From: Terriglobia bacterium
Lineage (GTDB): Bacteria > Acidobacteriota > Terriglobia > JAIQFV01
Reading direction: 5' to 3'
Assembly: GCA_020073085.1 (NCBI GenBank)
Contig: JAIQFV010000008.1
Span: 124,001-188,000, forward strand
DNA length: 64,000 nucleotides
Shown: piece by piece, positions 1-64,000 of the stretch
Layout of the letters: each line of letters opens with the position of its first letter
Position numbering within the stretch: the stretch's first letter is position 1
Position numbers and translations under genes: made by a program
The notes under the pieces: generated by a model
Databases searched by the model: none
Seen by the model: the letters and a program-made list of their open reading frames with translations, nothing else
Told to the model about the DNA's origin: nothing

Positions 1-233
1 ACGAGGCCTGGCTGGCCACGCTCGCCATCATCGTCTGGCACCTCTATATGGTCCTGATGCGACCGGGCTCGTACTCGTCGAGCTGGATGTGGCTGACCGG
101 AAAGATTACCCGCGAAGAAATGATCGAGGAACATCCCCTGGAATGGGAACGGATGGAGCGCGAAGCAAGGTCAGCCGGAAAAGCTGAAAAGGAGGAGGCA
201 CCGGAGATCCCTCAACCTGCCCGTTCGACATGA
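1..233 (+). CDS. cytochrome b subunit, HydC/FdnI-like (C-terminal end only)
   Basis: The reading frame is open from the window edge and ends at TGA 231-233. The visible 76 residues hold the end of the last membrane helix (IIVWHLYMVLMRP) and a cytosolic tail with TREEMIEEHPLEWERME. The complete cytochrome b at 5117 ends in the same way (IIIWHFYNVHFNP, then IEEFREEHPIEYERW), so this is the same family of small four-helix b-type cytochromes that pass quinol electrons to c-type cytochromes. One difference is visible: the two complete paralogues have WHxYxVH, whereas here the second histidine is replaced (WHLYMVL). It probably paired with a cytochrome c gene upstream of the window. The gap to the next gene (234-399) is GC-rich and holds no gene. 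Confidence 0.8.
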   Translation, partial: EAWLATLAIIVWHLYMVLMRPGSYSSSWMWLTGKITREEMIEEHPLEWERMEREARSAGKAEKEEAPEIPQPARST

Positions 234-399
234 CACCGGCAAGTTGCGCATCAAGAAGAACCCGGACCTTATCCCCGGCGCCTCCTTGGATGAGGCAAGT
301 CGCCCGCTAGTCGGGCCGCCCGGGCCGCTGCACCCGCGGGGGAGCGGGAACGCCAGCACGACCTTCTGACCCAGAGCGAGGAGATTTCGAAAAGAAATT

Positions 400-2190
400 A
401 TGCAATCCCGGAAAAGACAACGACAAAGCATGCTGGTGCTGGTGATCTTTCTGCTCGCCGTCTTTCTCGTCGTGTCCTACCGGTTTTACAAGGAAACCGA
501 AATCAAGGTGGCGGCCCAGTCGGGCGTTCAACAATGGTTGATTGCAGAAACGGCCGCGGCCGGGGTGGAAGGATATTTTGACACCATCTACAAGCGCCTG
601 GAAAAGGAATCCACCCTCCTGTCCACCCGGCCTGCGAACCAGCCGATTGCAGAGCATTCGCTCGACGCCCTCTATCTCGACTTGTCCTACCGGATTGCGG
701 GAGTCTACCTGCTGAACGACAAGTTCCAGATTGAAGTCTTCCGCTCCAACGATCCCCAACTACGCAATTTCGTCCCGCAGATTACGGGACCCTTGATGAC
801 CGCCCTGCTGCGGGGAGAACATGTGGTCGGTTCACCGGTCGCCACCAGCAATTACGAATACATCTTCGAGATCCTCGAACCGGTCCTCGACTCAGAAGGA
901 CACTTGAAGATGGCCCTGGGCGCCGCAGTTCCCCTCCGGAACCTGAGCTCTCTCTATCTCGACCCGTTAAACTCCACCAAAACCCACTACGCATGGATGC
1001 TGGATCAGAAAGGGATGCTTCTCTACAACCCTCGGCATCCCGAGATGCTCGGACACCAGATCCTCCAAAACCGCCAGGAGTGCTTCTCCTGCCACCTTAA
1101 TTTCGATACGGAAGAACGGATGGTGCGCGGGGACACCGGGACGGCAACAATCAAATTCAAGAACAAGGACCGGGACCTGGTCGCCTTTACACCGATCCGG
1201 ATGGGTAATCAGCATTGGTCGCTCGCCGTTTCGATCCCTTACACCGAGGCCACGGCACTCACGCGGGACAGTTTTCGCAATACGCTTCTCCTGGTCGCCT
1301 TCTTCTTCTCGATCATCATTGGAGGGGCACTGCTGGTCATGAACATGCATACCCGCAGCATCAAGGCCGAAGAGGAGGCACGGTTCACAAGACGCCAGGC
1401 GCAACTCGAGCGCCAGTTGCTGCAGTCAGAGCAGCTCGCGGGTATCGGCCGTATGACCTCCCAGATTGCCCACCAAATCAAGACGCCCCTCTCCGCCATC
1501 TCCCTGAATATCGAATATCTCGAAAAGGAAGTCCGGAAGCGCCTGCTTTCAAGCGGCGTCCCGGTGGGTGATGCTTCGCTGGAAGATCTCGAGAATGTCA
1601 CCGCTTCGGTCACGACCGAGATTCAGCGTCTCGCTGCATTGATCGAAGATTATTTGAAATTTGCGCGCCTTCCCAAACCGGCCTTTCATCCCGGTTCATT
1701 GACGGAAATGTTGGAAAGCCTGGCAGCGTTTTTGGAGAAGGAAATGGGAGACCGTCATATCCAGTTGAAGATGGACGCCGGGCCTCCCACCAGCACAGAG
1801 ACCCAGGACACTGACAAGATTCTGATGGACGAAAATCTTCTGTGGCAGGCCATAACCAACCTTATCCGCAACTCGGCCGAGGCTATGCCCTCCGGCGGTA
1901 CGATCACACTGAGCGTGAGATTCACCGACAACGACGTCGAATTCAAGATTTCGGACGAAGGGACCGGAATCCCGGAAGACAAGCTGCCTCATATTTTTGA
2001 TCCTTTCTTCACGACCAAGCCTGATGGAACGGGATTGGGACTCTCTTATGTCCAACGGATCATCGCCGAACATCACGCTTTCATCGCCTGTCAGAGCCGT
2101 CTGGGAGTGGGAACATCGTTCACGATCAACTTTCCCCGCTGGACGGACCAAATGCAGGAAGATGGAGTTTATGTTGATACTAAATCGTGA
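400..2190 (+). CDS. membrane sensor histidine kinase with periplasmic c-type heme motif
   Basis: 596 residues. Helix 1 is at about residues 9-26 (LVIFLLAVFLVVSYRF). A periplasmic sensor region of about 270 residues follows, then a second helix near 290-312 (LLLVAFFFSIIIGGALLV). The cytosolic part has a HisKA dimerisation helix with the H-box around H358 (AHQIKTPLS) and a HATPase_c domain with N box NLIRNSAEAM, G1 DEGTGIP, F box FDPFFTTK and G2 GTGLGLSYV. The sensor region contains C228-F-S-C231-H232, a covalent heme c attachment motif, so it probably senses redox state or a heme ligand. Motif and domains are seen; redox sensing is inferred. It lies between cytochrome genes, and the matching response regulator is probably the NtrC-type protein at 8219. 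GCGAGGAG lies upstream of the ATG. Confidence 0.93.
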   Translation: MQSRKRQRQSMLVLVIFLLAVFLVVSYRFYKETEIKVAAQSGVQQWLIAETAAAGVEGYFDTIYKRLEKESTLLSTRPANQPIAEHSLDALYLDLSYRIAGVYLLNDKFQIEVFRSNDPQLRNFVPQITGPLMTALLRGEHVVGSPVATSNYEYIFEILEPVLDSEGHLKMALGAAVPLRNLSSLYLDPLNSTKTHYAWMLDQKGMLLYNPRHPEMLGHQILQNRQECFSCHLNFDTEERMVRGDTGTATIKFKNKDRDLVAFTPIRMGNQHWSLAVSIPYTEATALTRDSFRNTLLLVAFFFSIIIGGALLVMNMHTRSIKAEEEARFTRRQAQLERQLLQSEQLAGIGRMTSQIAHQIKTPLSAISLNIEYLEKEVRKRLLSSGVPVGDASLEDLENVTASVTTEIQRLAALIEDYLKFARLPKPAFHPGSLTEMLESLAAFLEKEMGDRHIQLKMDAGPPTSTETQDTDKILMDENLLWQAITNLIRNSAEAMPSGGTITLSVRFTDNDVEFKISDEGTGIPEDKLPHIFDPFFTTKPDGTGLGLSYVQRIIAEHHAFIACQSRLGVGTSFTINFPRWTDQMQEDGVYVDTKS

Positions 2191-3289
2191 TTTAAATCCA
2201 CCGATTCGGGGAGCCCGCCGGCGTCGAATTCGGGAATGGGCCCCGAGACGATCCTGCACGAGGAGGGTTCTGCGACTTCTTCCCACAGTCCTTCTTCTTG
2301 GGACAGGTTTCTTCATGGCCTTGCCGGGTTTCTCGGCAGTTAATCCTGGATCCACCTCCGTGTCGCCGGATTGTTTGCTCTGTCATGCGAAATCAAAAAG
2401 CCCAGTCATCGAGGAGATGCTCAAGGACTCCGTCCACCAAGGGCTTGCTTGTACTGATTGTCATGCAGACATCCTGAGCGTTCCCCATGCGGAGAAACCT
2501 TCAGCCGTGGATTGTGGTTCCTGTCATGCCGCCGAATCGGCGGGATGGCACCAGAGCCCCCACGCGGTGAGACCGGGGGCGCCTACCTGCGCCGGCTGCC
2601 ATGGCACGCATTCCATTCATGCGATTCGACCCGGGAATAATTCCGTCATCAAGCTGCAAATTGCCCAGCTCTGCGAGAGATGTCACGACCAGCAGTTTGC
2701 GAGCTACAAGACCAGCGTGCATGCCCGGGCTTTGGAAAGAGGAGACGGAGAGGCGGCCACCTGCACCGATTGCCACGGCGGGCATGCCATCCAAGGCCCC
2801 GAATCCGCAGGCTCACCGGTGGCTCCTGCCTCAGTTTCCAGCACCTGCGGCAGCTGCCACGGCGACAAAAAGGCCATGGCAACGTCCGGACTCCCCACGG
2901 ACCGGGTCTCCACCTTCCGAAGCAGTTTTCACGCCGCGGCGCTGGGGATGGGCAACATGAAAGCAGCGACCTGCGCGTCTTGCCACGGCGCCCATGACAT
3001 CCTGGCTTCCGCCGATCCCGCCTCGCGTACCCATCCGGCCAATCTGCCGAAGACATGCAGTCATTGCCACGCCGGTGTGAAACAGGGCTTTGCCGGGGTC
3101 AGAATCCATGTTGACGTCAGCCCGACGGGGGCACGAGCGGCCTGGTTTGTCCGAGTCTTTTACATTCTATTTATTAGCATCCTGGTCCTGGGTTTCATCG
3201 TTCACATCCTCGCCGAGCGCTTGGGGGCATTGAGAAACAAGAAGAGGGCGCTCCGCGATGTCTCTTCTGGAAAGGAAGGTGTTGAATGA
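2171..3289 (+). CDS. nonaheme cytochrome c, membrane anchored
   Basis: About 372 residues. The frame stays open upstream inside the kinase gene. The ATG at 2171 is preferred over 2162 because GGAAGATGGAG lies just in front of it. An N-terminal hydrophobic stretch (LLPTVLLLGTGFFMALPG) serves as signal peptide or anchor. Nine CxxCH motifs follow (CLLCH, CTDCH, CGSCH, CAGCH, CERCH, CTDCH, CGSCH, CASCH, CSHCH), and a C-terminal helix (VFYILFISILVLGFIVHIL) leaves a short basic tail in the cytosol. The hemes therefore face the periplasm. The gene overlaps the next one by 4 bases (ATGA), so both products should be made together. Size and heme count match the c-type half of Geobacter CbcL, here as a separate polypeptide. 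Role as electron acceptor from the adjacent cytochrome b is inferred. Confidence 0.9.
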   Translation: MLILNRDLNPPIRGARRRRIREWAPRRSCTRRVLRLLPTVLLLGTGFFMALPGFSAVNPGSTSVSPDCLLCHAKSKSPVIEEMLKDSVHQGLACTDCHADILSVPHAEKPSAVDCGSCHAAESAGWHQSPHAVRPGAPTCAGCHGTHSIHAIRPGNNSVIKLQIAQLCERCHDQQFASYKTSVHARALERGDGEAATCTDCHGGHAIQGPESAGSPVAPASVSSTCGSCHGDKKAMATSGLPTDRVSTFRSSFHAAALGMGNMKAATCASCHGAHDILASADPASRTHPANLPKTCSHCHAGVKQGFAGVRIHVDVSPTGARAAWFVRVFYILFISILVLGFIVHILAERLGALRNKKRALRDVSSGKEGVE

Positions 3290-4014
3290 AGGCCAGAGAG
3301 GGACTCGAGAAGGATAACCGCGGGTCATTGGGACAACCTGCCGCCACAATCAGCCGCCTCACGTTATGGCAAAGGTGGGAGCACGGCCTGATGGCTCTTT
3401 CTGTCACATTACTCATCCTTTCAGGGCTGGCCCTGGCATACCACGAGCAGGCTTGGGCCCGATTATTGATCCGGCTCATGGGAGGGCTCGAGGGCCGTCA
3501 CTGGGTCCACCGAGCCTCCGCCATAGGGCTCCTGGTTGCAGGCTTGTTGCATTTCTCAGGGCTGATTCTCTCGGAGCGGCATCAACGTGATTTCCATGAG
3601 GTCAAGCCCCGGCTCAACGACTTCCGCGCCGCGTGGGGGGGGCTGAAATTTGCGTTTTCCGGAAGGGGTGAACCGCCTCCGTACGGTTGGTTTACTCCCA
3701 TGCAGAAGCTCCAATACTGGGGGGTGCTAATCGGATGTTTGTTAATGGGAGTCTCGGGAGCACTTTTGTGGAACCCCGTCATCACTTTGAATTCCTTCCC
3801 AAAGTGGGTGCTGGACATCATGCTGGTCCTCCATGCCACGGAGGCGCAGTTCATCTTTGTGCTCTTCATCCTCTGGCATCTCTATGACGTTCACCTGGCC
3901 GGAGGAAATTTCCCGATGAATCCCGCCTGGCTCACAGGAAAAATGTCGGAGGAACTCTTCGTCCGTCAACACCGCGCCTCTATGGAAAATGCTCGCTCCA
4001 AGGAGGAGGCATGA
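3286..4014 (+). CDS. diheme-type cytochrome b, HydC/FdnI-like
   Basis: 242 residues with four predicted helices: TLLILSGLALAYH, AIGLLVAGLLHFSGLI, GVLIGCLLMGVSGALLW, and ATEAQFIFVLFILWHLY. Candidate heme b ligands are the histidines of RWEHGLMAL, YHEQ, WVHRASAIG, LLHFSG and WHLYDVHLAGGNFP. The family (formate dehydrogenase gamma, Ni/Fe hydrogenase cytochrome b, thiosulfate reductase cytochrome b) takes electrons between a periplasmic partner and the quinone pool. ATG overlaps the stop of the nonaheme cytochrome (ATGA), with GGAAAGGAAGG as ribosome binding site. With no hydrogenase or formate dehydrogenase nearby, the partner is most likely the nonaheme cytochrome, giving a two-subunit quinol:cytochrome oxidoreductase (inference). 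Confidence 0.88.
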   Translation: MKAREGLEKDNRGSLGQPAATISRLTLWQRWEHGLMALSVTLLILSGLALAYHEQAWARLLIRLMGGLEGRHWVHRASAIGLLVAGLLHFSGLILSERHQRDFHEVKPRLNDFRAAWGGLKFAFSGRGEPPPYGWFTPMQKLQYWGVLIGCLLMGVSGALLWNPVITLNSFPKWVLDIMLVLHATEAQFIFVLFILWHLYDVHLAGGNFPMNPAWLTGKMSEELFVRQHRASMENARSKEEA

Positions 4015-5120
4015 CCCGCTCGTTCTATAAGCCTCTTGTCCTCGAAGCCGTGTTTGTCGTTCTCGGGATGACTTGGCTTGTGACCCCCTCCCGGGTCCGC
4101 GCTCAGGAAGACATTCGATGCCTCACCTGTCATGGCAAGCCCGGTTTCGAAAAGACCCTGCCCTCGGGCAAGAGGCTCGAGTTATTTGTAGATCCCATGC
4201 GTCTGCGTCTCTCCGTTCACAAAGACCGAAAGTGCGTCGACTGCCATGCCGATGTTACCGAGGTCCCGCACCCCGAGATTCCTCAGAAAGTGAATTGTGG
4301 ACGATGTCATTTCCTGGGCAACTCCGTAGGAGCCCCCCAGCTCGAAAGATACCTCGAGTACGGGACGAGCGTTCACGGGAAAGCCCTGGCCGAAGGGAAT
4401 CCCAAGGCCCCTGTTTGTCAGGACTGCCATGGTGACCATTTCATTCTCCCCGGCTCCGACCCACGTTCTCAAGTAAACCACAAAAGCATTCCTCAGACTT
4501 GCGGGGGATGTCATCTGGAAATATACGCCCAGTACCAGGAATCCGTGCATGGACAGGCCCTGATGAAGGGGGCCAAAGATGCCCCTGTATGTACCAACTG
4601 TCATGGAGAGCACAACATCCTGAAACCCCAGGACAAGACCTCCACCGTCAACCCGGGAACGGTGGTGAACACATGCTCCAAATGCCATGCCAAAGTCGTC
4701 ATCATGGAGAAATACGGCGTCAAGGCGGAGCAGGTGGCGACCTACCGCGAATCTTTCCACGGGATTGCCAACGAATTCGGGATGCTCAAGGCGGCCAATT
4801 GCGCCTCCTGCCACACGGCTCACCAGATTTATCCCGAGCAAGACCCCCGCTCAACGGTCAATTCAAAAAACATCCCGCTCACCTGCGGAAAATGTCACCC
4901 CGGGGCGAATGCCAACTTTGCCAAGGGACGAATCCATCTCAACCCCAAGGACAAATCGGCAGGAATCGTCTACTGGGTGGCCCTGGGCTTCAAGATCTTG
5001 ACTCTCTCGACGCTCGCCGGTCTCCTGATCCACATTGCCCTCGACCTCTATCGTCGGTTCAAGAACCGGGGGCAGGCGGGTGAACAGAAGGAAGTTGAAG
5101 TCGCGGAGAAGTCGCAATGA
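4011..5120 (+). CDS. nonaheme cytochrome c, membrane anchored (second copy)
   Basis: 369 residues. A signal peptide covers about residues 1-31 (LVLEAVFVVLGMTWLVTPSRVRA). Nine CxxCH sites follow (CLTCH, CVDCH, CGRCH, CQDCH, CGGCH, CTNCH, CSKCH, CASCH, CGKCH), then a C-terminal helix (VALGFKILTLSTLAGLLIHIAL) and a charged tail. The order and spacing of hemes, the HGxAL-like segments after each cluster and the closing GRIHL/RIHV segment before the anchor all parallel the protein at 2171, so the two are paralogues. Translation is coupled on both sides: GGAGGAGG then ATGA at the start, ATGA at the stop. It should be the periplasmic electron acceptor of the cytochrome b at 5117. Partner assignment is inferred from gene order. 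Confidence 0.92.
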   Translation: MTRSFYKPLVLEAVFVVLGMTWLVTPSRVRAQEDIRCLTCHGKPGFEKTLPSGKRLELFVDPMRLRLSVHKDRKCVDCHADVTEVPHPEIPQKVNCGRCHFLGNSVGAPQLERYLEYGTSVHGKALAEGNPKAPVCQDCHGDHFILPGSDPRSQVNHKSIPQTCGGCHLEIYAQYQESVHGQALMKGAKDAPVCTNCHGEHNILKPQDKTSTVNPGTVVNTCSKCHAKVVIMEKYGVKAEQVATYRESFHGIANEFGMLKAANCASCHTAHQIYPEQDPRSTVNSKNIPLTCGKCHPGANANFAKGRIHLNPKDKSAGIVYWVALGFKILTLSTLAGLLIHIALDLYRRFKNRGQAGEQKEVEVAEKSQ

Positions 5121-6166
5121 GTGAAGAGAAGAGAGTCCCCCTTGAAGACAGCCTCTGGGCCCGTCAAGACACGGCCGAGACGGCCGCCCGTTTGTCCCGA
5201 AGCATTTCTGATTCAGTGACGAAGGAATTACCGAAAGGCCTCACGGAACCGCAGTTCAAGCGCCTGAAAAAGGAACTTCTGGCCTCCCTCGAAAAGGAAA
5301 TGATCCTTGAAAGCCGGAGGGTCATCCGCCTCTTCCTGGAAGAGGAAGAGGCACAACAAAAGCATTTGGAGAAGAGGCGGAAGCGAAAGGCCCTCTTCGA
5401 AGAGTCCGTGGAGCGGATCAGTTTGAATCAGCGTGGCCAGCACATGATCTTACTCACCTGTACCCTGCTGCTGATCATCACCGGGCTGCCCATCAAGTTT
5501 CACGAGGCGCCCGCCGCTGAATTCATCATTCACCTCCTGGGCGGACCGAACATCACCCGTGTCCTGCATCGAATCGGCGCGATTGGGCTCACCATCGTTG
5601 GGCTCTATCATCTCTGGTACTGCATGGCCTTTGAAGAAGGGCGCCGGAATTTCGGGCTGTTGCTGCCGTCTCCGCGGGACCTCAAGGATTTTCTCCAACA
5701 GATGGGGTATTACCTCGGTCTCAAGAAAGACCGGCCGTTGTTTGATCGATTCTCGTACATCGAGAAATTTGACTATTGGGCGGTTTACTGGGGGATGGTG
5801 GTGATGATCACCTCGGGTTACATCCTGTGGTTCATGGAGACGGCCATCAACCAGTTCGGCAAGGTCGCCTATGACATTGCCCGGGAGGCCCATTCCGATG
5901 AAGGGTTACTGGCCACCCTCGCGATTATCATCTGGCATTTTTACAACGTCCATTTCAACCCCAAGAAATTTCCGGGAAGTCTGACGTGGTGGCATGGACG
6001 AATTCCGATTGAGGAATTCCGCGAAGAGCATCCGATCGAGTACGAGCGGTGGCTTGAAGCACAGAAACAAGAGGAGACTGAAATGGAGCAGGGATCCGAA
6101 GGGATTCCGGGTAGTCGATCGGTATCGGGCGGAAAAGAGAAGCCAGAGGGAGGAAGCTCCTCATGA
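5117..6166 (+). CDS. diheme-type cytochrome b with long charged N-terminal extension
   Basis: 349 residues. Residues 1 to about 95 form a charged, helical, probably coiled-coil cytosolic extension (for example KRLKKELLASLEKEM and FLEEEEAQQKHLEKRRKRK) that the paralogue at 3286 lacks. Four helices of the HydC/FdnI-like fold follow, with candidate ligands in RGQHMILL, IKFHEAP, VLHRIGAIG, LYHLWY and WHFYNVHFNPKKFP. The C-terminal tail EEFREEHPIEYERW is shared with the truncated protein at the window start. It overlaps the nonaheme gene before it and the large cytochrome after it by ATGA. Likely the membrane quinol-oxidising subunit of the second cytochrome b/c module. The extension might dock a cytosolic partner; nothing in the sequence identifies one. 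Confidence 0.9.
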   Translation: MSEEKRVPLEDSLWARQDTAETAARLSRSISDSVTKELPKGLTEPQFKRLKKELLASLEKEMILESRRVIRLFLEEEEAQQKHLEKRRKRKALFEESVERISLNQRGQHMILLTCTLLLIITGLPIKFHEAPAAEFIIHLLGGPNITRVLHRIGAIGLTIVGLYHLWYCMAFEEGRRNFGLLLPSPRDLKDFLQQMGYYLGLKKDRPLFDRFSYIEKFDYWAVYWGMVVMITSGYILWFMETAINQFGKVAYDIAREAHSDEGLLATLAIIIWHFYNVHFNPKKFPGSLTWWHGRIPIEEFREEHPIEYERWLEAQKQEETEMEQGSEGIPGSRSVSGGKEKPEGGSSS

Positions 6167-8202
6167 CCCGCCGGAACCTCCGCCTGTTCGCCTTGCTGGG
6201 CCTCACGGCAATCGTTGTCCTTTCGGGCTGGTTCTTTGTGGATGTGACCGCCCGCCGCTCTTCCTTTTGCAGCAACTGCCACTACATGCAGCCTTATGTG
6301 GATCAATGGAGAAGCTCGACGCACAAGAATGTCGCCTGTGTGCAATGTCATCCCACCACACGCCGCGCCATGTTTGGTCAATTCATCAAAAACGTGACGA
6401 GGACTTACAATCCACGGCCTCGGGCCTACGTGCCCGATGAAGCCTGCGCCTCCTCAGGCTGCCACGCCGGGATGCCCAAGAGCACAGCGGTCAAGTTCCT
6501 GACGGTCACCTTCCCCCACCAACCTCATTTGGGGGTCGACCGCCGAGGGATCAGACTGCATTGTGCCTCCTGCCACGGGGCCTCCAACGAGGCCGGCCAT
6601 GTCTCGGTGGACAAACGCATCTGTTACCTCTGCCATTTCAAAGGACAGCCGGTGGAGGGAACTTTAACGTGGTGCGGGTCGTGTCACGGCGCCCCGACAG
6701 GGATGAGCCAGCATGCCGGGTTTATCTTTGACATGAAGGCATACGCCGCTTCCGGGGTGCAGTGCAGCCGATGCCATGTCGCGGTGCATGAGGGCCTGGG
6801 CGAAGTGTCTAGGGACAAGTGTTTCAGTTGCCACGTTTCACGGGTTGAAGCCATCTCGAACCCCAAAGCACTCCACGACAACCATGTCGGTGATCAACAG
6901 ATCCGGTGCATGGAGTGCCATGAGCCGATCCGCCATGGGAACATCAAAATTCTTTCAGTTCTTGATGTCTCCTGCGAATCCTGCCATCCAAACCTTCATG
7001 CCGGGCCGAAGGAGACCTATCTGGGTGTCGGCGCAAGAGAGGTCCCCGCCACCCCCAGTCGGATGTTTGCGGCTCAGATCAAATGCACGGGCTGCCACAC
7101 TCAAGTGATCGTCCGAGGGGGGGTGTCATTCCTCAGTCAGGGGAACAAAACCGCGAACCCAAAGGCTTGCGCTGCCTGTCATGACGCCCGGTTCATTCCC
7201 ATGGTGGAACGGTGGAAATCTCAAGGTAAAGTCTTAATGACGGAAGCTCGCCGCCTTTCGAATGAAGGGAGAATCCTCGCGGCTCGGGCCCCGTCCAACC
7301 CCGACGTCCAAAAGACCTCCTCCGACCTGGATTTCAACGCGAATTTTTTGGAGCAGGGTCATCCTGTTCATAACATCGAATACGGAATCCGAATTGTTCA
7401 AACGAACTCGGAACTCCTCAAGAAGCTGACTGAAAGCGTTAAAGTGCCGTCCACGGCTGCCAGTGTACAGCCCGCTTTTGCCAGAGGTCCGTTCACCTAC
7501 TGTAACGAATCGTGCCACACCTTCATTCCCAGAAAGGAACCCTATAATTTCAAGGGAGTCGATTTCCCCCACACGTATCACGTGCAGAAGGCTGCCCTCC
7601 CTTGCGATACCTGTCACAAGGAGAATCATCATAAGGAGTTGAGTCTGACGGGCCCCCCCGACTGTGCTTCGTGCCATCATGCCAGCGCCAAAGTCGACTG
7701 TGCGCGTTGTCATGCATCACAAGCGGCATTCTTCGGCGGAAAACTTCCACCTCATCTGAACGTGACGGCCAAGCCGGATGCCATGTCGGGGATCGTCGGC
7801 TGCGTCGACTGTCATGACCCCACTAAACCGGACCCACTGAAGGAGGTCTCCAAGGCTTGCGAGGCCTGTCATGAAGGAAAAGGCGCAAAGGATCTCGAAA
7901 GCTGGCGCCGGCAGTTGCAGGAGGAAGTAGGGAAAGTGCGTCTCCTCTCTGAAGAAAACAGCATGCTGTTGAACGGGTTCGAACGCCGGGGGGTCGGAGT
8001 TGCCTTATACCGAACCAGGCTGGAAGCGGCACGTGCACGCCTGGATTACCTCGAGAAGGCAAAGGGTGTCCATAACATGGTCGCGGCCAGAGCCATCCTG
8101 GAGAGAATCAAGCAGGAACTCACCGCACTGCTTTCTGAAGCCAACCGGATCGCCGCCCCAGCCCCGGCAAAGAAGAAGGAAAACCAATCCAAGAACGACT
8201 GA
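6163..8202 (+). CDS. large NapC-like multiheme cytochrome c, up to 18 hemes
   Basis: 679 residues. A single N-terminal helix (LFALLGLTAIVVLSGWFFVDV) is followed at once by CSNCHYMQP, which is the NapC/NirT/NrfH arrangement for a quinol-facing first heme. Sixteen standard CxxCH motifs can be counted, plus CASSGCH (CX4CH, about residue 96) and CNESCH (CX3CH, about residue 447), giving up to 18 sites. The last 115 residues have no heme motif and are helical (SWRRQLQEEVGKVRLL and later LEAARARLDYLEKAKG). A similar heme-free helical tail ends the nonaheme protein at 22564. The gene starts inside the stop of the cytochrome b gene (ATGA) with GGAGGAAG in front. Probably a periplasmic electron conduit or reductase; the substrate cannot be told from sequence. 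Confidence 0.88.
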   Translation: MTRRNLRLFALLGLTAIVVLSGWFFVDVTARRSSFCSNCHYMQPYVDQWRSSTHKNVACVQCHPTTRRAMFGQFIKNVTRTYNPRPRAYVPDEACASSGCHAGMPKSTAVKFLTVTFPHQPHLGVDRRGIRLHCASCHGASNEAGHVSVDKRICYLCHFKGQPVEGTLTWCGSCHGAPTGMSQHAGFIFDMKAYAASGVQCSRCHVAVHEGLGEVSRDKCFSCHVSRVEAISNPKALHDNHVGDQQIRCMECHEPIRHGNIKILSVLDVSCESCHPNLHAGPKETYLGVGAREVPATPSRMFAAQIKCTGCHTQVIVRGGVSFLSQGNKTANPKACAACHDARFIPMVERWKSQGKVLMTEARRLSNEGRILAARAPSNPDVQKTSSDLDFNANFLEQGHPVHNIEYGIRIVQTNSELLKKLTESVKVPSTAASVQPAFARGPFTYCNESCHTFIPRKEPYNFKGVDFPHTYHVQKAALPCDTCHKENHHKELSLTGPPDCASCHHASAKVDCARCHASQAAFFGGKLPPHLNVTAKPDAMSGIVGCVDCHDPTKPDPLKEVSKACEACHEGKGAKDLESWRRQLQEEVGKVRLLSEENSMLLNGFERRGVGVALYRTRLEAARARLDYLEKAKGVHNMVAARAILERIKQELTALLSEANRIAAPAPAKKKENQSKND

Positions 8203-8218
8203 CAAGAAGCTGAATCCT

Positions 8219-9646
8219 ATGTTGAAGCCCAATCGTGAAACCACCATACTGATCATTGACGATGAAAAACCGATCCGCGAATCCCTCCATCGCACCCTTC
8301 GCCAGGAGGAATACCAGGTGAGGCTGGCCGAAAATGGCGACCAGGGACTGCGTTTTCTTGAAGCCGAACGGATTGATCTGGCGGTCGTCGACATGGTCCT
8401 TCCTGACTGGAACGGGGTCGATCTGCTGAAAAAGATTAAGAGCGAGTGGCCCGAAGTTGAAGTCGTCCTGGTGACGGCTTACGGCACGATTGAGACAGCC
8501 GTCGAGGCGATGAAATACGGGGCCTATGACTTTTTGACGAAACCCTTCAAACAGGCCCAGATTCTGAACGCCATCAAGAAGGCCCTGGAAAAGTTTGAAC
8601 TCGAAAAAGAAAACCGTCTGCTCAAGGAACAATTAAGCGAGCAGACGATCAATCGTAAGCTGGTCGGCAGCTCCCCTGAAATGATGCGGCTGAAGAAGAT
8701 GATCCAGCAGGTCGCCCCCAGTTCCGCCACCGTCTTTATTCAGGGGGAAAGCGGGACCGGCAAGGAGATCGTGGCGGAAACGATTCATTACTTGAGCGCG
8801 CGCGCTGACCGCCCGGTGGTCAAGGTGAATTGTGCCGCCCTGCCGGAGACGTTGCTGGAGGCGGAATTGTTTGGATACGAGAAAGGCGCCTTCACGGGAG
8901 CCTTTGCCCGCAAGGAAGGCCGCTTCGACCTCGCTCGGGGCGGGACGCTCTTCCTGGATGAAATCGGCGACATGCCCCTGGCCACACAAGTCAAACTCCT
9001 GCGGGTGTTGCAGGACGGCACTTACGAACGGCTCGGGGGGACGGAAACTCTCGATGCCGATGTCCGCATTATCGCTGCAACCCACCACGATCTCGAGCAA
9101 GACGTCAAGGCAAAGCGCTTTCGGGAGGATCTTTATTACCGCATCAACGTCATTGCGTTGAAGATTCCCCCGCTCCGTGAACGCACGGACGAGATCCCGA
9201 TCCTGGCGAACCATTTCCTGAAAATCTACTCGACGAAGAACGGGAAAAAGGTCACCGGCTTCACGGAATCAGCCATCAACGCCCTGACCGGCTACGAGTG
9301 GCCAGGAAATGTGAGGCAGCTCGAAAACGTGGTGGAACGGGCTGTCGTTTTGACGGAAACCGAGGTGATCACTCCGGCGGTTCTTCCCCGGGAGATTTCC
9401 GGGGTCAAATCTCAAATTGAGTTGGAATCCAACCGAGCCCCGGTGTTGACCATTTCCTTTCCCATTGGGACTTCGATGGACGACATCGAAAACCGCGTCA
9501 TCCATTCCATCCTCGAGTACACCCAAGGCAACAAACAACGGGCCGCCCAACTGCTCAACCTGGCAAGCAAGACCATTCACCGGCGTCTTGTCGCTGAAAA
9601 CTCCACGGAGGGGGCGGAGGCAGATGCGGCCGAAGACTCTCCCTGA
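8219..9646 (+). CDS. NtrC-family sigma-54 activator (response regulator)
   Basis: 475 residues from ATG 8219. Receiver domain at residues 8-125 with acidic pocket D14/D15, phospho-acceptor D58 (VVDMVLPDWNG), T in VTAYG and K in TKPF. AAA+ domain at about 145-385 with Walker A GESGTGKE, the sigma-54 contact loop GAFTGA, Walker B GGTLFLDEIGD and the R-finger region. The C-terminal Fis-type helix-turn-helix is within GNKQRAAQLLNLASKTIHRR. It activates transcription only from -24/-12 promoters with sigma-54. It ends the cytochrome operon that contains the heme-bearing histidine kinase, so the two probably form one two-component system. Candidate targets in this window are the sigma-54-like promoters at 15341 and 19060. 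The frame stays open upstream into the cytochrome gene, but similarity to the family begins here. Confidence 0.95.
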   Translation: MLKPNRETTILIIDDEKPIRESLHRTLRQEEYQVRLAENGDQGLRFLEAERIDLAVVDMVLPDWNGVDLLKKIKSEWPEVEVVLVTAYGTIETAVEAMKYGAYDFLTKPFKQAQILNAIKKALEKFELEKENRLLKEQLSEQTINRKLVGSSPEMMRLKKMIQQVAPSSATVFIQGESGTGKEIVAETIHYLSARADRPVVKVNCAALPETLLEAELFGYEKGAFTGAFARKEGRFDLARGGTLFLDEIGDMPLATQVKLLRVLQDGTYERLGGTETLDADVRIIAATHHDLEQDVKAKRFREDLYYRINVIALKIPPLRERTDEIPILANHFLKIYSTKNGKKVTGFTESAINALTGYEWPGNVRQLENVVERAVVLTETEVITPAVLPREISGVKSQIELESNRAPVLTISFPIGTSMDDIENRVIHSILEYTQGNKQRAAQLLNLASKTIHRRLVAENSTEGAEADAAEDSP

Positions 9647-9740
9647 TGCCCGCCCATCTTTTAACGTTCTCACACCGCCCTGATAAGTCAGCCACGTCCC
9701 CCTCGAGGCCGCCATTCTCGCATACCGCAAGCTCCGAAGC

Positions 9741-9764
9741 CGGATGAGGGGCTGTGCCCCGTCC
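9741..9764. terminator. possible bidirectional terminator hairpin
   Basis: GGGGC-TGT-GCCCC (9748-9760) is a perfect 5-bp stem with a 3-base loop, extended weakly by GGA/TCC. It lies in the 124-bp gap between two convergent genes. No U-tract follows on either side, so it may not work as an intrinsic terminator. The rest of the gap shows nothing. Confidence 0.25.
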
Positions 9765-9770
9765 GCACTG

Positions 9771-11108
9771 CTATTCAACGACGTCCTTTAGACCCGAGGT
9801 CCAGTCCTGTACTGTCTTGCTCGGCAACCGGAACACCGTGCGGGAGCTTCGAATCCACACCGAATCCTTTTCGGACTTGCTGAACCGGATCTCGGATTGA
9901 TGATTGGACCGATCCACCAGGGTCACGCGCACCGCGGGTTTGAAAAACAGGCCGACCTTCTCCAGGCTCGCAGGGGGATCCAGAATCTCGTCCGCCTTCA
10001 TCTCCTCCAGTGGTAACCAGAATTTCCAATCTCGCGCTTGCTTTCCAGCCAGAGTCTTCGGAAGGACTACCTTCCATTTGGAATCCTTTGTATCCTCCCT
10101 GTCAAATTCATAGACGCTGTTTTCCAACTGGATCAGGACATGTTGAAGGTCGGCCGCCTTTGTGGTGATGATCTGCTTGTCACGGAGCTTAAACACGACA
10201 GGCCGGATCTTATCGGCGACAATGGTAGTGATCTTAAAGATTGCAGAAGACCCCTCAAGCCTGGCATACACCTGGTCATCTTTTCTTGCGCCCAGCAAGA
10301 GTTTCTTTTGCTTCGCCTGGCTTCCCTCCCTTTCCGTAAGGGTCAAAGTCCCCGCCGGAGGATCCAACTCGAAACTCTTCAGAGTGGATTCAGGCTTGTC
10401 TACAAATTCAGAGGCTTCACTGCTTGAAGCATCATTGAGGTAAGAAGAAATTCCGCTCGGATCACCCCGTGCGGACACAGGTTGGATCAGGTTCCATTCC
10501 GTCCCTGACTTCCGTGCGCTGAAGTGTTCCCCGTTGGAGACAAAATCTATCTGGGTGACCTTCTCGGGATCCACCTCCATGATCCTGCGATCACGAAGTT
10601 GCATCAACGACTTGTCCAATGAGGAGAAAAGGTAGGAAGAAACGAGGACCACATCAGCCCGGGACGAGGTTCGCGCGTAGACATTGTTCTCCGAGAAATC
10701 CTTCTCGCCCAGATCCACTGAGAACGAAGTCCCCGGCCGGGTTTTGAATTCGGTGTGGATCTTTGGTGGCTGAAGACCATACTCAGAGAGGTTCTGCGCG
10801 CCGGCCACGGAGTGGGTGCTCGTGGCGGAGGAGAGGTTGCGAACAATCTCATTGACGACCGTCTGATCGGCCGGGGCTGAGACGGGCGACTCAATCACCC
10901 ATCGGCTATTCTGTTGTTCAAGAATCGTTTTTTCACTGCCGCGTTGGATCAGCAGTGAAGCGACGGCCTCGTCTTTGACATCAAAGAGCTTCTCTGCCTT
11001 TTGCCTGGCCTGCTCGCGATTTGCTTCTCCCCGGAACTCATAAAAATATACAAATCCACCGAGCCCGGCGAGGATCACGACTCCAATGATCAGATTGCGC
11101 CATTTCAT
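9771..11108 (-). CDS. DUF4340-like protein of Gld-type ABC cluster
   Basis: 445 residues from the ATG at 11108, chosen because GGGAAGGA precedes it and a membrane helix starts right after (LIIGVVILAGLGGFVYFY). The remainder is extracytoplasmic, rich in beta-strand-like segments, with internal duplication: phrases of the type LLIQRGSEKTILEQQNSRW, IDFVSNGEHFSARKSGTEW and VLIQLENSVYEFDREDTKD recur. This is the pattern of DUF4340 proteins, which are found at the end of GldA/GldF/GldG-type ABC operons. The molecular role is unknown; an accessory or scaffold part of the exporter is the usual guess. It is separated from the gldG-like gene by a 286-bp spacer filled with heptad repeats, which is unusual for this otherwise tight operon. 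Confidence 0.8.
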   Translation of the reverse strand: MKWRNLIIGVVILAGLGGFVYFYEFRGEANREQARQKAEKLFDVKDEAVASLLIQRGSEKTILEQQNSRWVIESPVSAPADQTVVNEIVRNLSSATSTHSVAGAQNLSEYGLQPPKIHTEFKTRPGTSFSVDLGEKDFSENNVYARTSSRADVVLVSSYLFSSLDKSLMQLRDRRIMEVDPEKVTQIDFVSNGEHFSARKSGTEWNLIQPVSARGDPSGISSYLNDASSSEASEFVDKPESTLKSFELDPPAGTLTLTEREGSQAKQKKLLLGARKDDQVYARLEGSSAIFKITTIVADKIRPVVFKLRDKQIITTKAADLQHVLIQLENSVYEFDREDTKDSKWKVVLPKTLAGKQARDWKFWLPLEEMKADEILDPPASLEKVGLFFKPAVRVTLVDRSNHQSEIRFSKSEKDSVWIRSSRTVFRLPSKTVQDWTSGLKDVVE

Positions 11109-11149
11109 CAATGCAGTCCTTCCCTTTAAGATAACCTGGAAAGAGGGAT

Positions 11150-11394
11150 TAGGTGATAGGTGATTGGGAATAGGCAACACGGGATGGTGATAGGAAGCAA
11201 GGGCAAAGCAAACCAGATGGTAGCGGGAGTGGGGTTTTCAGATTCCCCGCGCCGAACCGCGGGCAGGATCAACATTGGAAACATTCTCATCCTGCCGACT
11301 GCCACGATCCTGTGATTCCTCGCACCTCCCTGACACCTAACGCCCGTCACCTATTCCCTATCCCCTATTCCCTATCACCTAATACCTATCCCCG
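11150..11394. repeat. inverted pair of TAGGTGA-type heptad repeats
   Basis: The left arm (11150-11177) reads as in-phase 7-mers TAGGTGA, TAGGTGA, TTGGGAA, TAGGCAA. The right arm (about 11331-11394), read on the minus strand, gives TAGGTAT, TAGGTGA, TAGGGAA, TAGGGGA, TAGGGAA, TAGGTGA, CGGGCGT, TAGGTGT. The arms face each other and can pair over about 23 bases with three mismatches, leaving roughly 150 bases between them. The right arm ends at the stop codon of the gldG-like gene, so the element lies within the operon spacer. A second element of the same design is at 20760-20982. Confidence 0.75.
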
Positions 11395-12948
11395 TCACTT
11401 CCTCCGTCGTGCCCAGACCATGGCGCCCGTCAGAAGCGCCGAGGCGGGCAGCACAATAATGATGAACCAGAACAACAACTGGCCGGTTGAAGCGGAGAGT
11501 TCCACACGGCGGTTGTCGGCATTCCTTGGCCGGATCGACACGAGGTCCTCATCCTCGGCCAGCCAGCTGACCGAATTCAGGAAAAGATCCCCATTGCGCT
11601 GAAGCCGAAAAAACTCATTCGAGGCAAATCGCGAATTCCCGATGACCTCGACTCGCGCCTCCTTGGTCCGCGTCGATTGCTCTTTCGATCCAGCGGCCGA
11701 CCGGGTGGAGACGACGGCCAGGGAGAGCGGCCCTTCGAGGTCCTTGCCCTTATCGAATTTCAGAGGCCTCTCATTGAGGTTGCTTTCACCCCAACTGTTC
11801 GTCGAAGTTTTGAACAATGGGGCGGATGAGAAATCCGATTTTGTATCGGCCACGCGAACGGAGCGAGCCAGCGGGAAGATGGTCATGGTTCTTCCAAAGT
11901 CCTTCACGATGGGTTGATTCTCATACTCGGTCACAATGGGCGCCGCCGGTCCCATCCCGAGGAGCTGTCCAATCCCACTGGCGTCCACGACGGCATCATT
12001 ATCGACCTGGATCTTCCATTTTTCGAACTCGCGGGTCAGCCCGGGATCGGTGTCCGGATCCACGAGCACCAGAACCTTCCCTCCCGCCTCGACATACTGA
12101 TTGATCTCATCCGCTTCGGGTTGAAACAGCGAGTATTTCGGACCGGCAATGACAAGCACGGTACAATCCGGGGGAACGGATTTGGATTGGGTCAAGTTTA
12201 TCGGTTTCACTTCATAACCCTGATCTTCAAGGCCTTTCTTTGCCCCCGAAAACCCGGGCCCGCCGGCTGAAGTGATTGACGCCTCCCCATGGCCTTCGGT
12301 GAAATAGATGGTGCGCTTTTTGCGGTGCGTCAACTTGACGATGGCATTCGTCAAGTCTTCCTCCGCCGGATTGGTGACCAGCTGTTTCTGGTCGGGGTTA
12401 TTGCCTGACAGGACAACGATCGTCGGCAGGGAGCGCACGCTGTATTGGCGGGCTTGCGCCAGGTATTTTTCAGCGTCCAAAAACTCGTACTTGATCCGGG
12501 ATGACTGCGCCTGGTATTCACGGATCAGGTCTCGAACCGGATGCGATTCGGTCTGATCGAAATAAATCAATCGCACGTCGCTGTCGAGATTCTTTAGCAC
12601 CTTAATCGTCTGTTCGGAGATGCTGAAGAGCTTGTTCGTGGTGAGGTCGTACCGTTTATGATGCCGGGAGCCCAGAAAATTAATGAGGCCGAGGATGGTC
12701 AGAAAAACCGCCACGGTGGCCAGCGTATTGGCCCCGTACTGAGTGGATCGGTGTTGCCAGCCGGCCAGTAGTTCCCGGTAATGGAAAACCAGATGAAATA
12801 TCAAAAGCGCCCCGCCGACACCGGACGTCGTCCACACGGTCCAGTCGAAGACGGAATGAGCGGAATAGAGAACCGCCCCCAGGGCCAGGATCAGCAGGCC
12901 GAGCCCTCCGGCCGGCTTGCTCAGACGCTTCACAAGGGGATCAGCCAT
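11395..12948 (-). CDS. GldG-like ABC transport auxiliary protein
   Basis: 517 residues. Two helices come first (GLGLLILALGAVLYSAHSVF; GALLIFHLVFHYRELL), a third helix follows at about 72-92 (TLATVAVFLTILGLINFLG), then a large extracytoplasmic domain and a closing helix (LLFWFIIIVLPASALLTGA) with a basic end. The domain has the GldG/IFT52-like features DLTTNKLFSISEQTIKVLKNLDSDVRLIYF near its start (residues about 104-133) and ILVLVDPD-like and VLVIAGP segments later. In Bacteroidetes GldG works with GldA and GldF in gliding; in other phyla the same trio is common without gliding. Its start lies 3 bases after the permease stop. Predicted accessory subunit of the ABC-2 exporter. Confidence 0.85.
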   Translation of the reverse strand: MADPLVKRLSKPAGGLGLLILALGAVLYSAHSVFDWTVWTTSGVGGALLIFHLVFHYRELLAGWQHRSTQYGANTLATVAVFLTILGLINFLGSRHHKRYDLTTNKLFSISEQTIKVLKNLDSDVRLIYFDQTESHPVRDLIREYQAQSSRIKYEFLDAEKYLAQARQYSVRSLPTIVVLSGNNPDQKQLVTNPAEEDLTNAIVKLTHRKKRTIYFTEGHGEASITSAGGPGFSGAKKGLEDQGYEVKPINLTQSKSVPPDCTVLVIAGPKYSLFQPEADEINQYVEAGGKVLVLVDPDTDPGLTREFEKWKIQVDNDAVVDASGIGQLLGMGPAAPIVTEYENQPIVKDFGRTMTIFPLARSVRVADTKSDFSSAPLFKTSTNSWGESNLNERPLKFDKGKDLEGPLSLAVVSTRSAAGSKEQSTRTKEARVEVIGNSRFASNEFFRLQRNGDLFLNSVSWLAEDEDLVSIRPRNADNRRVELSASTGQLLFWFIIIVLPASALLTGAMVWARRRK

Positions 12949-12951
12949 GCG

Positions 12952-13740
12952 CTATTGCCTCCATCTCATCGATTCGAACGATCGCAGGGTTAACAGCAAT
13001 GCGAATGCCGTGAAACTCAAATAGAAAATGATGTGGGTGGTGTCAATCACCCCTTTCGAAAAATCATCAAAATGATTCAGGACTGAAAGATAGCTCAGCA
13101 CGTCCCCCAACTTGGAATCGCCGGAATGGGTGGCAAAGTCCAACACCCAGAGGATCAGAAACACTCCGAAGGTACTGACCGACGCAATTATCTGGTTCTC
13201 GGTCAGGGTCGAAATGAATGCCCCCAGGGCGATCAGGGAGCCTCCCAGCAGCAGGACGCCCAGGTATCCACTGAAAACAGGAGCCCAAGGGAACCGGGGC
13301 TGGCTGTAGGCCTGCATCAGCAGAAAGTAAAGCAGGGTCGGCGCGAGCATTGACATGAAAAAAGCCACGGAAGCCAGAAATTTTCCGAGCACAATTTGGA
13401 CGCTCGTCAAGGGGGACGTCAGTAACAATTCGATGGTCCCCTGTTTCTTCTCCTCCGTAAACAAACCCATGGTGGTCATAGGGAGCATGAACAAGAGGAT
13501 CGTGGAGAGGGTTTCAAAGAAATTCCGGGTCACCACCGACGGTACGTCAATGGGCGGCATCCCTCCACCAAATTGCTGGGATTGCATCGCCGCCATCATG
13601 GAATTCTGAACGATCAACCTGAGGATATTGTAGAAAAAGAACCCCATCACCAACAGAAAGATGGTGCTGACGACATAGGCAATCGGGGACACAAAATAGT
13701 TCGAATACTCCCGCTCTAAAATTGCCCAGATGTTCTTCAT
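12952..13740 (-). CDS. ABC-2 type permease, GldF-like
   Basis: 262 residues from ATG 13740; the upstream codons to 13773 lack family similarity and a site GAAGAGGAGCAC lies just before this ATG. Six hydrophobic segments are visible, including YVVSTIFLLVMGFFFY, LSTILLFMLPMTTMGLF, FLASVAFFMSMLAPTLLYFL, VLLLGGSLIALGAFIS and ASVSTFGVFLILWVLDFA. The cytosolic loop EEKKQGTIELLLTSPLTSVQIVLGK (positions about 101-125) is the conserved coupling segment of ABC-2 permeases such as GldF and NosY. It should form the membrane channel of the exporter with the ATPase encoded upstream. Substrate unknown. Confidence 0.88.
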   Translation of the reverse strand: MKNIWAILEREYSNYFVSPIAYVVSTIFLLVMGFFFYNILRLIVQNSMMAAMQSQQFGGGMPPIDVPSVVTRNFFETLSTILLFMLPMTTMGLFTEEKKQGTIELLLTSPLTSVQIVLGKFLASVAFFMSMLAPTLLYFLLMQAYSQPRFPWAPVFSGYLGVLLLGGSLIALGAFISTLTENQIIASVSTFGVFLILWVLDFATHSGDSKLGDVLSYLSVLNHFDDFSKGVIDTTHIIFYLSFTAFALLLTLRSFESMRWRQ

Positions 13741-13817
13741 GTGCTCCTCTTCCCTCCCTTTCCGGCACCGCAATTTCCCAATGCTCTGTTACCGGGCTGT
13801 GACCCCGGTCCCGCCTG

Positions 13818-14849
13818 TCATGACTCCGGCGCATCCGCCTCGCCGGTCTCGGCATCTGGCGCAGGCGGAGCCTCCGAGGCCGCATCCATTTCCTGCTCGG
13901 AGGTGGTGAGTTGCAGGAAGATATCTTCCAGACTCATTGACACCGGACGCAACGACCATAACTCCGCGCCACTCTCCAGCACCGCCCGGGCCACTGCGTT
14001 TCTTACGGAGCGATCTGTCGAAACCTCCAGCGTTAATTCGTGCGCTCCACCCCCGTTCAACGGCTTCGAGGCCATCTCGAGGACTCCGGGAAGGGATAGA
14101 ATACGACTTTTGACCGCATCGAGCTGCCCCTTGATCTCCACAATCAGGCGGTCCCCTCCCCGCAGCTGGAGCGTCAGATTCTCCGGGGTGTCCTCGGCAA
14201 CGATCTTTCCCTTGTTAATGATGACGACCCGGTGGCAGGTCATGGAGACTTCGGGGAGAATGTGAGTGGAGAGGATGACCGTATGGGTTCCGGCCAGGCT
14301 CTTGATCAACTCGCGCACTTCAATAATCTGTTTGGGATCCAACCCCACGGTCGGTTCATCCAGGATGAGAATCCTGGGATCATGAATCAAGGCCTGCGCC
14401 AGTCCCACGCGTTGACGGTACCCCTTGGAGAGGTGCTTGATCAGCCGGTGGCGATAATCCCCGCCATCCTGCGGAGCGTCCACCAGACGGCATTTCGCGA
14501 GAATCTCTTCCACTCTGCGGGGACGGTCGGCCGCAGAGATTCCTTTTATTTTTGCCACAAAGTGAAGGTAACCTTCCACCGTCATTTCACCATAAAGGGG
14601 AGGGTTCTCGGGGAGATACCCGATGAGACGGCGCGTGTCAAGCGATTGCGTGAGAATGTCGAGTCCTTCAATTCGCGCTGTCCCGGCCGTGGGAGGAATG
14701 TAGCCCGTCAAGATCCTCATGGTCGTGGTCTTCCCTGCCGCATTGGGACCGAGAAACCCCAGGATCTCCCCGTCCTTCACATCAAAGGAAATATCGATCA
14801 CAGCGTCTTTTGTGCCGTAACGTTTGGAGATATGATCCACTTCAATCAC
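13818..14849 (-). CDS. ABC transporter ATP-binding protein, GldA-like
   Basis: 343 residues. Walker A is GPNAAGKTTT, Q-loop region GYLPENPPLYGEMTV, signature LSKGYRQRVGLAQ, Walker B ILILDEPTVGLD and H-loop ILSTHILPEV. The first 230 residues are a standard ABC domain. The C-terminal 110 residues are a DrrA/GldA-like extension ending in an acidic, Ala-rich tail (SEAPPAPDAETGEADAPES). It is the first gene of the minus-strand operon ATPase-permease-GldG-DUF4340. It powers export by the ABC-2 permease at 12952. The divergent 552-bp region upstream separates it from the second respiratory locus. Confidence 0.93.
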   Translation of the reverse strand: MIEVDHISKRYGTKDAVIDISFDVKDGEILGFLGPNAAGKTTTMRILTGYIPPTAGTARIEGLDILTQSLDTRRLIGYLPENPPLYGEMTVEGYLHFVAKIKGISAADRPRRVEEILAKCRLVDAPQDGGDYRHRLIKHLSKGYRQRVGLAQALIHDPRILILDEPTVGLDPKQIIEVRELIKSLAGTHTVILSTHILPEVSMTCHRVVIINKGKIVAEDTPENLTLQLRGGDRLIVEIKGQLDAVKSRILSLPGVLEMASKPLNGGGAHELTLEVSTDRSVRNAVARAVLESGAELWSLRPVSMSLEDIFLQLTTSEQEMDAASEAPPAPDAETGEADAPES

Positions 14850-15189
14850 AACAGCATCCTCCCTCTCTTGTCACTCCCCCAACTGCCCCGCATGGCCTCA
14901 ACTCTTGAGCGTCGAGCCAGGATAGCTTGACATCCATTTGTGGGTTGGGAAAAAGGCATTCTTAATTGGCTGCGGAAGTCTAGGCGGATCGCTTCACGGC
15001 ATCGAGGCACAAAACTCCCCTGCGAAGAGTGACTGAAGAAAACCCTACTTTATCAAATCTGTGCTAGAAATCAAAAGATTCGAAGAGTGAAGCCACCGTT
15101 GCCTCAAAAGATAAGAATCCTTCGTGTTGCTGCACAGTGCCCCTTTACCCTGCTCCTCCCCCATGAATCTTCTTCTGAGAATTCACTGC

Positions 15190-15245
15190 GACAATTTGTC
15201 CGCCGGCCTCAAATGCCTTGCTGGGCGCCTGTCAAAATGTCCGTC
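15190..15245 (+). promoter_or_regulatory. candidate tandem activator-binding sites (UAS)
   Basis: GACAATTTGTCCGCC (15190-15204) and GTCAAAATGTCCGTC (15231-15245) agree at 11 of 15 positions. The first is an imperfect palindrome (GACAA/TTTGTCC). Their starts are 41 bp apart, about four helical turns, so both would face the same side of the DNA. They lie roughly 120-180 bp upstream of the predicted sigma-54 start site, the usual distance for NtrC-type enhancers. Function is inferred from position and similarity only. Confidence 0.35.
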
Positions 15246-15340
15246 GTGAATGCGGACTCTAAACATGCCACAAAGATAATACTCATTTAACTATTTTATT
15301 ATTAGTAATATACAAGGAAACTGAGTCCGGCATCTGATTT

Positions 15341-15355
15341 TGGCTTTGAGCTTGC
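15341..15355 (+). promoter_or_regulatory. candidate sigma-54 (-24/-12) promoter
   Basis: TGGCTTTGAGCTTGC keeps both conserved blocks of the sigma-54 consensus, TGGC and TTGC, at the exact 15-base span. Transcription would begin near 15366, leaving about 36 bases to the ATG at 15402. An NtrC-type activator is encoded at 8219 in the same window. Confidence 0.55.
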
Positions 15356-15401
15356 GCCTCTCTTGGGTGTGCAGAGGGTATTGGAGAGAAATGAGGCTCC
15401 C

Positions 15402-15803
15402 ATGTCAGACCGAACAACAATTAGAAACTTTTGGATGGTTTTCATCGCGTGCCTGGCGCTGGTGGTCATTGTCATGGCCATTGTCAGCGCGTCCCTGCAG
15501 ATCGGCACGGTAGAGGAAACCAGTCCGGGCGGTGTTCGGGCGACTATCCCCGCCCATACACCCTTGGAGCCAGCGACCAAATCGATTCCATGGCACGAGC
15601 GTGCAACGGGTTGGTTGATTTGGTTTGTGCTGACCGTCATCCTCAGCGGACGTTTTATTCTCCTGTTAGGCGTCCTGCTGTTCTACGGATTTATCATTGC
15701 CTACATTGCTCCCAACGCCTGGCAAAGAATCAAGGCCCGTTTGTGGGGGAAGGCGGCCGATGTGGCCCCTCAGAAAGCAGTGGTTCCCCGCAAGCAGAAG
15801 TAG
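15402..15803 (+). CDS. small two-helix membrane protein, first gene of respiratory operon
   Basis: 133 residues from ATG 15402 (GAGG six bases upstream). Helix 1 is at about 12-34 (FIACLALVVIVMAIVSASL). A soluble stretch of about 45 residues follows, with HTPLEPATKSIPWHERAT. Helices near 68-100 (WLIWFVLTVILSGRFILLLGVLLFYGFIIAYI) may count as one or two spans, and a basic tail ends the protein. No family was recognised. It lies just downstream of the candidate sigma-54 promoter and 84 bases before the GcvH-like gene, which like it has an N-terminal helix. It may be a small subunit of the FeS/NrfD complex that follows; this is inferred from context alone. Confidence 0.65.
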   Translation: MSDRTTIRNFWMVFIACLALVVIVMAIVSASLQIGTVEETSPGGVRATIPAHTPLEPATKSIPWHERATGWLIWFVLTVILSGRFILLLGVLLFYGFIIAYIAPNAWQRIKARLWGKAADVAPQKAVVPRKQK

Positions 15804-15887
15804 GCCCCGGGATCGTTTTATTCCTCTGTACTGGGGATTCGTGGAAGCAACCGGATGCCCAGAGGTCAAAATAGAAAGGACAAACCC

Positions 15888-16619
15888 ATGGTTGCAATCT
15901 TCGTAGTCCTGACCATCATCGCCTTCCTTTTAGTCGATTACGTTGTGCAGAGGGTCCAGGCACGACGAGCAAGTTCAGGCACGCCATCCCCCAAGGCCTT
16001 GGCCCCGGAGGTGAATCCGGGTGAAGCCTTTGTGCGCCTGGGGGATTCAATTGCCGTGCCCGCCGCCTTTTTCTTTCACCGCGGACATACCTGGATCAGG
16101 TTCTCCTCTCCTAACCGTGCCCGGGTCGGGCTGGACGATTTCGCCCAGAGGGTTCTGGGTCGCATTGAGGCCATCCAATTCCCCCGGATCGGGGAACTGA
16201 TTCGCCAGGGCGATCCCATCTTCATGGTTCGCGTGGGTGATCGCAAGCTTTTCCTTCCTGCCCCGAGCGATGGCATTGTGACCCATATCAACACCGATTT
16301 GGCCGCGACACCCGGTGCGGTTCATGTCAGTCCGTTTGAAAGCGGTTGGGTCTGCGAAATGAAGCCTGAGAACGTCTCGCAGAACGTTTCCGAGCTGCTG
16401 TCGGGAGAGGACGCCGTGCAGTGGGAATTGCACGAGCTGAACCGCTTACAGAAATTCATCGCCGACCGGAAGGATGGAAACCCGGTCGCCACTACGGAAG
16501 AGTTCTCCTTGGGTCGTCCCTGGGCTGCGGAGTGCGCGCCGAAGGTCTTGAACGAATTCTCGAAGTCGTTTTTTACTCTCGATCTTGAACACAGCGAGCT
16601 TGTGACGGAGGTTTCTTAA
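15888..16619 (+). CDS. membrane-anchored GcvH-like protein lacking the lipoyl lysine
   Basis: 243 residues from ATG 15888 (AAAGGA seven bases upstream). Helix at about 2-21 (AIFVVLTIIAFLLVDYVVQ), linker, then a GcvH fold at about 60-165. HRGHTWIRF matches the HEWIR entry of true GcvH, and VGLDDFAQRVLGRIEAIQFP matches [20 protein letters not shown] of the gcvH product at 38457. The lipoylation segment differs: VGDRKLFLPAPSDGIV replaces ESVKAVSEIYCPVAGEV, and the modified lysine aligns with Arg or a gap. It therefore cannot be a normal glycine cleavage carrier. The C-terminal 75 residues have no known match. The gene ends 1 base before the ferredoxin gene, so it probably belongs to that redox complex. 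Role unknown. Confidence 0.8.
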   Translation: MVAIFVVLTIIAFLLVDYVVQRVQARRASSGTPSPKALAPEVNPGEAFVRLGDSIAVPAAFFFHRGHTWIRFSSPNRARVGLDDFAQRVLGRIEAIQFPRIGELIRQGDPIFMVRVGDRKLFLPAPSDGIVTHINTDLAATPGAVHVSPFESGWVCEMKPENVSQNVSELLSGEDAVQWELHELNRLQKFIADRKDGNPVATTEEFSLGRPWAAECAPKVLNEFSKSFFTLDLEHSELVTEVS

Positions 16620-16620
16620 C

Positions 16621-17373
16621 ATGTCAAAAGGACTCCTCATCGATATCACAAAATGCATTGGCTGCCGTTCGTGCGAGGCGGCATGCAAGGCACAGAATAA
16701 ACTCCCCGAAAACAATGATTCTGATTTGACAGCCACCACCTATACCAAGGTGATGGAGCGCGGGGATCATTTTGTTCGCAAGATGTGCATGCACTGCCAG
16801 AACCCGACCTGCGTTTCGGTTTGTCCGGTGGGGGCCCTGCAAAAAACGAGCTACGGGCCGGTGGTCTACGACGAATCCAAGTGCATGGGCTGCCGCTACT
16901 GCATGGCGGCTTGCCCGTTCCAGGTTCCGCGCTACGAATGGTCGAGCGCGTTTCCCCGCGTGCGGAAATGCATCATGTGCAAGGACCGGGTCGCCCAGGG
17001 TCTGCAAACCGCTTGCGCCGAAGCTTGTCCTGTGGGGGCCACAACGTTCGGTGAGCGGGATGACCTCATCCACGAGGCCCAGGACCGGATTCGCCAGGAG
17101 CCGGGAAAGTACGTCAACCAGGTTTACGGTTTCTCGGAAGTGGGGGGAACCGGCGTTTTGTTCATCACTGACGTTCCCTTCGAAAAGCTCGGGTTCCGGA
17201 CCGACTTGTTGAAGGAGCCCTATCCGATGCTGACCTGGAACGTCCTCTCAAAAATCCCCAATTTGGTGGGGGTGGGTGCGACGCTGCTCTTTGGAATTTG
17301 GTGGATTACCAGCCGCCGGGAAGAAGTGAAAAAAGAAGAGGCGGAAGCGAAGGCCCAGAACGATAAAATCTAG
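16621..17373 (+). CDS. 4x[4Fe-4S] ferredoxin subunit with C-terminal anchor (HybA/DmsB-like)
   Basis: 250 residues. Four cysteine clusters total 16 Cys: CIGCRSCEAAC, CMHCQNPTCVSVCP, CMGCRYCMAACP and CIMCKDRVAQGLQTACAEACP, the pattern of DmsB/HybA/PsrB electron-transfer subunits. The C-terminus has a helix (IPNLVGVGATLLFGIWWIT) followed by a charged tail, as in HybA. No Tat signal is seen at the N-terminus (MSKGLLIDITKCIGC), so the clusters could sit on the cytosolic side. The next gene encodes the NrfD/HybB membrane partner. Together they would move electrons between the quinone pool and Fe-S clusters. No molybdopterin or hydrogenase catalytic subunit is present nearby. Confidence 0.9.
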   Translation: MSKGLLIDITKCIGCRSCEAACKAQNKLPENNDSDLTATTYTKVMERGDHFVRKMCMHCQNPTCVSVCPVGALQKTSYGPVVYDESKCMGCRYCMAACPFQVPRYEWSSAFPRVRKCIMCKDRVAQGLQTACAEACPVGATTFGERDDLIHEAQDRIRQEPGKYVNQVYGFSEVGGTGVLFITDVPFEKLGFRTDLLKEPYPMLTWNVLSKIPNLVGVGATLLFGIWWITSRREEVKKEEAEAKAQNDKI

Positions 17374-17459
17374 AGACACCCTCGGGGCCGGCGGATGAAG
17401 TGTCGGATGAGAGTTCACGCGACCGACACCATATCGCTCCTCGACGAAAGGAAACAGCT

Positions 17460-18677
17460 ATGAATCTCAGTCGCTCGCGAATTCCAAGGATCACCTTTTG
17501 GAGGGCGGTTGTGGCCGTCTTCATGATCCTGGGGGCCTATGCGCTGTTTGTCCGGTACACCCGTGGCCTGGGAGCCGCAAGCAACATGACCGACCTCTTC
17601 CCCTGGGGGCTGTGGATCGGTTTTGACCTCCTTTGTGGAGTGGGACTGGCCGCCGGGGGCTTCACCATCTGTGCCGCTGTCTATATTTTCAATGTGGAGC
17701 GCTTCCGTCCTATCATTCGCCCCACCATCCTGACCGCCTTCCTGGGATACCTGCTGGTGATCACCGCCTTGCTCGTGGATCTCGGCAGGCCGTATCGCAT
17801 CTGGCATGCCCTCGTGATGTGGAATCCGCATTCAGTCATGTTTGAGGTGGCGTGGTGCGTGATGCTCTACACGACAGTCCTGGCCCTCGAGTTTAGTCCC
17901 ATCGTTTTTGAGAAATTCAAACTGGAAGGACCTTTAAAGATCATCCACAAAATCTCCATCCCGCTCGTGATCCTGGGAGTCATTCTCTCCACGTTGCATC
18001 AGTCCTCTCTGGGATCCCTCTACTTGATCATGCCCACCAAGCTTCACCCGCTGTGGTATTCACCCATCCTGCCGATCTTCTTTTTTGTGTCGGCGGTGGC
18101 GGTAGGGTTGTGCATGACCATTTTTGAGTCGTATCTCAGCAACCGCGCCTTCAAAAAGAAACTCGAAATGGATCTGCTTGCGGACCTCGGAAAGATTGCG
18201 GTCGTCGTCCTCGCCGTCCTGTTCGTCCTGAAGGTGCAGGATCTCCAATACCGTCATGTCTGGGGTTACCTGTTCCAACCCACCCAGGAGGCCATTCTGT
18301 ACTGGACCGAAGTCACCATGGGGATCATCGCGCCGATGGTGCTGTTGATGTTCCGCCGGGTTCGTTATCACAACTTCGGACTGTTTGCTTCGGCCGTGTT
18401 GGTGCTCCTCGGGTTTGTCATGAACCGGCTGAATGTCTCGATTACTGGAATGACCCGTGGATCGATGACCACCTACTTTCCCAGTTTTCTGGAAATCATG
18501 GTGACGGTGATGATCGTATCGCTCGGATTCGTCATCTTCTCCCAAGCTTCCCGATTCTTCCCGATCTTCGCCGATTCAAAGGAAGAAGCAGGAAACGCTT
18601 TCGCCCCTCCTGTCCTCGAGGCGGATCGAAGCCAGTCGTTTGCGGATCGTCCCAGCTATGCCCGGTCCCGCCGCTGA
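17460..18677 (+). CDS. NrfD/HybB-type integral membrane quinone-interacting subunit
   Basis: 405 residues from ATG 17460, with GAAAGGAAA upstream; in-frame codons back to 17400 are not hydrophobic and lack an RBS. Eight to ten helices are visible, beginning FWRAVVAVFMILGAYALFVRY and including WGLWIGFDLLCGVGLAAGGF, a conserved segment of the NrfD/PsrC/HybB family. Other typical features are LLVDLGRPYRIWHALVMWNP and LHQSSLGSLYLIMPTKLHPLW. The family has no cofactor and exchanges electrons with quinones through the adjacent ferredoxin subunit. It closes the first block of this locus; a 580-bp spacer with its own sigma-54-like promoter follows. Confidence 0.93.
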   Translation: MNLSRSRIPRITFWRAVVAVFMILGAYALFVRYTRGLGAASNMTDLFPWGLWIGFDLLCGVGLAAGGFTICAAVYIFNVERFRPIIRPTILTAFLGYLLVITALLVDLGRPYRIWHALVMWNPHSVMFEVAWCVMLYTTVLALEFSPIVFEKFKLEGPLKIIHKISIPLVILGVILSTLHQSSLGSLYLIMPTKLHPLWYSPILPIFFFVSAVAVGLCMTIFESYLSNRAFKKKLEMDLLADLGKIAVVVLAVLFVLKVQDLQYRHVWGYLFQPTQEAILYWTEVTMGIIAPMVLLMFRRVRYHNFGLFASAVLVLLGFVMNRLNVSITGMTRGSMTTYFPSFLEIMVTVMIVSLGFVIFSQASRFFPIFADSKEEAGNAFAPPVLEADRSQSFADRPSYARSRR

Positions 18678-19257
18678 ACGTGGCGGAAACCCCGGGGCTG
18701 CCGAAGGACACAAGTTTGGCCAGGCTCCACACCGAGTTCCGTCACTCTTTCCTCGTTGGGTGATGGACGCTCACCTCCAATTAGCCCTCTGCATGGAGGA
18801 GAGCCTGGCCAATAAAAAATCCCCCTTCCCCATCGCTCCCTCCCCAAAAGATCAAGAATTCAGCTTTATTCGCGGTCCTTTCGGGCACTTTCCTCACCCA
18901 CCTGTTTTTCGCTCAAGGCTAAGCTCATCCGGAAGTGCAACACTCCAATGCAACGGTACCATAGCAATTCAACACTTTTGGCTTTGCCTGAACCGTGTTT
19001 GTTTGTATCATTCGACCTAAGATCAAGCACTTAAGAGTTTGGAATCGGGTTGGAAGTTTTGGCGTACCAGTTGCTGTCGTCCTCACCTGCGGCTTCTCAC
19101 AAGAGCTAAGCGCGGCGACTGTGAAATAAGATTGCGGAGCTGCAGAGTTTACATCGACTTCCTTCACCCGCTTGAGACAAGTGGATATTGCCAGAGAACG
19201 GATCGCCTTGCGGGTGTAAGGAGTATTTCTTTCTCGAAGAAGGGCTTTCATAAATCC
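18678..19257 (+). other. 580-bp spacer with promoter and leader of the second respiratory block
   Basis: No credible gene is seen on the plus strand. A long minus-strand frame at 18925-19806 runs through the 5' half of the cytochrome gene and looks like a shadow. The region contains a -24/-12 promoter match at 19060-19074. If it is used, the transcript has a leader of about 170 bases before the ATG at 19258. Confidence 0.5.
19060..19074 (+). promoter_or_regulatory. candidate sigma-54 (-24/-12) promoter
   Basis: TGGCGTACCAGTTGC matches the sigma-54 consensus TGGCAC-N5-TTGC at TGGC and TTGC with the exact 15-base span. The start site would be near 19085. It precedes the NapC-Rieske-cytochrome b-nonaheme block. 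No close copy of the 15190/15231 palindromes was found upstream. Confidence 0.5.
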
Positions 19258-20757
19258 ATGGTCAGTATAAATCCCCCGGATCCTGATTCCTCTATTCTGC
19301 ACAAGGTCTGGTTTGGCATTCTGCATTTCCTCCTCACCATCGGGAGTCACTGGTTGAGCCTGTGGGGGGCGGTCACCTGTACGGTGACAGCAGTGTTCAT
19401 TATCATGATGTTCCTGCTGGACGCCATCGGGTACTTTCACAACCCATACGCTGGTATTATCGCCTTCGTGGTCCTTCCGAGTATCTTTGTGGCAGGACTC
19501 GTAGTCATCCCCCTTGGCATCCATCAGTCGAACCGGAAGAGGAGACAGCAACGGGCGAATGGAGAGGTGGAGGCGGAGCGCTTTCCTCGCCTCGATTTCA
19601 ACGACGCCCGCGTCCGCCATGTAATTTCCGTCTTCGGTTTTATCACTCTCGCCAACATTCTCATCCTGGCCGTCGTCAGTTACAAGGGCGTGCAGCACAT
19701 GGACTCTTCGGAGTTTTGTGGTCAAACCTGCCATACCGTGATGACCCCCGAATTCACTGCCTATGAGCGGTCCCCGCACTCGCGCGTCGAGTGCGTCAAC
19801 TGTCATATCGGGCCGGGTGCCTCCTGGTTTGTGAAGTCGAAACTCTCCGGATCCTATCAGGTGTATGCCGTCACCTTTAATCGGTTTCCCCGCCCCATTC
19901 CGACTCCCATCGAGAATTTGCGGCCGTCACGTGAAACCTGCGAGCAGTGTCACTGGCCTGAAAAATTTATCGGGAACCGTATTGTTGTGAAAACCAAGTT
20001 TTCTGAGGACGAGGCCAACACGCCCTTAAAGACCATTCTCGTGATCAAGGTGGGGGGGGGACATCTTCAGAGCGGCAACGCGGGAGGCATTCACTGGTGG
20101 CACATGTACAGCCAGAACAAGATCACTTATATTCCCGCAGACAAGCAAAGGCAGCAAATCCCCTGGGTTCAACTGACCGACCCCCAGGGCAAGGTCACGA
20201 CCTTCGTGGCAGCCGACTCCAAAATGACCGCCGACGAATTGTCAAAGATCCCTTTGCGAACGATGGATTGCATCGATTGTCATAACCGGCCGACCCACAT
20301 TTACAAGATGCCGGGACCCGCCATTGACGAAGTCATGCTGGTAAAAAAAGTGGACCCCTCCCTTCCTTTCATCAAGAAGCAGGCGCTCCAGCTCCTGACC
20401 CAGGAGTATCCGACCCAGCAGGCGGCGCGGGAAGCGATCAAATCAGGTCTTGAAAATTTTTACCGCACCAATTATCCTCAGATCTTTTCCACCCAGCAGG
20501 AGGCGATCGGAAAATCCATCGCCGCGCTCCAACAAGTCTATTCGACCAACGTGTTTCCCGAAATGAGGATAGTCTGGGGGACCTATCCCAACAACATTGG
20601 GCACCAGGACTTTCCGGGTTGCTGGCGATGCCATGATGACAATCACATCAGCGCCGATGGGCGGAAGATCCCGCAGGATTGTTCCACCTGTCACGATCTG
20701 CTGGCCACCGACGAGGCCAATCCAAAGGTTCTGCCCGATCTGTTGACTGGATTTTGA
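19258..20757 (+). CDS. NapC/NirT-type hexaheme cytochrome c
   Basis: About 499 residues from ATG 19258; the upstream in-frame stretch to 19039 has no protein-like character. Three hydrophobic segments come first (WGAVTCTVTAVFIIMMFLL; AGIIAFVVLPSIFVAGLVVI; ISVFGFITLANILILAVVSY). The heme domain follows with CGQTCHTVM (CX3CH), CVNCH, CEQCH, CIDCH, CWRCH and CSTCH: six sites, the first one non-standard. RSPHSRVECVNCHIGPG is typical of NapC/NrfH-like quinol dehydrogenases. The region between the third and fourth sites is long (about 105 residues). Probably feeds quinol electrons to a periplasmic partner, possibly the nonaheme protein at 22564. RBS is weak (GAAGAAGG, about 13 bases upstream). Confidence 0.86.
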   Translation: MVSINPPDPDSSILHKVWFGILHFLLTIGSHWLSLWGAVTCTVTAVFIIMMFLLDAIGYFHNPYAGIIAFVVLPSIFVAGLVVIPLGIHQSNRKRRQQRANGEVEAERFPRLDFNDARVRHVISVFGFITLANILILAVVSYKGVQHMDSSEFCGQTCHTVMTPEFTAYERSPHSRVECVNCHIGPGASWFVKSKLSGSYQVYAVTFNRFPRPIPTPIENLRPSRETCEQCHWPEKFIGNRIVVKTKFSEDEANTPLKTILVIKVGGGHLQSGNAGGIHWWHMYSQNKITYIPADKQRQQIPWVQLTDPQGKVTTFVAADSKMTADELSKIPLRTMDCIDCHNRPTHIYKMPGPAIDEVMLVKKVDPSLPFIKKQALQLLTQEYPTQQAAREAIKSGLENFYRTNYPQIFSTQQEAIGKSIAALQQVYSTNVFPEMRIVWGTYPNNIGHQDFPGCWRCHDDNHISADGRKIPQDCSTCHDLLATDEANPKVLPDLLTGF

Positions 20758-20759
20758 AC

Positions 20760-20982
20760 TAGGTGTTAGGTAATAGGTGATAGGTGCTAGGTGCTAGATT
20801 TCAGTTGTTGGCCATGACCGAGCTGAGGACACTCTCAAAAATGATGCCAAATCGACGGCCCACAATTTCAATTGCGAAGTTCGGTTGAGAATTGCTGAGT
20901 TTCCTCTTCGCATCCAAGCAAAGTGACCGATCGCCGCTCGATAGGAACTGATACCTATCACCTAACACCTATTCCCTATTCC
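20760..20982. repeat. second inverted pair of TAGGTGA-type heptad repeats
   Basis: The left arm, 20760-20794, is five in-phase heptamers: TAGGTGT, TAGGTAA, TAGGTGA, TAGGTGC, TAGGTGC. The right arm, 20951-20982, read on the minus strand gives TAGGGAA, TAGGTGT, TAGGTGA, TAGGTAT. TAGGTGTTAGGT is identical in both arms, so they can pair over about 20 bases with two mismatches. The element begins 2 bases after the cytochrome stop codon and ends just before the RBS of the Rieske gene. The 150 bases between the arms show no gene. Confidence 0.75.
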
Positions 20983-21000
20983 GAACCACGGAGGCGTTTC

Positions 21001-21462
21001 TTGAACACTCAACCGACGCAGGGAACATCTTCCACCGCAACACCTCGCCGCTCTTTTCTCAACTTTCTGCTCTCGACCTCTATCGGCGCGTCCATCGTCG
21101 CGATTTTCTATCCCGTGATGAAGTATCTCACTCCCCCCAAGACGGGTGAACCCGCGACCGCCAGCGTGGTGATTGCGAAGGGGGGCGAACTCAAGAACAA
21201 CTCCGGTCAGATTTTCAAATTTGGCAGCAAGCCGGGCATCCTGGTACGGACCCCGGACGGCGAGTTTCGGGCCTTCTCCGCGATCTGCACTCACCTGGAA
21301 TGCACGGTTCAGTACAAGAAGGAGACCTCTCAGATCTGGTGCGCTTGCCATAACGGAATGTATGATCTCTCCGGCAGAAACGTGAGCGGCCCTCCTCCCA
21401 GACCGTTGGAAACATTCAAAGTCAACTTGCGCGGTGAAGACGTGGTTGTCTCGAAAGGATGA
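21001..21462 (+). CDS. Rieske [2Fe-2S] protein of bc-type complex
   Basis: 153 residues if translation starts at TTG 21001, which has GGAGG six bases upstream; no ATG is available nearby. A Tat-like start ([11 protein letters not shown]) runs into the membrane anchor ([18 protein letters not shown]). The Rieske box is complete: CTHLEC and CACHNGMYD provide two Cys and two His ligands plus the disulfide pair, and the following [12 protein letters not shown] is the Pro loop. It accepts the first electron of quinol oxidation at the cytochrome b Qo site and passes it to a c-type cytochrome. Its stop overlaps the region of the cytochrome b start. Confidence 0.93.
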
Positions 21463-21464
21463 TC

Positions 21465-22562
21465 ATGGCCAGAGGAAAAGGACTTTCAACAGCGCTCTAT
21501 GAATGGATCGACGAACGGGTTCAATTGGAAAGCCTGATCCATTTCATGTCCAAGAAAGCGGTCCCTCAACATCGCCATTCCGTCTGGTATTACTTCGGAG
21601 GCATGACCCTCTTTCTCTTTTTTGTCCAGGTGGGGACAGGTATTCTTCTGACCATGTATTATCGTCCCAGCGCCGAAGAGGCCTATGAGAGTGTCCAGTT
21701 CATCATGACGGAGGTCCGGTTTGGATGGTTGATCCGGTCCATCCACAGCTGGTCCGCCAATCTGATGATCGCCACCATGTTCATTCACCTGTTCAGCGTT
21801 TACTTCCTGAAATCTTACCGCAAACCCCGGGAATTGACCTGGGTCACGGGATTCGGGCTTTTCGCCCTGGTGTTGGCATTCGGCTTTTCCGGGTATCTCC
21901 TGCCCTGGAATGAACTCTCCTTTTTCGCAACAAAGGTGGGAACAGAGATTGCCGGGATCGTTCCCTTCGTGGGTAAGTTCATGGTCCGCCTCCTGCGTGG
22001 AGGGGATGATGTCACCGGGGCGACTCTCTCCCGGTTTTACGGTTTCCACATCGCCATCCTTCCCGGCCTTGTCACCCTGATTCTGACCATCCATGTGGTG
22101 CTGGTGCAACGCCTCGGCATGAGTGTCCCCATCGGGGTCGAGAAAGCGGCAGAGACGGGGCAGAAACCCGTCCGCGACGTGCCCTTTTTCCCCAATTTCT
22201 TCCTGCATGACCTCCTCGGATGGTACGTGGTTATTGCCGTGCTGGCCGCCCTGGCGGCGCTCATGCCCTGGGAGTTGGGAAAGAAGGCGGACCCCTTTGC
22301 TCCGGCCCCCGCCGGCATCCGGCCCGAGTGGTACTTCGTTTATATGTTCCAAACGCTCAAGTTCATTCCCGCAAAGATCCTGGGCCTGGACGGCGAAGTG
22401 CTCGGGATCATGGCCTTCGGAGTTGGCGGACTGTTCCTTCTGCTTGTCCCCTTTCTTGATCGCGACCCCGCGCATCACCGCAGGACACGCTTGTTCTCGG
22501 GCATCGGCGTTTTCATCGTCATTTACATCATCGTCTTGACCATTGTTGGCTACCGGGTGTGA
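21465..22562 (+). CDS. cytochrome b of bc-type complex, single polypeptide
   Basis: 365 residues. ATG 21465 is preferred to 21459 because AAAGGA would directly abut the latter. Heme ligands are paired as in all bc complexes: H in [19 protein letters not shown] and in [19 protein letters not shown]. The Qo-site motif PEWY is present ([15 protein letters not shown]). The N-terminal half matches cytochrome b6, and the C-terminal three to four helices match subunit IV, so it is a fused but short b6f-like form. It lies between the Rieske gene and a nonaheme cytochrome and lacks a cytochrome c1 or f gene. It oxidises (mena)quinol and bifurcates electrons. Confidence 0.94.
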
Positions 22563-22563
22563 C

Positions 22564-23841
22564 ATGACCTCAAAATCAAAATGGATTGCACGGGCGGGAT
22601 TCTGGGGAACCCTTTGCCTCAGCTTACTGATCCCCCACCTCACATTTGCACAGGCCAAGCAGAATACCTGCTTGGATTGCCATTCCGCGCTCGAAGGGAA
22701 TCTGCAGGTCACTGCCGAGAAGTGGGCCACTGATATTCACATGGTCAAGGGGTTCACGTGTGCCGACTGCCATGGAGGAGACCCTGCGCAGATGGATGAC
22801 AAGCTGGCGATGAATCGGGCGAAGGGCTTCGTAGGAGCACCGAAAGGCCTGGCCATCGTTCAGATGTGCGGAAAATGTCACAGCGATGCGGCATTCATGA
22901 AGAAATACAACCCGGCGGAGCGTGTGGACCAGGTGAGCGAGTACTTCACCAGTGTTCATGGAAAGAGATTACAGGGTGGGGACATCAACGTGGCCACCTG
23001 CGTCAGCTGCCATGGAGTTCACGAGATTCGCCTGGTGAGCGATCCTCGCGCCCGGGTGTACCCGTTGAATGTGGCGGACACTTGTGGCGTGTGCCACAGC
23101 AACGCTCAGCTCATGGCCCCCTATCACATCAAGACCAACCAGAAAGAGGAATTCCAGAAGAGCGTTCACTACGAGGCGCTGGTGAAGAAGGGGGACCTCT
23201 CCGCCCCGACCTGTAACAAGTGTCACGGGAATCACGGCGCGACTCCCCCGGGCATTGGATCGGTCGCGAACGTGTGCGGCCAGTGCCACGCGGTGTTTGC
23301 CGATCTGTTTGACAAAAGTCCTCACAAGGCGGCCTTCGCGAAGATGGATCTTCCTTCGTGCGTCCATTGTCACGGAAATCACGAGATCAAGAAACCGACC
23401 GATGACATGCTGGGGGTCGCCGATGGAGCGTTGTGCGTGCAGTGCCATGTCGCCGGCGAAGCAGGTTACCAGCAGGCGGCCTCCATGAGGAAAGGAATCG
23501 ATCAATTGAAGGTGGCCCTGGCCGGCTCCGAATCTCTGATCACTCAGGCGGAGCAAAAAGGGATGGAGGTCAGCCAGCCCAAATACGATTTAATCGAGGG
23601 ACGCCAGGATCTGACCAAGGCACGGACCCAGGTTCATTCCTTTAATGCGGCCAATGTGGAGAGTGATGTGAAGGAGGGCTTGAAAATCGCGGTCCGGACT
23701 GAAGAGAAAGGGAAACAGGTTCTCTCGGAATATCAATTCCGCCGCAAGGGTCTTGCGGTTTCCTTGATCATTATTCTGGCGGTGATTGTCACGCTCTATT
23801 TCAAGATCAAGGATATTGAACACCGCCAAAAGGCAGAATAA
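22564..23841 (+). CDS. nonaheme cytochrome c partner of the bc-type complex
   Basis: 425 residues from ATG 22564, one base after the cytochrome b stop; no strong RBS, so coupling is likely. A signal peptide (GFWGTLCLSLLIPHLTFAQA) precedes nine CxxCH sites (CLDCH, CADCH, CGKCH, CVSCH, CGVCH, CNKCH, CGQCH, CVHCH, CVQCH). A heme-free helical region of about 100 residues follows (LKVALAGSESLITQAEQKG and LIEGRQDLTKARTQVHSF), then a C-terminal anchor (GLAVSLIIILAVIVTLYF). It takes the place of cytochrome c1 in the Rieske/cytochrome b operon. It probably passes electrons from the Rieske centre to periplasmic carriers; this is inferred from gene order. Confidence 0.9.
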   Translation: MTSKSKWIARAGFWGTLCLSLLIPHLTFAQAKQNTCLDCHSALEGNLQVTAEKWATDIHMVKGFTCADCHGGDPAQMDDKLAMNRAKGFVGAPKGLAIVQMCGKCHSDAAFMKKYNPAERVDQVSEYFTSVHGKRLQGGDINVATCVSCHGVHEIRLVSDPRARVYPLNVADTCGVCHSNAQLMAPYHIKTNQKEEFQKSVHYEALVKKGDLSAPTCNKCHGNHGATPPGIGSVANVCGQCHAVFADLFDKSPHKAAFAKMDLPSCVHCHGNHEIKKPTDDMLGVADGALCVQCHVAGEAGYQQAASMRKGIDQLKVALAGSESLITQAEQKGMEVSQPKYDLIEGRQDLTKARTQVHSFNAANVESDVKEGLKIAVRTEEKGKQVLSEYQFRRKGLAVSLIIILAVIVTLYFKIKDIEHRQKAE

Positions 23842-23877
23842 GTGCGGATCATCCCTCCGCGGGTGCCGCACGGGTGC

Positions 23878-23906
23878 CGCAGGCATGCGTTCTTTGCATG
23901 CCTGCG
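23878..23906. terminator. strong palindrome/possible terminator (GCAGGCATGC stem)
   Basis: CGCAGGCATGC, a 7-base loop (GTTCTTT) and GCATGCCTGCG form a perfect 11-bp stem 36 bases after the nonaheme stop codon. No U-tract follows, so it may be a Rho-independent-like barrier or a REP-type element. A related hairpin lies at 24067 in the same convergent gap. Confidence 0.5.
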
Positions 23907-24066
23907 TCGAATGTCGGCGCCTGAACTGACCGTATGTAGTATCTACATGCAGGCGAGGGGATCTTATCCCGAAAAACGCTGAACTAAGAAGCAGGACTCC
24001 CGCGACGAGGAGAAAGTATTCTCGAAGGAGCCCGTTCCGAGGATGAGAACATCTTGGATCCAACTA

Positions 24067-24100
24067 CGCAGGCATGTCCGGCATGGCGGACATACCTGCG
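24067..24100. terminator. second hairpin of the convergent gap, related stem
   Basis: CGCAGGCATGTCCG, loop GCATGG, and CGGACATACCTGCG pair over 14 positions with one mismatch. The stem begins with the same GCAGGCATG as the hairpin at 23878. It lies 24 bases past the end of ssb, which runs in on the minus strand, so it could terminate ssb. Confidence 0.5.
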
Positions 24101-24123
24101 GCACCCCATTTTTTCCAATTCTT

Positions 24124-24576
24124 TCAAAACGGCACATCGTCATCACCGATGTCTGAGGCCGGGGCTGGCTCGGGAGCGGGTTCCGGCTCCCGCACGGCGG
24201 GAGCTCCACCGCCCGTCTCTGCTCCTGCACCCGCGCCCGGCGTGGCAGGGCTGAGCATCACCATGTTGTCGGCCCGGATTTCGGTGCGGGTATGCTTCTT
24301 CCCTTCCTGGTCGTCCCACGATTGAGTTTGGAGGCGACCTTCGATATAAACCAGCTTCCCCTTTACCAGGTACTTCTGGCAGATCTCCCCCAGCTTGCTC
24401 CAAGCGACGATGTTATGCCATTCGGTACGGCGCTGCTTCTCGCCGCTCTTATCGGTCCATTGCTCATCCGTGGCCAGCGAAAAACGCGTCACCTGGACCC
24501 CTCCCTGCGTGAACTTCGTTTCGGGATCTTTTCCCAAACGCCCCACCAGAATTACTTTGTTGACTGAATTCGCCAT
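24124..24576 (-). CDS. ssb: single-stranded DNA-binding protein
   Basis: 150 residues from ATG 24576, with GGAGG six bases upstream; the longer in-frame start at 24708 lacks SSB similarity. The OB fold occupies residues 1-108 with NKVILVGRLGKDPETKFTQ, EWHNIVAWSKLGEICQKYL and VYIEGRLQTQSWDDQEGKK. A Gly/Ala/Pro/Glu-rich linker follows, and the acidic tip DIGDDDVPF, which binds partner proteins, closes the protein. It coats single-stranded DNA during replication, recombination and repair. It sits downstream of cpoB on the same strand, across a 336-base gap. Confidence 0.96.
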   Translation of the reverse strand: MANSVNKVILVGRLGKDPETKFTQGGVQVTRFSLATDEQWTDKSGEKQRRTEWHNIVAWSKLGEICQKYLVKGKLVYIEGRLQTQSWDDQEGKKHTRTEIRADNMVMLSPATPGAGAGAETGGGAPAVREPEPAPEPAPASDIGDDDVPF

Positions 24577-24912
24577 GGTTGCCTCCGTGATGGATGGGTG
24601 CGGGCAAACTATGCCGCAATGCCCATCCGTCTGCAAGTTAAAATTTAATTTACATGTGTGCAGACCAAACCGCAGAGGCGCGGAGTTCGCAAAGAAGGCC
24701 AGGGGCAATAAGAGCTAGGGGTTTTGCATCCTTCGCGCCACTTGCGGTCAACGAGTTTCATAAGAAACCTGCGGATCCACACGATTACAACACACAAATC
24801 AGGAGCCGATGAGCATTAAACTGGGGGTTGGGGGTTTGCTGAATGCTTCGATCAACGCAAATTTTATCTGGGCTCATCGAAAGATTCAACACCTAATTTC
24901 CTAAAGGGTCAT
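24577..24912. other. spacer between ssb and cpoB
   Basis: 336 bases without a gene. It includes a repeat-like stretch at 24669-24698 (ACCGCAG..CGCGGAGTTCGC..AGAAGG) that resembles one between tolR and tolA at 30167. The rest shows nothing; no promoter for ssb could be assigned. Confidence 0.5.
24669..24698 (+). repeat. CGCGGAGTTCGC dispersed repeat, copy 1
   Basis: ACCGCAG, AGG, CGCGGAGTTCGC and AAAGAAGG in order. The minus strand of 30167-30198 reads ACCGCAG, TGAA, CGCGGAGTTCGC and GGAGGAAGG. Shared blocks are identical for ACCGCAG and CGCGGAGTTCGC. Both copies are in spacers between minus-strand genes. Confidence 0.5.
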
Positions 24913-25833
24913 TCATCGCCGCTTGGGTGGGGTGCGGCCTGTCGCCGCACCGCTCGTTCGCGCGCCCAGTTTTGAAAGCTCCTGAGCGGCCAGTTTGGCC
25001 TCCGGGCTGTTTGGATACCGGTTCACCAGCGTCCGGAATTCCTTGATAGCGGAGGTTTTTTGACCCAGTTTCTCCATCGCCAGGCCTTTCTTGTATATCG
25101 CCTGGGTCACCTTGGTCCCCTCTGCATACCGCTCGATGACCACATTAAAGGCCGAAATGGCGTCGTCATAGTTCTCCTGCATAAAGTGAATCTGCCCGAT
25201 ATAGAACTGGGCATTCCCGGCGAGGGGCGTCGTCCCATAGTATTTCAGATACTGCTGAAACTCTCCGAGGGCCATCTTGTAGCGTCCGCTGGTGTAATCA
25301 CTGAGCGCCGAGGCATAGATGGCGTCGGGAGAATCCGGAGGGGTGCCAGTGGCTGGCCCCGTGGGGGGAGCGGCGACCTGTCCCGAATCCCCGGGCGTAG
25401 GCGCCCCGGTTGGCGAAGGTGAAGCGATCTTCGAATCGATCGATTGGACGGTCGTCTTCAGCGCGGCCAGATCCGTCGCCAGCTTGGTCAGGCGAGCCTT
25501 TAACTCATCAAGACTTTCCTGGGTGATCTGGAGATTTCCCTTGAGAGAATCCACGTTGGCACTGACGGCGGCCTGCGTTTGCGCATTCGATTTCTTGATA
25601 TCATCGATCGAAGCGCTCAGGCGGGTCACCTGGTCGAGGATTTGCTCGGTCAGCTTCTGAAGGATGGCATTGCTCTTGGTCTGTCCATCCTGCAGGTCCC
25701 GGAGTTGCTGCTGCATCGCAGAAACCTGTTGCAGCAATTGCACAGTTTCCTTGTTGACAGCATACTGCGGCGGGGCCCAGAAAAACCCTGTCAACAAGAT
25801 TAAAACGGGAAAGAATATATTCTTGCGTTTCAA
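24913..25833 (-). CDS. cpoB: Tol-Pal associated protein CpoB/YbgF
   Basis: 306 residues from TTG 25833, which has GGGAGG five bases upstream. Signal peptide (IFFPVLILLTGFFWAPPQYA), then a coiled-coil region at about 25-130 (QLLQQVSAMQQQLRDLQD and similar heptads), a Pro/Thr-rich linker, and three TPR units from about residue 175. These carry the CpoB/YbgF phrases DAIYASALSDYTSGRYKMAL, NAQFYIGQIHFMQENYDDAI and AIYKKGLAMEKLGQKTSAI. In E. coli CpoB sits in the periplasm, binds TolA and couples outer membrane constriction to peptidoglycan synthesis. Gene order here (after pal) is the classical one, with a 435-base spacer. Confidence 0.92.
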   Translation of the reverse strand: MKRKNIFFPVLILLTGFFWAPPQYAVNKETVQLLQQVSAMQQQLRDLQDGQTKSNAILQKLTEQILDQVTRLSASIDDIKKSNAQTQAAVSANVDSLKGNLQITQESLDELKARLTKLATDLAALKTTVQSIDSKIASPSPTGAPTPGDSGQVAAPPTGPATGTPPDSPDAIYASALSDYTSGRYKMALGEFQQYLKYYGTTPLAGNAQFYIGQIHFMQENYDDAISAFNVVIERYAEGTKVTQAIYKKGLAMEKLGQKTSAIKEFRTLVNRYPNSPEAKLAAQELSKLGARTSGAATGRTPPKRR

Positions 25834-25922
25834 TTAAACCTCCCTTGGTGGCTCGCCAGAGATTCTCGGAATTAACATGGAGTTTCCGGCTCAATCGAAG
25901 GACTGTTTTTCAGGATCCTGAA

Positions 25923-25950
25923 GTCAGAGGCCAGAAGTCGGAAGTCGGAG
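25923..25950 (+). repeat. GTCRGAA heptad repeat, four units
   Basis: In-phase 7-mers GTCAGAG, GCCAGAA, GTCGGAA, GTCGGAG. Period 7 as in the TAGGTGA arrays but with a different unit and no inverted partner seen nearby. It is in the pal-cpoB spacer. Confidence 0.5.
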
Positions 25951-26015
25951 ATGCGATTGAGAACCCCAATTCAAGCTGCTTGCCTGCGAAAACGACACGC
26001 GGAAATGGATACACC

Positions 26016-26042
26016 GGCGGCCCTGCCCAGCGGGGCCGCCGG
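26016..26042. terminator. G+C-rich hairpin downstream of pal
   Basis: The arms GGCGGCCC and GGGCCGCC (the second with one unpaired base within CGGGGCCGCC) surround a short TGCCCAGC loop. No U-tract follows. It might attenuate transcription between pal and cpoB. Confidence 0.3.
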
Positions 26043-26268
26043 TGATCATACCATGCCTTGGACTCCGTCCACCCCGGATTGTGAGGCCTTCATTCGGGGC
26101 GACGGTGTCTTGGCCCATCGTTCCAATTCAGCTTCAAAGAACGTCTCACCTGGTCGGAGCGGTCCCACCAAGCGATGTTTCAGAGGATCCTTTGATCGGG
26201 TCAGTCGATTCAAAGGCGGCGCTCAACGCGCAGTGTCACCCGCGCCCCGGCGACCATCCGTCACTGTT

Positions 26269-27024
26269 CTAATGCTGATTCAACACAAACGAAGCATTGC
26301 GGTCCTGTTGCCAGCACCCTTCATCGGCACAGCTATGGGCTTTTTCCTTCCCATAACTGATGGTCCGGATACGGTCGGCCGCAACACCGGCCGCCACGAG
26401 CGCCGTCTTGACCGCATTGGCGCGGCGATCGCCCAGGGCCAGGTTGTATTCAATGGAGCCGCGCTCATCGCAATTCCCTTCAACCGAAAATCTCCAGGTG
26501 GGATGCGCCTTTAAGAATTCAGCATTATTTGACACGGCGGACTGCTGGTCAGCGCGAATGTCCGCCTTGTCATAGTCGAATAGAATCTTCTTCACGTTCC
26601 GGTCCCACAATTCTTCCGCCGTCGGGCCGGCGGGCGGCGGGGTCGGTGCCGGCGCTGGCTTTGTGCCGACGCCGAGCCGTGCCGTGTCAGTGGCTGTCCC
26701 GCCGGGGCCTTTCGCGGTGATGGTATAAGTCGTCGAGGAACTGGGGGAGACCGTTTGAGATCCCTCAAGATTGACTTTGCCGACGCCGGGTTCGATAGAA
26801 ACATCAGTGGCGTTGGTTGTGTTCCAGCTCAGCGTAGACGACTGCCCTTCCGTAATCGTCGACGGATCGACACTTATCTTCGCCGTGGGGGCGGCCGGGG
26901 CAGGCGGGGGCGGGGGCGGCGGCGGCGCAACCTTCGGTTTCTTCTTGCAGCCACCGGCAGCGATCATCAGGCTCAACACAAATGCGATCACAATCAACCA
27001 TTTCAATTTTCGATCCAGTCGCAT
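26269..27024 (-). CDS. pal: peptidoglycan-associated lipoprotein Pal with extra Ig-like domain
   Basis: 251 residues. Signal sequence with lipobox LMIAAGGC (Cys near residue 26), a Pro-rich spacer, then an Ig/PKD-like domain at about 46-122 (ISVDPSTITEGQSSTLSWN). The OmpA C-terminal domain is at about 140-250, with ILFDYDKADIR, VEGNCDERGSIEYNLALGDR and ISYGKEKAHSCADEGCWQQ. The latter domain binds diaminopimelate-containing peptidoglycan. Most Pal proteins are about 170 residues; the extra Ig-like domain between anchor and OmpA domain explains the length. The Cys pair CADEGC is typical of Pal. It ends 244 codons after a start with GGAGG-like upstream sequence (GGGAGG AAAGTC). Confidence 0.93.
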   Translation of the reverse strand: MRLDRKLKWLIVIAFVLSLMIAAGGCKKKPKVAPPPPPPPPAPAAPTAKISVDPSTITEGQSSTLSWNTTNATDVSIEPGVGKVNLEGSQTVSPSSSTTYTITAKGPGGTATDTARLGVGTKPAPAPTPPPAGPTAEELWDRNVKKILFDYDKADIRADQQSAVSNNAEFLKAHPTWRFSVEGNCDERGSIEYNLALGDRRANAVKTALVAAGVAADRIRTISYGKEKAHSCADEGCWQQDRNASFVLNQH

Positions 27025-27096
27025 GACTTTCCTCCCTTTGAATGAAGTCCTCAGACTCTTAGCAAACCACTTGATGATGGCGTGACAGCCTTGACG

Positions 27097-27537
27097 CTAA
27101 CTCCAATGAAAATCCTTGAGAAACGGGTTAAGAAACTGAACCCCTTCCAACGATCGTCCTGATGGGAAGTTCTCGCTGAAGACCACCGGGATCTCGCTCA
27201 GCTTGGCCGTGGCCCAGATCTGTGCGTCCCAGAGCTTCATTTTATGTTCCACCACGCCCCGGGCGGCCTCTCGCACCATGGGGGGGGTGACTCCCACGAC
27301 CCGCCATGAATTGAGTAACGATTGAATGCGCCGCAAGGCTTCCCGGGGAGAGAGCGGTCGAGAGATCTTACGCGTGACCGCGACAAAAAACTCGTCGAGG
27401 ACCTGAGAACTAATCACTCCCGTGCGGGCCCGAACCAGCTCGTCGGCCAACGCCAACGCCTTCCGCTGTTTTTCCGGTGACGCGGCATCGTACAGGCTGA
27501 CCAGAATATCGGTGTCAACAAAGGCTTCCACGTTCAT
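27097..27537 (-). CDS. PIN-domain endoribonuclease, VapC-like toxin
   Basis: 146 residues from ATG 27537; the longer start at 27561 gives eight non-conserved residues. PIN-fold acidic residues are in place: VDTDILVSLYD at the N-terminus, LDEFFVAVTRK in the middle and LWDAQIWATA near the end, followed by VFSENF. VapC enzymes cut RNA (often tRNA) and are held in check by a partner encoded just upstream. Here that is the small gene at 27515, whose end overlaps this start by 23 bases. The pair sits between tolB and pal, 72 bases from pal, and is an insertion in an otherwise standard tol-pal order. Confidence 0.85.
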   Translation of the reverse strand: MNVEAFVDTDILVSLYDAASPEKQRKALALADELVRARTGVISSQVLDEFFVAVTRKISRPLSPREALRRIQSLLNSWRVVGVTPPMVREAARGVVEHKMKLWDAQIWATAKLSEIPVVFSENFPSGRSLEGVQFLNPFLKDFHWS

Positions 27538-27784
27538 GGATCTCGTCCCGGCGCCAGGCACGTCTGTGCGGAGCAGATTTCAACCGGGCCCGCCTCTTGA
27601 TGAAGGACAGTTCGTGTTTCCAAATATCAAGGTTTTGAACCGAGTGGACCCCGACGGTAAACAAACGGTCCAACCCCTGGCGGATGATGCTCGCCTCAGT
27701 AGTTCTTAATTCACGGGCAATTTTTTTTAATCGATGATCTTGTTCCGGGGCAATGTAAATCTGTTTTCGAATCATCCGTGCCAT
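27515..27784 (-). CDS. ribbon-helix-helix antitoxin partner of the PIN toxin
   Basis: 89 residues. The N-terminal 50 residues fit a ribbon-helix-helix DNA-binding domain: strand RKQIYIAPEQDHRLKKIARE then helix-turn-helix-like RTTEASIIRQGLDRLF. The C-terminal 40 residues are basic and probably wrap the toxin (SFIKRRARLKSAPHRRAWRR). It overlaps the toxin start by 23 bases, and lies 112 bases after tolB. Such antitoxins normally repress their own promoter, so a promoter may lie in 27785-27896; none was recognised. Confidence 0.78.
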   Translation of the reverse strand: MARMIRKQIYIAPEQDHRLKKIARELRTTEASIIRQGLDRLFTVGVHSVQNLDIWKHELSFIKRRARLKSAPHRRAWRRDEIHERGSLC

Positions 27785-27896
27785 CGAGGAGTCTACCGTG
27801 TGTCCAGCCGGTTCCTATACATCACAATATACATCGCTCGTCCGGCTGCGTCAATCAGGTAGATGAAAGGTCGGAATGCGGGGTTGCACCCGCCGT

Positions 27897-29255
27897 TCAA
27901 TTCGACCAGTTGGGATTGGTGCTTTCCCCCTGCGTAGTGATCTGTTTTACGTTCTTTCCATTGGCCAGCATGCTGTACAACTGGTAAGTCCCTGTGCGGT
28001 TGGAGGAAAAGACGATATGCTTGCTGTCGGGCGCCCAGGAGGGGTTCTCGTTTTGCCCCTGGTCCTGCGTCAACTGGATCCAGCGGCGGGTCGCGACCTC
28101 GATGATGTAGATATCGAAGGTTCCGCCCTCGCCTTTCCGTTTCCACATGAAGGCAATGAATTGTCCATCGGGGGACCAGGACGGAGCATCCACCCAACCG
28201 CCTTCATCGATCAGGCGGGTGACATTGGAGCCGTCGGCATCCATCACATACAATTGGGCGATGCCGCTCCGGTCAGAGATAAAGGCGATCTGGCCGCCGG
28301 TTTTGGGATTCCAGGTCGGCGAATTGTTCCCGAAGTGGGCTGAATAGGTCAACCGCTTGAGGTTCATGCCGTGCGAGTCGCCCACGTAAATTTCGGGATA
28401 CCCGCTCATGCTGGAGCAGAAGGCGATCTTCTCGCCATCCGGCGACCAGGCGGGAGTCGTCGTGAGCCCGCGGTAATGAGCGAAACTCAGCAGAGCATTC
28501 GTGTCCAGAGAAAAGACGTCGATATCGGGATTGCCCTGACGATACGTGGTGAAGGCAATCCGGGTGTTGTCGGGGGACCAGCGCGGAGTCAAACTGATCG
28601 AGTTGAACACGCGCATGGGATGAGGGTTGTACCCGTCATAGTCGCAGATGTAAATCTCCTTGTTGCCTCTCCCCCGGCCCGCGCGATGCGCAAAGGCGAT
28701 GCGGGTCGAAGCGATGCCCCGGGTCCCGCCGCTGAGCCGGAGCACGATTTCATCCGCAAACTGATGCGCCATGGAGCGGGCATTCAGTTCATTGGGCTCC
28801 CCGCGATAGCGCCGGCCGATGATGGACGGGGCGTTGGCATTTTTCAGGTCATAGAGACGGGCTTCCACCGTCAGCTGTCCTGCTTCCATTTGAATATTCC
28901 CAAACGCCAGGATATCGGCGCTGACGGGGGGATTCGTCCAATCCGGGAGGTTCAGTTCGGCGACTGTCCCCGGCTGGCGGGATGGAATGAAACTCTTGCT
29001 GACAAGATCGAAAAGGCCGGCACTGTCAACGTCATTAAACAACACCGTGTTAAAAACCGACGCCAGCTTCTGGGTCTGCTCGTCGACGCCTTTGGTCTGA
29101 AAATCCGCGATCGCCACGCGGAACTTGGGAACACCCTTCGTGATATCGATGGACAGGGCTCCTTCCTGTGGCCGAAGAACCCGCAGCCCGAAGGGCACGC
29201 CCAGGAAAAGCACCGTGAAAAAACCGGCCAGCCAAAACATCAAGGATCGTTTCAT
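27897..29255 (-). CDS. tolB: Tol-Pal translocation protein TolB
   Basis: 452 residues. Signal peptide (LMFWLAGFFTVLFLGVPFG), N-terminal TolB domain at about 38-175 (FRVAIADFQTKGVDEQTQK; DLVSKSFIPSRQPG), then a six-bladed propeller of PD40/WD40-like repeats from about 200 (TPRWSPDNTRIAFTTYRQG; PAWSPDGEKIAFCSSMSG; APSWSPDGQFIAFMW; PSWAPDSKHIVFSSNRTG). TolB is periplasmic and shuttles between Pal and TolA. GGGGA lies eight bases before the ATG. It is followed not by pal but by the toxin-antitoxin pair. Confidence 0.95.
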   Translation of the reverse strand: MKRSLMFWLAGFFTVLFLGVPFGLRVLRPQEGALSIDITKGVPKFRVAIADFQTKGVDEQTQKLASVFNTVLFNDVDSAGLFDLVSKSFIPSRQPGTVAELNLPDWTNPPVSADILAFGNIQMEAGQLTVEARLYDLKNANAPSIIGRRYRGEPNELNARSMAHQFADEIVLRLSGGTRGIASTRIAFAHRAGRGRGNKEIYICDYDGYNPHPMRVFNSISLTPRWSPDNTRIAFTTYRQGNPDIDVFSLDTNALLSFAHYRGLTTTPAWSPDGEKIAFCSSMSGYPEIYVGDSHGMNLKRLTYSAHFGNNSPTWNPKTGGQIAFISDRSGIAQLYVMDADGSNVTRLIDEGGWVDAPSWSPDGQFIAFMWKRKGEGGTFDIYIIEVATRRWIQLTQDQGQNENPSWAPDSKHIVFSSNRTGTYQLYSMLANGKNVKQITTQGESTNPNWSN

Positions 29256-29272
29256 TGGTTAAGTCCCCATGG

Positions 29273-30103
29273 TCATCTTCGAAAATCAAAAAAACACTCC
29301 ACGTTCACGCGGCTTCCCGGAAAATCACCGGGCAGCGGCGGCATCGGGCTGGAGGCCTGAATGGAACGGACGGCCATCCCGTCAAAAGACGAAATCCCGC
29401 TGGATGACCGCAGGACAATGCTGCTCACCGACCCGTCCTTTTCGATCGTGAAGGAGACAAACACGCGAGGCGCTTCCCGCAGCTGCGCACCCACCATCTG
29501 CTCCTGAAAATTGGAACTGATCTTTTGAACGATCGCCCGCGCATACCACGCATAGCGCTCTCCGAAGCCGCCTTCAAACCCCACCCCGCCGCCCGCTCGT
29601 CCACCGGCCCGGAACTCCCCATACGAAAAATTCGGCTGGCCGCCACGCCCATAGGGGACCGCATTGTCCGGCTGCTGCAGGTTTTGCCGGCGCTGAGCCT
29701 CGCGACGGCGCCGTTCCAGGTTCTTCAGTTCTTCGAGGGCCAAGGCCTTGGTATCATCCACGGGCGCAGGCTTCGGTTTCTTGAAGTCCTTGATCGCTTC
29801 CGGGGGGGGTTGGTACAGCCCTTCGTTCTCGCTTGCCACCTTGCTTTCCGTGGGCTGCTCCGGCGCTGGCAGTTTCAGACCGGGTAACTCCCGGATGGCC
29901 CGAACGTTGATGGAGTCTCCAATCCCGCCCGCTCCCCCAAACAAGATGTACTTATTGGGAAGGAATCTGGAAAGAAGGGGTCCGCCTATGATGGCCAGAG
30001 AGAAAAAGAAGACATGCAGGATCAGGGAAAAGACAAAAGTCCTCTTGATACTGTCTTCCGCGACCGCTGAGAAATAATCGTAAAGCTCGAAGTCTTCGTA
30101 CAT
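29273..30103 (-). CDS. TonB-family energy transducer (TolA/TonB role)
   Basis: 276 residues from ATG 30103; a TTG six bases upstream (30109) is the alternative. Helix at about 25-47 (VFSLILHVFFFSLAIIGGPLL). The periplasmic part has Pro/Lys-rich PKPAPVDD, a short charged helix LEELKNLERRRREAQRRQNL, Gly-rich GRGGQPNFSYGEFRAGGRAGG, and a C-terminal TonB domain at about 190-275 (ISSNFQEQMVGAQLREAPRVF, then FTIEKDGSVSSIVLRSSSG). Its place between tolR and tolB suggests it does the TolA job, though the long TolA helix is missing and the C-terminal domain is TonB-like. The upstream 96-base spacer carries a dispersed repeat. Confidence 0.85.
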   Translation of the reverse strand: MYEDFELYDYFSAVAEDSIKRTFVFSLILHVFFFSLAIIGGPLLSRFLPNKYILFGGAGGIGDSINVRAIRELPGLKLPAPEQPTESKVASENEGLYQPPPEAIKDFKKPKPAPVDDTKALALEELKNLERRRREAQRRQNLQQPDNAVPYGRGGQPNFSYGEFRAGGRAGGGVGFEGGFGERYAWYARAIVQKISSNFQEQMVGAQLREAPRVFVSFTIEKDGSVSSIVLRSSSGISSFDGMAVRSIQASSPMPPLPGDFPGSRVNVECFFDFRR

Positions 30104-30166
30104 CGTCAACTTAGATGTAGGGATTCAAGATTGAGTTCACCGACGAGGACGCCGAGAACGCAATTC

Positions 30167-30198
30167 CCTTCCTCCGCGAACTCCGCGTTCACTGCGGT
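30167..30198 (-). repeat. CGCGGAGTTCGC dispersed repeat, copy 2
   Basis: Minus strand reads ACCGCAG, TGAA, CGCGGAGTTCGC, GGAGGAAGG. It fills a third of the spacer between the tolR stop (30200) and the tonB/tolA-like start. It is the partner of the copy at 24669. Confidence 0.5.
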
Positions 30199-30199
30199 G

Positions 30200-30625
30200 T
30201 CACTTACCTGGAGTTTTATCATACGGTTGCGTGACCAATTGGGCATCGTCGAAACCGGCTTGCTTCAAAGCGTCAAGTACGGTGGCCAGCGTCCCATACG
30301 TAACCGACTCATCGATACGGAGATAAATGGGCTGCGAAGTCAGTCCGAAAGTGCGCCGTTTGACCTCGTTCCCCAATTGGTCGAACTTCACCGGATCGTT
30401 CCCCACGTACAAGACTTGCTTCTTGGCAATGGTCACCACCACCAACTGCTCGGTGGATTCCTTGGCGGCCTTGGTCTTCGGTAAATTAACTTCGATCGAC
30501 GACTGTAGGACGGGCGCGGTGATCATGAAAATGATGAGCAAGACCAAAACCACATCCACCAAGGGCGTGATGTTGATCTCCGACAACGATGTCTCGACTG
30601 TTCCTCGCGGGGTGCTGATGGCCAT
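30200..30625 (-). CDS. tolR: biopolymer transport protein ExbD/TolR
   Basis: 141 residues. One N-terminal helix with the essential Asp of the family (INITPLVDVVLVLLIIFMIT), then the periplasmic ExbD/TolR domain (LQSSIEVNLPKTKAAKE, PIYLRIDESVTYGTLATVLDAL). TolR forms with TolQ the proton channel that energises TolA/TonB. The gene is 60 bases downstream of tolQ. ExbD and TolR cannot be separated by sequence here; the tolB-pal context argues for TolR. Confidence 0.93.
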   Translation of the reverse strand: MAISTPRGTVETSLSEINITPLVDVVLVLLIIFMITAPVLQSSIEVNLPKTKAAKESTEQLVVVTIAKKQVLYVGNDPVKFDQLGNEVKRRTFGLTSQPIYLRIDESVTYGTLATVLDALKQAGFDDAQLVTQPYDKTPGK

Positions 30626-30685
30626 GGGCTTTTACTCCATTGAAGAAACCCTGGAATCACGTTGGACGACGCCGACCGTCCGCCA

Positions 30686-31420
30686 TTAGAAGAAGTTCCG
30701 TTCCGTGAGATTCAAAAACTCCAAGGAGAAATCATCCATCGAGGCCGCAAAATCCTTGAGCTGGTGAAGAAAATGATTGTAGAAAATGACCGCGGGGATA
30801 GCGGCAAACAGGCCCGCCGCGGTCGTGATCAGGGCCTCGGAGATGCCGGGGGCCACCGCTTTCAGGCTGGCGCTTCCCGAACTCCCCAGCCCCTCAAAAG
30901 CATCAATGATCCCCCAGACCGTGCCGAAAAGACCGATAAACGGGGTGACCGTCCCCGTCGTTGCCAGCCAATTGAGTTTCTTCTCCAATTTCGACAGCTC
31001 AGCCGAGGAACCGCGCAGCAACGCGCGCCGCACGGACTCAATGCTCTTGAGCATCGGCATTCGGACGGTCGTCTGTCCCGTGCCCGGGTTGCTCGCCGTC
31101 AGCGCCATCTGACTCTGCAACTCCTGATAGCCGGACAGGAACACTTCCGTCAGCGGCGCCCCCCGCAAGGGCTCACAGCCGGCGCTGATTTCCGAGAGCT
31201 TCTGGCTCCGCCGGAATAACCGCAAGAATTGAGAGCTCCTGAACCGGGCATGCTTGAAGACCACAAATTTCTTCAGGATGATGGCCCACGAGAGCAATGA
31301 GAAAAAGACCAGAATCCCCAGGACGACCTTGGCGACTATCCCGGACTGAACTACCAGATTGACGAGTTTGTCGGAAGGAAAAACGATGGCGAACGGTGTC
31401 AACAGGGCAAAATGGCTCAA
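30686..31420 (-). CDS. tolQ: proton channel protein ExbB/TolQ
   Basis: 244 residues starting at TTG 31420 with GGAGGA four bases upstream. Three helices: about 24-45 (VVLGILVFFSLLSWAIILKKF), about 145-165 (LNWLATTGTVTPFIGLFGTVWGI) and about 185-205 (GISEALITTAAGLFAAIPAVIFY), the last two being the MotA/TolQ/ExbB signature. It is the first gene of the tol cluster. A plausible promoter is at 31489-31517 on the minus strand. It supplies proton motive force to the Tol-Pal system for outer membrane constriction. Confidence 0.93.
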   Translation of the reverse strand: MSHFALLTPFAIVFPSDKLVNLVVQSGIVAKVVLGILVFFSLLSWAIILKKFVVFKHARFRSSQFLRLFRRSQKLSEISAGCEPLRGAPLTEVFLSGYQELQSQMALTASNPGTGQTTVRMPMLKSIESVRRALLRGSSAELSKLEKKLNWLATTGTVTPFIGLFGTVWGIIDAFEGLGSSGSASLKAVAPGISEALITTAAGLFAAIPAVIFYNHFLHQLKDFAASMDDFSLEFLNLTERNFF

Positions 31421-31488
31421 CGGTCCTCCTCAGCGACGTGCGGTGACGCCACATCAATAGTTTAAAATCAATAACAAACTGAAAAGTT

Positions 31489-31517
31489 AGTATAACGAGG
31501 TCAGGGAGTGAACGCAA
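31489..31517 (-). promoter_or_regulatory. candidate sigma-70 promoter of the tol operon
   Basis: On the minus strand TTGCGT (31512-31517) and TATACT (31489-31494) are separated by 17 bases. Transcription would start near 31482, about 60 bases before the tolQ start. The -35 box is weak (three of six). Confidence 0.4.
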
Positions 31518-31618
31518 TCCTGGAATTCGACCGGGTCTGGTTTCAAGGTCGCAAAGGCCGTTGCCGGCGAGGTGAACTCATACCTTAAAGATTTGTGATT
31601 ATGATAGACTTTGACACC

Positions 31619-33289
31619 ATGTTGAGGCATCTCTTCATTTCCAATTACGCGCTCATCGACCAAATGGAAATGGAGTTCCATAGTGGCCTCAACCTCCTTT
31701 CGGGGGAGACCGGTTCGGGCAAATCCATCATCGTGGACGCGCTGGGGCTGTTGTTGGGGAGCAAGGCCTCGCCGGAGATGGTCCGGACGGGTTCTGACCA
31801 CGCCTCGGTCTCCGGCGTTTTTCAAATTGCCAAAAACCCATCAATCACGCGGTTCCTCGACGCCCAGGGAGTGGAGTCGAATGATGAGGAACTCATTCTC
31901 AAACGGGAGATCTCGCGCGAGGGGAAGAGCCGGGCGTTTATCAATCATCAACCGATCACGGTGAGCACTCTCAAGTCGTTAGGCCGCTGGCTGGTGGACA
32001 TCCACGGACAAAATGAACAGCAAGCCCTGGCCGAGGCCGATGCTCAGCTCGCGCTCGTGGACGAATTTGCCGGAAACCAGGGTTTGCTGGAGGAACTGGC
32101 GGAACTGGCTCAACAGTTGACTGCCCTCCGGTCCCAACGCGAGGCCCTCGAACACAATGAGAAAGAGCAGAACCGACTGGCCGATTTGTTCTCTTTTCAA
32201 AAAAAGGAAATCGAGACAGCTCAATTGAAACCGGGGGAAGACGAGATCCTCAACGCCGAACACAGGTTGCTCGCCAATGCCACCAAGCTGTTCGAGGTGG
32301 CCAATGAGGTCTATGCTTCCTTGTATGAATCCGAGGCGGCGGCGGCACGCACCGTTTCCCTGGCGGAACGCTCGCTGGAGTCCATTGCGCGAATTGATGA
32401 AACCCTGGCTGCGAACCTGGAGCAACTGCGTTCCGCTCGAATCCAGCTGGAGGATGTGGCCCTCAGCATGCGGGATTACTTGAGGAAGATCGATATCAGT
32501 CCCGGCCGGTTGCAGCAGGTTGAATCCCGGATGGCGGAAATTGAGAAGCTGCGCCGCAAGTACGGAACGACCGTCAACGAGATCCTGGACTTCTACCAGG
32601 ACGTCGCCCAGCGGCTCCAAGCCCTCGAGCATCGCGATGAGGAACTGGAATCACTCAAGCATCAGATGAGCCAGCTGAGTGAAGGCTACTTCAGCAAAGC
32701 GACGACGTTGTCGGACCGGCGCCAGCGCACCGCCCGGGAAATGGAGAAGGCGCTCGAGCATGAGTTGAAGCAGCTGGCCATGGAGCGCACCCGGTTCAAA
32801 GTCCAGTTCGACCGCTCCCCTGTGGAGTTCTCTCCGTTCGGGTTCGATGCCGTCGAATATCTGGTCTCTCCCAATGTGGGTGAAGCGTTGAAGCCCCTGG
32901 CGCGGATCGCCTCCGGCGGGGAGATTTCGCGGCTGATGTTAGCGCTCAAGACCATCACGCACGCAGGTTCCCGGATCAAAACCTTGGTGTTTGACGAAGT
33001 GGATGCCGGGATCGGAGGTCGAACGGCGGAAGTTTTAGGGCGAAAGCTGAAATCGCTTGCCCAAAAAAACCAGATTCTGTGCGTGACGCATCTGCCGCAG
33101 ATCGCTTCGTTTGCCGATCACCACTACTTCATCGAAAAGGTGGAGTTGGGCGGCCGAACCGTCACCCGCGTCGAGCACCTGGGCGAGGATGACCGCATTA
33201 ACGAATTGGCAAGAATGCTGAGCGGTGCTAGAATCACGGACGCTGTAAAAAAGCATGCCAGAGAATTGCTGAAGCAAAGTAGAAACTGA
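31619..33289 (+). CDS. recN: DNA repair ATPase RecN
   Basis: 556 residues from ATG 31619, the start that matches the family (MLRHLFISNYALID). GTG 31595 and ATG 31601 are alternatives. SMC-like architecture: N-terminal Walker A GETGSGKSIIVDAL, central coiled coils from about 150 to 345, and C-terminal signature ASGGEISRLMLALK with Walker B TLVFDEVDAGIGG and CVTHLPQIASFADHH. RecN tethers broken DNA ends during recombinational repair of double-strand breaks. The preceding minus-strand tol operon is divergent, with about 200 bases between the starts. Confidence 0.96.
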   Translation: MLRHLFISNYALIDQMEMEFHSGLNLLSGETGSGKSIIVDALGLLLGSKASPEMVRTGSDHASVSGVFQIAKNPSITRFLDAQGVESNDEELILKREISREGKSRAFINHQPITVSTLKSLGRWLVDIHGQNEQQALAEADAQLALVDEFAGNQGLLEELAELAQQLTALRSQREALEHNEKEQNRLADLFSFQKKEIETAQLKPGEDEILNAEHRLLANATKLFEVANEVYASLYESEAAAARTVSLAERSLESIARIDETLAANLEQLRSARIQLEDVALSMRDYLRKIDISPGRLQQVESRMAEIEKLRRKYGTTVNEILDFYQDVAQRLQALEHRDEELESLKHQMSQLSEGYFSKATTLSDRRQRTAREMEKALEHELKQLAMERTRFKVQFDRSPVEFSPFGFDAVEYLVSPNVGEALKPLARIASGGEISRLMLALKTITHAGSRIKTLVFDEVDAGIGGRTAEVLGRKLKSLAQKNQILCVTHLPQIASFADHHYFIEKVELGGRTVTRVEHLGEDDRINELARMLSGARITDAVKKHARELLKQSRN

Positions 33290-33460
33290 GTGCTCAGGCG
33301 TCGGGGGGCTCAGCGCATGACCAGGGGCCATCACGGAAACGGCTGCAGAGTATTGCTTTAACCGGATCTGCGGAACTTGGGCCTGCAGGGGACTCAGCGC
33401 GCGTTCGAACCAGGGGACAGGGTGACTGGTATTCAGGGATGCGGAACAGGCTTCAACGGA

Positions 33461-34852
33461 ATGGAAAACAAGAAGTTTTACATTGAGACTTTCGGGTGCG
33501 CCATGAATGTCCACGACTCCGAGAAGGTGGCGGGGACGTTGATTGGCATGGGGTACGAGGTCACGCAGTCTCTCGAAGAGGCCGGGCTAGTGCTGGTCAA
33601 TACGTGCAGCATTCGCGAAAAGGCTTCGGAGAAGGTTTTTTCGAGACTGGGGGCCCTGAAAAAGGCCTTTCCACAGAAGAAGGTGGGCGTGCTGGGCTGT
33701 GTTGCGCAACAGGAGGGCGCCCGGTTCTTCCAGCGCGCGCCCAATGTCCACCTGGTGGTCGGGTCGGCCAGCTATAACAACATCCCCCGCCTGATTCGTG
33801 AACTCGAATCCGGCAAAGACCGCATCATCGACATTCACCAGGATGACGAGCACTGCTTTGAAACCGAAGTGACGCAGCGGATTGGTCCCTACCGCGCCTA
33901 TCTCACAATCATCGAAGGCTGTAACAACGTGTGCTCCTTTTGCGTGGTCCCGCATACGCGTGGACCGGAGCGGAGCCGTCCGAGCGATCAGGTCATTGCA
34001 GAAGTCCGACGGCTGGTGGACGAAGGTTACACCGAGGTCCAATTACTGGGGCAGAATGTCAACTCATACCGTGACCCGCTGGGCAGACGAAGCTTCGCCG
34101 AACTTCTGGGTGCGGTGGCGGAGGTGGAAGGCATCCGGCGCGTGCGGTTCGCCACCTCCAACCCCCAGAACTTTGTTCGCGAGGTGGTCGACGCCATCAA
34201 TGCCCACCCCGCGCTTTGCAATGCCGTGCATCTCCCGGTGCAGTCCGGCGCTACCTCCGTATTGAAGCGGATGCAGCGGGAATACACGCGTGAAGAGTAC
34301 CTGCGCAAAGTGGATTTCATCAAACAGTCTCCCCGCGGGATTGCCCTCTCCTCCGATGTCATTGTCGGCTTCCCGGGTGAAACGGACTCGGAGTTTGAAG
34401 AATCCCTCTCTTTGCTCGAAACCGTGGGTTACCAGCAGTTATACTCCTTCATTTACTCCCCGCGACCAAACACTGAAGCCCGGGCGATGATTGATGATGT
34501 ATCGCCGGGAGAAAAATCGCGCCGGCTCGCGTTCCTTCAGAATCGCCAGCGGGAGATCCAGACTGAACGAGCTAAGTCCATGGTTGGAACGGAGGTTGAG
34601 GTTCTGGTGGACGGGTTTAGTGTGAAGGACCCAAACACCCTCGCGGGCCGGACCAGCACCAACTACGTGGTGAATTTCAGCGGCCCTAGGGCGTTGCGGG
34701 GTCGCTATGTGAAGGTCCGGATTACGAAATCAGGTGTCAATAGCCTGGTGGGTGAGAGTGCTGATCCCACCTGGCAAGGCAACTCTTTCTCAAGTCCGAT
34801 GATCCAAACACACCCGGAGGGCGCCGAACTGGGAGGACCCCATGGAAATTGA
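33461..34852 (+). CDS. miaB: tRNA-2-methylthio-N6-isopentenyladenosine synthase MiaB
   Basis: 463 residues from ATG 33461. N-terminal UPF0004 domain with the three Cys of the auxiliary cluster (FYIETFGCAMNVHDSEK, VNTCSIREKA, GVLGCVAQQEG). The radical SAM domain has CNNVCSFCVVPHTRGPERS, and the C-terminal TRAM domain has EVLVDGFSVKDPNTLAGRT. The ERSR segment and full domain set fit MiaB rather than MtaB or RimO. It adds the methylthio group at A37 of tRNAs that read codons starting with U. Its end overlaps the DUF151 gene by 11 bases. Upstream 33290-33460 holds no gene. Confidence 0.95.
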   Translation: MENKKFYIETFGCAMNVHDSEKVAGTLIGMGYEVTQSLEEAGLVLVNTCSIREKASEKVFSRLGALKKAFPQKKVGVLGCVAQQEGARFFQRAPNVHLVVGSASYNNIPRLIRELESGKDRIIDIHQDDEHCFETEVTQRIGPYRAYLTIIEGCNNVCSFCVVPHTRGPERSRPSDQVIAEVRRLVDEGYTEVQLLGQNVNSYRDPLGRRSFAELLGAVAEVEGIRRVRFATSNPQNFVREVVDAINAHPALCNAVHLPVQSGATSVLKRMQREYTREEYLRKVDFIKQSPRGIALSSDVIVGFPGETDSEFEESLSLLETVGYQQLYSFIYSPRPNTEARAMIDDVSPGEKSRRLAFLQNRQREIQTERAKSMVGTEVEVLVDGFSVKDPNTLAGRTSTNYVVNFSGPRALRGRYVKVRITKSGVNSLVGESADPTWQGNSFSSPMIQTHPEGAELGGPHGN

Positions 34853-35327
34853 AATGAAAATTCGCGGGCTGATGTTGGATCCGGTCACTAATATGCCCAT
34901 TGTTGTCTTGAAGGAAGCCGAGGGCGCTTCCATACTTCCCATCTGGGTGGGTAATTTTGAAGCCAACGCAATCGCGATCGAGATTGAAAAAGTCCAGACC
35001 CCCCGTCCCATGACTCATGATCTCATCAAGAACATCCTTGTTGGCCTTCGTGCGACTCTGCAAAGGGTGGTGGTGAGTGAGTTGAAGGATGACACTTTTT
35101 ATGCCCTCGTGTGGTTGAACATTGACGGTCGCCTCGTCTCGATTGACTCCCGCCCCAGTGACGCCCTGGCCCTGGCCTTGCGCATGGACTCCCCGATCTT
35201 CGTGGAGGAAGATGTCCTGAAGACCTCCAAAGCGGCGATGCTCACTTCGGACAAATTCAAGGACGAAAACCTGCGCCGCTGGCTTGAAAACCTGACCGAG
35301 GAAGACCTGGGAAAATACAAGATGTAG
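34842..35327 (+). CDS. bifunctional nuclease family protein (DUF151)
   Basis: 161 residues. The DUF151 core is complete: GLMLDPVTNMPIVVLKEAEG, LPIWVGNFEANAIAIEIE, RPMTHDLIKNIL and RLVSIDSRPSDALALALRMD. The C-terminus is short and helical. Homologues in plants and bacteria show RNase/DNase activity, and in many bacteria the gene directly follows miaB as it does here with an 11-base overlap. The function in bacteria is not settled; a link to tRNA or RNA metabolism is suggested by the neighbour. Confidence 0.88.
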   Translation: MEIEMKIRGLMLDPVTNMPIVVLKEAEGASILPIWVGNFEANAIAIEIEKVQTPRPMTHDLIKNILVGLRATLQRVVVSELKDDTFYALVWLNIDGRLVSIDSRPSDALALALRMDSPIFVEEDVLKTSKAAMLTSDKFKDENLRRWLENLTEEDLGKYKM

Positions 35328-35491
35328 TGGTGGTCGGCCGCCCCTCCCCTAAAAAAAGTGTTGCTCCCAGCAAAATCCAGATTACAATGAGGGTGGACTG
35401 TCGATCCCTGCCAGCCCGAAGGGGCGAGTATGGCTCACGTGACTCAAGCTTTCTTGCCGTCATTCCCATTCCCTTTCTCTCGGAGCTTCCC

Positions 35492-36247
35492 GTGATTATC
35501 ACCATTGCGAACCAAAAGGGGGGCGTCGGTAAGACCACGACTGCGATCAATCTTGCCTCTGCCCTTGCCCGCAAGGGGAAGCGTACCCTTCTCGTTGATA
35601 TTGACCCCCAGGCCAACTCCTCGATTGTCTTCTGCGATATTCACCAGCTCCTTTACTCGACCTATGATGTGCTCGCCGACTCGCAGGTCAAAATGAAAGA
35701 CATCCTCCAGCACACCTCGGTACGGCATCTTGATCTCGCGCCCGCCCGCATTTCGTTGGCCAAGCTGGAGAGTCAGCTGATCGGGGAACTCGATGCTCCA
35801 TTCCGTCTCAAGGACGCGTTGGCGCCGGTGCGCGCGGATTATGATGTCGTCATCATCGACACTCCGCCGGCACTCGGCATCTCGACAGTGAACGCCCTGG
35901 TCGCATCCACCCATTTGCTGGTCCCCATTCAGGCCTCTTATTTCGCCCTCGAAGGAACCGACGACCTTCTGGAAACGTTCGAGAAGGTCAAGGCGCGCGC
36001 CAATCCGGACCTGAAGATCCTCGGGGTGCTCATCACGCTGGTAGACAAGCGGACCAGACTCTCCAAGGACATCACCTCGCAAATCCGGAAGGTCTTTTCC
36101 AACAACGTCTTCAGAACCACGATTTCAAAGAGCGTTCGCCTTGAAGAAAGCCCGGCGTATCGGGAATCCATTTTTACATTTGCCCCGGATTCTTCGGGGG
36201 CCGCTGAGTATTTTAAGCTCTCCGAGGAGGTGCTGCACCGTGCCTAA
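35492..36247 (+). CDS. parA: chromosome partitioning ATPase ParA/Soj
   Basis: 251 residues if translation starts at GTG 35492 (CGGAG seven bases upstream); the in-frame upstream codons to 35327 do not match the family. Deviant Walker A KGGVGKTTTAINLA at residues 8-21, Walker A' LLVDIDPQANSS, Walker B VVIIDTPPALG. It moves ParB-bound DNA by cycling on the nucleoid. The stop overlaps the start of parB, so the two are translationally coupled. Residue NQ instead of a longer N-terminal DNA-binding domain marks it as the chromosomal (type Ia-lacking HTH) kind. Confidence 0.92.
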   Translation: MIITIANQKGGVGKTTTAINLASALARKGKRTLLVDIDPQANSSIVFCDIHQLLYSTYDVLADSQVKMKDILQHTSVRHLDLAPARISLAKLESQLIGELDAPFRLKDALAPVRADYDVVIIDTPPALGISTVNALVASTHLLVPIQASYFALEGTDDLLETFEKVKARANPDLKILGVLITLVDKRTRLSKDITSQIRKVFSNNVFRTTISKSVRLEESPAYRESIFTFAPDSSGAAEYFKLSEEVLHRA

Positions 36248-37067
36248 ACGCGTCGGACTGCCCACTGTGATTCACATGCGTCATGATGCCCATTACGTCG
36301 ACGCTTTGACCGCCAAGACGGGGGCGCCGCTGGGCCGCATGATCGCCGTCGACCGGATTGAGCCGAACCCGAACCAGCCGCGCCAACATTTCGGTGAACT
36401 GGAGGAACTGATCGCTTCGATCAAGGAAAAAGGTGTGCTGGAACCCATCCTGGTCCGCTTCGATCCTCAATCCCAGAAATTCATGATCATTTCAGGAGAG
36501 CGGAGGTTCGCCGCCAGCGTGCGGGCCGGACTGAAAGAAATTCCTTGCATCGAAAAGGAGGCCACCGATTCGGAGGTGGCTGAAATCGCACTCATCGAAA
36601 ATCTGCAGAGGAAGGACCTGACGGCTTTTGAAGAAGCCGACGGGTTCAAGGCCCTCTCGGACCGGTTTGGATACACGCACAACGACATCGCTAAGAAGAT
36701 CGGGAAGTCGCGCTCTTCGGTCACGGAAACGCTTTCGATCAACTCCCTGCCCGAGGATGTGAAGAAGCTGTGCCGGGAGGCGGGCATCCAGGCCAAGACC
36801 ATGCTGCTGGAAATCGTCCGTCAGCCATCGCATGAGAAAATGGTTTCGACGGCCCGGCGTATCATGCGTCACGAGTTGACGCGCGCCGCCTCGCGCCAGG
36901 AACGCCAACCGGAATCTGCGAAACGTCCGAAGACCTTTACCTTTCACTTCGTTCCTCCCAACCAGGAGTTTCAACTGGATCTCCGATTCAAACGCGGGCA
37001 GGTGGAACGAGCGGAGATCATCGAAATCTTAAGGAAGGTCCTGGCTGCCCTGGAAGAGAAGGGTTGA
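36240..37067 (+). CDS. parB: ParB-family partition protein
   Basis: 275 residues from GTG 36240, with GAGGAGGTG seven bases upstream, overlapping the parA stop by 8 bases. ParB/RepB/Spo0J nuclease-like domain at about 35-125 (IEPNPNQPRQHFGELEELI, ISGERRFAASVRAGLKEIPC, LIENLQRKDLTAFEEADGF) and a KorB-like helix-turn-helix at about 140-200 (IAKKIGKSRSSVTETLSIN). The GERR motif of the CTPase pocket is present. It binds parS and spreads as a CTP clamp. No parS-like palindrome was noticed in the window by eye. The C-terminal dimerisation region is basic, then a short acidic end. Confidence 0.9.
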   Translation: MPKRVGLPTVIHMRHDAHYVDALTAKTGAPLGRMIAVDRIEPNPNQPRQHFGELEELIASIKEKGVLEPILVRFDPQSQKFMIISGERRFAASVRAGLKEIPCIEKEATDSEVAEIALIENLQRKDLTAFEEADGFKALSDRFGYTHNDIAKKIGKSRSSVTETLSINSLPEDVKKLCREAGIQAKTMLLEIVRQPSHEKMVSTARRIMRHELTRAASRQERQPESAKRPKTFTFHFVPPNQEFQLDLRFKRGQVERAEIIEILRKVLAALEEKG

Positions 37068-37094
37068 AGGAGCGGTCTTCGAGTCTCTCGAACC

Positions 37095-37111
37095 CGAAGC
37101 ACGCGGCTTCG
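37095..37111 (+). terminator. small hairpin after parB
   Basis: CGAAGC, loop ACGCG, GCTTCG: a perfect 6-bp stem 28 bases past the parB stop. It has no U-tract. It may weakly separate parAB from gcvT. Confidence 0.25.
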
Positions 37112-37131
37112 ATCCTGGACCTGCTTCCGGC

Positions 37132-37160
37132 TTGACACCCCCCGTTCGCTATGCTAGGTT
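37132..37160 (+). promoter_or_regulatory. candidate sigma-70 promoter of the gcv operon
   Basis: TTGACA (37132-37137), 17-base spacer, TAGGTT (37155-37160), with an extended TGC directly before the -10 box. Transcription would start near 37167, about 25 bases before the gcvT GTG. That leaves no space for a glycine riboswitch. Confidence 0.55.
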
Positions 37161-37191
37161 TTCGTTGCTAGATTTCACCAGGAACAACACT

Positions 37192-38304
37192 GTGTCCACC
37201 ACCGCTGAGTCGCAAACCCTGAAAAAAACTGCCCTCAATAAGATTCACCACGCTCTCAAAGCCAAGATGGTCGACTTCGGGGGATGGGAGATGCCGGTCG
37301 AGTACTCCGGCATTATGAGCGAGCATTTGAAGGTTCGCACCGCCGTCGGATTATTTGATGTTTCTCACATGGGAGAGATCGACATCCGGGGGAAGGAGGC
37401 GCTCGCCCTGGTCCAGCAGGTCACTTCCAACGATGCCTCCAAGCTTGCCGATGGACAAGTTCATTATTCCGGGCTGACCACGTACGAGGGAACTTTTGTC
37501 GATGATGTGCTCGTCCATCGCATCCGGCCCGATCATTATTTTTTGTGCGTGAATGCTTCGAACTCCGACAAGGACTTCGCGTGGATCGTGAAGAACAACC
37601 GGTTCGACGCCGAAGTGAGAAACTTGAGCCCTGAATACACGCAATTGGCCGTCCAGGGGCCGCGTGCCTTGTCCGTGTTGCAACGGCTGACCTCCACGGA
37701 TCTCAGTGCCATCCGATATTACTGGTTCACCTACGGGAAGGTCGAAGGGGTGGACGCCATGATCGCGCGAACGGGCTACACGGGCGAGGACGGGTTTGAA
37801 ATCTATTTTCCACCGGCCGAGTCCGAGCGCCTCTGGAATCGGATCATGGAGGCGGGGGCGAGTGAAGGCATCGCACCTGCGGGTCTCGGTGCACGGAACA
37901 CCTTGCGGCTCGAAGCGAAGATGGCCCTCTATGGTCACGAGATTGATGACACCACGACCGTGCTCGAGGCGGATCTGGGCTGGATCTGCAAACTCCAGAA
38001 AGGCGACTTTAATGGCCGCGACCTCCTCCTGAAACAAAAGCAGGAGGGAGTCAAGCGGATCCTGGTTGGATTTGAAATGACGGAGCCGGGAATTGCCCGG
38101 GAGCATTACCCGGTATTGTTCAAAGGTCAAACGGTGGGCCAGGTGACCAGTGGATCGCCCGCGCCTTTCCTGAAAAGGAACATCGGCCTGGCTTACGTGC
38201 CGGTTGACCATTCCGCGGTCGGAACTGAAATCCAGATTCAAATCCGGACCCGCCCAGCCGCGGCCCGAATCGTCGCCACGCCGTTTTATAAACGACCCAA
38301 GTAG
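37192..38304 (+). CDS. gcvT: aminomethyltransferase (glycine cleavage T protein)
   Basis: 370 residues from GTG 37192 (AGGA nine bases upstream, start consistent with the promoter at 37132). Folate-binding GcvT domain: [58 protein letters not shown] and [19 protein letters not shown]. The C-terminal barrel has [22 protein letters not shown]. It transfers the methylene group of the aminomethyl-lipoyl GcvH to tetrahydrofolate and releases ammonia. It begins the operon gcvT-gcvH-gcvPA-gcvPB. Confidence 0.95.
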
Positions 38305-38456
38305 ATTGCCAGCCGGTGTGGATGCCATTCTAACCGATTCATTCGCATTCATTCACAACCTAAGTCGAAAAACCTCAAGACAGCCAAGCACAGCACACGC
38401 CAGCGGCAACGTTGGGTGATCTCAAAAAGAGAAAACATTAAGATGGCCGAGGACCT

Positions 38457-38852
38457 ATGAGCAAGTATCCAGAAGACTGCTTATATACGAAGGAACACGA
38501 ATGGATTCGTGTGAACGGGAAGACGGGAGTTGTCGGGATCACCCACTACGCACAAAAACAACTGGGGGACATCGTGTTCGTTGAACTGCCGAAGGTCGGC
38601 GATCACTTCGACACCAACGAGTCGTTCGGCACAGTCGAGTCCGTCAAAGCCGTCTCGGAAATCTATTGTCCCGTGGCCGGTGAAGTAACGGAGATCAACG
38701 AGGCGGTGGTGAATTCTCCGGAGACGCTGAACAGCGATCCCCATGGGGACGCCTGGTTGATTGAGATAAAAATTAAGAACCCCCCGGATCTGGAGGATCT
38801 CATGTCGGCGGAGGAGTACGATGAATACATCCACGACGAGGCCGCCGAATAA
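38457..38852 (+). CDS. gcvH: glycine cleavage H protein (lipoyl carrier)
   Basis: 131 residues. YTKEHEWIRVNGKTGVVGIT begins the fold, and the lipoylation site is intact in FGTVESVKAVSEIYCPVAGE (the Lys of ESVKA). GAGGA precedes the ATG by about five bases. The stop TAA overlaps the start of gcvPA (TAATG). It carries the aminomethyl group between the P and T proteins. It is the reference for the lipoyl-less GcvH-like protein at 15888. The 152-base gap after gcvT contains no feature that was recognised. Confidence 0.96.
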   Translation: MSKYPEDCLYTKEHEWIRVNGKTGVVGITHYAQKQLGDIVFVELPKVGDHFDTNESFGTVESVKAVSEIYCPVAGEVTEINEAVVNSPETLNSDPHGDAWLIEIKIKNPPDLEDLMSAEEYDEYIHDEAAE

Positions 38853-40207
38853 TGCGTTATCTCCCCAAATCTGACGCCGAGCGAAAGCGCATGCTCCAGA
38901 CCGTGGGGGTGGAGTCTGTCGACCAATTGTTCGCCCACATCCCCCCCGCCATCCGGCTGAAACGCTCGCTCCAGCTGCCGCCCCCCTATTCCGAGCCTTC
39001 CCTCCTCGAATTCTTTAAGGCCTGCGCCGCCGAAAATGCCCCGGGGACGGTCTCTTTTCTTGGGGCAGGCATGTACCGACATTTCATTCCGGTCGTGGTG
39101 GATCATCTCATCTCACGGACGGAGTTTTACTCCGCTTATACGCCTTACCAGCCGGAAGTCAGCCAGGGAACCCTTCAAGCCATTTTTGAATTTCAGTCCT
39201 TGATGTGCCAGCTGACCGGCATGGAGGTGGCCAACGCTTCCATGTACGACGGAGCCACGGCCATGACCGAAAGCGCCCTCATGGCGCAACGTATAACCGG
39301 CCGCAGTGACCTGCTGGTGGCAGAGACTGTGCATCCTGAATACCGTGAAGTCCTCCTCACCTATACGCGGCACCTCAACACTCGCGTGCGCAGTGTGGCA
39401 TTTACCGAAAGCGGACAGGTGGATTTGGACGAACTGAAGAAGCGCCTCTCCGATAAGATTGCAGCCGTCATCATCCAATCTCCCAATTTCTTCGGAAACG
39501 TGGAACAGCTTGAAGAGATTGCCCGACTCGCCCACGAGAGAGGATCGCTCCTGGTGGTCGCGGTGGCGGAATCGATCTCGCTCGGCTTGCTGCGCCCGCC
39601 TGGCCAACCGACCGGAGACGGCCAACCGGTCGCCGACATCGTGGCCGGTGAAGGTCAATCGCTCGGTATCCCGATCAGTTACGGGGGCCCCGTTCTCGGG
39701 TTTATTGCCACGCGGGACAAGCATGTCCGCCAGATGCCAGGACGCCTGGTCGGCCAGACGGTGGACACTACCGGACGACGCGGCTTCGTCCTGACCCTGG
39801 CCACCCGAGAACAGCATATCCGCCGAGAGAAAGCGACTTCCAATATCTGCACCAACCAGGCCCTGTGTGCCTTGATGAGCACCATCTACCTCTCTCTCCT
39901 GGGCAAGCAGGGATTGCGTGAGGTGGCGATTCAAAATATGTCAAAAACACAGTATGCCCTTGGCCGGTTCAAGACCATCGACTCCGTCGAGGTTCTATTC
40001 AATGGTCCTCGCTTTAATGAATTCGTGATTCGGACCAGGGACCGGCGGAAATTCTCAGACCGGAAACTGTGGAAGCAGAACCTGGTCGGCGGGCTCTCCC
40101 TGAAACGGTTCTATCCTAGACTGAAGAACGCCGAACTCCTGTGTGTCACGGAACAAACCCCCAAGGCCTCGATCGACACTCTCGTGGACCTCTATCAGAA
40201 CGGATGA
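38852..40207 (+). CDS. gcvPA: glycine dehydrogenase (decarboxylating) subunit 1
   Basis: 451 residues. MRYLPKSDAERKRMLQTVGV and SFLGAGMYRHFIPVVVDHL, YTPYQPEVSQGTLQAIFEFQ and MEVANASMYDGATAMTES are hallmarks of the N-terminal half of the P protein. It has no PLP lysine of its own, as expected for subunit 1. With subunit 2 it decarboxylates glycine on the lipoyl arm of GcvH. The start overlaps the gcvH stop, and the stop overlaps the gcvPB start (ATGA), so all are coupled. Split GcvP is the form used by many thermophiles, Firmicutes and Acidobacteriota. Confidence 0.95.
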   Translation: MRYLPKSDAERKRMLQTVGVESVDQLFAHIPPAIRLKRSLQLPPPYSEPSLLEFFKACAAENAPGTVSFLGAGMYRHFIPVVVDHLISRTEFYSAYTPYQPEVSQGTLQAIFEFQSLMCQLTGMEVANASMYDGATAMTESALMAQRITGRSDLLVAETVHPEYREVLLTYTRHLNTRVRSVAFTESGQVDLDELKKRLSDKIAAVIIQSPNFFGNVEQLEEIARLAHERGSLLVVAVAESISLGLLRPPGQPTGDGQPVADIVAGEGQSLGIPISYGGPVLGFIATRDKHVRQMPGRLVGQTVDTTGRRGFVLTLATREQHIRREKATSNICTNQALCALMSTIYLSLLGKQGLREVAIQNMSKTQYALGRFKTIDSVEVLFNGPRFNEFVIRTRDRRKFSDRKLWKQNLVGGLSLKRFYPRLKNAELLCVTEQTPKASIDTLVDLYQNG

Positions 40208-41718
40208 CGCCTCCCCTCATGAGCGACGAAAAGGTTTGCAAAGCAGGAACCCACATCAGCCAGAATGAACAGCTGATTTTCGAAAAGAGCATGCCGGGAA
40301 AGCGCGGAGTTGCGTTGTCCCCATGTGATGTCCCCGAAGTGGCTCCGGAGTCGGTTTTCGATCCCAAGACCCTGCGGACAGCCATCGAAGACTTTCCCGA
40401 GGTCAGCGAAGTGGATGTTGTGCGCCATTTCACCCGCCTCTCCACTTGGAACTATGCCATCGATCTCGGCATGTACCCACTGGGCTCGTGCACGATGAAG
40501 TACAATCCCAAGATTAACGAGGTGGTCGCGCGTTACGAGGGCTTTGCACAATCCCATCCTTATCTCCCTGAAGCGCTCTGCCAGGGAAACCTGAAAATCC
40601 AGCACATGCTGGGCGAATGCCTTAAAGAGATCACCGGGATGGATGCGGTGAGTCTGCAGCCAGCCGCAGGGGCACAAGGAGAGCTCACGGGGATCCTGAT
40701 AATCCGGGCCTACCTCCAGTCCCGGGGGAATCCGCGCAAGAAGATCCTGATCCCGGATTCCGCCCACGGCACCAACCCCTCCAGCGCTGCAATTGCGGGC
40801 TATCAGATTGAAAACATAAAGTCGGGGGAACAAGGGTGCGTCAATGTCTCAGCGCTCCGCGATGCTGTGACGGAAGACGTGGCCGCGCTCATGCTCACTA
40901 ATCCCAACACCTTGGGAGTTTATGAGAGGGACCTCCTGGCCATTGTGGACATCCTGCATTCCAAGGGGGGTCTGGTATACATGGATGGCGCCAATATGAA
41001 CGCGCTCCTCGGGGTGGCTCGCCCCGGCGATAACGGGGTTGATGTCATGCACCTGAATTTGCACAAGACCTTCTCAACCCCCCACGGTGGAGGCGGTCCG
41101 GGTGCAGGACCGGTAGCAGTGAAATCCCACCTTGAACCGTTTCTCCCCCACCCGACCGTCGAAAGGGATGCGGATGGGACATATTCGTACAACTTCAAAC
41201 GCCCGCAATCGATCGGAAGAGTGCGATCATTTTACGGAAACTTTGGAATGCTGGTCCGGGCCCTCGCCTACATCCTGACCAATGGCCCCACTGGGCTCAA
41301 GCAAACCTCAGAAGACGCCGTGCTCAATGCCAACTATATCCGGTCCCAGTTGAAGGGCATCTACGATCTGCCTTTCGACCAGCCCTCACTCCATGAAGTG
41401 GTCTTCTCAGACCACCTGCAAAATAAATTTGGAGTGACTACCATGGAGATCGCCAAGAGGCTCATGGATTATGGCTTTCATCCTCCCACGGTCTATTTCC
41501 CCCTGATTGTCCATGGGGCCCTGATGATCGAGCCGACCGAATCTGAGTCCCTCGAAGAATTGGACCTGTTTGTGCAGGCCATGAAAGCCATCGCCGAGGA
41601 ATGTGCCACTAACCCGGACCTCGTCAAGAAAGCTCCACATAACACCCGTGTCCACAAGCTTGATGAAGTGGCGGCCGCTCGAAACCCAGTGCTTCGATGG
41701 AAACCTCACAAGACTTAA
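40204..41718 (+). CDS. gcvPB: glycine dehydrogenase (decarboxylating) subunit 2
   Basis: 504 residues from ATG 40204 (ATGA overlap with gcvPA); ATG 40219 is an alternative. The PLP-binding lysine is in LNLHKTFSTPHGGGGPG. Other family features are YPLGSCTMKYNPKINE, SLQPAAGAQGELTGILIIR and DSAHGTNPSSAAIAGY. It is the catalytic C-terminal half of the P protein. After its stop a region of about 1.6 kb carries almost no genes. Confidence 0.95.
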   Translation: MTPPLMSDEKVCKAGTHISQNEQLIFEKSMPGKRGVALSPCDVPEVAPESVFDPKTLRTAIEDFPEVSEVDVVRHFTRLSTWNYAIDLGMYPLGSCTMKYNPKINEVVARYEGFAQSHPYLPEALCQGNLKIQHMLGECLKEITGMDAVSLQPAAGAQGELTGILIIRAYLQSRGNPRKKILIPDSAHGTNPSSAAIAGYQIENIKSGEQGCVNVSALRDAVTEDVAALMLTNPNTLGVYERDLLAIVDILHSKGGLVYMDGANMNALLGVARPGDNGVDVMHLNLHKTFSTPHGGGGPGAGPVAVKSHLEPFLPHPTVERDADGTYSYNFKRPQSIGRVRSFYGNFGMLVRALAYILTNGPTGLKQTSEDAVLNANYIRSQLKGIYDLPFDQPSLHEVVFSDHLQNKFGVTTMEIAKRLMDYGFHPPTVYFPLIVHGALMIEPTESESLEELDLFVQAMKAIAEECATNPDLVKKAPHNTRVHKLDEVAAARNPVLRWKPHKT

Positions 41719-42749
41719 TGACCCCGAACCTGATCTCTCCTTAAGCGGTTCCGTTCCTTCCCCGTCCATTCCCAGGGGCTGTTGCTCTCCGTCTTCCTGT
41801 CACCATGAGCTGGCCACCCGAACTGACTTGGTGACACTTAAGTTCAATCCTTTAGCGGATCTCAATTGGCCCGCAATATCTGAAATTTCAAATTTGAGGC
41901 CGGGGGTCCGCGTGGCGAGAGAGTCTTAGTCCCACTCCGAGGGGATAACAGGATACCCCCCCCCAAGGCATTGGTGATTTCAGGAGTAGGGGCATCGCTT
42001 TCTTGTTTTTTCGCAACAATTCTGCAATTACTTCATTGCGGGGCCTGATCCAACAGGTCGCCATATCCGACTGAACATGGATGCTGAAAATATTGCAGAA
42101 TATTGACCTCAATCACATCATTTACAATTCATCATTTTGTGGGCCTCACCGCCGGAATTTCACCTATTGTGATTCAAATCACCCTATGAGACGAAGACGG
42201 TATATACAATTTCTTGTGTAAGGAGGCAATTGGATAGGATGATATTGAGGATCTGGGAGTGTAAGGATCCATCCAGATCAAACCTCCTTCGAAGTACAAA
42301 GGCCCCCTATAGAAAGAAGGACCCAATGAAGGTGGAAAATTATAGATGGGGGACGATGTTTCGCAAACCGGACCAACTCTATCCGAAGGGTTTGTCCCTC
42401 ATCTTGATGTTCTTTCGACCCTTGCACCCCGGATGTGCCTAACAAGTCTCAACGCCGAGGGAGTTAGGGATCGTAACAAAGACAGGGGAGCTGGGCAGGG
42501 AGGCCAGCGAGTCCGATGACTGGCAAGGAGCGTGGTTGGCACTCAACCCGAAGATCCCGATTCACTTGCCAGCGTCCAGGGTGGGGCCGGAATGATCAGG
42601 ATTGCCAGCTCGGCTACCAATCAAGGGGTTCGGGACCCGGGTCGGCACAGCTTGCACTCGCAATATGGAAGAATCGAATACTTGTCCCCCCGCGGGACCT
42701 TAGAATCTTAACTTTTTGATGCCTTTCAATTCAGTGAAAAAAACCAAAT
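41719..42749. other. 1-kb gene-poor region of lower G+C
   Basis: No gene, RNA or mobile element was recognised. The part at 41990-42400 is visibly richer in A+T than its surroundings. A direct repeat AATATTG-CAG-AATATTG lies near 42088-42104. One frame at 42230-42442 has AGGAGG upstream but encodes an implausible peptide. The stretch 42430-42700 is G+C-rich and could be a decayed gene or a structured RNA; nothing supports either firmly. Confidence 0.4.
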
Positions 42750-42944
42750 ATGATCAATCATTACTATGAAGTTCAACTGGAGTGCTATAACTCAAAGGGA
42801 GAGGTCTATCTCTCTGAGATCTATCGATATTCGAAGCGTCTCTCCGCTCTTCAGAAACTCAGTGCCTTAAAACGGCGTCATCCGTCGTCCGAGGTAGTTT
42901 TGATCAAGAAGTCTTGGACGCTGCCAAACGCCAGTTTTGCTTAG
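42750..42944 (+). CDS. possible small protein, unknown
   Basis: 64 residues (MINHYYEVQLECYNSKGE, then EIYRYSKRLSALQKLSALKR). The composition looks protein-like: an amphipathic beta-rich start then a basic helix and a short hydrophobic strand (SSEVVLIKKSW). No good Shine-Dalgarno sequence precedes the ATG, and no family was recognised. It lies alone in the gene-poor region. A minus-strand frame (42867-43157) overlaps it. It may be a remnant or a chance frame. Confidence 0.35.
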   Translation: MINHYYEVQLECYNSKGEVYLSEIYRYSKRLSALQKLSALKRRHPSSEVVLIKKSWTLPNASFA

Positions 42945-43308
42945 AAACGATTGGTCGGGGGGAAGGATTGAAGGCTCGCCCCAGGTCATGGCGAAATTTT
43001 CCTCCATCGGCTCCCCCAACATGAAACCAGCTTGATCCAGCGGCAAGATCCTGTTACTTTTCCACTTGAATTTATCGAGGTTCTGGTGTTTAATCCCCGT
43101 CTGCTGGATCCCGCTGGATTCCTGCTTTCTTTCTTGCCTCATGAATAAAGTCAGCAATGATCGATGTAATTGCTGGGTCTCTCAAGAAAACTACAGGCAA
43201 CAGTTGTGACTTGCTCAAAAAATGTTCACTTGCACGATGACTTGAGTAAATGCGACCTCAAGGTGGGACACGACGGCGATTCCGGACGCCGATTGACCGT
43301 CAGGACAG
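42945..43308. other. spacer before tRNA-Leu
   Basis: 364 bases with no supported feature. A minus-strand frame of 96 codons (42867-43157) lacks an RBS and a recognisable product. No tRNA promoter could be assigned with confidence. Confidence 0.4.
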
Positions 43309-43393
43309 GGGCAAGTGGCGGAATTGGCAGACGCGCGGGACTTAGGATCCCGTTCCTTACGGAGTGAGGGTTCAACTCCCTCCTTGCCCACCA
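43309..43393 (+). tRNA. tRNA-Leu (anticodon UAG)
   Basis: The acceptor stem GGGCAAG (43309-43315) pairs with CTTGCCC (43383-43389); A discriminator and encoded CCA follow. The D arm is GGCGGAATTGGCAGACGC. The anticodon stem CGGGA/TCCCG encloses the loop CTTAGGA, anticodon TAG. A long variable arm (CCTTACGG region) marks a class II tRNA. The T arm is GAGGG-TTCAACT-CCCTC. It reads CUA and related CUN leucine codons. It lies 212 bases upstream of tig. Confidence 0.96.
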
Positions 43394-43604
43394 AATCTTT
43401 TGAACAGGTGTCCGAGCAGTGTGCTGAAGCTCAGGACCGACGAAAAGCGGGAGATTCGGGTCACCCTCTATCCCTTGGAATCCTATTGACACTTCATTTA
43501 CATCATTCAATGGCCCAGATCATGAATCCATGACCTTCCCTGCCGGATAATGTCCGCTGAGAATGGTCGGCTGCTAAGACCTTGGGCCACGCGAAAGGAC
43601 CCTG

Positions 43605-44930
43605 GTGAAATCGGTACTTACTGAAAAAGAAGGCTGCAAGCGGGAACTGGAAATTGAGGTCCCTCCCGAGGACTGGAAGAAGCAATCCGAAGAAGTGGCG
43701 AATGAGTTTGCAAAAGTGGCGCAGGTGCCCGGATTCCGCCCCGGCCACGTTCCTGTGGCAGTCGTGAAGCAGCGGTTTCGACAGGAGATTCGTTCGGAAT
43801 TGTTAAAGAAGCTTTTGCCTGATGTCATTGAACAAGCCGCTTCAGAGCAAAAGGTCACCATGATTACGCCACCCCAAGTGAATGGCCTAGTCTTGGAAGA
43901 CGAAAAACCTCTCACTTTCAAGGTCGAATTCGAGGTCCTTCCTGCTATAGATAACATTGATTACAAAGAGCTTAAAGCGGACGAGGAAACGATATCAGTG
44001 GGGGAAGATGAGGTGGAAAAAAGGCTTGGCGGGTTGCGGGAACAGGCCGCTGAATTCATCGTGGTTGGCGACCGGTCCATCCAGGAGGGCGATTTTGCAG
44101 TGGTCAGCTTCACCGCCTATCCCACGCGAAAGTCGGACGAAAAGCCAGAGAAAGCATTCGATGCAAAGGACCTCTTGGTCGAGGTGGGCGACAAGCAGAC
44201 CTTGAAGGAGTTCTCCGAGAACCTCCTTGGAAAGTCCGCCGGCGAGGATGTCAATTTCAAGGTCGAATATCCGGACGATTTTTCCGATCGTCGCCTGGCT
44301 GGACGGCGTGTTTCTTATCAGCTCAAAATCGAGGCCATCAAAACCAAATCACTGCCGCAACTCGATGACGATTTGGCAAAGACGCTCGGAGAATTCGACA
44401 CGCTCACGGAACTCAAGGACAAGATCAGGAACGACATTGACGAAGGAAAGCGGCAGCTCGCCCGCAACCATACCCTTGAGACCCTGGTGAATCAGATCAT
44501 CGAGAAGAATCCCTTCCCGGTTCCCCAAGCCCTGGTGGAGTCGCAGATCGACTCCCGATTGCAGGGGATGATCCGTTCCATGTATCAGCAAGGCATTGAT
44601 CCGAGACAGATATCTATCGATTGGGAGAAGATCCGCGAAGAGAATCGGGATCCGTCGGTTCGCGATGTGAAGGTCACTTTCATCCTTGAACACATCGCTA
44701 AAAAGGAGAATATTTCCGTCACTGATGATGAAGTAGATGCGGAAGTCACCAAGATGGCTGAACGCACTCAGGAACCCTTTTCCGCCGTCAAGCAGCACTT
44801 GACAAAGGATAGCGCACTGGATAAACTTCGTTCTCAGTTAACAAACCGAAAAGTTCTAAACTTCCTTTACGAAAATGCCGATATAGTTCGTGGCCCCACG
44901 CAACTGGACAAACAAGACACCACATCTTAA
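43605..44930 (+). CDS. tig: trigger factor
   Basis: 441 residues from GTG 43605, with AAAGGA six bases upstream. N-terminal ribosome-binding domain with KEGCKRELEIEVPPEDW and the ribosome-docking loop GFRPGHVP (usually GFRxGKxP). The FKBP-like PPIase domain is at about 155-240 (IQEGDFAVVSFTAYP, LVEVGDKQTLKEFSENLLGK) and the C-terminal helical arms from about 250. It is a ribosome-associated chaperone for nascent chains. The order tig-clpP-clpX-lon is conserved widely. TTGACA at 43486 has no -10 box at a suitable distance, so its promoter is not identified. Confidence 0.95.
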   Translation: MKSVLTEKEGCKRELEIEVPPEDWKKQSEEVANEFAKVAQVPGFRPGHVPVAVVKQRFRQEIRSELLKKLLPDVIEQAASEQKVTMITPPQVNGLVLEDEKPLTFKVEFEVLPAIDNIDYKELKADEETISVGEDEVEKRLGGLREQAAEFIVVGDRSIQEGDFAVVSFTAYPTRKSDEKPEKAFDAKDLLVEVGDKQTLKEFSENLLGKSAGEDVNFKVEYPDDFSDRRLAGRRVSYQLKIEAIKTKSLPQLDDDLAKTLGEFDTLTELKDKIRNDIDEGKRQLARNHTLETLVNQIIEKNPFPVPQALVESQIDSRLQGMIRSMYQQGIDPRQISIDWEKIREENRDPSVRDVKVTFILEHIAKKENISVTDDEVDAEVTKMAERTQEPFSAVKQHLTKDSALDKLRSQLTNRKVLNFLYENADIVRGPTQLDKQDTTS

Positions 44931-44973
44931 TATCTGACACTGGACGAAATCAGCATCACGGGATAAGGCCAAA

Positions 44974-45558
44974 ATGACATTAGTACCGATGGTGGTCGAG
45001 CAGACGAGCCGTGGCGAACGAGCTTATGATATCTATTCCCGACTCCTCAGGGATAGCATCATCATGATCGGGTCCCCCATTGATGACAACGTGGCCAATC
45101 TGGTGATTGCCCAGTTGCTGTTCCTGGAATCGGAGGATCCGGAGAAGGATATTTCGATTTACATCAACAGTCCCGGCGGCGTGATCACGGCCGGTCTGGC
45201 CATCTACGATACGATGCAGTTTGTGAAACCGGACATCACCACCTATTGCATGGGTCAGGCCGCTTCCATGGGCGCGCTGTTGCTCTGTGCCGGCTCTCCC
45301 GGCAAGCGCTTCGCACTCCCCAATTCCCGTATTCTGATTCACCAGCCCTCGGCCGGTGGAATTTCCGGGATGGCGTCGGACATCGACATTCAGGCACGAG
45401 AAATCCTCCGCATGCGCGAAATTACGAACGACATCATCGCGAAGCACACGGGACAGCCCCTGGAAAGAATTCAACGCGATGTGGACCGTGATTTTATAAT
45501 GACCGCGGCCCAAGGCAAGGAATATGGTATAATTGATCAAGTGATCACTCAAAGGTAG
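44974..45558 (+). CDS. clpP: ATP-dependent Clp protease proteolytic subunit
   Basis: 194 residues, the usual length. The catalytic triad is in place: Ser in [14 protein letters not shown], His in [11 protein letters not shown] and Asp in [10 protein letters not shown]. The N-terminal axial loop is [19 protein letters not shown]. It forms double heptameric rings that degrade proteins fed by ClpX. The gene is 43 bases after tig and 27 bases before clpX. Confidence 0.97.
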
Positions 45559-45585
45559 TCCCCTGAAGAGAAAGGGAGCGTCAGC

Positions 45586-46833
45586 GTGAGGCGGACCGAT
45601 AATGAGGAAGTATTGAGATGCTCGTTTTGTTTCAAGACCCAGGACAAGGCGCGCAAGCTCATTTCATCCCCCAACGAGTTCCCTCGTGCCTTCATTTGTG
45701 ACGAGTGTATCGCCGTCTGCAATAGTATCCTCGAGGATGACAAGACAGAGCTGGCACAGTCTGCGCAGAAGAAGCTCCCCAAGCCGAGTGAGGTCCATGA
45801 GTTTCTCAACCTCTACGTGATCGGCCAGGAGAAGACGAAGAAGAAGCTCGCCGTCGCGGTGTACAACCACTTCAAGCGCATCGAATTAGCCAAGTATCGG
45901 TCGGACGTGGAGCTGACGAAGTCGAACATTTTACTGATTGGACCGACTGGCACCGGCAAGACCTTGCTGGCACAAACCCTGGCGCGAATGCTGGATGTGC
46001 CGTTCGCCATCGTCGATGCCACCACGCTGACCGAAGCGGGATACGTCGGGGAAGACGTCGAAAACATCATCTTGAAGTTGCTTCAGGCGGCGAACTACGA
46101 TGTTGCACGGGCGCAACAAGGAATTATCTACATCGACGAAATTGACAAGATCTGCCGAAAGGACGAAAACCCCTCCATCACGCGGGATGTTTCCGGTGAG
46201 GGGGTGCAGCAGGCCCTGCTGAAGATTCTGGAGGGGACGATCGCCAATGTGCCTCCGCAGGGAGGACGAAAGCATCCGCACCAGGAGTTTACCCAGGTGG
46301 ATACCACGAACATCCTGTTCATCTGCGGCGGGGCTTTTGTGGGACTGGAGAAGGTGATTGAGCGACGCCTCGGACGAAAGGCCCTGGGCTTTCACGCGCA
46401 GCAACCCCCTCCGACCGACCTTCGGAACACGGCGATCCTGGAAAAGGCCCAACCCGAGGATTTGATCAAATTCGGATTCATCCCCGAATTTGTGGGACGT
46501 CTCCCGGTGGTGGGGACGCTCCATGGGTTGGACGTTAAGGCCTTGATCGAGATTTTGACGGAACCCAAAAATGCCCTGATCCGCCAATATCAGAAGCTCT
46601 TTGAATATGAAAACGTCAAGTTGCTCTTCGAGCCGGAGGCCATCGAAACGGTGGCTGTTCAGGCCTTCGAGCGCAAGGTCGGGGCCCGAGGCTTGCGCGT
46701 GATCCTCGAAGATTTGATGCTCGATCTGATGTACCACATTCCGTCCCAGCGCAAGCTGAGGGAATTCGTGGTCACCAAACAGATGGTTGAAGCGCAGGAG
46801 ATCTCAGCGAACCTTTTGGAGAAGGCCGGATAG
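45586..46833 (+). CDS. clpX: ATP-dependent Clp protease ATP-binding subunit ClpX
   Basis: 415 residues from GTG 45586 (GGGAG eight bases upstream). N-terminal zinc finger with CSFCFKTQ and CDECIAVC, then AAA+ domain: Walker [14 protein letters not shown], pore-loop region [13 protein letters not shown], Walker [11 protein letters not shown], sensor and C-terminal IGF-type ClpP-docking loop region near LGRKALGF. It unfolds substrates and feeds them to ClpP. Placed between clpP and lon as in many phyla. Confidence 0.97.
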
Positions 46834-46903
46834 ACGGGGAAGTCGTTGCTTCCCTTCACAAGAGAAGAGATTCAGGAGAAAGGAACCCATCCCAACAGTG
46901 GTC

Positions 46904-49345
46904 ATGTTCAATACCAAGGAAAAAGAAGAGACTTTTAAGATCCCGATGATGCCGATCCGCGACGTGGTGATCTTTCCCCACATGCTGATCCCCTTTGTCG
47001 TGGGCCGGGAGTCGTCCGTCCGGGCGCTCGAGGAAGCGCTTCGCCGGGACAAGCGCATCATTCTGTCCACCCAGCATGATCCGACCGTGGATGAACCCAA
47101 GGCCGATGAGATTTTCCGGGTGGGGACAATCGTCAATATCGTTCAATCGCTGCGCCTCCCCGATGGGAACGTGAAGGTGTTGGTGGAAGGACTGGAACGG
47201 GCCAAGATCATCCAGCTGGATAACGAGGAAGGGTACTATCAGGCCACGGTGAAGCTGATGGCCGTGAAGATCGCCAACCCTTCCGCCTACGAAAGTGTGA
47301 TGAACCAGGCCACCTCGTTGTTCGAACAGTATGTCAAGCTCAGCCAGAATTTGAATTACGAGACGATGATTGCTGCCGTCAAGGTGGACGATCCGCAAAA
47401 ACTGACGGACACCATTGCGGCCAATCTCTCCATTCCGATTGAAGAAAAACAGCAGCTGCTGGAAATCCCGAATCCCATCGATTGCCTGAACCGCATCATC
47501 GAAGTCCTCGACATCGAAATCGAGAAACTTCACATGGATCGGACCATCCAGAACCGCGTCAAGAAACAAATGGAGAAAGCCCAGAAAGAATACTATCTGA
47601 GCGAAAAAATCAAGGCCATCCAGAAAGAACTGGGCCGCAAGGATGAGAAGAGCGAGCTGGAGGACCTGAAAAGGCAGATCGAAACCGCGGGCATGCCCAA
47701 GGAGGTGGAGAAGAAGGCTCTCGATGAGCTGAAAAAGCTCGAGATGATGCCGGCCATGTCCGCCGAATCCACGGTCTCCCGGAATTATCTCGACTGGCTC
47801 CTGGCGGTTCCGTGGAAGCGCCGCACCAAGGAGATCCGGAACCTCGAGGTGGCTGAGAAAGTTCTTGCCGAGGACCATTGCGGCCTGGAGAAGATCAAGG
47901 AGCGGATCGTGGAATTCCTTGCGGTCCGGCAGTTGGTGAAGAATCCGAAGGGCTCGATTCTCTGCTTTGTGGGTCCTCCCGGGACGGGAAAGACCTCGCT
48001 GGGCAAATCCGTCGCCCGCGCCACCGGGCGCAAGTTTGTGCGGCTGTCTCTCGGCGGTGTGCGCGATGAGGCTGAAATCCGCGGCCACCGGCGCACTTAT
48101 ATTGGAGCGCTGCCGGGCCAGATCATTCAAATGATGAAGAAGGCGGGAACCAAGAATCCCGTTTTCCTGCTGGATGAAGTCGACAAGATGTCGATGGACT
48201 TCCGCGGCGACCCCTCAGCCGCTCTGATGGAAGTGCTGGATCCCGAATTGAATCACTCCTTCGTCGATCACTATCTCGACGTGGAGTACGACCTCTCCCA
48301 GGTCTTCTTCATCTGCACGGCCAATGTGACGCACACGATTCCCCAGCCTCTTCAGGACCGCATGGAGGTCATCCGGCTGTCCGGGTATACGGAATATGAA
48401 AAGATGGAAATAGCAAAGCGGTTCCTCGTCCGCAAGCAGATGCAACAGGCAGGCCTCAAGCCGGACCAGCTCGAATTCAAGGACGAGTCGATCCGGGACA
48501 TCATCCAGTACTTTACCCGGGAAGCCGGGGTCCGCAATCTCGAGCGGGAAATCGGATCGGTGTGCCGCAAGTTGGCCCGGAAGGTCGTAAAGAAGGAAGC
48601 GCTGGAGCGCCTGGAGGTCGCCTCCGGGAACCTCAGCGATTTCCTGGGTGTCCGGAAGTTCCGAAACTTGAAGTCGGAAGAGAAAAACGAGGTTGGGTTG
48701 ACCACGGGTTTGGCGTGGACGGAGGTCGGAGGCGAAATCCTGGGCACGGAAGCCACTTTGATGCAGGGAAAGGGGAAACTTACTCTGACCGGAAAACTGG
48801 GCGATGTGATGCAGGAGTCCGCGCAAGCCGCCATGAGTTATGTCCGTTCCCGGACGGATCTGTTCGGGATCCCCAAGGACTTCTACCGGCACTACGATAT
48901 TCATATCCATGTCCCGGAAGGGTCCATCCCCAAGGACGGTCCTTCCGCGGGGATCACGATGGCAACCACCCTGGTCTCCGTGCTCACCCGCATCCCAGTG
49001 CGCCGGGATGTCGCCATGACCGGGGAGATCACCTTGCGAGGCAAGGTGTTGCCCATCGGGGGTGTCAAAGAGAAGCTGCTCGCCGCGCACCGGGCGGGCA
49101 TCAACACGGTCATCTTGCCGAAAGACAATGAGAAGGATCTTGCCGAAATTCCGCCCGAGATCCAGAAGGCCTTTGAGTTGCACTTCGTCGAAAACATGGA
49201 CGAGGTCCTGAAAATCGCCCTGGTGGAGCCCTTGTTAACCACCGGGCGTCCGGCCGACGAACCGCTTGAGATGACCGAAGAGTTCAAGCCGGCCCTCAAG
49301 GATGAGGTGAGCCCCGGCTCTCCGCATGACTCGATGACTCACTGA
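46904..49345 (+). CDS. lon: ATP-dependent protease Lon
   Basis: 813 residues if started at ATG 46904; GTG 46898, two codons earlier, is a fair alternative because AGGAGAAAGGA lies about 15-20 bases upstream. N-terminal LON substrate domain ([20 protein letters not shown]), coiled coil at about 190-260, AAA+ Walker [14 protein letters not shown] and Walker [12 protein letters not shown], and C-terminal protease domain. The Ser is in [12 protein letters not shown], and the Lys in [14 protein letters not shown]. It degrades misfolded and regulatory proteins. The gene starts 70 bases after clpX. Confidence 0.96.
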
Positions 49346-49359
49346 GATAATCCTTCACA

Positions 49360-49935
49360 TTGATTAAAGTCACCGGCCGATTTTTGAAAAGTGTCGCACG
49401 ACTGAGCGAATCGCCACGCGACAAATTGCCCGAGATTGCCTTCCTGGGGCGGTCCAATGTAGGGAAATCCAGCCTGATTAACAGCCTCCTGGGGGTCAGA
49501 CTGGCCCGGACAAGTTCGACACCCGGCCGCACCCAGCTGATCAACTTTTACCTGGTGAACCAGAAGTTCTACTTTGTCGATTGCCCCGGCTACGGTTTTG
49601 CGAAGGTTCCCGAGGAGGTCCGACAGCACTGGCATCGTCTGATGGAGGAATACTTAGAATCACGAGAGCCTTTGAAGTTGAACGTGTTGTTGCTCGACAG
49701 TCGTGTGGCTCCCACGCCCCTCGATGAGCAAATGCTCGAGTGGCTCATGGCCTACCAGAAACCGCTCGCCCTGGTGCTGACCAAGACTGACAAACTCTCT
49801 GGCAATGAATTGCGTGAGACGCACAAGCGGCTGCAAAGGTGGACTCAGGACTCATCGTTAATTGACTATTCCGCAATCAAACACATTGGACGTCGCGAGT
49901 TGTGGCGGGAGATCTTGAACGCCCTGCCCACTTAA
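49360..49935 (+). CDS. engB: ribosome biogenesis GTPase EngB (YsxC/YihA)
   Basis: 191 residues beginning with TTG 49360. All G motifs are present: G1 [13 protein letters not shown]2 [15 protein letters not shown]3 DCPGYGF, G4 LTKTDK, G5 SAIKHIG. EngB is an essential GTPase in assembly of the 50S subunit. The lon-engB adjacency (14 bases) is typical. The RBS is weak, so coupling to lon is likely. Confidence 0.94.
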
Positions 49936-50128
49936 TGGCGAACTCCTGTGGTCTGGTATTGAACAATCATCCAATTCAAAAAGGGTTCGTCGTCAATGCG
50001 GACAGCATCGCCCGCCAAGAGAAATCGTGCACCCCGGACGTCGGCCGGAAAGAAGACCGCAGATGAGCCCGACACCGCTCCCTGGCCGTTTAACAACCGA
50101 TCTTGATCCCAATAAAACTGGAGAAGTT

Positions 50129-51379
50129 ATGGACATCTCAGAACTGAAAGAAATGAACATCACCAACCTGATGCAAATCGCCAAGGACCTCGGGGTGGTC
50201 GGCGCTTCAACCATGCGTAAGCAGGAGCTGATCTTTAAGATCCTGCAGGCGCAAACCGAGAAAAACGGCCTCATCTTTTCAGAGGGGGTCCTGGAGACCT
50301 TGCCGGATGGATTTGGATTCCTCCGCGCTCCCGATTACAACTATCTGCCCGGGCCGGATGACATCTATGTCTCCCCCTCCCAGATCCGCAAGTTCGATTT
50401 GCGCACCGGCGACACGATCTCCGGCCAGATTCGCCCTCCCAAGGATGGGGAACGCTACTTCGCCCTGATCAAGGTCGAAGCAGTCAACTTTGAACCTCCC
50501 GATGAAGCCCGGCAGAAGATCTTCTTTGACAACCTGACACCCCTTTATCCCAATGAACGCATCAAGCTCGAGACCCTGTCCGAAAACATCTCCGCCCGCG
50601 TGCTTGACCTGCTGACACCTATCGGCAAAGGGCAGAGAGGCCTGATTGTGGCGCCCCCACGGACGGGCAAGACGATGCTGCTGCAGACCATCGCCAACTC
50701 GGTGACGACCAATCATCCCGAGATCACCCTGATCGTCCTGCTGATCGATGAGCGTCCTGAAGAAGTGACCGATATGCAGCGCACGGTTCAAGGCGAGGTC
50801 GTCAGTTCGACCTTTGATGAACCCGCCACTCGCCACGTGCAGGTCGCGGAGATGGTGATTGAAAAGGCCAAGCGGCTCGTCGAACACAAGCGGGACGTGG
50901 TCATCCTGCTCGATTCCATCACACGACTGGCCCGCGCCTACAACACCATCGTCCCGCCCTCCGGCAAGGTGCTCTCCGGCGGTGTCGATTCCAACGCTTT
51001 GCAGCGCCCCAAACGGTTTTTCGGCGCCGCCCGCAACATCGAGGAAGGGGGATCGCTGACCATAATCGCCACCGCGCTCATTGATACCGGCAGCCGCATG
51101 GATGACGTTATCTTCGAGGAGTTCAAAGGCACCGGAAACATGGAGATCAACCTCGACCGCAAGCTGGTCGACAAGCGTGTCTTCCCCGCTATCGACATTA
51201 ACCGGAGCGCCACGCGCAAGGAAGAGCTTCTCCTCCCGAAAGATGAACTCAACCGCATTTGGGTGCTGCGAAAAGTGTTGAGCCCCCTTTCGGTGACGGA
51301 ATCGATGGAGTTGTTGATCGAACGACTGTCGAAAAAGAAAACAAACGGTGAATTCCTCGCCTCGATGAGCCAGGGATAG
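50129..51379 (+). CDS. rho: transcription termination factor Rho
   Basis: 416 residues from ATG 50129 (GGAGAAG five bases upstream), the usual length; the open frame back to 50027 lacks similarity. N-terminal helical domain ([20 protein letters not shown]), cold-shock-like RNA-binding domain with [20 protein letters not shown], Walker [14 protein letters not shown]-loop region and Walker [19 protein letters not shown]. The secondary site contains [20 protein letters not shown]. The 193-base leader (49936-50128) may allow autoregulation, as in other rho genes, but no site was identified. Confidence 0.97.
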
Positions 51380-51724
51380 ATCTGTCCCCCTGGGATTGCG
51401 CTTAGTTTGCCTTGAGGGGAACCTCATCGGTCCTTCGCCTGCGCCTTCTTGTCCCCAAACAAAAAACGGCACTTCTTGAGAACTTGAAGCGTCTAATCAG
51501 AGGTGTGTCCCTGGCAGGGAGAATTGTCCCTCCTCGATGAGAGCGGACGTGCGGATCAGCGGGCGATACGGGAGTGTTGTCGGAACCCAGGGGACAGTGC
51601 AGGGATCTTCAGAAACTTCCGAACTTCCTTGGCCGTATTGTCTCTTAGGAACACCATCTTTTGCGAAGGCAGCCCGGAGAGGGGCGCGGGTCCCCGTTCA
51701 GCTCCAGGCCGTCCGGTTGATTCT
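51380..51724. other. spacer between rho and the M1 peptidase
   Basis: 345 bases. The peptidase frame remains open through most of it, but the translated stretch looks unlike protein until the signal peptide. Several GTCCCT/AGGGA segments (near 51507-51533) may fold back on each other. No promoter was recognised. Confidence 0.4.
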
Positions 51725-54253
51725 ATGGGCCGCCCAAACTGGACCAAGAGAGCAGGACTGACGGGGGCTTTGAGCCTGGCTACAGCCCTGATCCTCTCAG
51801 GCATGCCAGCATCCCCCGGTGCGGAGGACCGCCCACCGGCAGCCATCGTGGATGGAAGGGCGGTCCTTCTCGATCTGGCTCAAGTCTCCATTGATCCTCG
51901 AAATACTCTTAAGATCAGGGAAGTCAACATCGATCGCGATGCCCTTCATCTGACCTTGCATCGGGGTATTGTCGCCTTCCTCACGCCTGTCCTCGGACGC
52001 ATCACGGGAGCAGTTTTTATCGGAGATGGGGAAATCCTGGTCATCCCGCCCAACCGGATCGAGAAGTTTCAGCTCAACAAGTTTACAAACTCCCCTGTTT
52101 TGACGGAGAGATTTTCCTCTGCCGTCCTGAGGTTCACCGACAACACATTCGACGAAATCATCAGGGGGGCCGAGGAGACCGTTTCGCCGGAACCCGGCGA
52201 ACTGAGTTTGAAGAGTGCCTGGGGGGATGCGATTCGGTCGCTTTCCACAAATCTGAATTACCGAATCCTCCAGGATCTCCTCGCCACCAACCCCCATCCT
52301 TTCTTCCAGGCGTCTCTGAATGGCCGAACCCAGGGATGGTTTGAAGCCCTCTTCGACGAACGGTCCTACGAACCGGTGCTCCTCGGAAATGTCACTCATG
52401 AACGAGAGATCAATTACGCCGACATATGGTCTTCGTTCTCCGCACGGCCCTCAAAATCGGGCCGGCCGCCGGCAAGTCTGGATGAGCTTTCGGAATACCA
52501 CATGACTACGGTGTCCGTAGAGACCACTATTAATGAGGATGCCCTGGTGACGGCGACCGCCCGCCTGGATTTGAAACCGACGGTTGAGGGAGAACGTTTG
52601 CTGCCTTTTGAACTCTCACGGGGGCTCAAAGTGGCTTCCGTCGAAGACGGAGACCATCATCCCCTTGATTTCTTCCAAAACAGTCTGCTGGAAGGCCATG
52701 AAATCGCCCAGCGAGGTAACGACGTCATTTATGTCCTCTTGGACCGGCCGACCCGGAAGGATGAGCCTCTCACCCTGGTTTTCAAATATTCGGGTGATGT
52801 CATCACCAATCTCGGAGATGGAATCTATTTTGTCGGAGCGCGCGGCACGTGGTATCCCAATCATGGCCTTTCGGACGCTGCCCTGTATCGCTTGAAGTTT
52901 CATTATCCCGCCACCATGACCCTGGTCGCTACGGGAAATCTGATCAGCGAGACTACCGAGGGTGGCCAAAAGACTTCGGAATGGGACTCCGGATGTACCA
53001 TTGGAGTGGCTGGATTCAACCTGGGTGATTATCTGACTAAAGGCCAGAAAGTCGATGATGTCGATGTGGAGGTTTTTGCGAACCGGGGACTTGAAGCCGT
53101 TGTACATAATCTGCAGTTGCGTCTCGATCAGCTCCGCGCTGCGCGCATCGCCGCCTTGCAACAGTCGCGATCCCGTAACTCACCCCCTCCTCTGTTCTCC
53201 GACCCTGTCATCTTCCCTTCGATCAACACGCAGACGATCCTGACCAATGTGATCAATGACACCGCCTCGGCGCTCCAGATCCTTGAATCATGGTTCGGGC
53301 CTTATCCTTACAAGAAGCTGGCGATTTCACAAATCCCGGGCCGTTTCGGCCAGGGGTGGCCCTCCTTGTGTTATGTCTCCACCCTCACTTTCTTGCCCCG
53401 GGAACAGCAGCTCGCCTTGGGATTGAACCAGGACTCCCAATTCACGTTTTCCCAGTTGATGCGTGCTCATGAAATCGCTCATCAGTGGTGGGGCAATATG
53501 GTGGGAACACAGAGCTACCACGACACCTGGCTGATGGAGGGGATGGCGAATTATGCGGCCCGCATCTATGCCGCGAGCAAGGATACGAAGGAAGGGGGTT
53601 TGACCGAGGCCATGCGCCACCTGAAATTTCACCTGCTCGAGAAGGATAAGGAGGGTCAGTCCATCGAGAGCGCGGGGCCCATCTGGCTGGGTTGGAGACT
53701 GTATTCCTCCAAGAGCCCTACCGGGTACCAGGAGGTTGTCTACGGAAAGGGCGCCTGGGTCTTGCACATGTTGCGAATGATGATGCGCGATCCGCAATCC
53801 CAATCTGATGATCGTTTCATCCGGACGATGAAGGCCTTCCTGACCCAGTTCAAGAATCAGGCCGCTTCGACCGACGATTTTAAAAGAACCATTGAGCAGC
53901 ACATGATACCGGCTATGGACCTGGATGGAAATCGAAAATTGGACTGGTTCTTCGATGAGTGGGTCAAGGACGTCGGCATCCCGGAATACCAGCTGACTTA
54001 TTCCCTCTCAGGGTCTTCGGAAAAGGGATACATGATTTCCGGGAAAATCTTGCAGTCTGCAGTCCCCCCCTCGTTTGAAATGCCCGTTCCGATCTTCGCT
54101 CACTACGGAAACCGGTCTGTTCAGGTCGGGGTGGCAAATGTGTCCGGCGAGGAAACTCCGTTCCGCATCCGCCTGACCGGGTCAAAATCCCGGCCCTCCA
54201 AGATTACTTTAAACGAAAACGAATCAGTACTCTGCGTCGTAAAGTCCAAATAG
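51725..54253 (+). CDS. M1-family metallopeptidase, secreted
   Basis: 842 residues if started at ATG 51725, which directly precedes a signal peptide (GALSLATALILSGMPASPGA). The zinc site is complete: H582-E583-IA-H586 in HEIAHQWWGN with the third ligand E605 in WLMEGMANY (HEXXH-X18-E). The substrate-proximal GxMEN-like segment is divergent (RFGQGWPSLCYVS). About 450 residues of beta-rich N-terminal region precede the catalytic domain. A C-terminal domain of about 110 residues follows it. Likely an envelope or periplasmic aminopeptidase; the substrate is not predictable. The RBS is poor, so the exact start is uncertain. Confidence 0.88.
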   Translation: MGRPNWTKRAGLTGALSLATALILSGMPASPGAEDRPPAAIVDGRAVLLDLAQVSIDPRNTLKIREVNIDRDALHLTLHRGIVAFLTPVLGRITGAVFIGDGEILVIPPNRIEKFQLNKFTNSPVLTERFSSAVLRFTDNTFDEIIRGAEETVSPEPGELSLKSAWGDAIRSLSTNLNYRILQDLLATNPHPFFQASLNGRTQGWFEALFDERSYEPVLLGNVTHEREINYADIWSSFSARPSKSGRPPASLDELSEYHMTTVSVETTINEDALVTATARLDLKPTVEGERLLPFELSRGLKVASVEDGDHHPLDFFQNSLLEGHEIAQRGNDVIYVLLDRPTRKDEPLTLVFKYSGDVITNLGDGIYFVGARGTWYPNHGLSDAALYRLKFHYPATMTLVATGNLISETTEGGQKTSEWDSGCTIGVAGFNLGDYLTKGQKVDDVDVEVFANRGLEAVVHNLQLRLDQLRAARIAALQQSRSRNSPPPLFSDPVIFPSINTQTILTNVINDTASALQILESWFGPYPYKKLAISQIPGRFGQGWPSLCYVSTLTFLPREQQLALGLNQDSQFTFSQLMRAHEIAHQWWGNMVGTQSYHDTWLMEGMANYAARIYAASKDTKEGGLTEAMRHLKFHLLEKDKEGQSIESAGPIWLGWRLYSSKSPTGYQEVVYGKGAWVLHMLRMMMRDPQSQSDDRFIRTMKAFLTQFKNQAASTDDFKRTIEQHMIPAMDLDGNRKLDWFFDEWVKDVGIPEYQLTYSLSGSSEKGYMISGKILQSAVPPSFEMPVPIFAHYGNRSVQVGVANVSGEETPFRIRLTGSKSRPSKITLNENESVLCVVKSK

Positions 54254-54322
54254 CGCGGGGGCTTCGGTTCAGTCCGGGCCCTCTCCTGATCAAGCGGCGC
54301 CCCCGGTTTGGAAGGATTCTCC

Positions 54323-55261
54323 TTGAACTCTGTCATTGAAGTTCAGAATCTCATGAAACTGTTTCATCCCAAGCGGGGCCTGAGCACGCGCGCTTTGGAT
54401 GGAATCTCCTTTGAAGTGAACCGGGGCGAGATTTTCGGATTGCTGGGGCCCAACGGTGCGGGCAAGTCCACGTTGGTGCGGATTTTGACGACGATCACGC
54501 GGCCCACCTCCGGAACCGCCCGCGTCATGGGTCATGATGTGGTCCGCTCACCCCTGGAAGCCCGGCGGCAGCTGGCTGTCGTCCTTCAAGAGACGGCCGT
54601 GGAGATGCTCTTGACGGTTCGCGACAATCTTCTCATTTATGGGCACCTCCATCAACAGCCCTCCGCCCTCATAAGGCAGCGTATGGATTCCGTGCTTGAT
54701 CGATTTGGGCTTCGCGAGAAACAGCACGAAAAGGTGAACGACCTGAGCGTGGGCATGAGACGCCGCCTTCAAGTAGCGAAGGTGTTTATGGTGGACTCCC
54801 CTATCGTCTTTCTGGATGAAGCCACCACGGGCATGGATCCGCTCATCAAGCGGGAGACCCTGAGCTTGATTCGCGACGAGGCCCGTCGGGGGCGAACCAT
54901 CTTTCTCACGACGCAACTGCTGGATGAGGCCGAGGAACTCTGCCACCGGATCGTCATCATCAATCGCGGAAGAGTCGTCGCAAGCGGGAATATGGACGCA
55001 CTTCGCTCCCTGGCTTCGAAGATGTTCCGCGTGACCTTAACCCTTGCTCACCCGACACCGGCTGTCTACGAATCCCTCCGCGCCTGGGATCCAGTATCCC
55101 TCGAGTCTGACGGCAACAGTGTCGAGATGACTTTCAAAGGCGAAGAGTCCCATTTGCTGGCCAAAATGGCCGACCTCGCGTCCCGTTGCCCGATCGTGCG
55201 TTTCGAAATCCATGGCGCTGACCTCGAAGACATCTTCGTGGAGCTGCTGGAAGGAAAGTAA
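54323..55261 (+). CDS. ABC-2 exporter ATPase (DrrA-like)
   Basis: 312 residues from TTG 54323, chosen for GAAGGA six bases upstream; TTG 54308 is in frame. Walker A GPNGAGKSTLVR, Q-loop VVLQETAVEMLLTV, signature LSVGMRRRLQVAK, Walker B IVFLDEATTGMDP, H-loop region FLTTQLLDEAEEL. The C-terminal 90 residues resemble the DrrA-type extension. It energises export with the permease encoded next. Substrates of this family include antibiotics, polysaccharides and lipids; none can be chosen here. Confidence 0.93.
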   Translation: MNSVIEVQNLMKLFHPKRGLSTRALDGISFEVNRGEIFGLLGPNGAGKSTLVRILTTITRPTSGTARVMGHDVVRSPLEARRQLAVVLQETAVEMLLTVRDNLLIYGHLHQQPSALIRQRMDSVLDRFGLREKQHEKVNDLSVGMRRRLQVAKVFMVDSPIVFLDEATTGMDPLIKRETLSLIRDEARRGRTIFLTTQLLDEAEELCHRIVIINRGRVVASGNMDALRSLASKMFRVTLTLAHPTPAVYESLRAWDPVSLESDGNSVEMTFKGEESHLLAKMADLASRCPIVRFEIHGADLEDIFVELLEGK

Positions 55262-55347
55262 GTTCTCAGGCCCCCAGCCCGGGCGGATCGCAAGGCTCGG
55301 CGACCGCGAAGCTGGGGAGGGTGAACACAGACCTGGAGGTGGTTTTC

Positions 55348-56112
55348 TTGAGAGGAATTCTCTCCGTCTTGTATCGCGATTCCCGGATCCGGTTTACCAA
55401 CCTGGCATGGTTGTTTTGGGATCTTTTCGTGCCCATCGCCTACCTCCTCATTTTTGGCCTGGGATTTCAGAGGGCGCTGGGAGGAGAGTTTCGCCTGGCG
55501 GGGGAGGTCACCGACTATACGTCATTTTTTCTGGCGGGTGTTCTCGCCATGACGACGTTTGGGATTGCTATGAACACCTCCTACAGCTTTTTCCTGGAGC
55601 GCGATTCAGGGATCTTTTACGAGTGGCTCACGTATCCCATCAGCCGCCGTGAATACGTGCTGGGCAAGATCCTCTTCAACCTCCTCTTGAGCCTGGTGGG
55701 GGCCGGGCTGGTGATCCTATTGGGGGCGGGGCTCATGTCGACCCACATTCGCCTGAGGTGGATGCCGATCACCTTGCTGAATGTTATCGTGGGCACGGCC
55801 GGCTGGTTCTTCTTCTTTGCCATCTTTGCCCTTCGGATACGGCGCAATGATGCGTTCAACTCGTTCACCAGCATCTGTTACATCGTGCTTCTGTTCCTGA
55901 GCAGCATGTTCTACCCCCTGGATCCCTTGCCGTACTGGTTCAGAACCGCGGCTTATTTGAACCCGGTCACCTGGCAGGTGGATCTGTTCCGCTTTTCGTT
56001 GATCGGTTATGGGAAGGCGGGGGTGTTGATGTGGGAGGCCATCGCTTTTCTGCTGTTCACTCTGATGGCCTTCGCAGGAGCGGTCCATACCGTGAATCGT
56101 GCAGGTTCGTAG
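55348..56112 (+). CDS. ABC-2 type permease
   Basis: 254 residues from TTG 55348, which has GGAGG at 55334-55338. GTG 55321 is an alternative with GGGGAGG abutting it, too close for normal use. Six helices are visible: LAWLFWDLFVPIAYLLIFGLG, FFLAGVLAMTTFGIAMN, ILFNLLLSLVGAGLVILLGAG, LLNVIVGTAGWFFFFAIFAL, ICYIVLLFLSSMFYPLDPLP and AIAFLLFTLMAFAGAV. The cytosolic coupling segment ERDSGIFYEWLTYPISRREY is typical. It forms an exporter with the ATPase at 54323. Confidence 0.9.
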   Translation: MRGILSVLYRDSRIRFTNLAWLFWDLFVPIAYLLIFGLGFQRALGGEFRLAGEVTDYTSFFLAGVLAMTTFGIAMNTSYSFFLERDSGIFYEWLTYPISRREYVLGKILFNLLLSLVGAGLVILLGAGLMSTHIRLRWMPITLLNVIVGTAGWFFFFAIFALRIRRNDAFNSFTSICYIVLLFLSSMFYPLDPLPYWFRTAAYLNPVTWQVDLFRFSLIGYGKAGVLMWEAIAFLLFTLMAFAGAVHTVNRAGS

Positions 56113-56151
56113 AACCGGGCTGGCGGGGCGGCTCGATGAGCCTTCTGTGGC

Positions 56152-57234
56152 TTACCTCTGACCCCCCTCACGAATCTGGACCAGGCGGTGGGCGCTCTTT
56201 CGTATGACTTCCGGGATGTTCTTGTTTTTCCCAAGCGCCTTGAGATCCCTCGCCATCAAGCGATTCAGGAGTGTCAGCGTCACCCCGACGGGCGAGCGCG
56301 AATTCCGGACGAGGTTATGAAGGATACTGTAATTCTTGGCCCAGGAACGCGATTGACCGACCAACCGCAGGACCTCCTCGTTCACATTCCTCATCTGGGA
56401 GATCGCCTCGATTTCGTTTTCGGAGATCTTGGGTGACAGCAGCACGGCCCGCGAAACCACCTTATTGGAATCCCGAATAAGGATCAATCGCTCATCGCGT
56501 GACCCTTTGATGGCCGCCTGGACTCGCTCGGCAATGGGCATGCGCGCGATCTTCTGCAAGAGCGTGACCCGCTCTCCACTGACCTCTTCCCCATCCTGCT
56601 CCAGCAGGTGGGCAGTGGCCTCCACCACTGCCTCCGGAGACTGGTCGGTGGACAGCGGATGCGGCTCGACGAATTCAATGGATGCTTCCGAAGAGGCAGG
56701 AGTCGCTTCGCCGTACTCTTCGGCAGGAGAGAAGGGAGCTACCGGTACAAAGGTGTTCTGCTTCTCAAAAAACTCCACCCGAACTTCTCCCAGGCGCCGA
56801 CGGGTGTCCGGCGTGTTGTTTGGATTCTTTTCCAGGGCCTCGAGGATTTCAGGATAACGAAGGATCCGCATCAGGTTGATCAAAATGGCATCAATCAGAT
56901 GGGCTTCCACCTCGGCCGCCAGCCGTGCGATGACCCGGTCTGGAGCGGCGGTGTTCAGAATGATCCCTTCGATCAACTGCGGGGAGCGAAACGGGGGACG
57001 GCCAAAGAAATCAAAGATGGATTCGGAAGTGAAAGAACTTTCCAGGATGTGCTTCAGGATGTCCTCGGGAAAGGCATCCAGAGACTTTCGAGCCTCCTGG
57101 GCAAGAGTCTCGTCGGGATCGTCGGCGAGAAACACCAGGATTTCGATCAGCTCTTCCCGCGAAACCGGCAATACCCCTCGGGCCGCCGCCTTTTTTACGG
57201 AGGGGGCGATCTCACCTAGCTTGATTTGTTCCAA
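56152..57234 (-). CDS. helical-repeat protein of unknown function (HEAT/DUF2336-like)
   Basis: 360 residues starting at TTG 57234. It is almost all helical, with short repeats such as LVFLADDPDETLAQEARKSL and LIDAILINLMRILRYPEILE, and again LLQKIARMPIAERVQAAIKG, DERLILIRDSNKVVSRAVLL, LGRSWA-like and SILHNLVRNSRSPVGVTLTL. An acidic, disordered linker (about 165-210) divides two helical halves. No catalytic motif or signal peptide is visible. The pattern recalls DUF2336/HEAT-type repeat proteins. It probably acts as a scaffold in the cytosol. It is followed downstream by the convergent ABC permease and lies 69 bases from rodZ on the same strand. Confidence 0.7.
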   Translation of the reverse strand: MEQIKLGEIAPSVKKAAARGVLPVSREELIEILVFLADDPDETLAQEARKSLDAFPEDILKHILESSFTSESIFDFFGRPPFRSPQLIEGIILNTAAPDRVIARLAAEVEAHLIDAILINLMRILRYPEILEALEKNPNNTPDTRRRLGEVRVEFFEKQNTFVPVAPFSPAEEYGEATPASSEASIEFVEPHPLSTDQSPEAVVEATAHLLEQDGEEVSGERVTLLQKIARMPIAERVQAAIKGSRDERLILIRDSNKVVSRAVLLSPKISENEIEAISQMRNVNEEVLRLVGQSRSWAKNYSILHNLVRNSRSPVGVTLTLLNRLMARDLKALGKNKNIPEVIRKSAHRLVQIREGGQR

Positions 57235-57303
57235 AAATGCATAGCCGATGGCTGTTCTCCGAGATCCAGGATCGAGTGTTGTGATCCCTCATGGGATGAT
57301 TGT

Positions 57304-58290
57304 CTAGGGACGAGCAGGCCGCGCGTATGTAACTGATTTCACCTCGCCCGAACGTCCCAGCGGTGGCAGGGTCTTGCCGTCCATCGTAAGGGTCACGCCC
57401 CCGGCGTTTCCGCAGACAATTTCGAGCTTCTCTTTTGCAGTGAAATGCAACGTTTCCTTGGAGAGCATGATTTTGCGGTAGATTTCTGTTCCATCCCGGC
57501 GAACCGACAGCCAGGTATTCTCCTTCGCCACGATTTGGATGGTTATCGGACCCTTCCCCCGGCTCACGACCATATCCTCTGCCGGCTTATTGTCGGGTGA
57601 ACCGGTGGATGCCGGTTGAGAGGACGCCGATGGCTGTTTCTTTTCCTCAACCGCCGGGACGGGCTGCCCCCGGGAGGCTTGCGACGCTGCTGGCTCTGGC
57701 TTTGAAGCAGTGGGAGAGGCGGACGACGAAGAGGTTTCGGGAGATGTCCCGGAACCCGGGGTTTGTTCACTGCCAGGATTGGGCGGAAGCACTGCCGGCA
57801 CGGCCGATTTCTCCGACGGGGATGCCTGAGAGGATGGTGGATTCTGGACAACAGCCGGGGAGGGTTGGACACTGGCATTCTCGGCCCCTGCCCTCTCAGG
57901 AGGTTTCACCCGGTTGGAACGAAGATAGAAAAGGGTAGCCGCGACCACGATCACCACGAGAGCAATCGCCGCGGGGACATATCTTCCGGTCGACCTCGAA
58001 CCTTCTGCGGGAGCAGGCTTATCGACCGGGAGAAGCTGCAAATCAGGCCCCCGCTTCTGCTTCAAAAGGTTTTCGTACTCAGACAACAATCCCCGCTCGT
58101 CCGCGCCGCAACACCTGGCATAGGCCTTGATAAATCCCCGGTTAAACACACCTCCCGGGAGGGTCTCGAAATTATCAGCCTCCAAGGCCTCGATGAAATG
58201 AGGGTTAATCTTGGATAGGTGGGACACATCCTCGACCGAAAGTCCCTTTAGTTCACGGATTTGTTTAAGATGCTCGCCAAAAGATGCCAT
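57304..58290 (-). CDS. rodZ: cytoskeletal/cell-shape protein RodZ
   Basis: 328 residues. The N-terminal HTH_25 domain at about 1-75 (FGEHLKQIRELKGLSVEDVS; RGFIKAYARCCGADERGL) contacts MreB in RodZ. A single helix follows at about 106-126 (VPAAIALVVIVVAATLFYL). A long Pro/Ser/Ala-rich region leads to the C-terminal DUF4115 domain (about 250-320, ITIQIVAKENTWLSVRRDGT; LEIVCGNAGGVTLTMDGK). It helps set rod shape in other bacteria. GAAT-rich upstream sequence includes no clear RBS. It is divergent from the microcompartment gene. Confidence 0.9.
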   Translation of the reverse strand: MASFGEHLKQIRELKGLSVEDVSHLSKINPHFIEALEADNFETLPGGVFNRGFIKAYARCCGADERGLLSEYENLLKQKRGPDLQLLPVDKPAPAEGSRSTGRYVPAAIALVVIVVAATLFYLRSNRVKPPERAGAENASVQPSPAVVQNPPSSQASPSEKSAVPAVLPPNPGSEQTPGSGTSPETSSSSASPTASKPEPAASQASRGQPVPAVEEKKQPSASSQPASTGSPDNKPAEDMVVSRGKGPITIQIVAKENTWLSVRRDGTEIYRKIMLSKETLHFTAKEKLEIVCGNAGGVTLTMDGKTLPPLGRSGEVKSVTYARPARP

Positions 58291-58500
58291 GAGCCCACTC
58301 TCGCTGAATTTACGCCAATCTTAGGAGAAAGGCTCAAGACTGTCAACAAAGCAAACCCCGCGCCGGTTCCCCGGGGAATGTCGCTCCCTCGACCTTGCAG
58401 TCTCCATTCTCCTTGACGTTCGATTTCCTGCGATGATAACGTATCGCTGATTCATTGAGAATTGCTGCCAGTCCGGAATCCACTCGCGCACTCAGAAAGA

Positions 58501-58812
58501 ATGGCCACCCCTATGGATGCACTCGGCATGATCGAAACCAAAGGCCTGGTCGGAGCGATTGAAGCCTCCGATGCCATGGTCAAATGTGCCAACGTCATCC
58601 TCGTTGGCAAACAATATATCGGGGCCGGATACGTGACTGTTTTCGTGCGGGGCGATGTGGGCGCGGTGAAAGCGGCCACGGACGCCGGAGCAGCGGCCGC
58701 GCGGCGGATCGGCGAACTGATCAGCGTGCATGTGATCCCTCGACTTCACGAGGAGGCGGAAAAACTGATCCCGTCTGGCGGCAAAGAGACAAATCCGAAG
58801 AAGGCCAAGTAA
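58501..58812 (+). CDS. bacterial microcompartment shell protein (BMC-H)
   Basis: 103 residues from ATG 58501. A single BMC domain is complete: [60 protein letters not shown] and [12 protein letters not shown], the PduA/EutM/CcmK hexamer type. A short basic tail ends the protein. Shell hexamers tile the facets of protein organelles. Only the aldehyde dehydrogenase next to it fits a microcompartment role; no pentamer (BMC-P), trimer (BMC-T), phosphotransacylase or signature enzyme is seen in the remaining window. Purine-rich CAGAAAGA precedes the ATG. Confidence 0.93.
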
Positions 58813-58856
58813 TCCAGATCGATTTCCTCTGACCACGTTATTCCCGAGTTGACCCC

Positions 58857-60593
58857 ATGACCACTTTGCTTCGCGATGCAGACTTGTTGGCGATCCAGGA
58901 GGTTCGTGACCTCATGGCACGTGCCGTAGAGGCGCAGAAGATCCTTGCTGAATTCACCCAGGAGAAGGTGGATGCCATCGTCGCGGCGATGGCCCGTGCC
59001 GCCCAGGAGGCCTCGGTATCTCTGGCCCAGGCGGCCCACGACGAAACGGGATTTGGAAATGTGCCCGATAAGACGATCAAGAACCAATTCTGCTGCATCA
59101 ATCTCTACGAAGCGATCAAAGACATGAAAACGGTGGGGATCCTTCGTCAAGATCGCGAAAAGAAGATCTGGGAGGTGGCCTCTCCGTTGGGGGTCGTCGC
59201 CGCCATTATCCCCTCCACCAACCCCACGTCGACAACGATTTTCAAGGCGCTGATCTCAGTAAAGGCACGGAATGCGGCCGTCATCAGCCCTCATCCGTCT
59301 GCGAAACGCTGTATCCTCGAAACGACGCGGATCCTCAGCGAGGCGGCCCGGGGGGCGGGCGCCCCCGATGGGATTTTAGGATGCCTGACCAACCCTACCC
59401 TCGAAGCCACCCAGGAGTTGATGTCCCATCGCCGCACTGCCGTCATCCTCGCCACGGGAGGTCACGGTTTGGTTAAAGCGGCCTACAGTTCGGGCCGCCC
59501 TGCTTTCGGGGTCGGGCCCGGCAACGTTCCGGCCTACATCGAACAAACCGCCAATGTCGCCAAGGCCGTCCGGGATGTCATTAATGGCAAGACCTTTGAC
59601 TACGGGACACTCTGCTCCTCGGAACAGTCACTGATTTGCGACGAAGCCATCAAGGACGCGGTCATCGAGGAGTGTAAAAGGAATGGCGCCTATTTCTTGA
59701 GTGACGATGAAATCGCGAAGGTATCCCGCGTTGTCGTCACCGAGAAATTCACAGCCAATCCGATGATTGTCGGTAAGCCCGCCCCTTACATCGCTGAGCA
59801 GGCGGGTTTCCACGTCCCCCCAACGACACGCGTGCTGATCGCTTCTCTTGCGGGTGTGGGGAAGAAGTATCCGCTTTCAATTGAAAAGCTGTCTCCCGTG
59901 CTGTCGTTTTATGTGGTTAAAGACTGGCGTGAGGGCTGCGAGCGCTGCGTCGAGGTCCTGAATTTCGGTGGTTTGGGGCATACGCTGGCTTTGCATTGCA
60001 ATGACGAATCCATCGTCCGCGAATTCGCCTTGCGCAAACCTGTGTTCCGGTTGGTGGTGAATACTCTGGCCTCCATCGGGGCCGTCGGTTCTACGACAGG
60101 ATTGTTCCCTTCCATGACCCTCGGCTGCGGGGCGCCGGGCGGCAATATCACCTCCGACAACATCTCTCCGATGCATTTGATCAACATCCGGCGCGTCGCC
60201 TTTGAGCTGAGGGAATATCAAGCCTCGGCCGCCCACCGAAGCGTGGCATCCCCGACGACGGCCGTAGTCGGAAATCCGGATCGGGAACTTATCGCCTCCG
60301 TCATCGACCGATTTCTTGCCAGCAAGGGGGCTATGGTGATGGCATCCTCGGGGGGCGTTGCTCCTTCGTCCACCCCGAATCCCTCAGCGGAGACCTCATC
60401 ACCAGAAAAAAAAACTTTTGATCCGCCACATCGGATAGCGTCCACTGACCATCATCCCGTCGATTTCGTCAGTGAGGCCGATGTGAGGCGGGCAGTTGAA
60501 TCCAACGAAAAGATCGCCATCCACGGCAAAACCATCGTCACCCCCGCCGCCCGAGACCTCGCCGAAGCGCACGACGTCCTGATCCGGGTTTAG
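58857..60593 (+). CDS. CoA-acylating aldehyde dehydrogenase, microcompartment type
   Basis: 578 residues. ALDH fold with NAD-site features IIPSTNPTSTTIFKALISVK and TGGHGLVKAAYSSGRPAFGV, and catalytic C253 in FDYGTLCSSEQS, typical of EutE/PduP-like CoA-acylating enzymes that convert an aldehyde, CoA and NAD+ to acyl-CoA. Such enzymes are 450-500 residues; here about 80 residues are added at the C-terminus after a Ser/Pro linker. The extension includes FVSEADVRRAVESNEKIAIH and IVTPAARDLAEAHDVLIRV, similar to a short module found in other microcompartment proteins such as EutT. It may target the enzyme to the shell protein encoded 44 bases upstream. Targeting is inferred. Confidence 0.88.
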   Translation: MTTLLRDADLLAIQEVRDLMARAVEAQKILAEFTQEKVDAIVAAMARAAQEASVSLAQAAHDETGFGNVPDKTIKNQFCCINLYEAIKDMKTVGILRQDREKKIWEVASPLGVVAAIIPSTNPTSTTIFKALISVKARNAAVISPHPSAKRCILETTRILSEAARGAGAPDGILGCLTNPTLEATQELMSHRRTAVILATGGHGLVKAAYSSGRPAFGVGPGNVPAYIEQTANVAKAVRDVINGKTFDYGTLCSSEQSLICDEAIKDAVIEECKRNGAYFLSDDEIAKVSRVVVTEKFTANPMIVGKPAPYIAEQAGFHVPPTTRVLIASLAGVGKKYPLSIEKLSPVLSFYVVKDWREGCERCVEVLNFGGLGHTLALHCNDESIVREFALRKPVFRLVVNTLASIGAVGSTTGLFPSMTLGCGAPGGNITSDNISPMHLINIRRVAFELREYQASAAHRSVASPTTAVVGNPDRELIASVIDRFLASKGAMVMASSGGVAPSSTPNPSAETSSPEKKTFDPPHRIASTDHHPVDFVSEADVRRAVESNEKIAIHGKTIVTPAARDLAEAHDVLIRV

Positions 60594-60607
60594 CCTCGAT
60601 TCCGAGG
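60594..60607. terminator. short palindrome after aldehyde dehydrogenase
   Basis: CCTCG-ATTC-CGAGG directly follows the stop codon, in the gap between two convergent genes. The stem is only 5 bp and no U-tract follows. Weak support for a terminator. Confidence 0.2.
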
Positions 60608-60673
60608 ACAGCCCTCCCACCGGGCGATCACCCGCCGTGAACGAAACCTCGCGGGAACAACCTGATTGAATCA

Positions 60674-60868
60674 TTATGCGGCGGGGGGATGCCTGAGAGG
60701 AACAGGGTCCAGGACAACTATCAATAGAGTTGCCAACGGGCCAAAGAACAACGAGGCGATCCACCATGCCAGACGACTTCTCCCTTTACCCTCAGCCAGG
60801 CCCGCGTTAATCAAGGAGAGCGTGAACCATCCCACAGCAAACTTGCTGGTGTCTTGTGGAATTGTCAT
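60674..60868 (-). CDS. small membrane protein, unknown
   Basis: 64 residues from ATG 60868, with AAAGGA seven bases upstream, which supports real translation. It contains one hydrophobic stretch near 6-22 (FAVGWFTLSLINAGLA), a basic turn GKGRSRLAWW and a second helix (IASLFFGPLATLLIVVLDP). The layout of two short helices around GRSRxxWW is common in small bacterial membrane proteins without known function. It stands alone between the aldehyde dehydrogenase and the desaturase. Confidence 0.6.
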   Translation of the reverse strand: MTIPQDTSKFAVGWFTLSLINAGLAEGKGRSRLAWWIASLFFGPLATLLIVVLDPVPLRHPPAA

Positions 60869-60992
60869 CGCCAAATCCTTTCAGGTGTTTGAGGAACTCC
60901 ACCCATCGACCTAATCCGAATACCGGAAGCTCAGGTACCGGGGATTGGAGAAAACAGCTCACAAGATAAATGATTGTCATCCTGCCCATTTC

Positions 60993-62138
60993 TTATCTCG
61001 TCGTCCCATCCTGTGCAATCCCCACCTGACGCAACCACCGAAAATGCGATGCCACGCCCGCCCAAAAAGATTTGTTTTCGTTGTATTTCAACCCAAATTT
61101 GTGACACGTTTCCTCGACCAGCCTGGAGATGGCGGGATAATTGACATGGCAGATCCGGGGAAACAAATGGTGTTCAATTTGAAAATTCAGCCCCCCAAGC
61201 AGCCAAGCCGCCATGCGGCTGTGACGGCTGAAATCGACGGTGGTCTCAACCTGATGGACGGCCCAAGCATTCTCAATGCTCCCGGTGCCTCCCCCGGGCA
61301 GAGGGAATTCAGCCTGCTCTACGGTATGCGCCAATTGGAACACTACACTCAGGACTATCCCCAAAAGCACCGAGGTCGCTCCGTAATACAACAGTACGAC
61401 CCACATCGGGTGGAACAAAACGGGAATGACGAATACCAACGTGAAAAACGTAATCTTCCCGAGGAGGAAGATCACCAGATCCCTTCCCCGGGGCCGCGGA
61501 ATCCGATGATCGCCGATTCGACCGGTAATGACATCCCGGAAATCGTCATAAAGATGCCATTTGATTGCCATGAACCCGTAGAGCGGCCAAAGATAAATGT
61601 GTTGCCACCGATGAAACCCGAAGCTCCTTTGATAAGGCGTCTGTCGACCCACGATGCCGAGGTCGATGTCGGGGTCCTCTCCCGTAATATTGACATAGGT
61701 ATGATGGAACACCCCGTGTTTCCAGTGCCACAAATAGGAACTGGCCCCAACCAGGTCTAACGTCATCGCCATGACCTTGTTGACCCATGGAAAGTTCGAA
61801 TAGGCCTGATGCCCTCCATCGTGTTGAACGTTAAATCCGATGGCGGCCGTGGATAACCCGAGAAGGAATGCCAGCGGCAGAGCCTGCCACCACGTCCGAG
61901 CCACAACCACCAGCAGGATATAAAGGCCAGCGAAACCTGCCAGCAGAATGGCCGTCTTCAAGTACATCTGTGGGCAATCGCGTTGCCGCCGGCCCGTGCT
62001 CCTGAAGTATTCCTCGACGCGATCTCGAATCTCCATCTGAAAACTATTGTCCTTGCCGAATTTCAGATTCCGGCCGGTGTCCAGCTCTTGAATCGTGACG
62101 TCCTTAACAATGGCTCCAATATCAGCCTTCTGTATCAT
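60993..62138 (-). CDS. fatty acid desaturase (front-end/acyl-lipid type)
   Basis: 381 residues from ATG 62138 (AAAGG eight bases upstream). The three histidine boxes of the membrane diiron site are complete: HDGGH at about 106, HGVFHH at about 140 and QIEHHLF near 318. Four hydrophobic stretches (TAILLAGFAGLYILLVVVA, LPLAFLLGLSTAAIGF, LGKITFFTLVFVIPVLF and VVLLYYGATSVLLGIVLSVVF) embed it in the membrane. QxxHH instead of HxxHH is typical of front-end desaturases (delta-5/delta-6 type). No cytochrome b5 domain is fused, so a separate electron donor is needed. Substrate and position of the double bond cannot be predicted. Confidence 0.92.
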   Translation of the reverse strand: MIQKADIGAIVKDVTIQELDTGRNLKFGKDNSFQMEIRDRVEEYFRSTGRRQRDCPQMYLKTAILLAGFAGLYILLVVVARTWWQALPLAFLLGLSTAAIGFNVQHDGGHQAYSNFPWVNKVMAMTLDLVGASSYLWHWKHGVFHHTYVNITGEDPDIDLGIVGRQTPYQRSFGFHRWQHIYLWPLYGFMAIKWHLYDDFRDVITGRIGDHRIPRPRGRDLVIFLLGKITFFTLVFVIPVLFHPMWVVLLYYGATSVLLGIVLSVVFQLAHTVEQAEFPLPGGGTGSIENAWAVHQVETTVDFSRHSRMAAWLLGGLNFQIEHHLFPRICHVNYPAISRLVEETCHKFGLKYNENKSFWAGVASHFRWLRQVGIAQDGTTR

Positions 62139-62369
62139 GACGACGCCTTTCAATCATTCGCGGATTTCGAGCGCGCGACTCTTATTTCCATCTACTGCAA
62201 CAGGAATCAATACAACTTCATTGAACCTTCCAATCAGATTACCACGGTCAAGGGACGTCCAATTTGTTACTTTCCTTCGAACATCCAGCCGCCGACCAAC
62301 TTAAATGCTGCCCCTCTTTTGAATAGTCCGGGAGGATATCCTGGCCGAAGGTAGAATCTGTTGTCCTCG

Positions 62370-62939
62370 TTATAATACACCCGGAAGAAGACGCTTTGTC
62401 CTGGCGCAATAGGCTGCATATGAATCGCCCAGCGCCTGACAAAGGGCGTCTTCCTCCTTTGAGATGCGATTCAGAACAGCGAGTGTGATGGGCACAACGA
62501 TTGTACCTAGGCTAAGCCAGTTTGCAAAGGAAACTCCTAAACCAAGGAAAGCCATGAGCAATCCCGCGTATGAGGGGTGCCGGATGTACTTGTAGAGACC
62601 ACGATCCACCAGGGCATGATCACGGTGTATGGCGACATCGACGGTAAATAATCGGCCTAGAGTGACAATCGATGACCAGCGTATCGCCAGTCCGCTGAGG
62701 AGAAGGACCAGGGCCAATACACGGTAAATCGTCAGCGATCCATGAAGGCGCCCGATCCCGATCGACTGGAAAACGATGGCCAGGCCGACCGATACCCCGA
62801 TGACAAACCAGAGAAGGCGCAGCGAGCCCCGGTCTTCTGACCGCGTCGAGCCCCGGTCGGCCCGCTTCCAGAATCCCAGGCTGATCTCTGAAACCGGAAA
62901 AAGTATAGCGATGATCCAAAGAAGTGCTGTCAAACCCAT
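62370..62939 (-). CDS. isoprenylcysteine methyltransferase-like membrane protein (ICMT/PEMT family)
   Basis: 189 residues, about five helices. The conserved C-terminal SAM-binding block is present: GLYKYIRHPSYAGLLMAFLG, a helix, then KEEDALCQALGDSYAAYCAR ending in LLPG. Family members methylate small molecules, lipids or protein C-termini; bacterial substrates are mostly unknown. It follows the desaturase region on the same strand, with a 216-base gap (62154-62369) that holds nothing recognised. A second gene of related fold begins at the window end. Confidence 0.82.
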   Translation of the reverse strand: MGLTALLWIIAILFPVSEISLGFWKRADRGSTRSEDRGSLRLLWFVIGVSVGLAIVFQSIGIGRLHGSLTIYRVLALVLLLSGLAIRWSSIVTLGRLFTVDVAIHRDHALVDRGLYKYIRHPSYAGLLMAFLGLGVSFANWLSLGTIVVPITLAVLNRISKEEDALCQALGDSYAAYCARTKRLLPGVL

Positions 62940-63181
62940 CCTACCCCCAACTCCCCGTCAGCCCCTCCGCGTTGCCGTAGCCTTTCACGAAAGCCGCGTC
63001 CAGAGTATAGCCCTGGACGGGGTTCCGAACAAGATTCGCTCGACCCGCTTTATTCATCCCGACTACCCAACGGCCGGCACGGCACACCGCCGCGCGCTCT
63101 CTACCCTCCCCCAAAACGGACCGGATTCAAGCACGGTTAGAATTCCCCCGGCCCGGGATCTGCTATCAGTCGAACTTCTCA

Positions 63182-63601
63182 TCAATTCGCCATTTTGATG
63201 ACGGAAAGCTTTTCAATGTTACGAACATCCTCCGCACTTCTCACTTTAAGCCGCACTCCCCTGCCCTCCGCATACTTCGTTGCGCTGTCAATGACCTTCA
63301 GAACAGAGACAGGCAAATCATTGTGATGCGAGGCCTCCACGGCCCTTTCACCCAGGGCGAAGGAGGCCAGGAAGTACCCCTTGCAGGGTGTCATGTAGAG
63401 CACAGTTCTCATCTCTTGCCGGAGCCGGAGCCCCCATCCCGATTTCTTGCTCGAGAATCCCCAGTCAACTGAGAGCGGGGAAAATCGAGCTCCGATGCGT
63501 TTCTTCAATTCATTCCAATGGACAAACGCCTTTCCGAGTGTTGTCCTGAGTTGATCCTCTTGGGGCAGTTTGGACTTGTCGTCAAATGCGCTCAATGCCA
63601 T
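63182..63601 (-). CDS. DUF3788-like protein
   Basis: 139 residues. Features are VHWNELKKRIGARFSPLSVD, SGWGLRLRQEMRTVLYMTPC and GYFLASFALGERAVEASHH, which recall DUF3788 proteins (a small alpha/beta fold, similar in feel to YdhG/DUF1801 types). No catalytic residues or membrane segments are evident, and function is unknown. GGAGGT lies six bases before the ATG. The neighbouring gaps, 62940-63181 and 63602-63801, show no gene. Confidence 0.7.
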   Translation of the reverse strand: MALSAFDDKSKLPQEDQLRTTLGKAFVHWNELKKRIGARFSPLSVDWGFSSKKSGWGLRLRQEMRTVLYMTPCKGYFLASFALGERAVEASHHNDLPVSVLKVIDSATKYAEGRGVRLKVRSAEDVRNIEKLSVIKMAN

Positions 63602-63801
63602 TTTCTACCTCCTTGAGTTTTTTCCCCATATTTGTGGTGGTAACTTTCGGAACGGGGTTTGATGGAGACCCAATGGAAGATGCAGCGACTAATACTCATC
63701 AAGAATATTGGAAGCTTCGATGGGTCGGGTAAGGGTATGCTGTTTTGCCGTCCATGGTTACGGCAAGCCTCCGGTCGCCCGTCGCGGACCATTTCCCCTC
63801 T

Positions 63802-64000
63802 TCATGGGACCGCTGGCGGCCCCTGCCAAGCTGTCAAGCGGGGTATCAGCATGGGCACATGAGCGCAATAAAGGCCATAATCCGCTCCGAGCTCCCGGCG
63901 GAGGTTTCCTTCTTCGAACCTGACCCCAATGAGGAGATACAGAGTTCCGAGAAATGCAAATTCCAGGTGTCCGAAGGTCATCACGGGTCCGATCCAAAAA
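63802..64000 (-). CDS. NnrU/MddA-like membrane methyltransferase (C-terminal part; cut by window edge)
   Basis: The frame is open to the window edge, so the gene starts beyond 64000. Visible residues include FWIGPVMTFGHLEFAFLG, LYLLIGVRFEEGNLRRELG and YGLYCAHVPMLIP, which match the end of methanethiol S-methyltransferase/NnrU-like proteins (GPxMTxGHLxFA, EExxL, VPMLxP). Members methylate small thiols or have unknown roles in the membrane. It is the second methyltransferase-like membrane protein within 1.6 kb. The precise subgroup cannot be decided from this fragment. Confidence 0.72.
   Translation of the reverse strand, partial: FWIGPVMTFGHLEFAFLGTLYLLIGVRFEEGNLRRELGADYGLYCAHVPMLIPRLTAWQGPPAVP

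Follow-up and report, generated by a model that had tools for sequence, protein, structure and literature searches.

What kind of enzyme does a row of alternating multihaem cytochrome c and diheme cytochrome b genes encode, and how did it come to be repeated? The exit of electrons from the quinone pool is the step that sets the energy yield of extracellular respiration, and Geobacter has several unlike enzymes for it, which are used at different potentials. Here, we describe such a row in a Terriglobia bacterium (Acidobacteriota) from soil. The window, that is the whole stretch of DNA analysed, is 64,000 nucleotides long and corresponds to G000:C8:124001-188000 of a 5.8-Mb draft genome. An earlier note, made from the sequence alone, had read the row as c/b pairs that were duplicated and then diverged. 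We consider it likely that the genes at 2171-8202, together with a fused gene to their left, encode a CbcL/CbcBA-like menaquinol:cytochrome c oxidoreductase of the inner membrane, made up of separate chains and with a core of c9, b3 and an 18-haem cytochrome c; in the same reading, b2 (often with an 11-haem c) and the fused CbcL-type protein would be neighbours of that core.

The gene row and its fused neighbour

The gene order of 2171-8202, all on the + strand, is c9 / b / c9 / b / 18-haem c. The first nonahaem cytochrome c, c2 (2171..3289), carries a C-terminal transmembrane (TM) helix and is an optional member of a class that we term cU. It is followed by b2 (3286..4014), an FdnI/HydC-like cytochrome b without an N-terminal extension, and then by the three genes of the invariant core: c3 (4011..5120), again nonahaem with a C-terminal TM helix, b3 (5117..6166), FdnI/HydC-like with an N-terminal extension, and the 18-haem cytochrome c (6163..8202). 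The coordinates of the two ATGA-coupled c/b pairs given by the earlier note all check out, with nine CX2CH motifs each in c2 and c3, which are homologous chains of 35% identity. ATGA overlaps are found at 3286, 4011, 5117 and 6163, i.e. at all four junctions from c2 through the 6163 gene, and because the overlap also occurs at 6163, the multihaem gene 6163-8202 belongs to the same chain of genes.

Profile searches agree with the assigned domains. The searches with the two b proteins hit PF01292 (b561/Ni-hydrogenase cytochrome b; E-values of 1e-12 and 2e-10) and the formate dehydrogenase gamma model TIGR01583, and those with the c proteins hit cytochrome c7/c3 models. Against the HydC/FdnI profile (Ni_hydr_CYTB), b2 scores 48.6, b3 41.0 and the fused protein 60.4 bits, all above the curated cut-off of 30.1.

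The segment 1..233 (+) had been taken for the tail of a third, separate cytochrome b. It does encode a b domain, but as the 3' end of a fused 711-aa frame (G000:C8:122098-124233) that holds eleven CX2CH motifs and one TM helix ahead of that domain. An N-terminal multihaem c and a C-terminal FdnI/HydC b on one chain are what defines the CbcL/MtoC/MtrH family, whose members have 3-23 CX2CH motifs (PMC6295460). Fused and split forms of CbcL-type modules adjoin in this genome. The proposed CbcL-like composition on separate chains is supported. Its nearest known counterpart in layout, the fused form, lies directly upstream, and the split c chains keep a C-terminal TM helix matching that of the fused protein but end there, without a b domain. 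One histidine of this helix is conserved in 31/31 fused proteins, 52/68 c3 and 14/39 cU.

We made an AlphaFold (AF2) model of L061, a 90% identical orthologue of the fused protein (37 sequences, pLDDT 81). Its b domain has the FdnI fold (Z 16.9 over 213 residues) and is linked by one TM helix to the multihaem c domain, which resembles MtrA/HAO-type cytochromes with Z 8.5-9. The model has five TM helices plus one signal-like helix, as against the six-TM criterion of the family, for which four- and five-TM members are also on record (PMC6295460). In a search of a plasmid collection, the fused protein gave only four weak matches (23-26% identity over about a third of the query) and b3 gave none.

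Several known systems share parts of this arrangement. CbcL of Geobacter sulfurreducens has the layout of the fused gene, with an N-terminal multihaem c, a TM helix and a C-terminal HydC/FdnI diheme b (PMC9129911, PMC6295460), but it binds nine haems rather than eleven and is a single chain, whereas here the same modules are also present as individual chains that have an 18-haem partner. The split genes, being separate frames with ATGA overlaps, fall outside the one-chain definition of CbcL/MtoC/MtrH; the family counts in the literature refer to single-chain proteins, of which fused homologues are known in many phyla (PMC6295460). A split b with a multihaem c is not new by itself. CbcBA/Cbc5 of Geobacter (cbcABCDE) combines a separate PF01292 cytochrome b with a membrane-bound multihaem c in a cluster with an 11-haem c (PMC7726332, PMC10989804), but the published gene descriptions list for it a single cytochrome b and a 7-haem c, and neither another b nor a 9-haem or 18-haem gene. 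In the Mco system of ANME archaea, a cytochrome b gene likewise adjoins a separate c of 7-11 haems, but the b is VhtC-like and the archaeal system has one b and one c only (PMC9012536). In the part of the literature covered, we found no paper describing the fixed row in which two b classes stand together with c9 and the 18-haem protein, and the gene row is apparently previously undescribed.

The cassette is flanked by regulatory genes. A sensor histidine kinase (400..2190, +) separates the fused gene from c2 in the source genus and lies 5' of b2 in the sister genus; it has a Cache-like periplasmic sensor with the haem c motif CFSCH (residues 228-232; C228-H232), and its orthologues in G001 and G002 also have one CX2CH motif. 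An NtrC-type response regulator with a GAFTGA loop (8219..9646, +) follows the cassette in the source genus. Possibly, the kinase senses redox state for the cassette and acts with this regulator. A sigma54 promoter for the regulator was sought as exact TGGCAC-N5-TTGC without a hit, and one-mismatch sites were not above chance.

Age of the modules and cytochrome b classes

To place the modules, we scanned genome contigs for b3 orthologues, which gave 136 relatives, kept 80 loci and classed the genes by position. Trees with SH-aLRT support were built separately for b (76 domains) and c (69 domains); an earlier, wider b tree had misplaced a few long branches. Each position forms one group in the b tree (b3 100, b2 96, fused 99) and in the c tree (c3 100, cU 87, fused c 95), and every one of these groups spans many phyla. 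Because they do so, the modules must have separated long before the source genome arose, and by these trees the fused, c2/b2 and c3/b3 copies are ancient. The duplication and divergence of the earlier note, taken as events in this lineage, are not supported; there are instead three orthologue groups common to phyla, and we reject recent local duplication on the position-specific groups of both trees.

The b classes differ in fixed marks. Five histidine columns are invariant in 76/76 b domains, and four of them fall at FdnI haem-ligand positions when aligned to 1kqf_C; here and below, we take the FdnI haem-ligand and quinone-site assignments as given. These b domains share the fold and the four ligand positions of FdnI, the formate dehydrogenase-N gamma subunit, but FdnI is partnered by an Fe-S/molybdopterin enzyme, whereas their partner is a multihaem c and they have one extra invariant histidine in TM2. 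At one position beside the FdnI quinone loop, the residue is constant within a class but differs between classes, being E in the fused proteins, Q in b2 and D in b3. A class residue so near the expected quinone site is compatible with redox tuning, short of demonstrating it. Two features that had been seen as signs of recent divergence turn out to mark whole classes. The N-terminal extension at 5117 occurs in 67/67 b3, with a length of 50-92 aa, and b2 is generally without it (median 0); on FdnI topology the extension would be cytoplasmic. The altered WHxYxVH at 1-233 is likewise a property of the fused class, whose 18/18 tested members lack the histidine, while 27/27 b2 and 31/31 b3 have it.

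These observations bear on the proposal of two independent split CbcL-like enzymes, c2·b2 and c3·b3, that would stand alongside a fused one, all recent local duplicates tuned to different potentials. The shared domain composition and the homology of c2 and c3 would fit it, and E/Q/D or the presence and absence of the VH histidine could reflect such tuning. We nevertheless think it unlikely, given orthologue groups that are older than their spread over phyla and the fact that c2·b2 is not obligate: b2 lacks an adjacent separate c in 23/49 loci, some of which have it directly behind a fused gene and a few of which place it close to or at the end of a contig, and also in the sister genus G002, where c2 is absent and b2 (65% identical) directly follows the kinase. 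E/Q/D and the b3 extension offer residue-level targets for what distinguishes the modules.

The conserved unit and its spread

The order c9–b3–18-haem c is found in 67/80 b3 loci, all metagenome-assembled; most of the remaining loci are truncated at a contig end or represent variants (e.g. with 28-haem proteins, Armatimonadota-labelled). b2 is present in 49/67 core loci, usually ahead of the core. The arrangement is not accidental: the same order is found in 3/3 genomes of the family, one of them without c2, and in many phyla. The c-b pair does not hold as the repeated unit, as c2 is optional and c9-b3-18-haem c is constant; from these comparisons, the triplet rather than the pair is the conserved unit. 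NTGA overlaps recur across loci, at b2/c3 in 28/49 and at b3/18-haem in 39/67. The loci carry 16 NCBI phylum labels, with 15 loci unlabelled, and labels of metagenome-assembled genomes may be wrong.

As a check independent of neighbourhood, 396 Acidobacteriota genomes were searched separately for b3 and for the 18-haem family. b3 was found in 16 genomes, the 18-haem family in 40 and both in 15, so that the family is present in 15/16 b3 genomes versus 25/380 others (Fisher p about 1e-15). The cassette is patchy, occurring in about 4% of the sampled Acidobacteriota species, and any b relative occurs in 194/396. Gene-to-gene distance correlations are mixed (0.17-0.68) and confounded by descent.

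Haem motifs were counted with CX3CH and CX4CH included. c3 has nine motifs in 64/67 loci, and the cU class at the c2 position usually has 11, compared with nine in c2 here. The last c gene (6163-8202) has 16 CX2CH, one CX4CH and one CX3CH, i.e. 18 motifs, all ending CH; across loci this gene has eighteen haems in 44/67 and fifteen in 13/67.

Variants of the row were also observed. A 28-haem protein stands in place of the 18-haem gene in L101:11138-13081, L140:10783-12687, L105:4096-5967 and L102:8434, labelled Armatimonadota or Bacillota, and the 18-haem profile barely recognises it. In L088, L096, L115 and L123 (Zixibacteria/FCB/Calditrichota labels), the order is c11-c8/9-b3-13-15-haem c-fused, without b2, and a 6-haem protein, NrfH-like in L088, comes first.

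Electron path, outlet and direction

The oxidoreductase reading rests on gene order, cross-phylum orthology, conserved haem ligands, the FdnI fold of the b domain and the TM anchor of the c chains. Quinol oxidation and the electron path are inferred, and the outward direction is assumed. Quinol would be oxidised at the FdnI-like site of b, and electrons would pass over its two haems b to the membrane-anchored c9, from there to the NrfH-anchored 18-haem protein and on to an outer-membrane decahaem/porin conduit encoded 8 kb upstream. If FdnI working in reverse is a fair analogy, quinol oxidation on the cytoplasmic side would cost membrane potential. The probable role of the cassette is to move electrons out of the respiratory quinone pool towards the cell exterior.

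A bolder version, which we put forward tentatively as possible but doubtful, is that a single stable complex unites c9, both split cytochromes b (b2 and b3) and the 18-haem protein; it would have two unlike quinone sites of the diheme b type and one of the NrfH type. This would be a separate class of respiratory enzyme, common to many uncultured phyla, that links the inner membrane straight through the periplasm with the outer-membrane conduit. A conserved cassette with three distinct b classes and an 18-haem partner would mark extracellular respiration in uncultured phyla of soil, groundwater and the subsurface.

The 18-haem protein begins with an NrfH/NapC-like TM helix and a first haem CSNCHYM, and thus has the N-terminal TM helix and CX2CHxM first haem of NrfH/NapC, but it continues for ~600 further residues with 16 more haem motifs. 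It scores 24.2 bits against PF03264, just at the threshold of 24.1, and falls below the cut-off of the NrfH family TIGR03153 (37.5 versus 134.2 bits, N-terminal part only). Compared with solved structures, portions of its model (about 160-170 columns) resemble NrfA/octahaem nitrite reductases with probability 1.00, and c9 gave weak partial matches only. The NrfH-like N-terminus and these portions would suit a cassette that serves a periplasmic reductase of nitrite, sulfite or the like, with the 18-haem protein itself catalytic. We regard this as very unlikely: the whole-chain match is insignificant (best E 0.015, TM 0.16), all 18 motifs end CH and the conserved row has no dedicated reductase gene.

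For the outlet expected under the outward reading, the upstream region offers candidates. A decahaem c of the DmsE/MtrA family (G000:C8:110502-111599; TIGR03508 261.8 versus a cut-off of 192.2) comes first; behind it lie a 675-aa frame that matches GSU2204 weakly, two genes for 5-haem c proteins and c-biogenesis genes of the ResB/CcsA kind. The decahaem/barrel pair lies about 8 kb upstream of the cassette, with the c-biogenesis genes between. G001 has this pair upstream as well, and in G002 the barrel gene alone was found. In L088 and L096 (Zixibacteria/FCB), a decahaem and a GSU2204-family gene run into the cassette in the same row on the same strand, with GSU2204 over its cut-off in both and the decahaem scoring 339 with GSU2203 versus a cut-off of 325, tested in L088. 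This linkage, seen in few lineages, supports a role in extracellular electron transfer, short of proof. The upstream barrel-like gene matches the GSU2204 family only, and weakly; the MtrB/PioB porin family PF11854 has no match in the source genome, and a porin similarity search in the other loci found none.

The opposite direction has also been weighed: the cassette could act as a quinone reductase in the manner of MtoC/MtrH, with extracellular Fe(II) or a partner as the electron donor. Members of the CbcL/MtoC/MtrH family are found among Fe(III) reducers as well as Fe(II) oxidisers, and no sequence feature tells the direction (PMC6295460). The source genome has no Mto-type porin (PF11854), and we consider uptake rather improbable.

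Among other observations at the conduit genes, the GSU2204-family genes L088:3600-5771 and L096:3060-5252 contain an internal stop beyond which the same frame continues; the stop may encode selenocysteine, and the model is named as a (seleno)protein. At L004:1783-5179, which lies downstream of the decahaem/barrel pair, a C_GCAxxG_C_C protein with two CX2CH motifs is flanked on either side by a 5-haem cytochrome, and these two cytochromes share 68% identity.

Two further gene sets lie in the window. Minus-strand genes at 9771-14849 resemble a GldG-type/DUF4340 ABC exporter set, including an ATPase and a permease, and are unrelated to the cassette. A second redox cluster (15855-23841) encodes a GcvH-like protein, a 4Fe-4S ferredoxin (16621-17373), NrfD (17400-18677), a NapC-like 5-haem c (19039-20757) and a 9-haem c (22543-23841), and is probably another quinone oxidoreductase.

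Follow-up and report, generated by a model that had tools for sequence, protein, structure and literature searches.

The kinase and its cytochrome cluster

The window, a stretch of 64,000 nucleotides from the genome of a soil acidobacterium of the Terriglobia (contig JAIQFV010000008.1, positions 124,001 to 188,000), opens on the plus strand with the 3' end (1-233) of a gene that begins upstream and encodes a CbcL-like fusion of an 11-heme cytochrome c to cytochrome b561 (L058:13098-15233). It is followed on the same strand by an open frame at 400-2190, whose 596-residue translation is a sensor histidine kinase with the order TM1, putative periplasmic dCache domain, TM2, HisKA, HATPase_c. Hydropathy places TM1 at about residues 8-30 (421-489) and TM2 at about residues 292-316 (1273-1347), and Pfam assigns the kinase core (1447-2139) to HisKA at residues 350-424 and HATPase_c at 477-580. 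No match to a HAMP domain was found in this protein.

The initial annotation had set the kinase in a cytochrome operon, and the downstream genes, all on the plus strand, agree with that description. They comprise two pairs, each of a 9-CxxCH multiheme cytochrome c and a cytochrome b561-like membrane protein, namely 2174-3289 (with a C-terminal membrane anchor and an uncertain start codon) with 3286-4014 (PF01292), and 4011-5120 with 5117-6166 (identified by Pfam). After these come a 16-CxxCH multiheme cytochrome with a NapC/NirT-like N-terminus (6163-8202) and an NtrC-type sigma-54 response regulator with receiver, AAA+ and Fis-type HTH domains (8222-9646). Upstream of the window, the cluster continues with a DmsE/MtrA-family decaheme cytochrome, two 5-CxxCH cytochromes, a C_GCAxxG_C_C protein, a cation efflux protein and the 11-heme/b561 fusion, together with a 675-residue protein that weakly matches the GSU2204 family of NCBIfam. 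The same upstream part encodes ResB and CcsB, the System II apparatus for c-type heme attachment. Convergent with the regulator gene, the minus strand at 9771-14849 encodes an ABC transporter with partners that by eye appear GldG-like and DUF4340-like. A second respiratory cluster, also read by eye, lies at 15855-23841 and comprises GcvH-like, 4Fe-4S ferredoxin, NrfD/HybB-like, multiheme NapC/NrfH-like and cytochrome b6-like proteins.

A heme c motif in a probable double-Cache sensor

The translation, hydropathy and Pfam assignments place the sequence C228-F-S-C231-H232 (1081-1095, plus strand) between the two membrane helices and outside the cytoplasmic core, as the initial annotation had it. 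Its codons and its conservation mark it as a heme-c attachment motif, with H232 the expected proximal ligand, and the periplasmic part has no cysteine other than C228 and C231. When a CxxCH lies in an extracytoplasmic domain and the cell has a maturation system, it usually carries heme c with the histidine as proximal ligand. The sixth ligand of the iron may come from nearby H213-P-E-M216 (1036-1047, plus strand), whose histidine and methionine are invariant in 14 aligned members of the family and absent from canonical dCache relatives.

The periplasmic domain matches dCache_1 (PF02743) over residues 47-278 in Pfam hmmscan, weakly, at 28-30 bits and so below the cutoff of 45, and a paralogue in the same genome (L002) scores 47.4 bits, above that cutoff. 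The second module of the window kinase aligns with canonical dCache members, and the family profile weakly matches the second module of the solved dCache structure 4wy9 (E 0.019). By these sequence comparisons, the kinase is probably a sensor of the double-Cache (dCache) type. The canonical alignment, the PF02743 match and the 4wy9 profile match together delimit a membrane-proximal module at about residues 184-280 (949-1239, plus strand) that carries the heme motif. Strands in the window kinase were assigned by homology to the Cache fold; aligned with canonical dCache members, the CxxCH falls after the second strand of the module (GMLLYNP) and before the helix that precedes the third. AlphaFold models of the sensor (335 residues, pLDDT 40) and of the membrane-proximal module (136 residues, pLDDT 43), each built from three input sequences, were unusable.

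When the periplasmic domain was shuffled, a CxxCH arose in 40 of 200,000 trials (2e-4). Stronger evidence that the motif is not a chance occurrence is its conservation in all 14 aligned homologues, every one of which carries the signature H-x2-M-x11-C-x2-C-H at constant spacing and with no variation in length. The invariant columns of this alignment are G205, H213, M216, C228, C231, H232, G247 and W273; they cluster in the membrane-proximal module, and the distal module is present, variable in sequence and poorly conserved. The closest homologues, G001 (95% identity over the sensor and its helices) and G002 (73%), are orthologues in the same gene context, which is where absence of the motif had been expected to tell against it; both retain the CxxCH. 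Contig C16 of the window's own genome encodes a more distant homologue, a second kinase, and others occur in G011 and in several further families of Acidobacteriota.

A profile search of 396 sampled Acidobacteriota genomes separated the family clearly: matches with the heme motif scored at least 263 bits, and the next matches no more than 119. The full heme form was present in 6 of the 396 and is therefore rare. Among the lower-scoring dCache matches whose loci were read, CxxCH was absent from all but one divergent member, and nine canonical dCache sequences that were aligned have neither CxxCH nor H..M. The divergent member (L044, in G087) has its CxxCH at residue 243 of the frame, LYDSARSAAVLSEIRAGDASCGSCH, and lacks the H-x2-M element. 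HxxM ligation is thus not universal; L044 may be an open-site variant, or possibly a sign that HxxM is not a ligand. In one tree, a weakly supported branch (64/45; 70% of bootstraps) has all heme-bearing rows to the same side of it; the heme form may have arisen once. We found no relatives in plasmids and none in viral contigs, where the DNA-pattern matches resemble chance.

The family also includes several longer orphan or hybrid kinases, in the window's genome (G000), G147 and others, that are encoded away from cytochrome genes; the sensor is thus not bound to one type of operon. The second heme-dCache protein of the window's genome (L060:9275-13492, contig C16) is about 1400 residues long, with a kinase box and, by eye, apparent PAS-type repeats, and its neighbourhood is without cytochromes.

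Comparison with known heme c sensors

The comparison gave no support for kinship with the Geobacter heme-c 'PAS' sensors, to which the initial annotation had likened the window kinase: they belong to DUF3365/Tll0287, from which it differs both by profile and in the position of the motif. DUF3365/Tll0287 (PF11845) has been renamed sCache_heme, a single Cache domain with covalent heme c in which the CxxCH is an insertion between the beta-3 and beta-4 strands, and a 2026 preprint describes it as the first Cache domain known to bind a cofactor covalently (PMC12889525). No PF11845 match was found in the window kinase by hmmscan at E 1, nor elsewhere in the window's genome, and profile-profile alignment (hhalign) of the window family with DUF3365 gave a probability of 15%. 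In 17 DUF3365 domains from other Acidobacteriota, the CxxCH follows a strand that ends in P-I/L/V and has one strand after it, whereas in the window family three strands come after it. These 17 domains were chosen by that strand pattern and so illustrate the motif position rather than test it independently, and the description in the preprint agrees with them. We rejected membership of the window kinase in sCache_heme on the absence of PF11845 and the different position of the motif. Judged from the sequence register, its CxxCH was likely acquired independently of sCache_heme.

With sCache_heme sensors (GSU0582, GSU0935, Tll0287 and the P. azotoformans sensor), the window protein shares an extracytoplasmic sensor of the Cache superfamily that has a single CxxCH and serves kinases and chemoreceptors. 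They differ in that sCache_heme is a single Cache with the CxxCH before the last strand, whereas the window protein is probably a double Cache whose motif, in the membrane-proximal module, has three strands after it. With canonical dCache_1 domains (PF02743; for example, the chemoreceptor domain of PDB 4wy9), the window family appears to share the two-module architecture and the register of the membrane-proximal module; unlike it, the aligned relatives that lack CxxCH also lack H..M. To our knowledge, the known canonical dCache members bind free small molecules and carry no covalent cofactor. DcrA from Desulfovibrio vulgaris, a membrane signal transducer, has a heme-c domain in the periplasm, and redox potential or oxygen is its presumed input (PMC8396549); compared by description, it shares this layout with the window protein, but it is a chemotaxis transducer and not a kinase. 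The literature searched yielded no description of a heme-c dCache domain, although such a search does not prove absence.

The probable partner regulator and the signal it may carry

We searched three distant genomes, G011, G200 and G147, with the window's regulator; the top match, out of 14, 12 and 8 near-full-length candidates listed, respectively, was in every case encoded next to a heme-dCache kinase. The chance expectation for all three top matches doing so is about 7e-4. This pattern across three genomes makes it probable, by comparative genomics, that the kinase at 400-2190 and the sigma-54 regulator at 8222-9646 are a cognate pair despite the five genes between them. A HisKA and HATPase_c kinase with a partner sigma-54 regulator constitutes an NtrC-type two-component sensor, and phosphotransfer between the two is predicted. 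In G147 and G200, the heme-dCache kinase is followed directly by the regulator and then by a decaheme MtrA and an MtrB/PioB porin; in G011, the kinase and regulator are adjacent on a contig without a cytochrome gene. The G147 kinase beside MtrA/MtrB (L024 and L081, contig C44) has one in-frame TAG in its sensor, just before ILDRNG, which may be a sequencing error, a mark of a pseudogene or a readthrough codon.

Candidate sigma-54 promoters were scored in bits with a rough matrix. In G011, a sigma-54-like site, TGGCAGGGTGATTGCA (L071:4691-4706, minus strand), scores 16.6 bits, with a plausible start for the heme-dCache kinase about 46 bp downstream of it. A weak site (12.2 bits) before the window cluster is conserved in G001 and was not found in G002, and a conserved sigma-54 promoter for this cluster was therefore set aside. 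The arrangement of a sigma-54 regulator beside inner-membrane genes for multiheme c-type and b-type proteins is shared with NtrC-type regulators of bc-cytochrome genes, such as BccR of the Geobacter CbcBA system. We know of no heme-bearing partner kinase for CbcBA/BccR.

The heme form also tends to occur in genomes with electron conduits. MtrB/PioB was found in 76 of the 396 sampled Acidobacteriota genomes and in five of the six that have the full heme form, an enrichment with a hypergeometric p of 0.001 (0.004 when the divergent G087 is counted) in a calculation that ignores kinship. A DmsE-family decaheme cytochrome was present at E 1e-30 or better in all ten heme-dCache genomes searched, and above the curated cutoff in nine of them, again with kinship ignored. 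The branch that includes the window kinase sits by envelope electron-transfer genes and probably switches them, with the heme sensing either the redox state or a gas.

Between these two inputs we lean toward redox: it seems rather probable to us that a periplasm-facing, heme-c dCache kinase reads the redox state of the envelope and acts through the regulator at 8222-9646 on the extracellular-electron-transfer cluster. The System II proteins of the cluster would attach heme to C228 and C231; H232 would be its proximal ligand and M216, or else H213, the distal one. The heme would be reduced or oxidised by the adjacent multiheme cytochromes or by quinol-linked b/c proteins, and in that sense the sensor might read electron flow directly, as the initial annotation supposed. 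A change in heme coordination would then move the membrane-proximal Cache module and shift TM2, altering autophosphorylation, and the phosphate would pass to the sigma-54 regulator, which would switch its presumed target promoters in the surrounding cluster. Redox-linked changes of heme ligand have been reported for GSU0582 and GSU0935 (-156 and -251 mV). In GSU0935, either water or Met60 is seen opposite the histidine, and the oxidised state of such sensors is presumed to be the active one (PMC8396549). On this analogy, the distal ligand in the window kinase is likely M216 or H213, and redox-driven ligand exchange in the module next to TM2 the likely trigger.

The main rival to redox sensing, which also fits the sequence, is that the heme-c dCache domain is a gas sensor, chiefly for NO, which would displace the distal ligand so that the kinase answers nitrosative or denitrification conditions rather than electron flow. 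Precedents exist among other heme-c sensors: the signalling-fused sCache_heme of P. azotoformans binds NO, releases it slowly and forms no stable complex with O2 (PMC12889525), and the Geobacter sensors bind NO and CO with displacement of Met60 (PMC8396549). The G087 variant, without HxxM, might likewise have an open site. However, the window kinase is not a DUF3365 protein, and the NO sensor of P. azotoformans is without the axial Cys that its redox-type relatives have, whereas the window family retains His and Met at fixed spacing. The genes around it encode electron-transfer cytochromes and, in relatives, MtrAB, and no NO-metabolism gene was recognised there. We regard NO sensing as unlikely, though a serious contender.

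Less credible still is a heme that is attached but serves a structural or electron-transfer role, the signal being an ordinary small ligand bound in the membrane-distal Cache module. Sensors of the dCache type can bind ligands in either module, and the distal one is present here, if variable; but the heme motif lies in the membrane-proximal module next to TM2, in the stretch that leads, in canonical dCache proteins, from the second strand to the helix after it, and it is in this module that the invariant residues are concentrated. We consider this reading improbable, and more remote again is that the CxxCH binds no heme at all and forms a disulfide or a zinc site, or is an accident of composition. 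A single CxxCH can occur in proteins that are not cytochromes, yet the shuffled domains seldom produced one, and the motif is invariant, with its co-conserved H and M, in members from several Acidobacteriota families. Moreover, it faces the compartment in which System II attaches heme c, and genes for that system are part of the cluster.

Returning to the redox reading, we put forward, tentatively and with somewhat less than even confidence, that the Cache superfamily acquired heme c twice, the second time independently of sCache_heme and in a dCache family marked by H-x2-M-x11-C-x2-C-H, one branch of which, with its sigma-54 regulator, is a dedicated redox gauge of extracellular electron conduits. 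If so, a second heme-c Cache family with its motif elsewhere in the fold would mean that Cache sensors took up heme more than once, and the kinase would directly address the question of how bacteria monitor the chains that carry their electrons out of the cell. Both points, repeated heme uptake and chain sensing, can be tested with small constructs, given the signature and the pairing with a regulator.

Follow-up and report, generated by a model that had tools for sequence, protein, structure and literature searches.

A membrane-anchored, lysine-less GcvH-like protein associated with NrfD redox modules and heme-based regulators in Acidobacteriota

In Acidobacteriota and in a second phylum, an H-protein fold that has lost its cofactor site and acquired a membrane anchor is a conserved companion of NrfD modules and heme-based regulators. 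H-proteins are textbook swinging-arm carriers, and the respiration of Acidobacteriota, a major group of soil bacteria, is still poorly understood. In many Acidobacteriota, a protein with the fold but without the arm is linked to NrfD redox modules and to regulation based on heme; this yields a named, testable six-gene system, and an automatic 'GcvH' annotation would mislead for the whole lysine-less family. The member studied here, P0001, is encoded in a 64,000-nucleotide stretch of DNA from a Terriglobia bacterium that was analysed as a whole and is referred to as the window. With a probability of roughly 0.5, we consider P0001 to be a non-lipoylated cytoplasmic subunit with an H-fold that couples a putative NrfD quinone-oxidoreductase module to a c-heme kinase and a sigma-54 regulator.

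A preliminary description of the gene had assigned a GcvH fold and a membrane anchor to its product, and both assignments hold. Pfam places GCV_H (PF01597) at residues 64–178 of P0001 with 70.2 bits (cut-off 22.2), H-proteins are the sole matches at credible E-values among PDB sequences (top value 3.6e-15), and the AlphaFold model, calculated with 77 input sequences (pLDDT 85, pTM 0.75), matches the H-protein from Thermus (1onl) with a TM-score (TMt) of 0.92. In the Foldseek search, H-proteins were matched over the whole length and ranked first by a wide margin; a generic lipoyl-like barrel of the RnfC/NqrA type was therefore rejected as the family. The predicted structure of a second, central family member gave the same H-protein match, and both models contain a long helix C-terminal of the H-domain. 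Residues 2–27 of P0001 form a predicted N-terminal membrane helix (mean pLDDT 95–97 over residues 1–20), and a hydrophobic N-terminal anchor is present in 81 of 83 members. The alignment of the relatives begins at the methionine encoded at 15888, which was taken as the start rather than 15855. According to Pfam, P0001 contains neither a receiver nor a kinase domain, while a receiver domain (PF00072) is present in fused relatives.

With GcvH (PF01597, TIGR00527), the protein shares the whole fold and the motifs H-x-W, VGxDDFA, P-x-G and DPYGxGW, but it differs in the absence of the lipoyl lysine, the N-terminal anchor, a helical C-terminal extension and its gene neighbours, and with 65 bits it fails the TIGR00527 equivalog cut-off of 115.85. 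NF045810 (GcvH_rel_desulf) and TIGR03077 (not_gcvH) are, like P0001, relatives of GcvH that are distinct from it; P0001 attains 27.6 bits against a cut-off of 150 for the former and 31.5 bits against a cut-off of 144 for the latter, and other members of the family are likewise far below both. As no model reaches its cut-off, the known NCBIfam GcvH-related families were dismissed as an identity for the protein.

The lack of the carrier lysine, pointed out earlier for this single gene, proved to be a trait of the family. In P0001, an aspartate aligns with the lipoyl lysine of the true GcvH of the same genome (ESVKAV), and none of the 84 members of a first survey has lysine at this position, which is occupied by glycine in 79 cases, by aspartate in four and by asparagine in one. 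Since the lysine is absent from all relatives too, its loss through a sequencing error or a wrong reading frame was excluded. Across the 84 members, no conserved residue suited for attachment was found at the turn, and the alignments of the family revealed no conserved cysteine. Newly fixed positions comprise W-[IV]-R-Q-G-Q-K, an arginine two residues before the turn, and MVSP-x-EG. When 84,980 species genomes were scanned with six central members as query, the best 80 of 197 relatives were kept, and all of these except one stem from genomes titled Acidobacteriota or groups inside Acidobacteriota. For the second phylum, that of a genome titled Ca. Eisenbacteria, 47 genomes were searched. Divergent members from both phyla likewise lack lysine at the lipoyl column, with the exception of a second copy in L150, which shows lysine there in a locally shifted alignment. 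In a tree of 58 lysine-less and 20 lysine-bearing domains, a single branch supported by an SH-aLRT value of 97% sets all lysine-less domains apart; the inner forks of this tree, built on few columns, are unsure. A phylum-wide count of 119 among 247 genomes includes true GcvH and is not usable as prevalence. A plasmid search returned distant matches, mostly annotated as gcvH or unannotated, none of which covered more than 80% of the query.

Table 1. Features in the window (positions as numbered in the window).
Feature	Position	Strand	Remarks
Sigma-54-type -24/-12 site TTGGCTTTGAGCTTGCG	15340..15356	+	62 bp before the first operon gene, P0005
P0005, small membrane protein	15402..15803	+	first gene of the operon; no family match
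P0001, membrane-anchored lipoyl-less GcvH-like protein, 243 aa	15888..16619	+	Pfam, alignment, AlphaFold, selection
HmcB/HybA-like Fe-S protein	16621..17373	+	no Tat signal; C-terminal hydrophobic segment
HmcC-like NrfD, integral membrane quinone-interacting subunit	17460..18677	+	NF045714, PF03916
NapC/NirT-type multiheme cytochrome c	19258..20757	+	Pfam; same place in close relatives
Rieske Fe-S protein	20923..21462	+	Pfam; relatives
Cytochrome b (b/b6 type)	21459..22562	+	Pfam; relatives
Membrane multiheme cytochrome c (c7/c3-like)	22543..23841	+	Pfam; relatives
gcvT	37132-38304		adjoins genuine gcvH
Genuine lipoyl-type gcvH	38457..38852	+	159.9 bits vs cut-off 115.85 (ESVKAV; also 152 bits)
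gcvP	38852-41718		adjoins genuine gcvH

The coordinates (Table 1) and the HmcB/HmcC scores confirm that the stop codon of P0001 is followed after a single base by the gene for a HybA-like ferredoxin and then by nrfD, as had been noted before. The NrfD protein scores 335 bits with NF045714, which is below the cut-off of 550, and 101 bits with PF03916. P0005 is known only from the window's own family. From this gene to the last cytochrome, the entire operon is kept in the relative G001 and, up to the contig end, in G002; in the window's lineage, the GcvH-like/Fe-S/NrfD triad has become part of one operon with Rieske, cytochrome b and multiheme cytochrome genes. No hdr-like genes were recognised among the genes examined around P0001. 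Divergent from the operon, positions 9771–14849 encode an ABC transporter with ABC_transp_aux (GldG-like) and DUF4340 proteins, a block that stays beside the operon in G001 and G002 as well.

The order of GcvH-like, HmcB-like Fe-S and HmcC-like NrfD genes was also sought in other genomes, and the linkage on which the earlier proposal hinged is conserved in two phyla: 42 of 80 loci from named genomes contain all three genes in this order on the same strand. In 21 further loci the Fe-S/NrfD pair, whole or in part, is located elsewhere in the locus, mostly in divergent orientation, and it is absent from 17, several of which are at contig ends. Three further genes usually complete the cassette; they encode a histidine kinase carrying the c-type heme motif CxxCH, a protease of the archaemetzincin type (M54) and a sigma-54 response regulator. 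Among the 80 loci, the kinase occurs in 61 and the protease in 53, the CxxCH motif is present in 57 of 62 cassette kinases, and the M54 peptidase constantly accompanies the kinase/regulator pair (L038, L081, L089 and others). The same cassette occurs in the second phylum. Neither of the two observations named earlier as refuting the proposal, a lysine retained at the lipoyl position of orthologues or a lack of conserved linkage to the ferredoxin-NrfD pair, was made. The 'respiratory operon' named at the outset is not the sole setting of the family, as most loci add kinase, sigma-54 regulator and protease; in the window, the kinase/protease cassette does not adjoin P0001. In many loci two or three GcvH-like genes flank nrfD genes, and in several Acidobacteriales the gene is solitary. 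When 13 genomes without the linked pair were tested, 11 held an HmcC-like NrfD elsewhere. In two genomes, L081 and L082, a search at E<=1e-40 found no HmcC-like NrfD, yet the GcvH-like gene is retained there along with the genes for kinase, regulator and protease; this favours a regulatory role, although the absence is suggestive only, given that the assemblies may be incomplete.

Sigma-54-type promoter sites are a recurrent feature of the family. A strict sigma-54 pattern gave few sites, and the looser GG-N10-GC spacing, combined with random-window controls, was decisive: 64 of 79 loci (37/46 and 27/33) contain it within 300 bp upstream of the GcvH-like gene, compared with 18% and 12% of windows drawn at random from these loci. 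These sites are nearly always positioned 40–80 bp before the gene, and they also precede solo copies (L091, L097, L098 and L103). In G001 and G002, a site similar to that in the window lies 59–61 bp before the same gene (distances counted by hand). A sigma-54-class regulator is encoded in the window at ~8.0–9.6 kb and is a possible regulator of the TTGGCTTTGAGCTTGCG promoter. In the operon at positions 400–9646, genes for several multiheme cytochromes and for b-type membrane proteins are accompanied by those for a CxxCH sensor kinase and a sigma-54 response regulator.

Several genomes encode a fusion of anchor, receiver (PF00072) and GcvH-like domain after the Fe-S, NrfD and kinase genes. Receiver domains are phosphorylated in the cytoplasm, and because the fused receiver works there, the part behind the anchor, and with it the GcvH-like domain, should reside on the cytoplasmic side. 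The charge bias after the helix agrees, as lysine plus arginine exceed aspartate plus glutamate behind the anchor in 85% of members. For the Fe-S protein of the module, sequence features argue for a cytoplasmic location as well, because 60 of 61 such proteins lack a Tat-like motif, which is present in one; in 58 of the 61 the start directly precedes the first cluster motif. The charges behind its C-terminal hydrophobic segment point the other way, since positive charges follow this segment just as they do in the periplasmic HybA.

In the mechanism that we propose, a single N-terminal helix would anchor the protein, and the globular H-domain, carrying no cofactor, would sit in the cytoplasm at the cytoplasmic face of the HmcB/HmcC-like (Fe-S plus NrfD) module. 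Gene linkage suggests that the two physically dock, possibly via the face that bears the lipoyl arm in GcvH and now displays a conserved RQG / R-D-G / MVSP-x-EG surface. The subunit would couple the redox module to the c-heme sensor kinase and the sigma-54 regulator, which in turn would switch the operon on; we infer this direction of signalling between redox module and regulators. The earlier proposal of a 'structural or redox subunit' survives in its first half: context supports a structural or regulatory role, whereas a redox role is unlikely because there is no conserved lysine or cysteine. The anchor-receiver-GcvH fusions, the regulators in the cassette and the gene content of L081 and L082 speak for regulatory coupling over a purely structural or redox subunit. 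More tentatively, the heme-c kinase may phosphorylate the receiver-GcvH-like protein, or act via a separate subunit, and the domain may bind and switch the NrfD oxidoreductase. If true, a former lipoyl carrier would subject a respiratory module to two-component control at the post-translational level, and the system is a candidate for such control exerted directly on a quinone oxidoreductase. Given the receiver fusions and the NrfD-less genomes, the GcvH-like domain may primarily serve signalling.

The receiver-GcvH-like fusions, the two genomes without a detected HmcC-like NrfD and the sigma-54-type sites in front of solo copies would also fit a pure signalling adaptor, i.e., a partner or output of the heme kinase/regulator pair that stays outside the NrfD complex, with Fe-S protein and NrfD merely forming the regulated enzyme. 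We regard this as doubtful, as the gene is one of the redox operon's own genes both in the window and in Qrc-like loci of relatives, and as the two or three copies that flank nrfD genes in many loci are subunit-like. These copies, together with the receiver fusion, are hard to reconcile with a chaperone, and we consider it rather improbable that the protein assists only transiently in the assembly or maturation of the Fe-S/NrfD module and is absent from the finished enzyme, even though a membrane anchor, the first position in the triad, the lack of a cofactor site and faster evolution than its partners would suit such a factor. The rates in question are a dN/dS of 0.14 for P0001 against two relatives, which is clearly purifying, and of 0.03–0.09 and 0.05–0.09 for the Fe-S and NrfD proteins in the same test. 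The faster evolution is what a regulatory or peripheral subunit would show, but a loosely bound one would show it too.

Two further explanations concern the lost lysine itself. An ordinary lipoyl carrier is impossible because the residue is absent, but lipoate or another group could conceivably be attached to a shifted lysine or a cysteine; the H-protein fold is fully kept, and 33 of the 84 members have a lysine two residues past the lipoyl position. With a turn devoid of a conserved attachment residue, glycine at its tip in nearly all members and no conserved cysteine, we judge this very improbable. That P0001 is a decaying, functionless gcvH duplicate, as the lost lysine might suggest, has practically no probability left: the dN/dS value excludes a pseudogene, and the newly conserved motifs, the widely kept linkage and the single well-supported branch refute decay as well. 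Coupling between redox module and regulators remains our preferred reading.

Lysine-free relatives of the lipoyl fold are found inside redox complexes as the barrel-sandwich domains of NqrA, RnfC and cytochrome f. Similarity to NqrA is remote (PF05896 with 17.5 bits in one fusion; E-value of 0.08 for an NqrA chain in the structure search). Alternative complex III is an NrfD complex in which ActD (DUF3341) forms a cytoplasmic domain anchored to the membrane; the likeness drawn here concerns position only. As in Hmc, HybAB and Qrc modules, an Fe-S dicluster protein is encoded beside NrfD in the window, and the two score as HmcB/HmcC-like, but they stay below the cut-offs of these models, and the Fe-S protein is devoid of a Tat signal. 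To our knowledge, no GcvH-like subunit has been described in these modules. Lysine-free lipoyl folds in redox systems therefore have precedent, but as far as we can tell there is none for an H-protein family in this role alongside NrfD and a two-component system. In agreement with the initial statement that a role in an NrfD complex is not described, the open-access literature searched contained no relevant paper on GcvH or GcvH-like proteins with NrfD, on archaemetzincin with NrfD or on a link between GcvH and receivers. Among published GcvH relatives recruited into electron transfer, the closest is LbpA of the sHdr sulfur-oxidation system, which keeps its lipoate lysine in 95 of 95 aligned proteins and has Hdr-like subunits, not NrfD, as neighbours (PMC6067878). 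P0001 differs from it in both respects.

The window's genome encodes five GCV_H proteins. The separate true gcvH that had been recognised at 38457 is indeed present, and linkage to gcvT and gcvP belongs to this copy and not to P0001. Elsewhere in the genome (L006, 6677–17285), two lysine-less GcvH-like genes flank a Qrc-like operon for a cytochrome, a molybdopterin protein, an Fe-S protein and NrfD, an arrangement also seen in relatives. This operon adjoins a convergent kinase/regulator/M54-protease cluster. A lysine-bearing GcvH-like protein (ETMKIT; L007, 9725–10183) is encoded in an apparent arsenic operon of the same genome, and the gene run at 9725–10614 contains ArsR-, ACR3-type permease- and ArsC-like genes followed by two short unnamed proteins. 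Among the GcvH-like proteins from other loci, those of L144, L154, L155, L157, L158, L177, L178, L184 and L185 exhibit a cysteine-rich N-terminal motif (C-x-W-M...C...C-x-x-C), to which Pfam gave no name in the one protein scanned; it is possibly a metal site and is repeated in some of these proteins.
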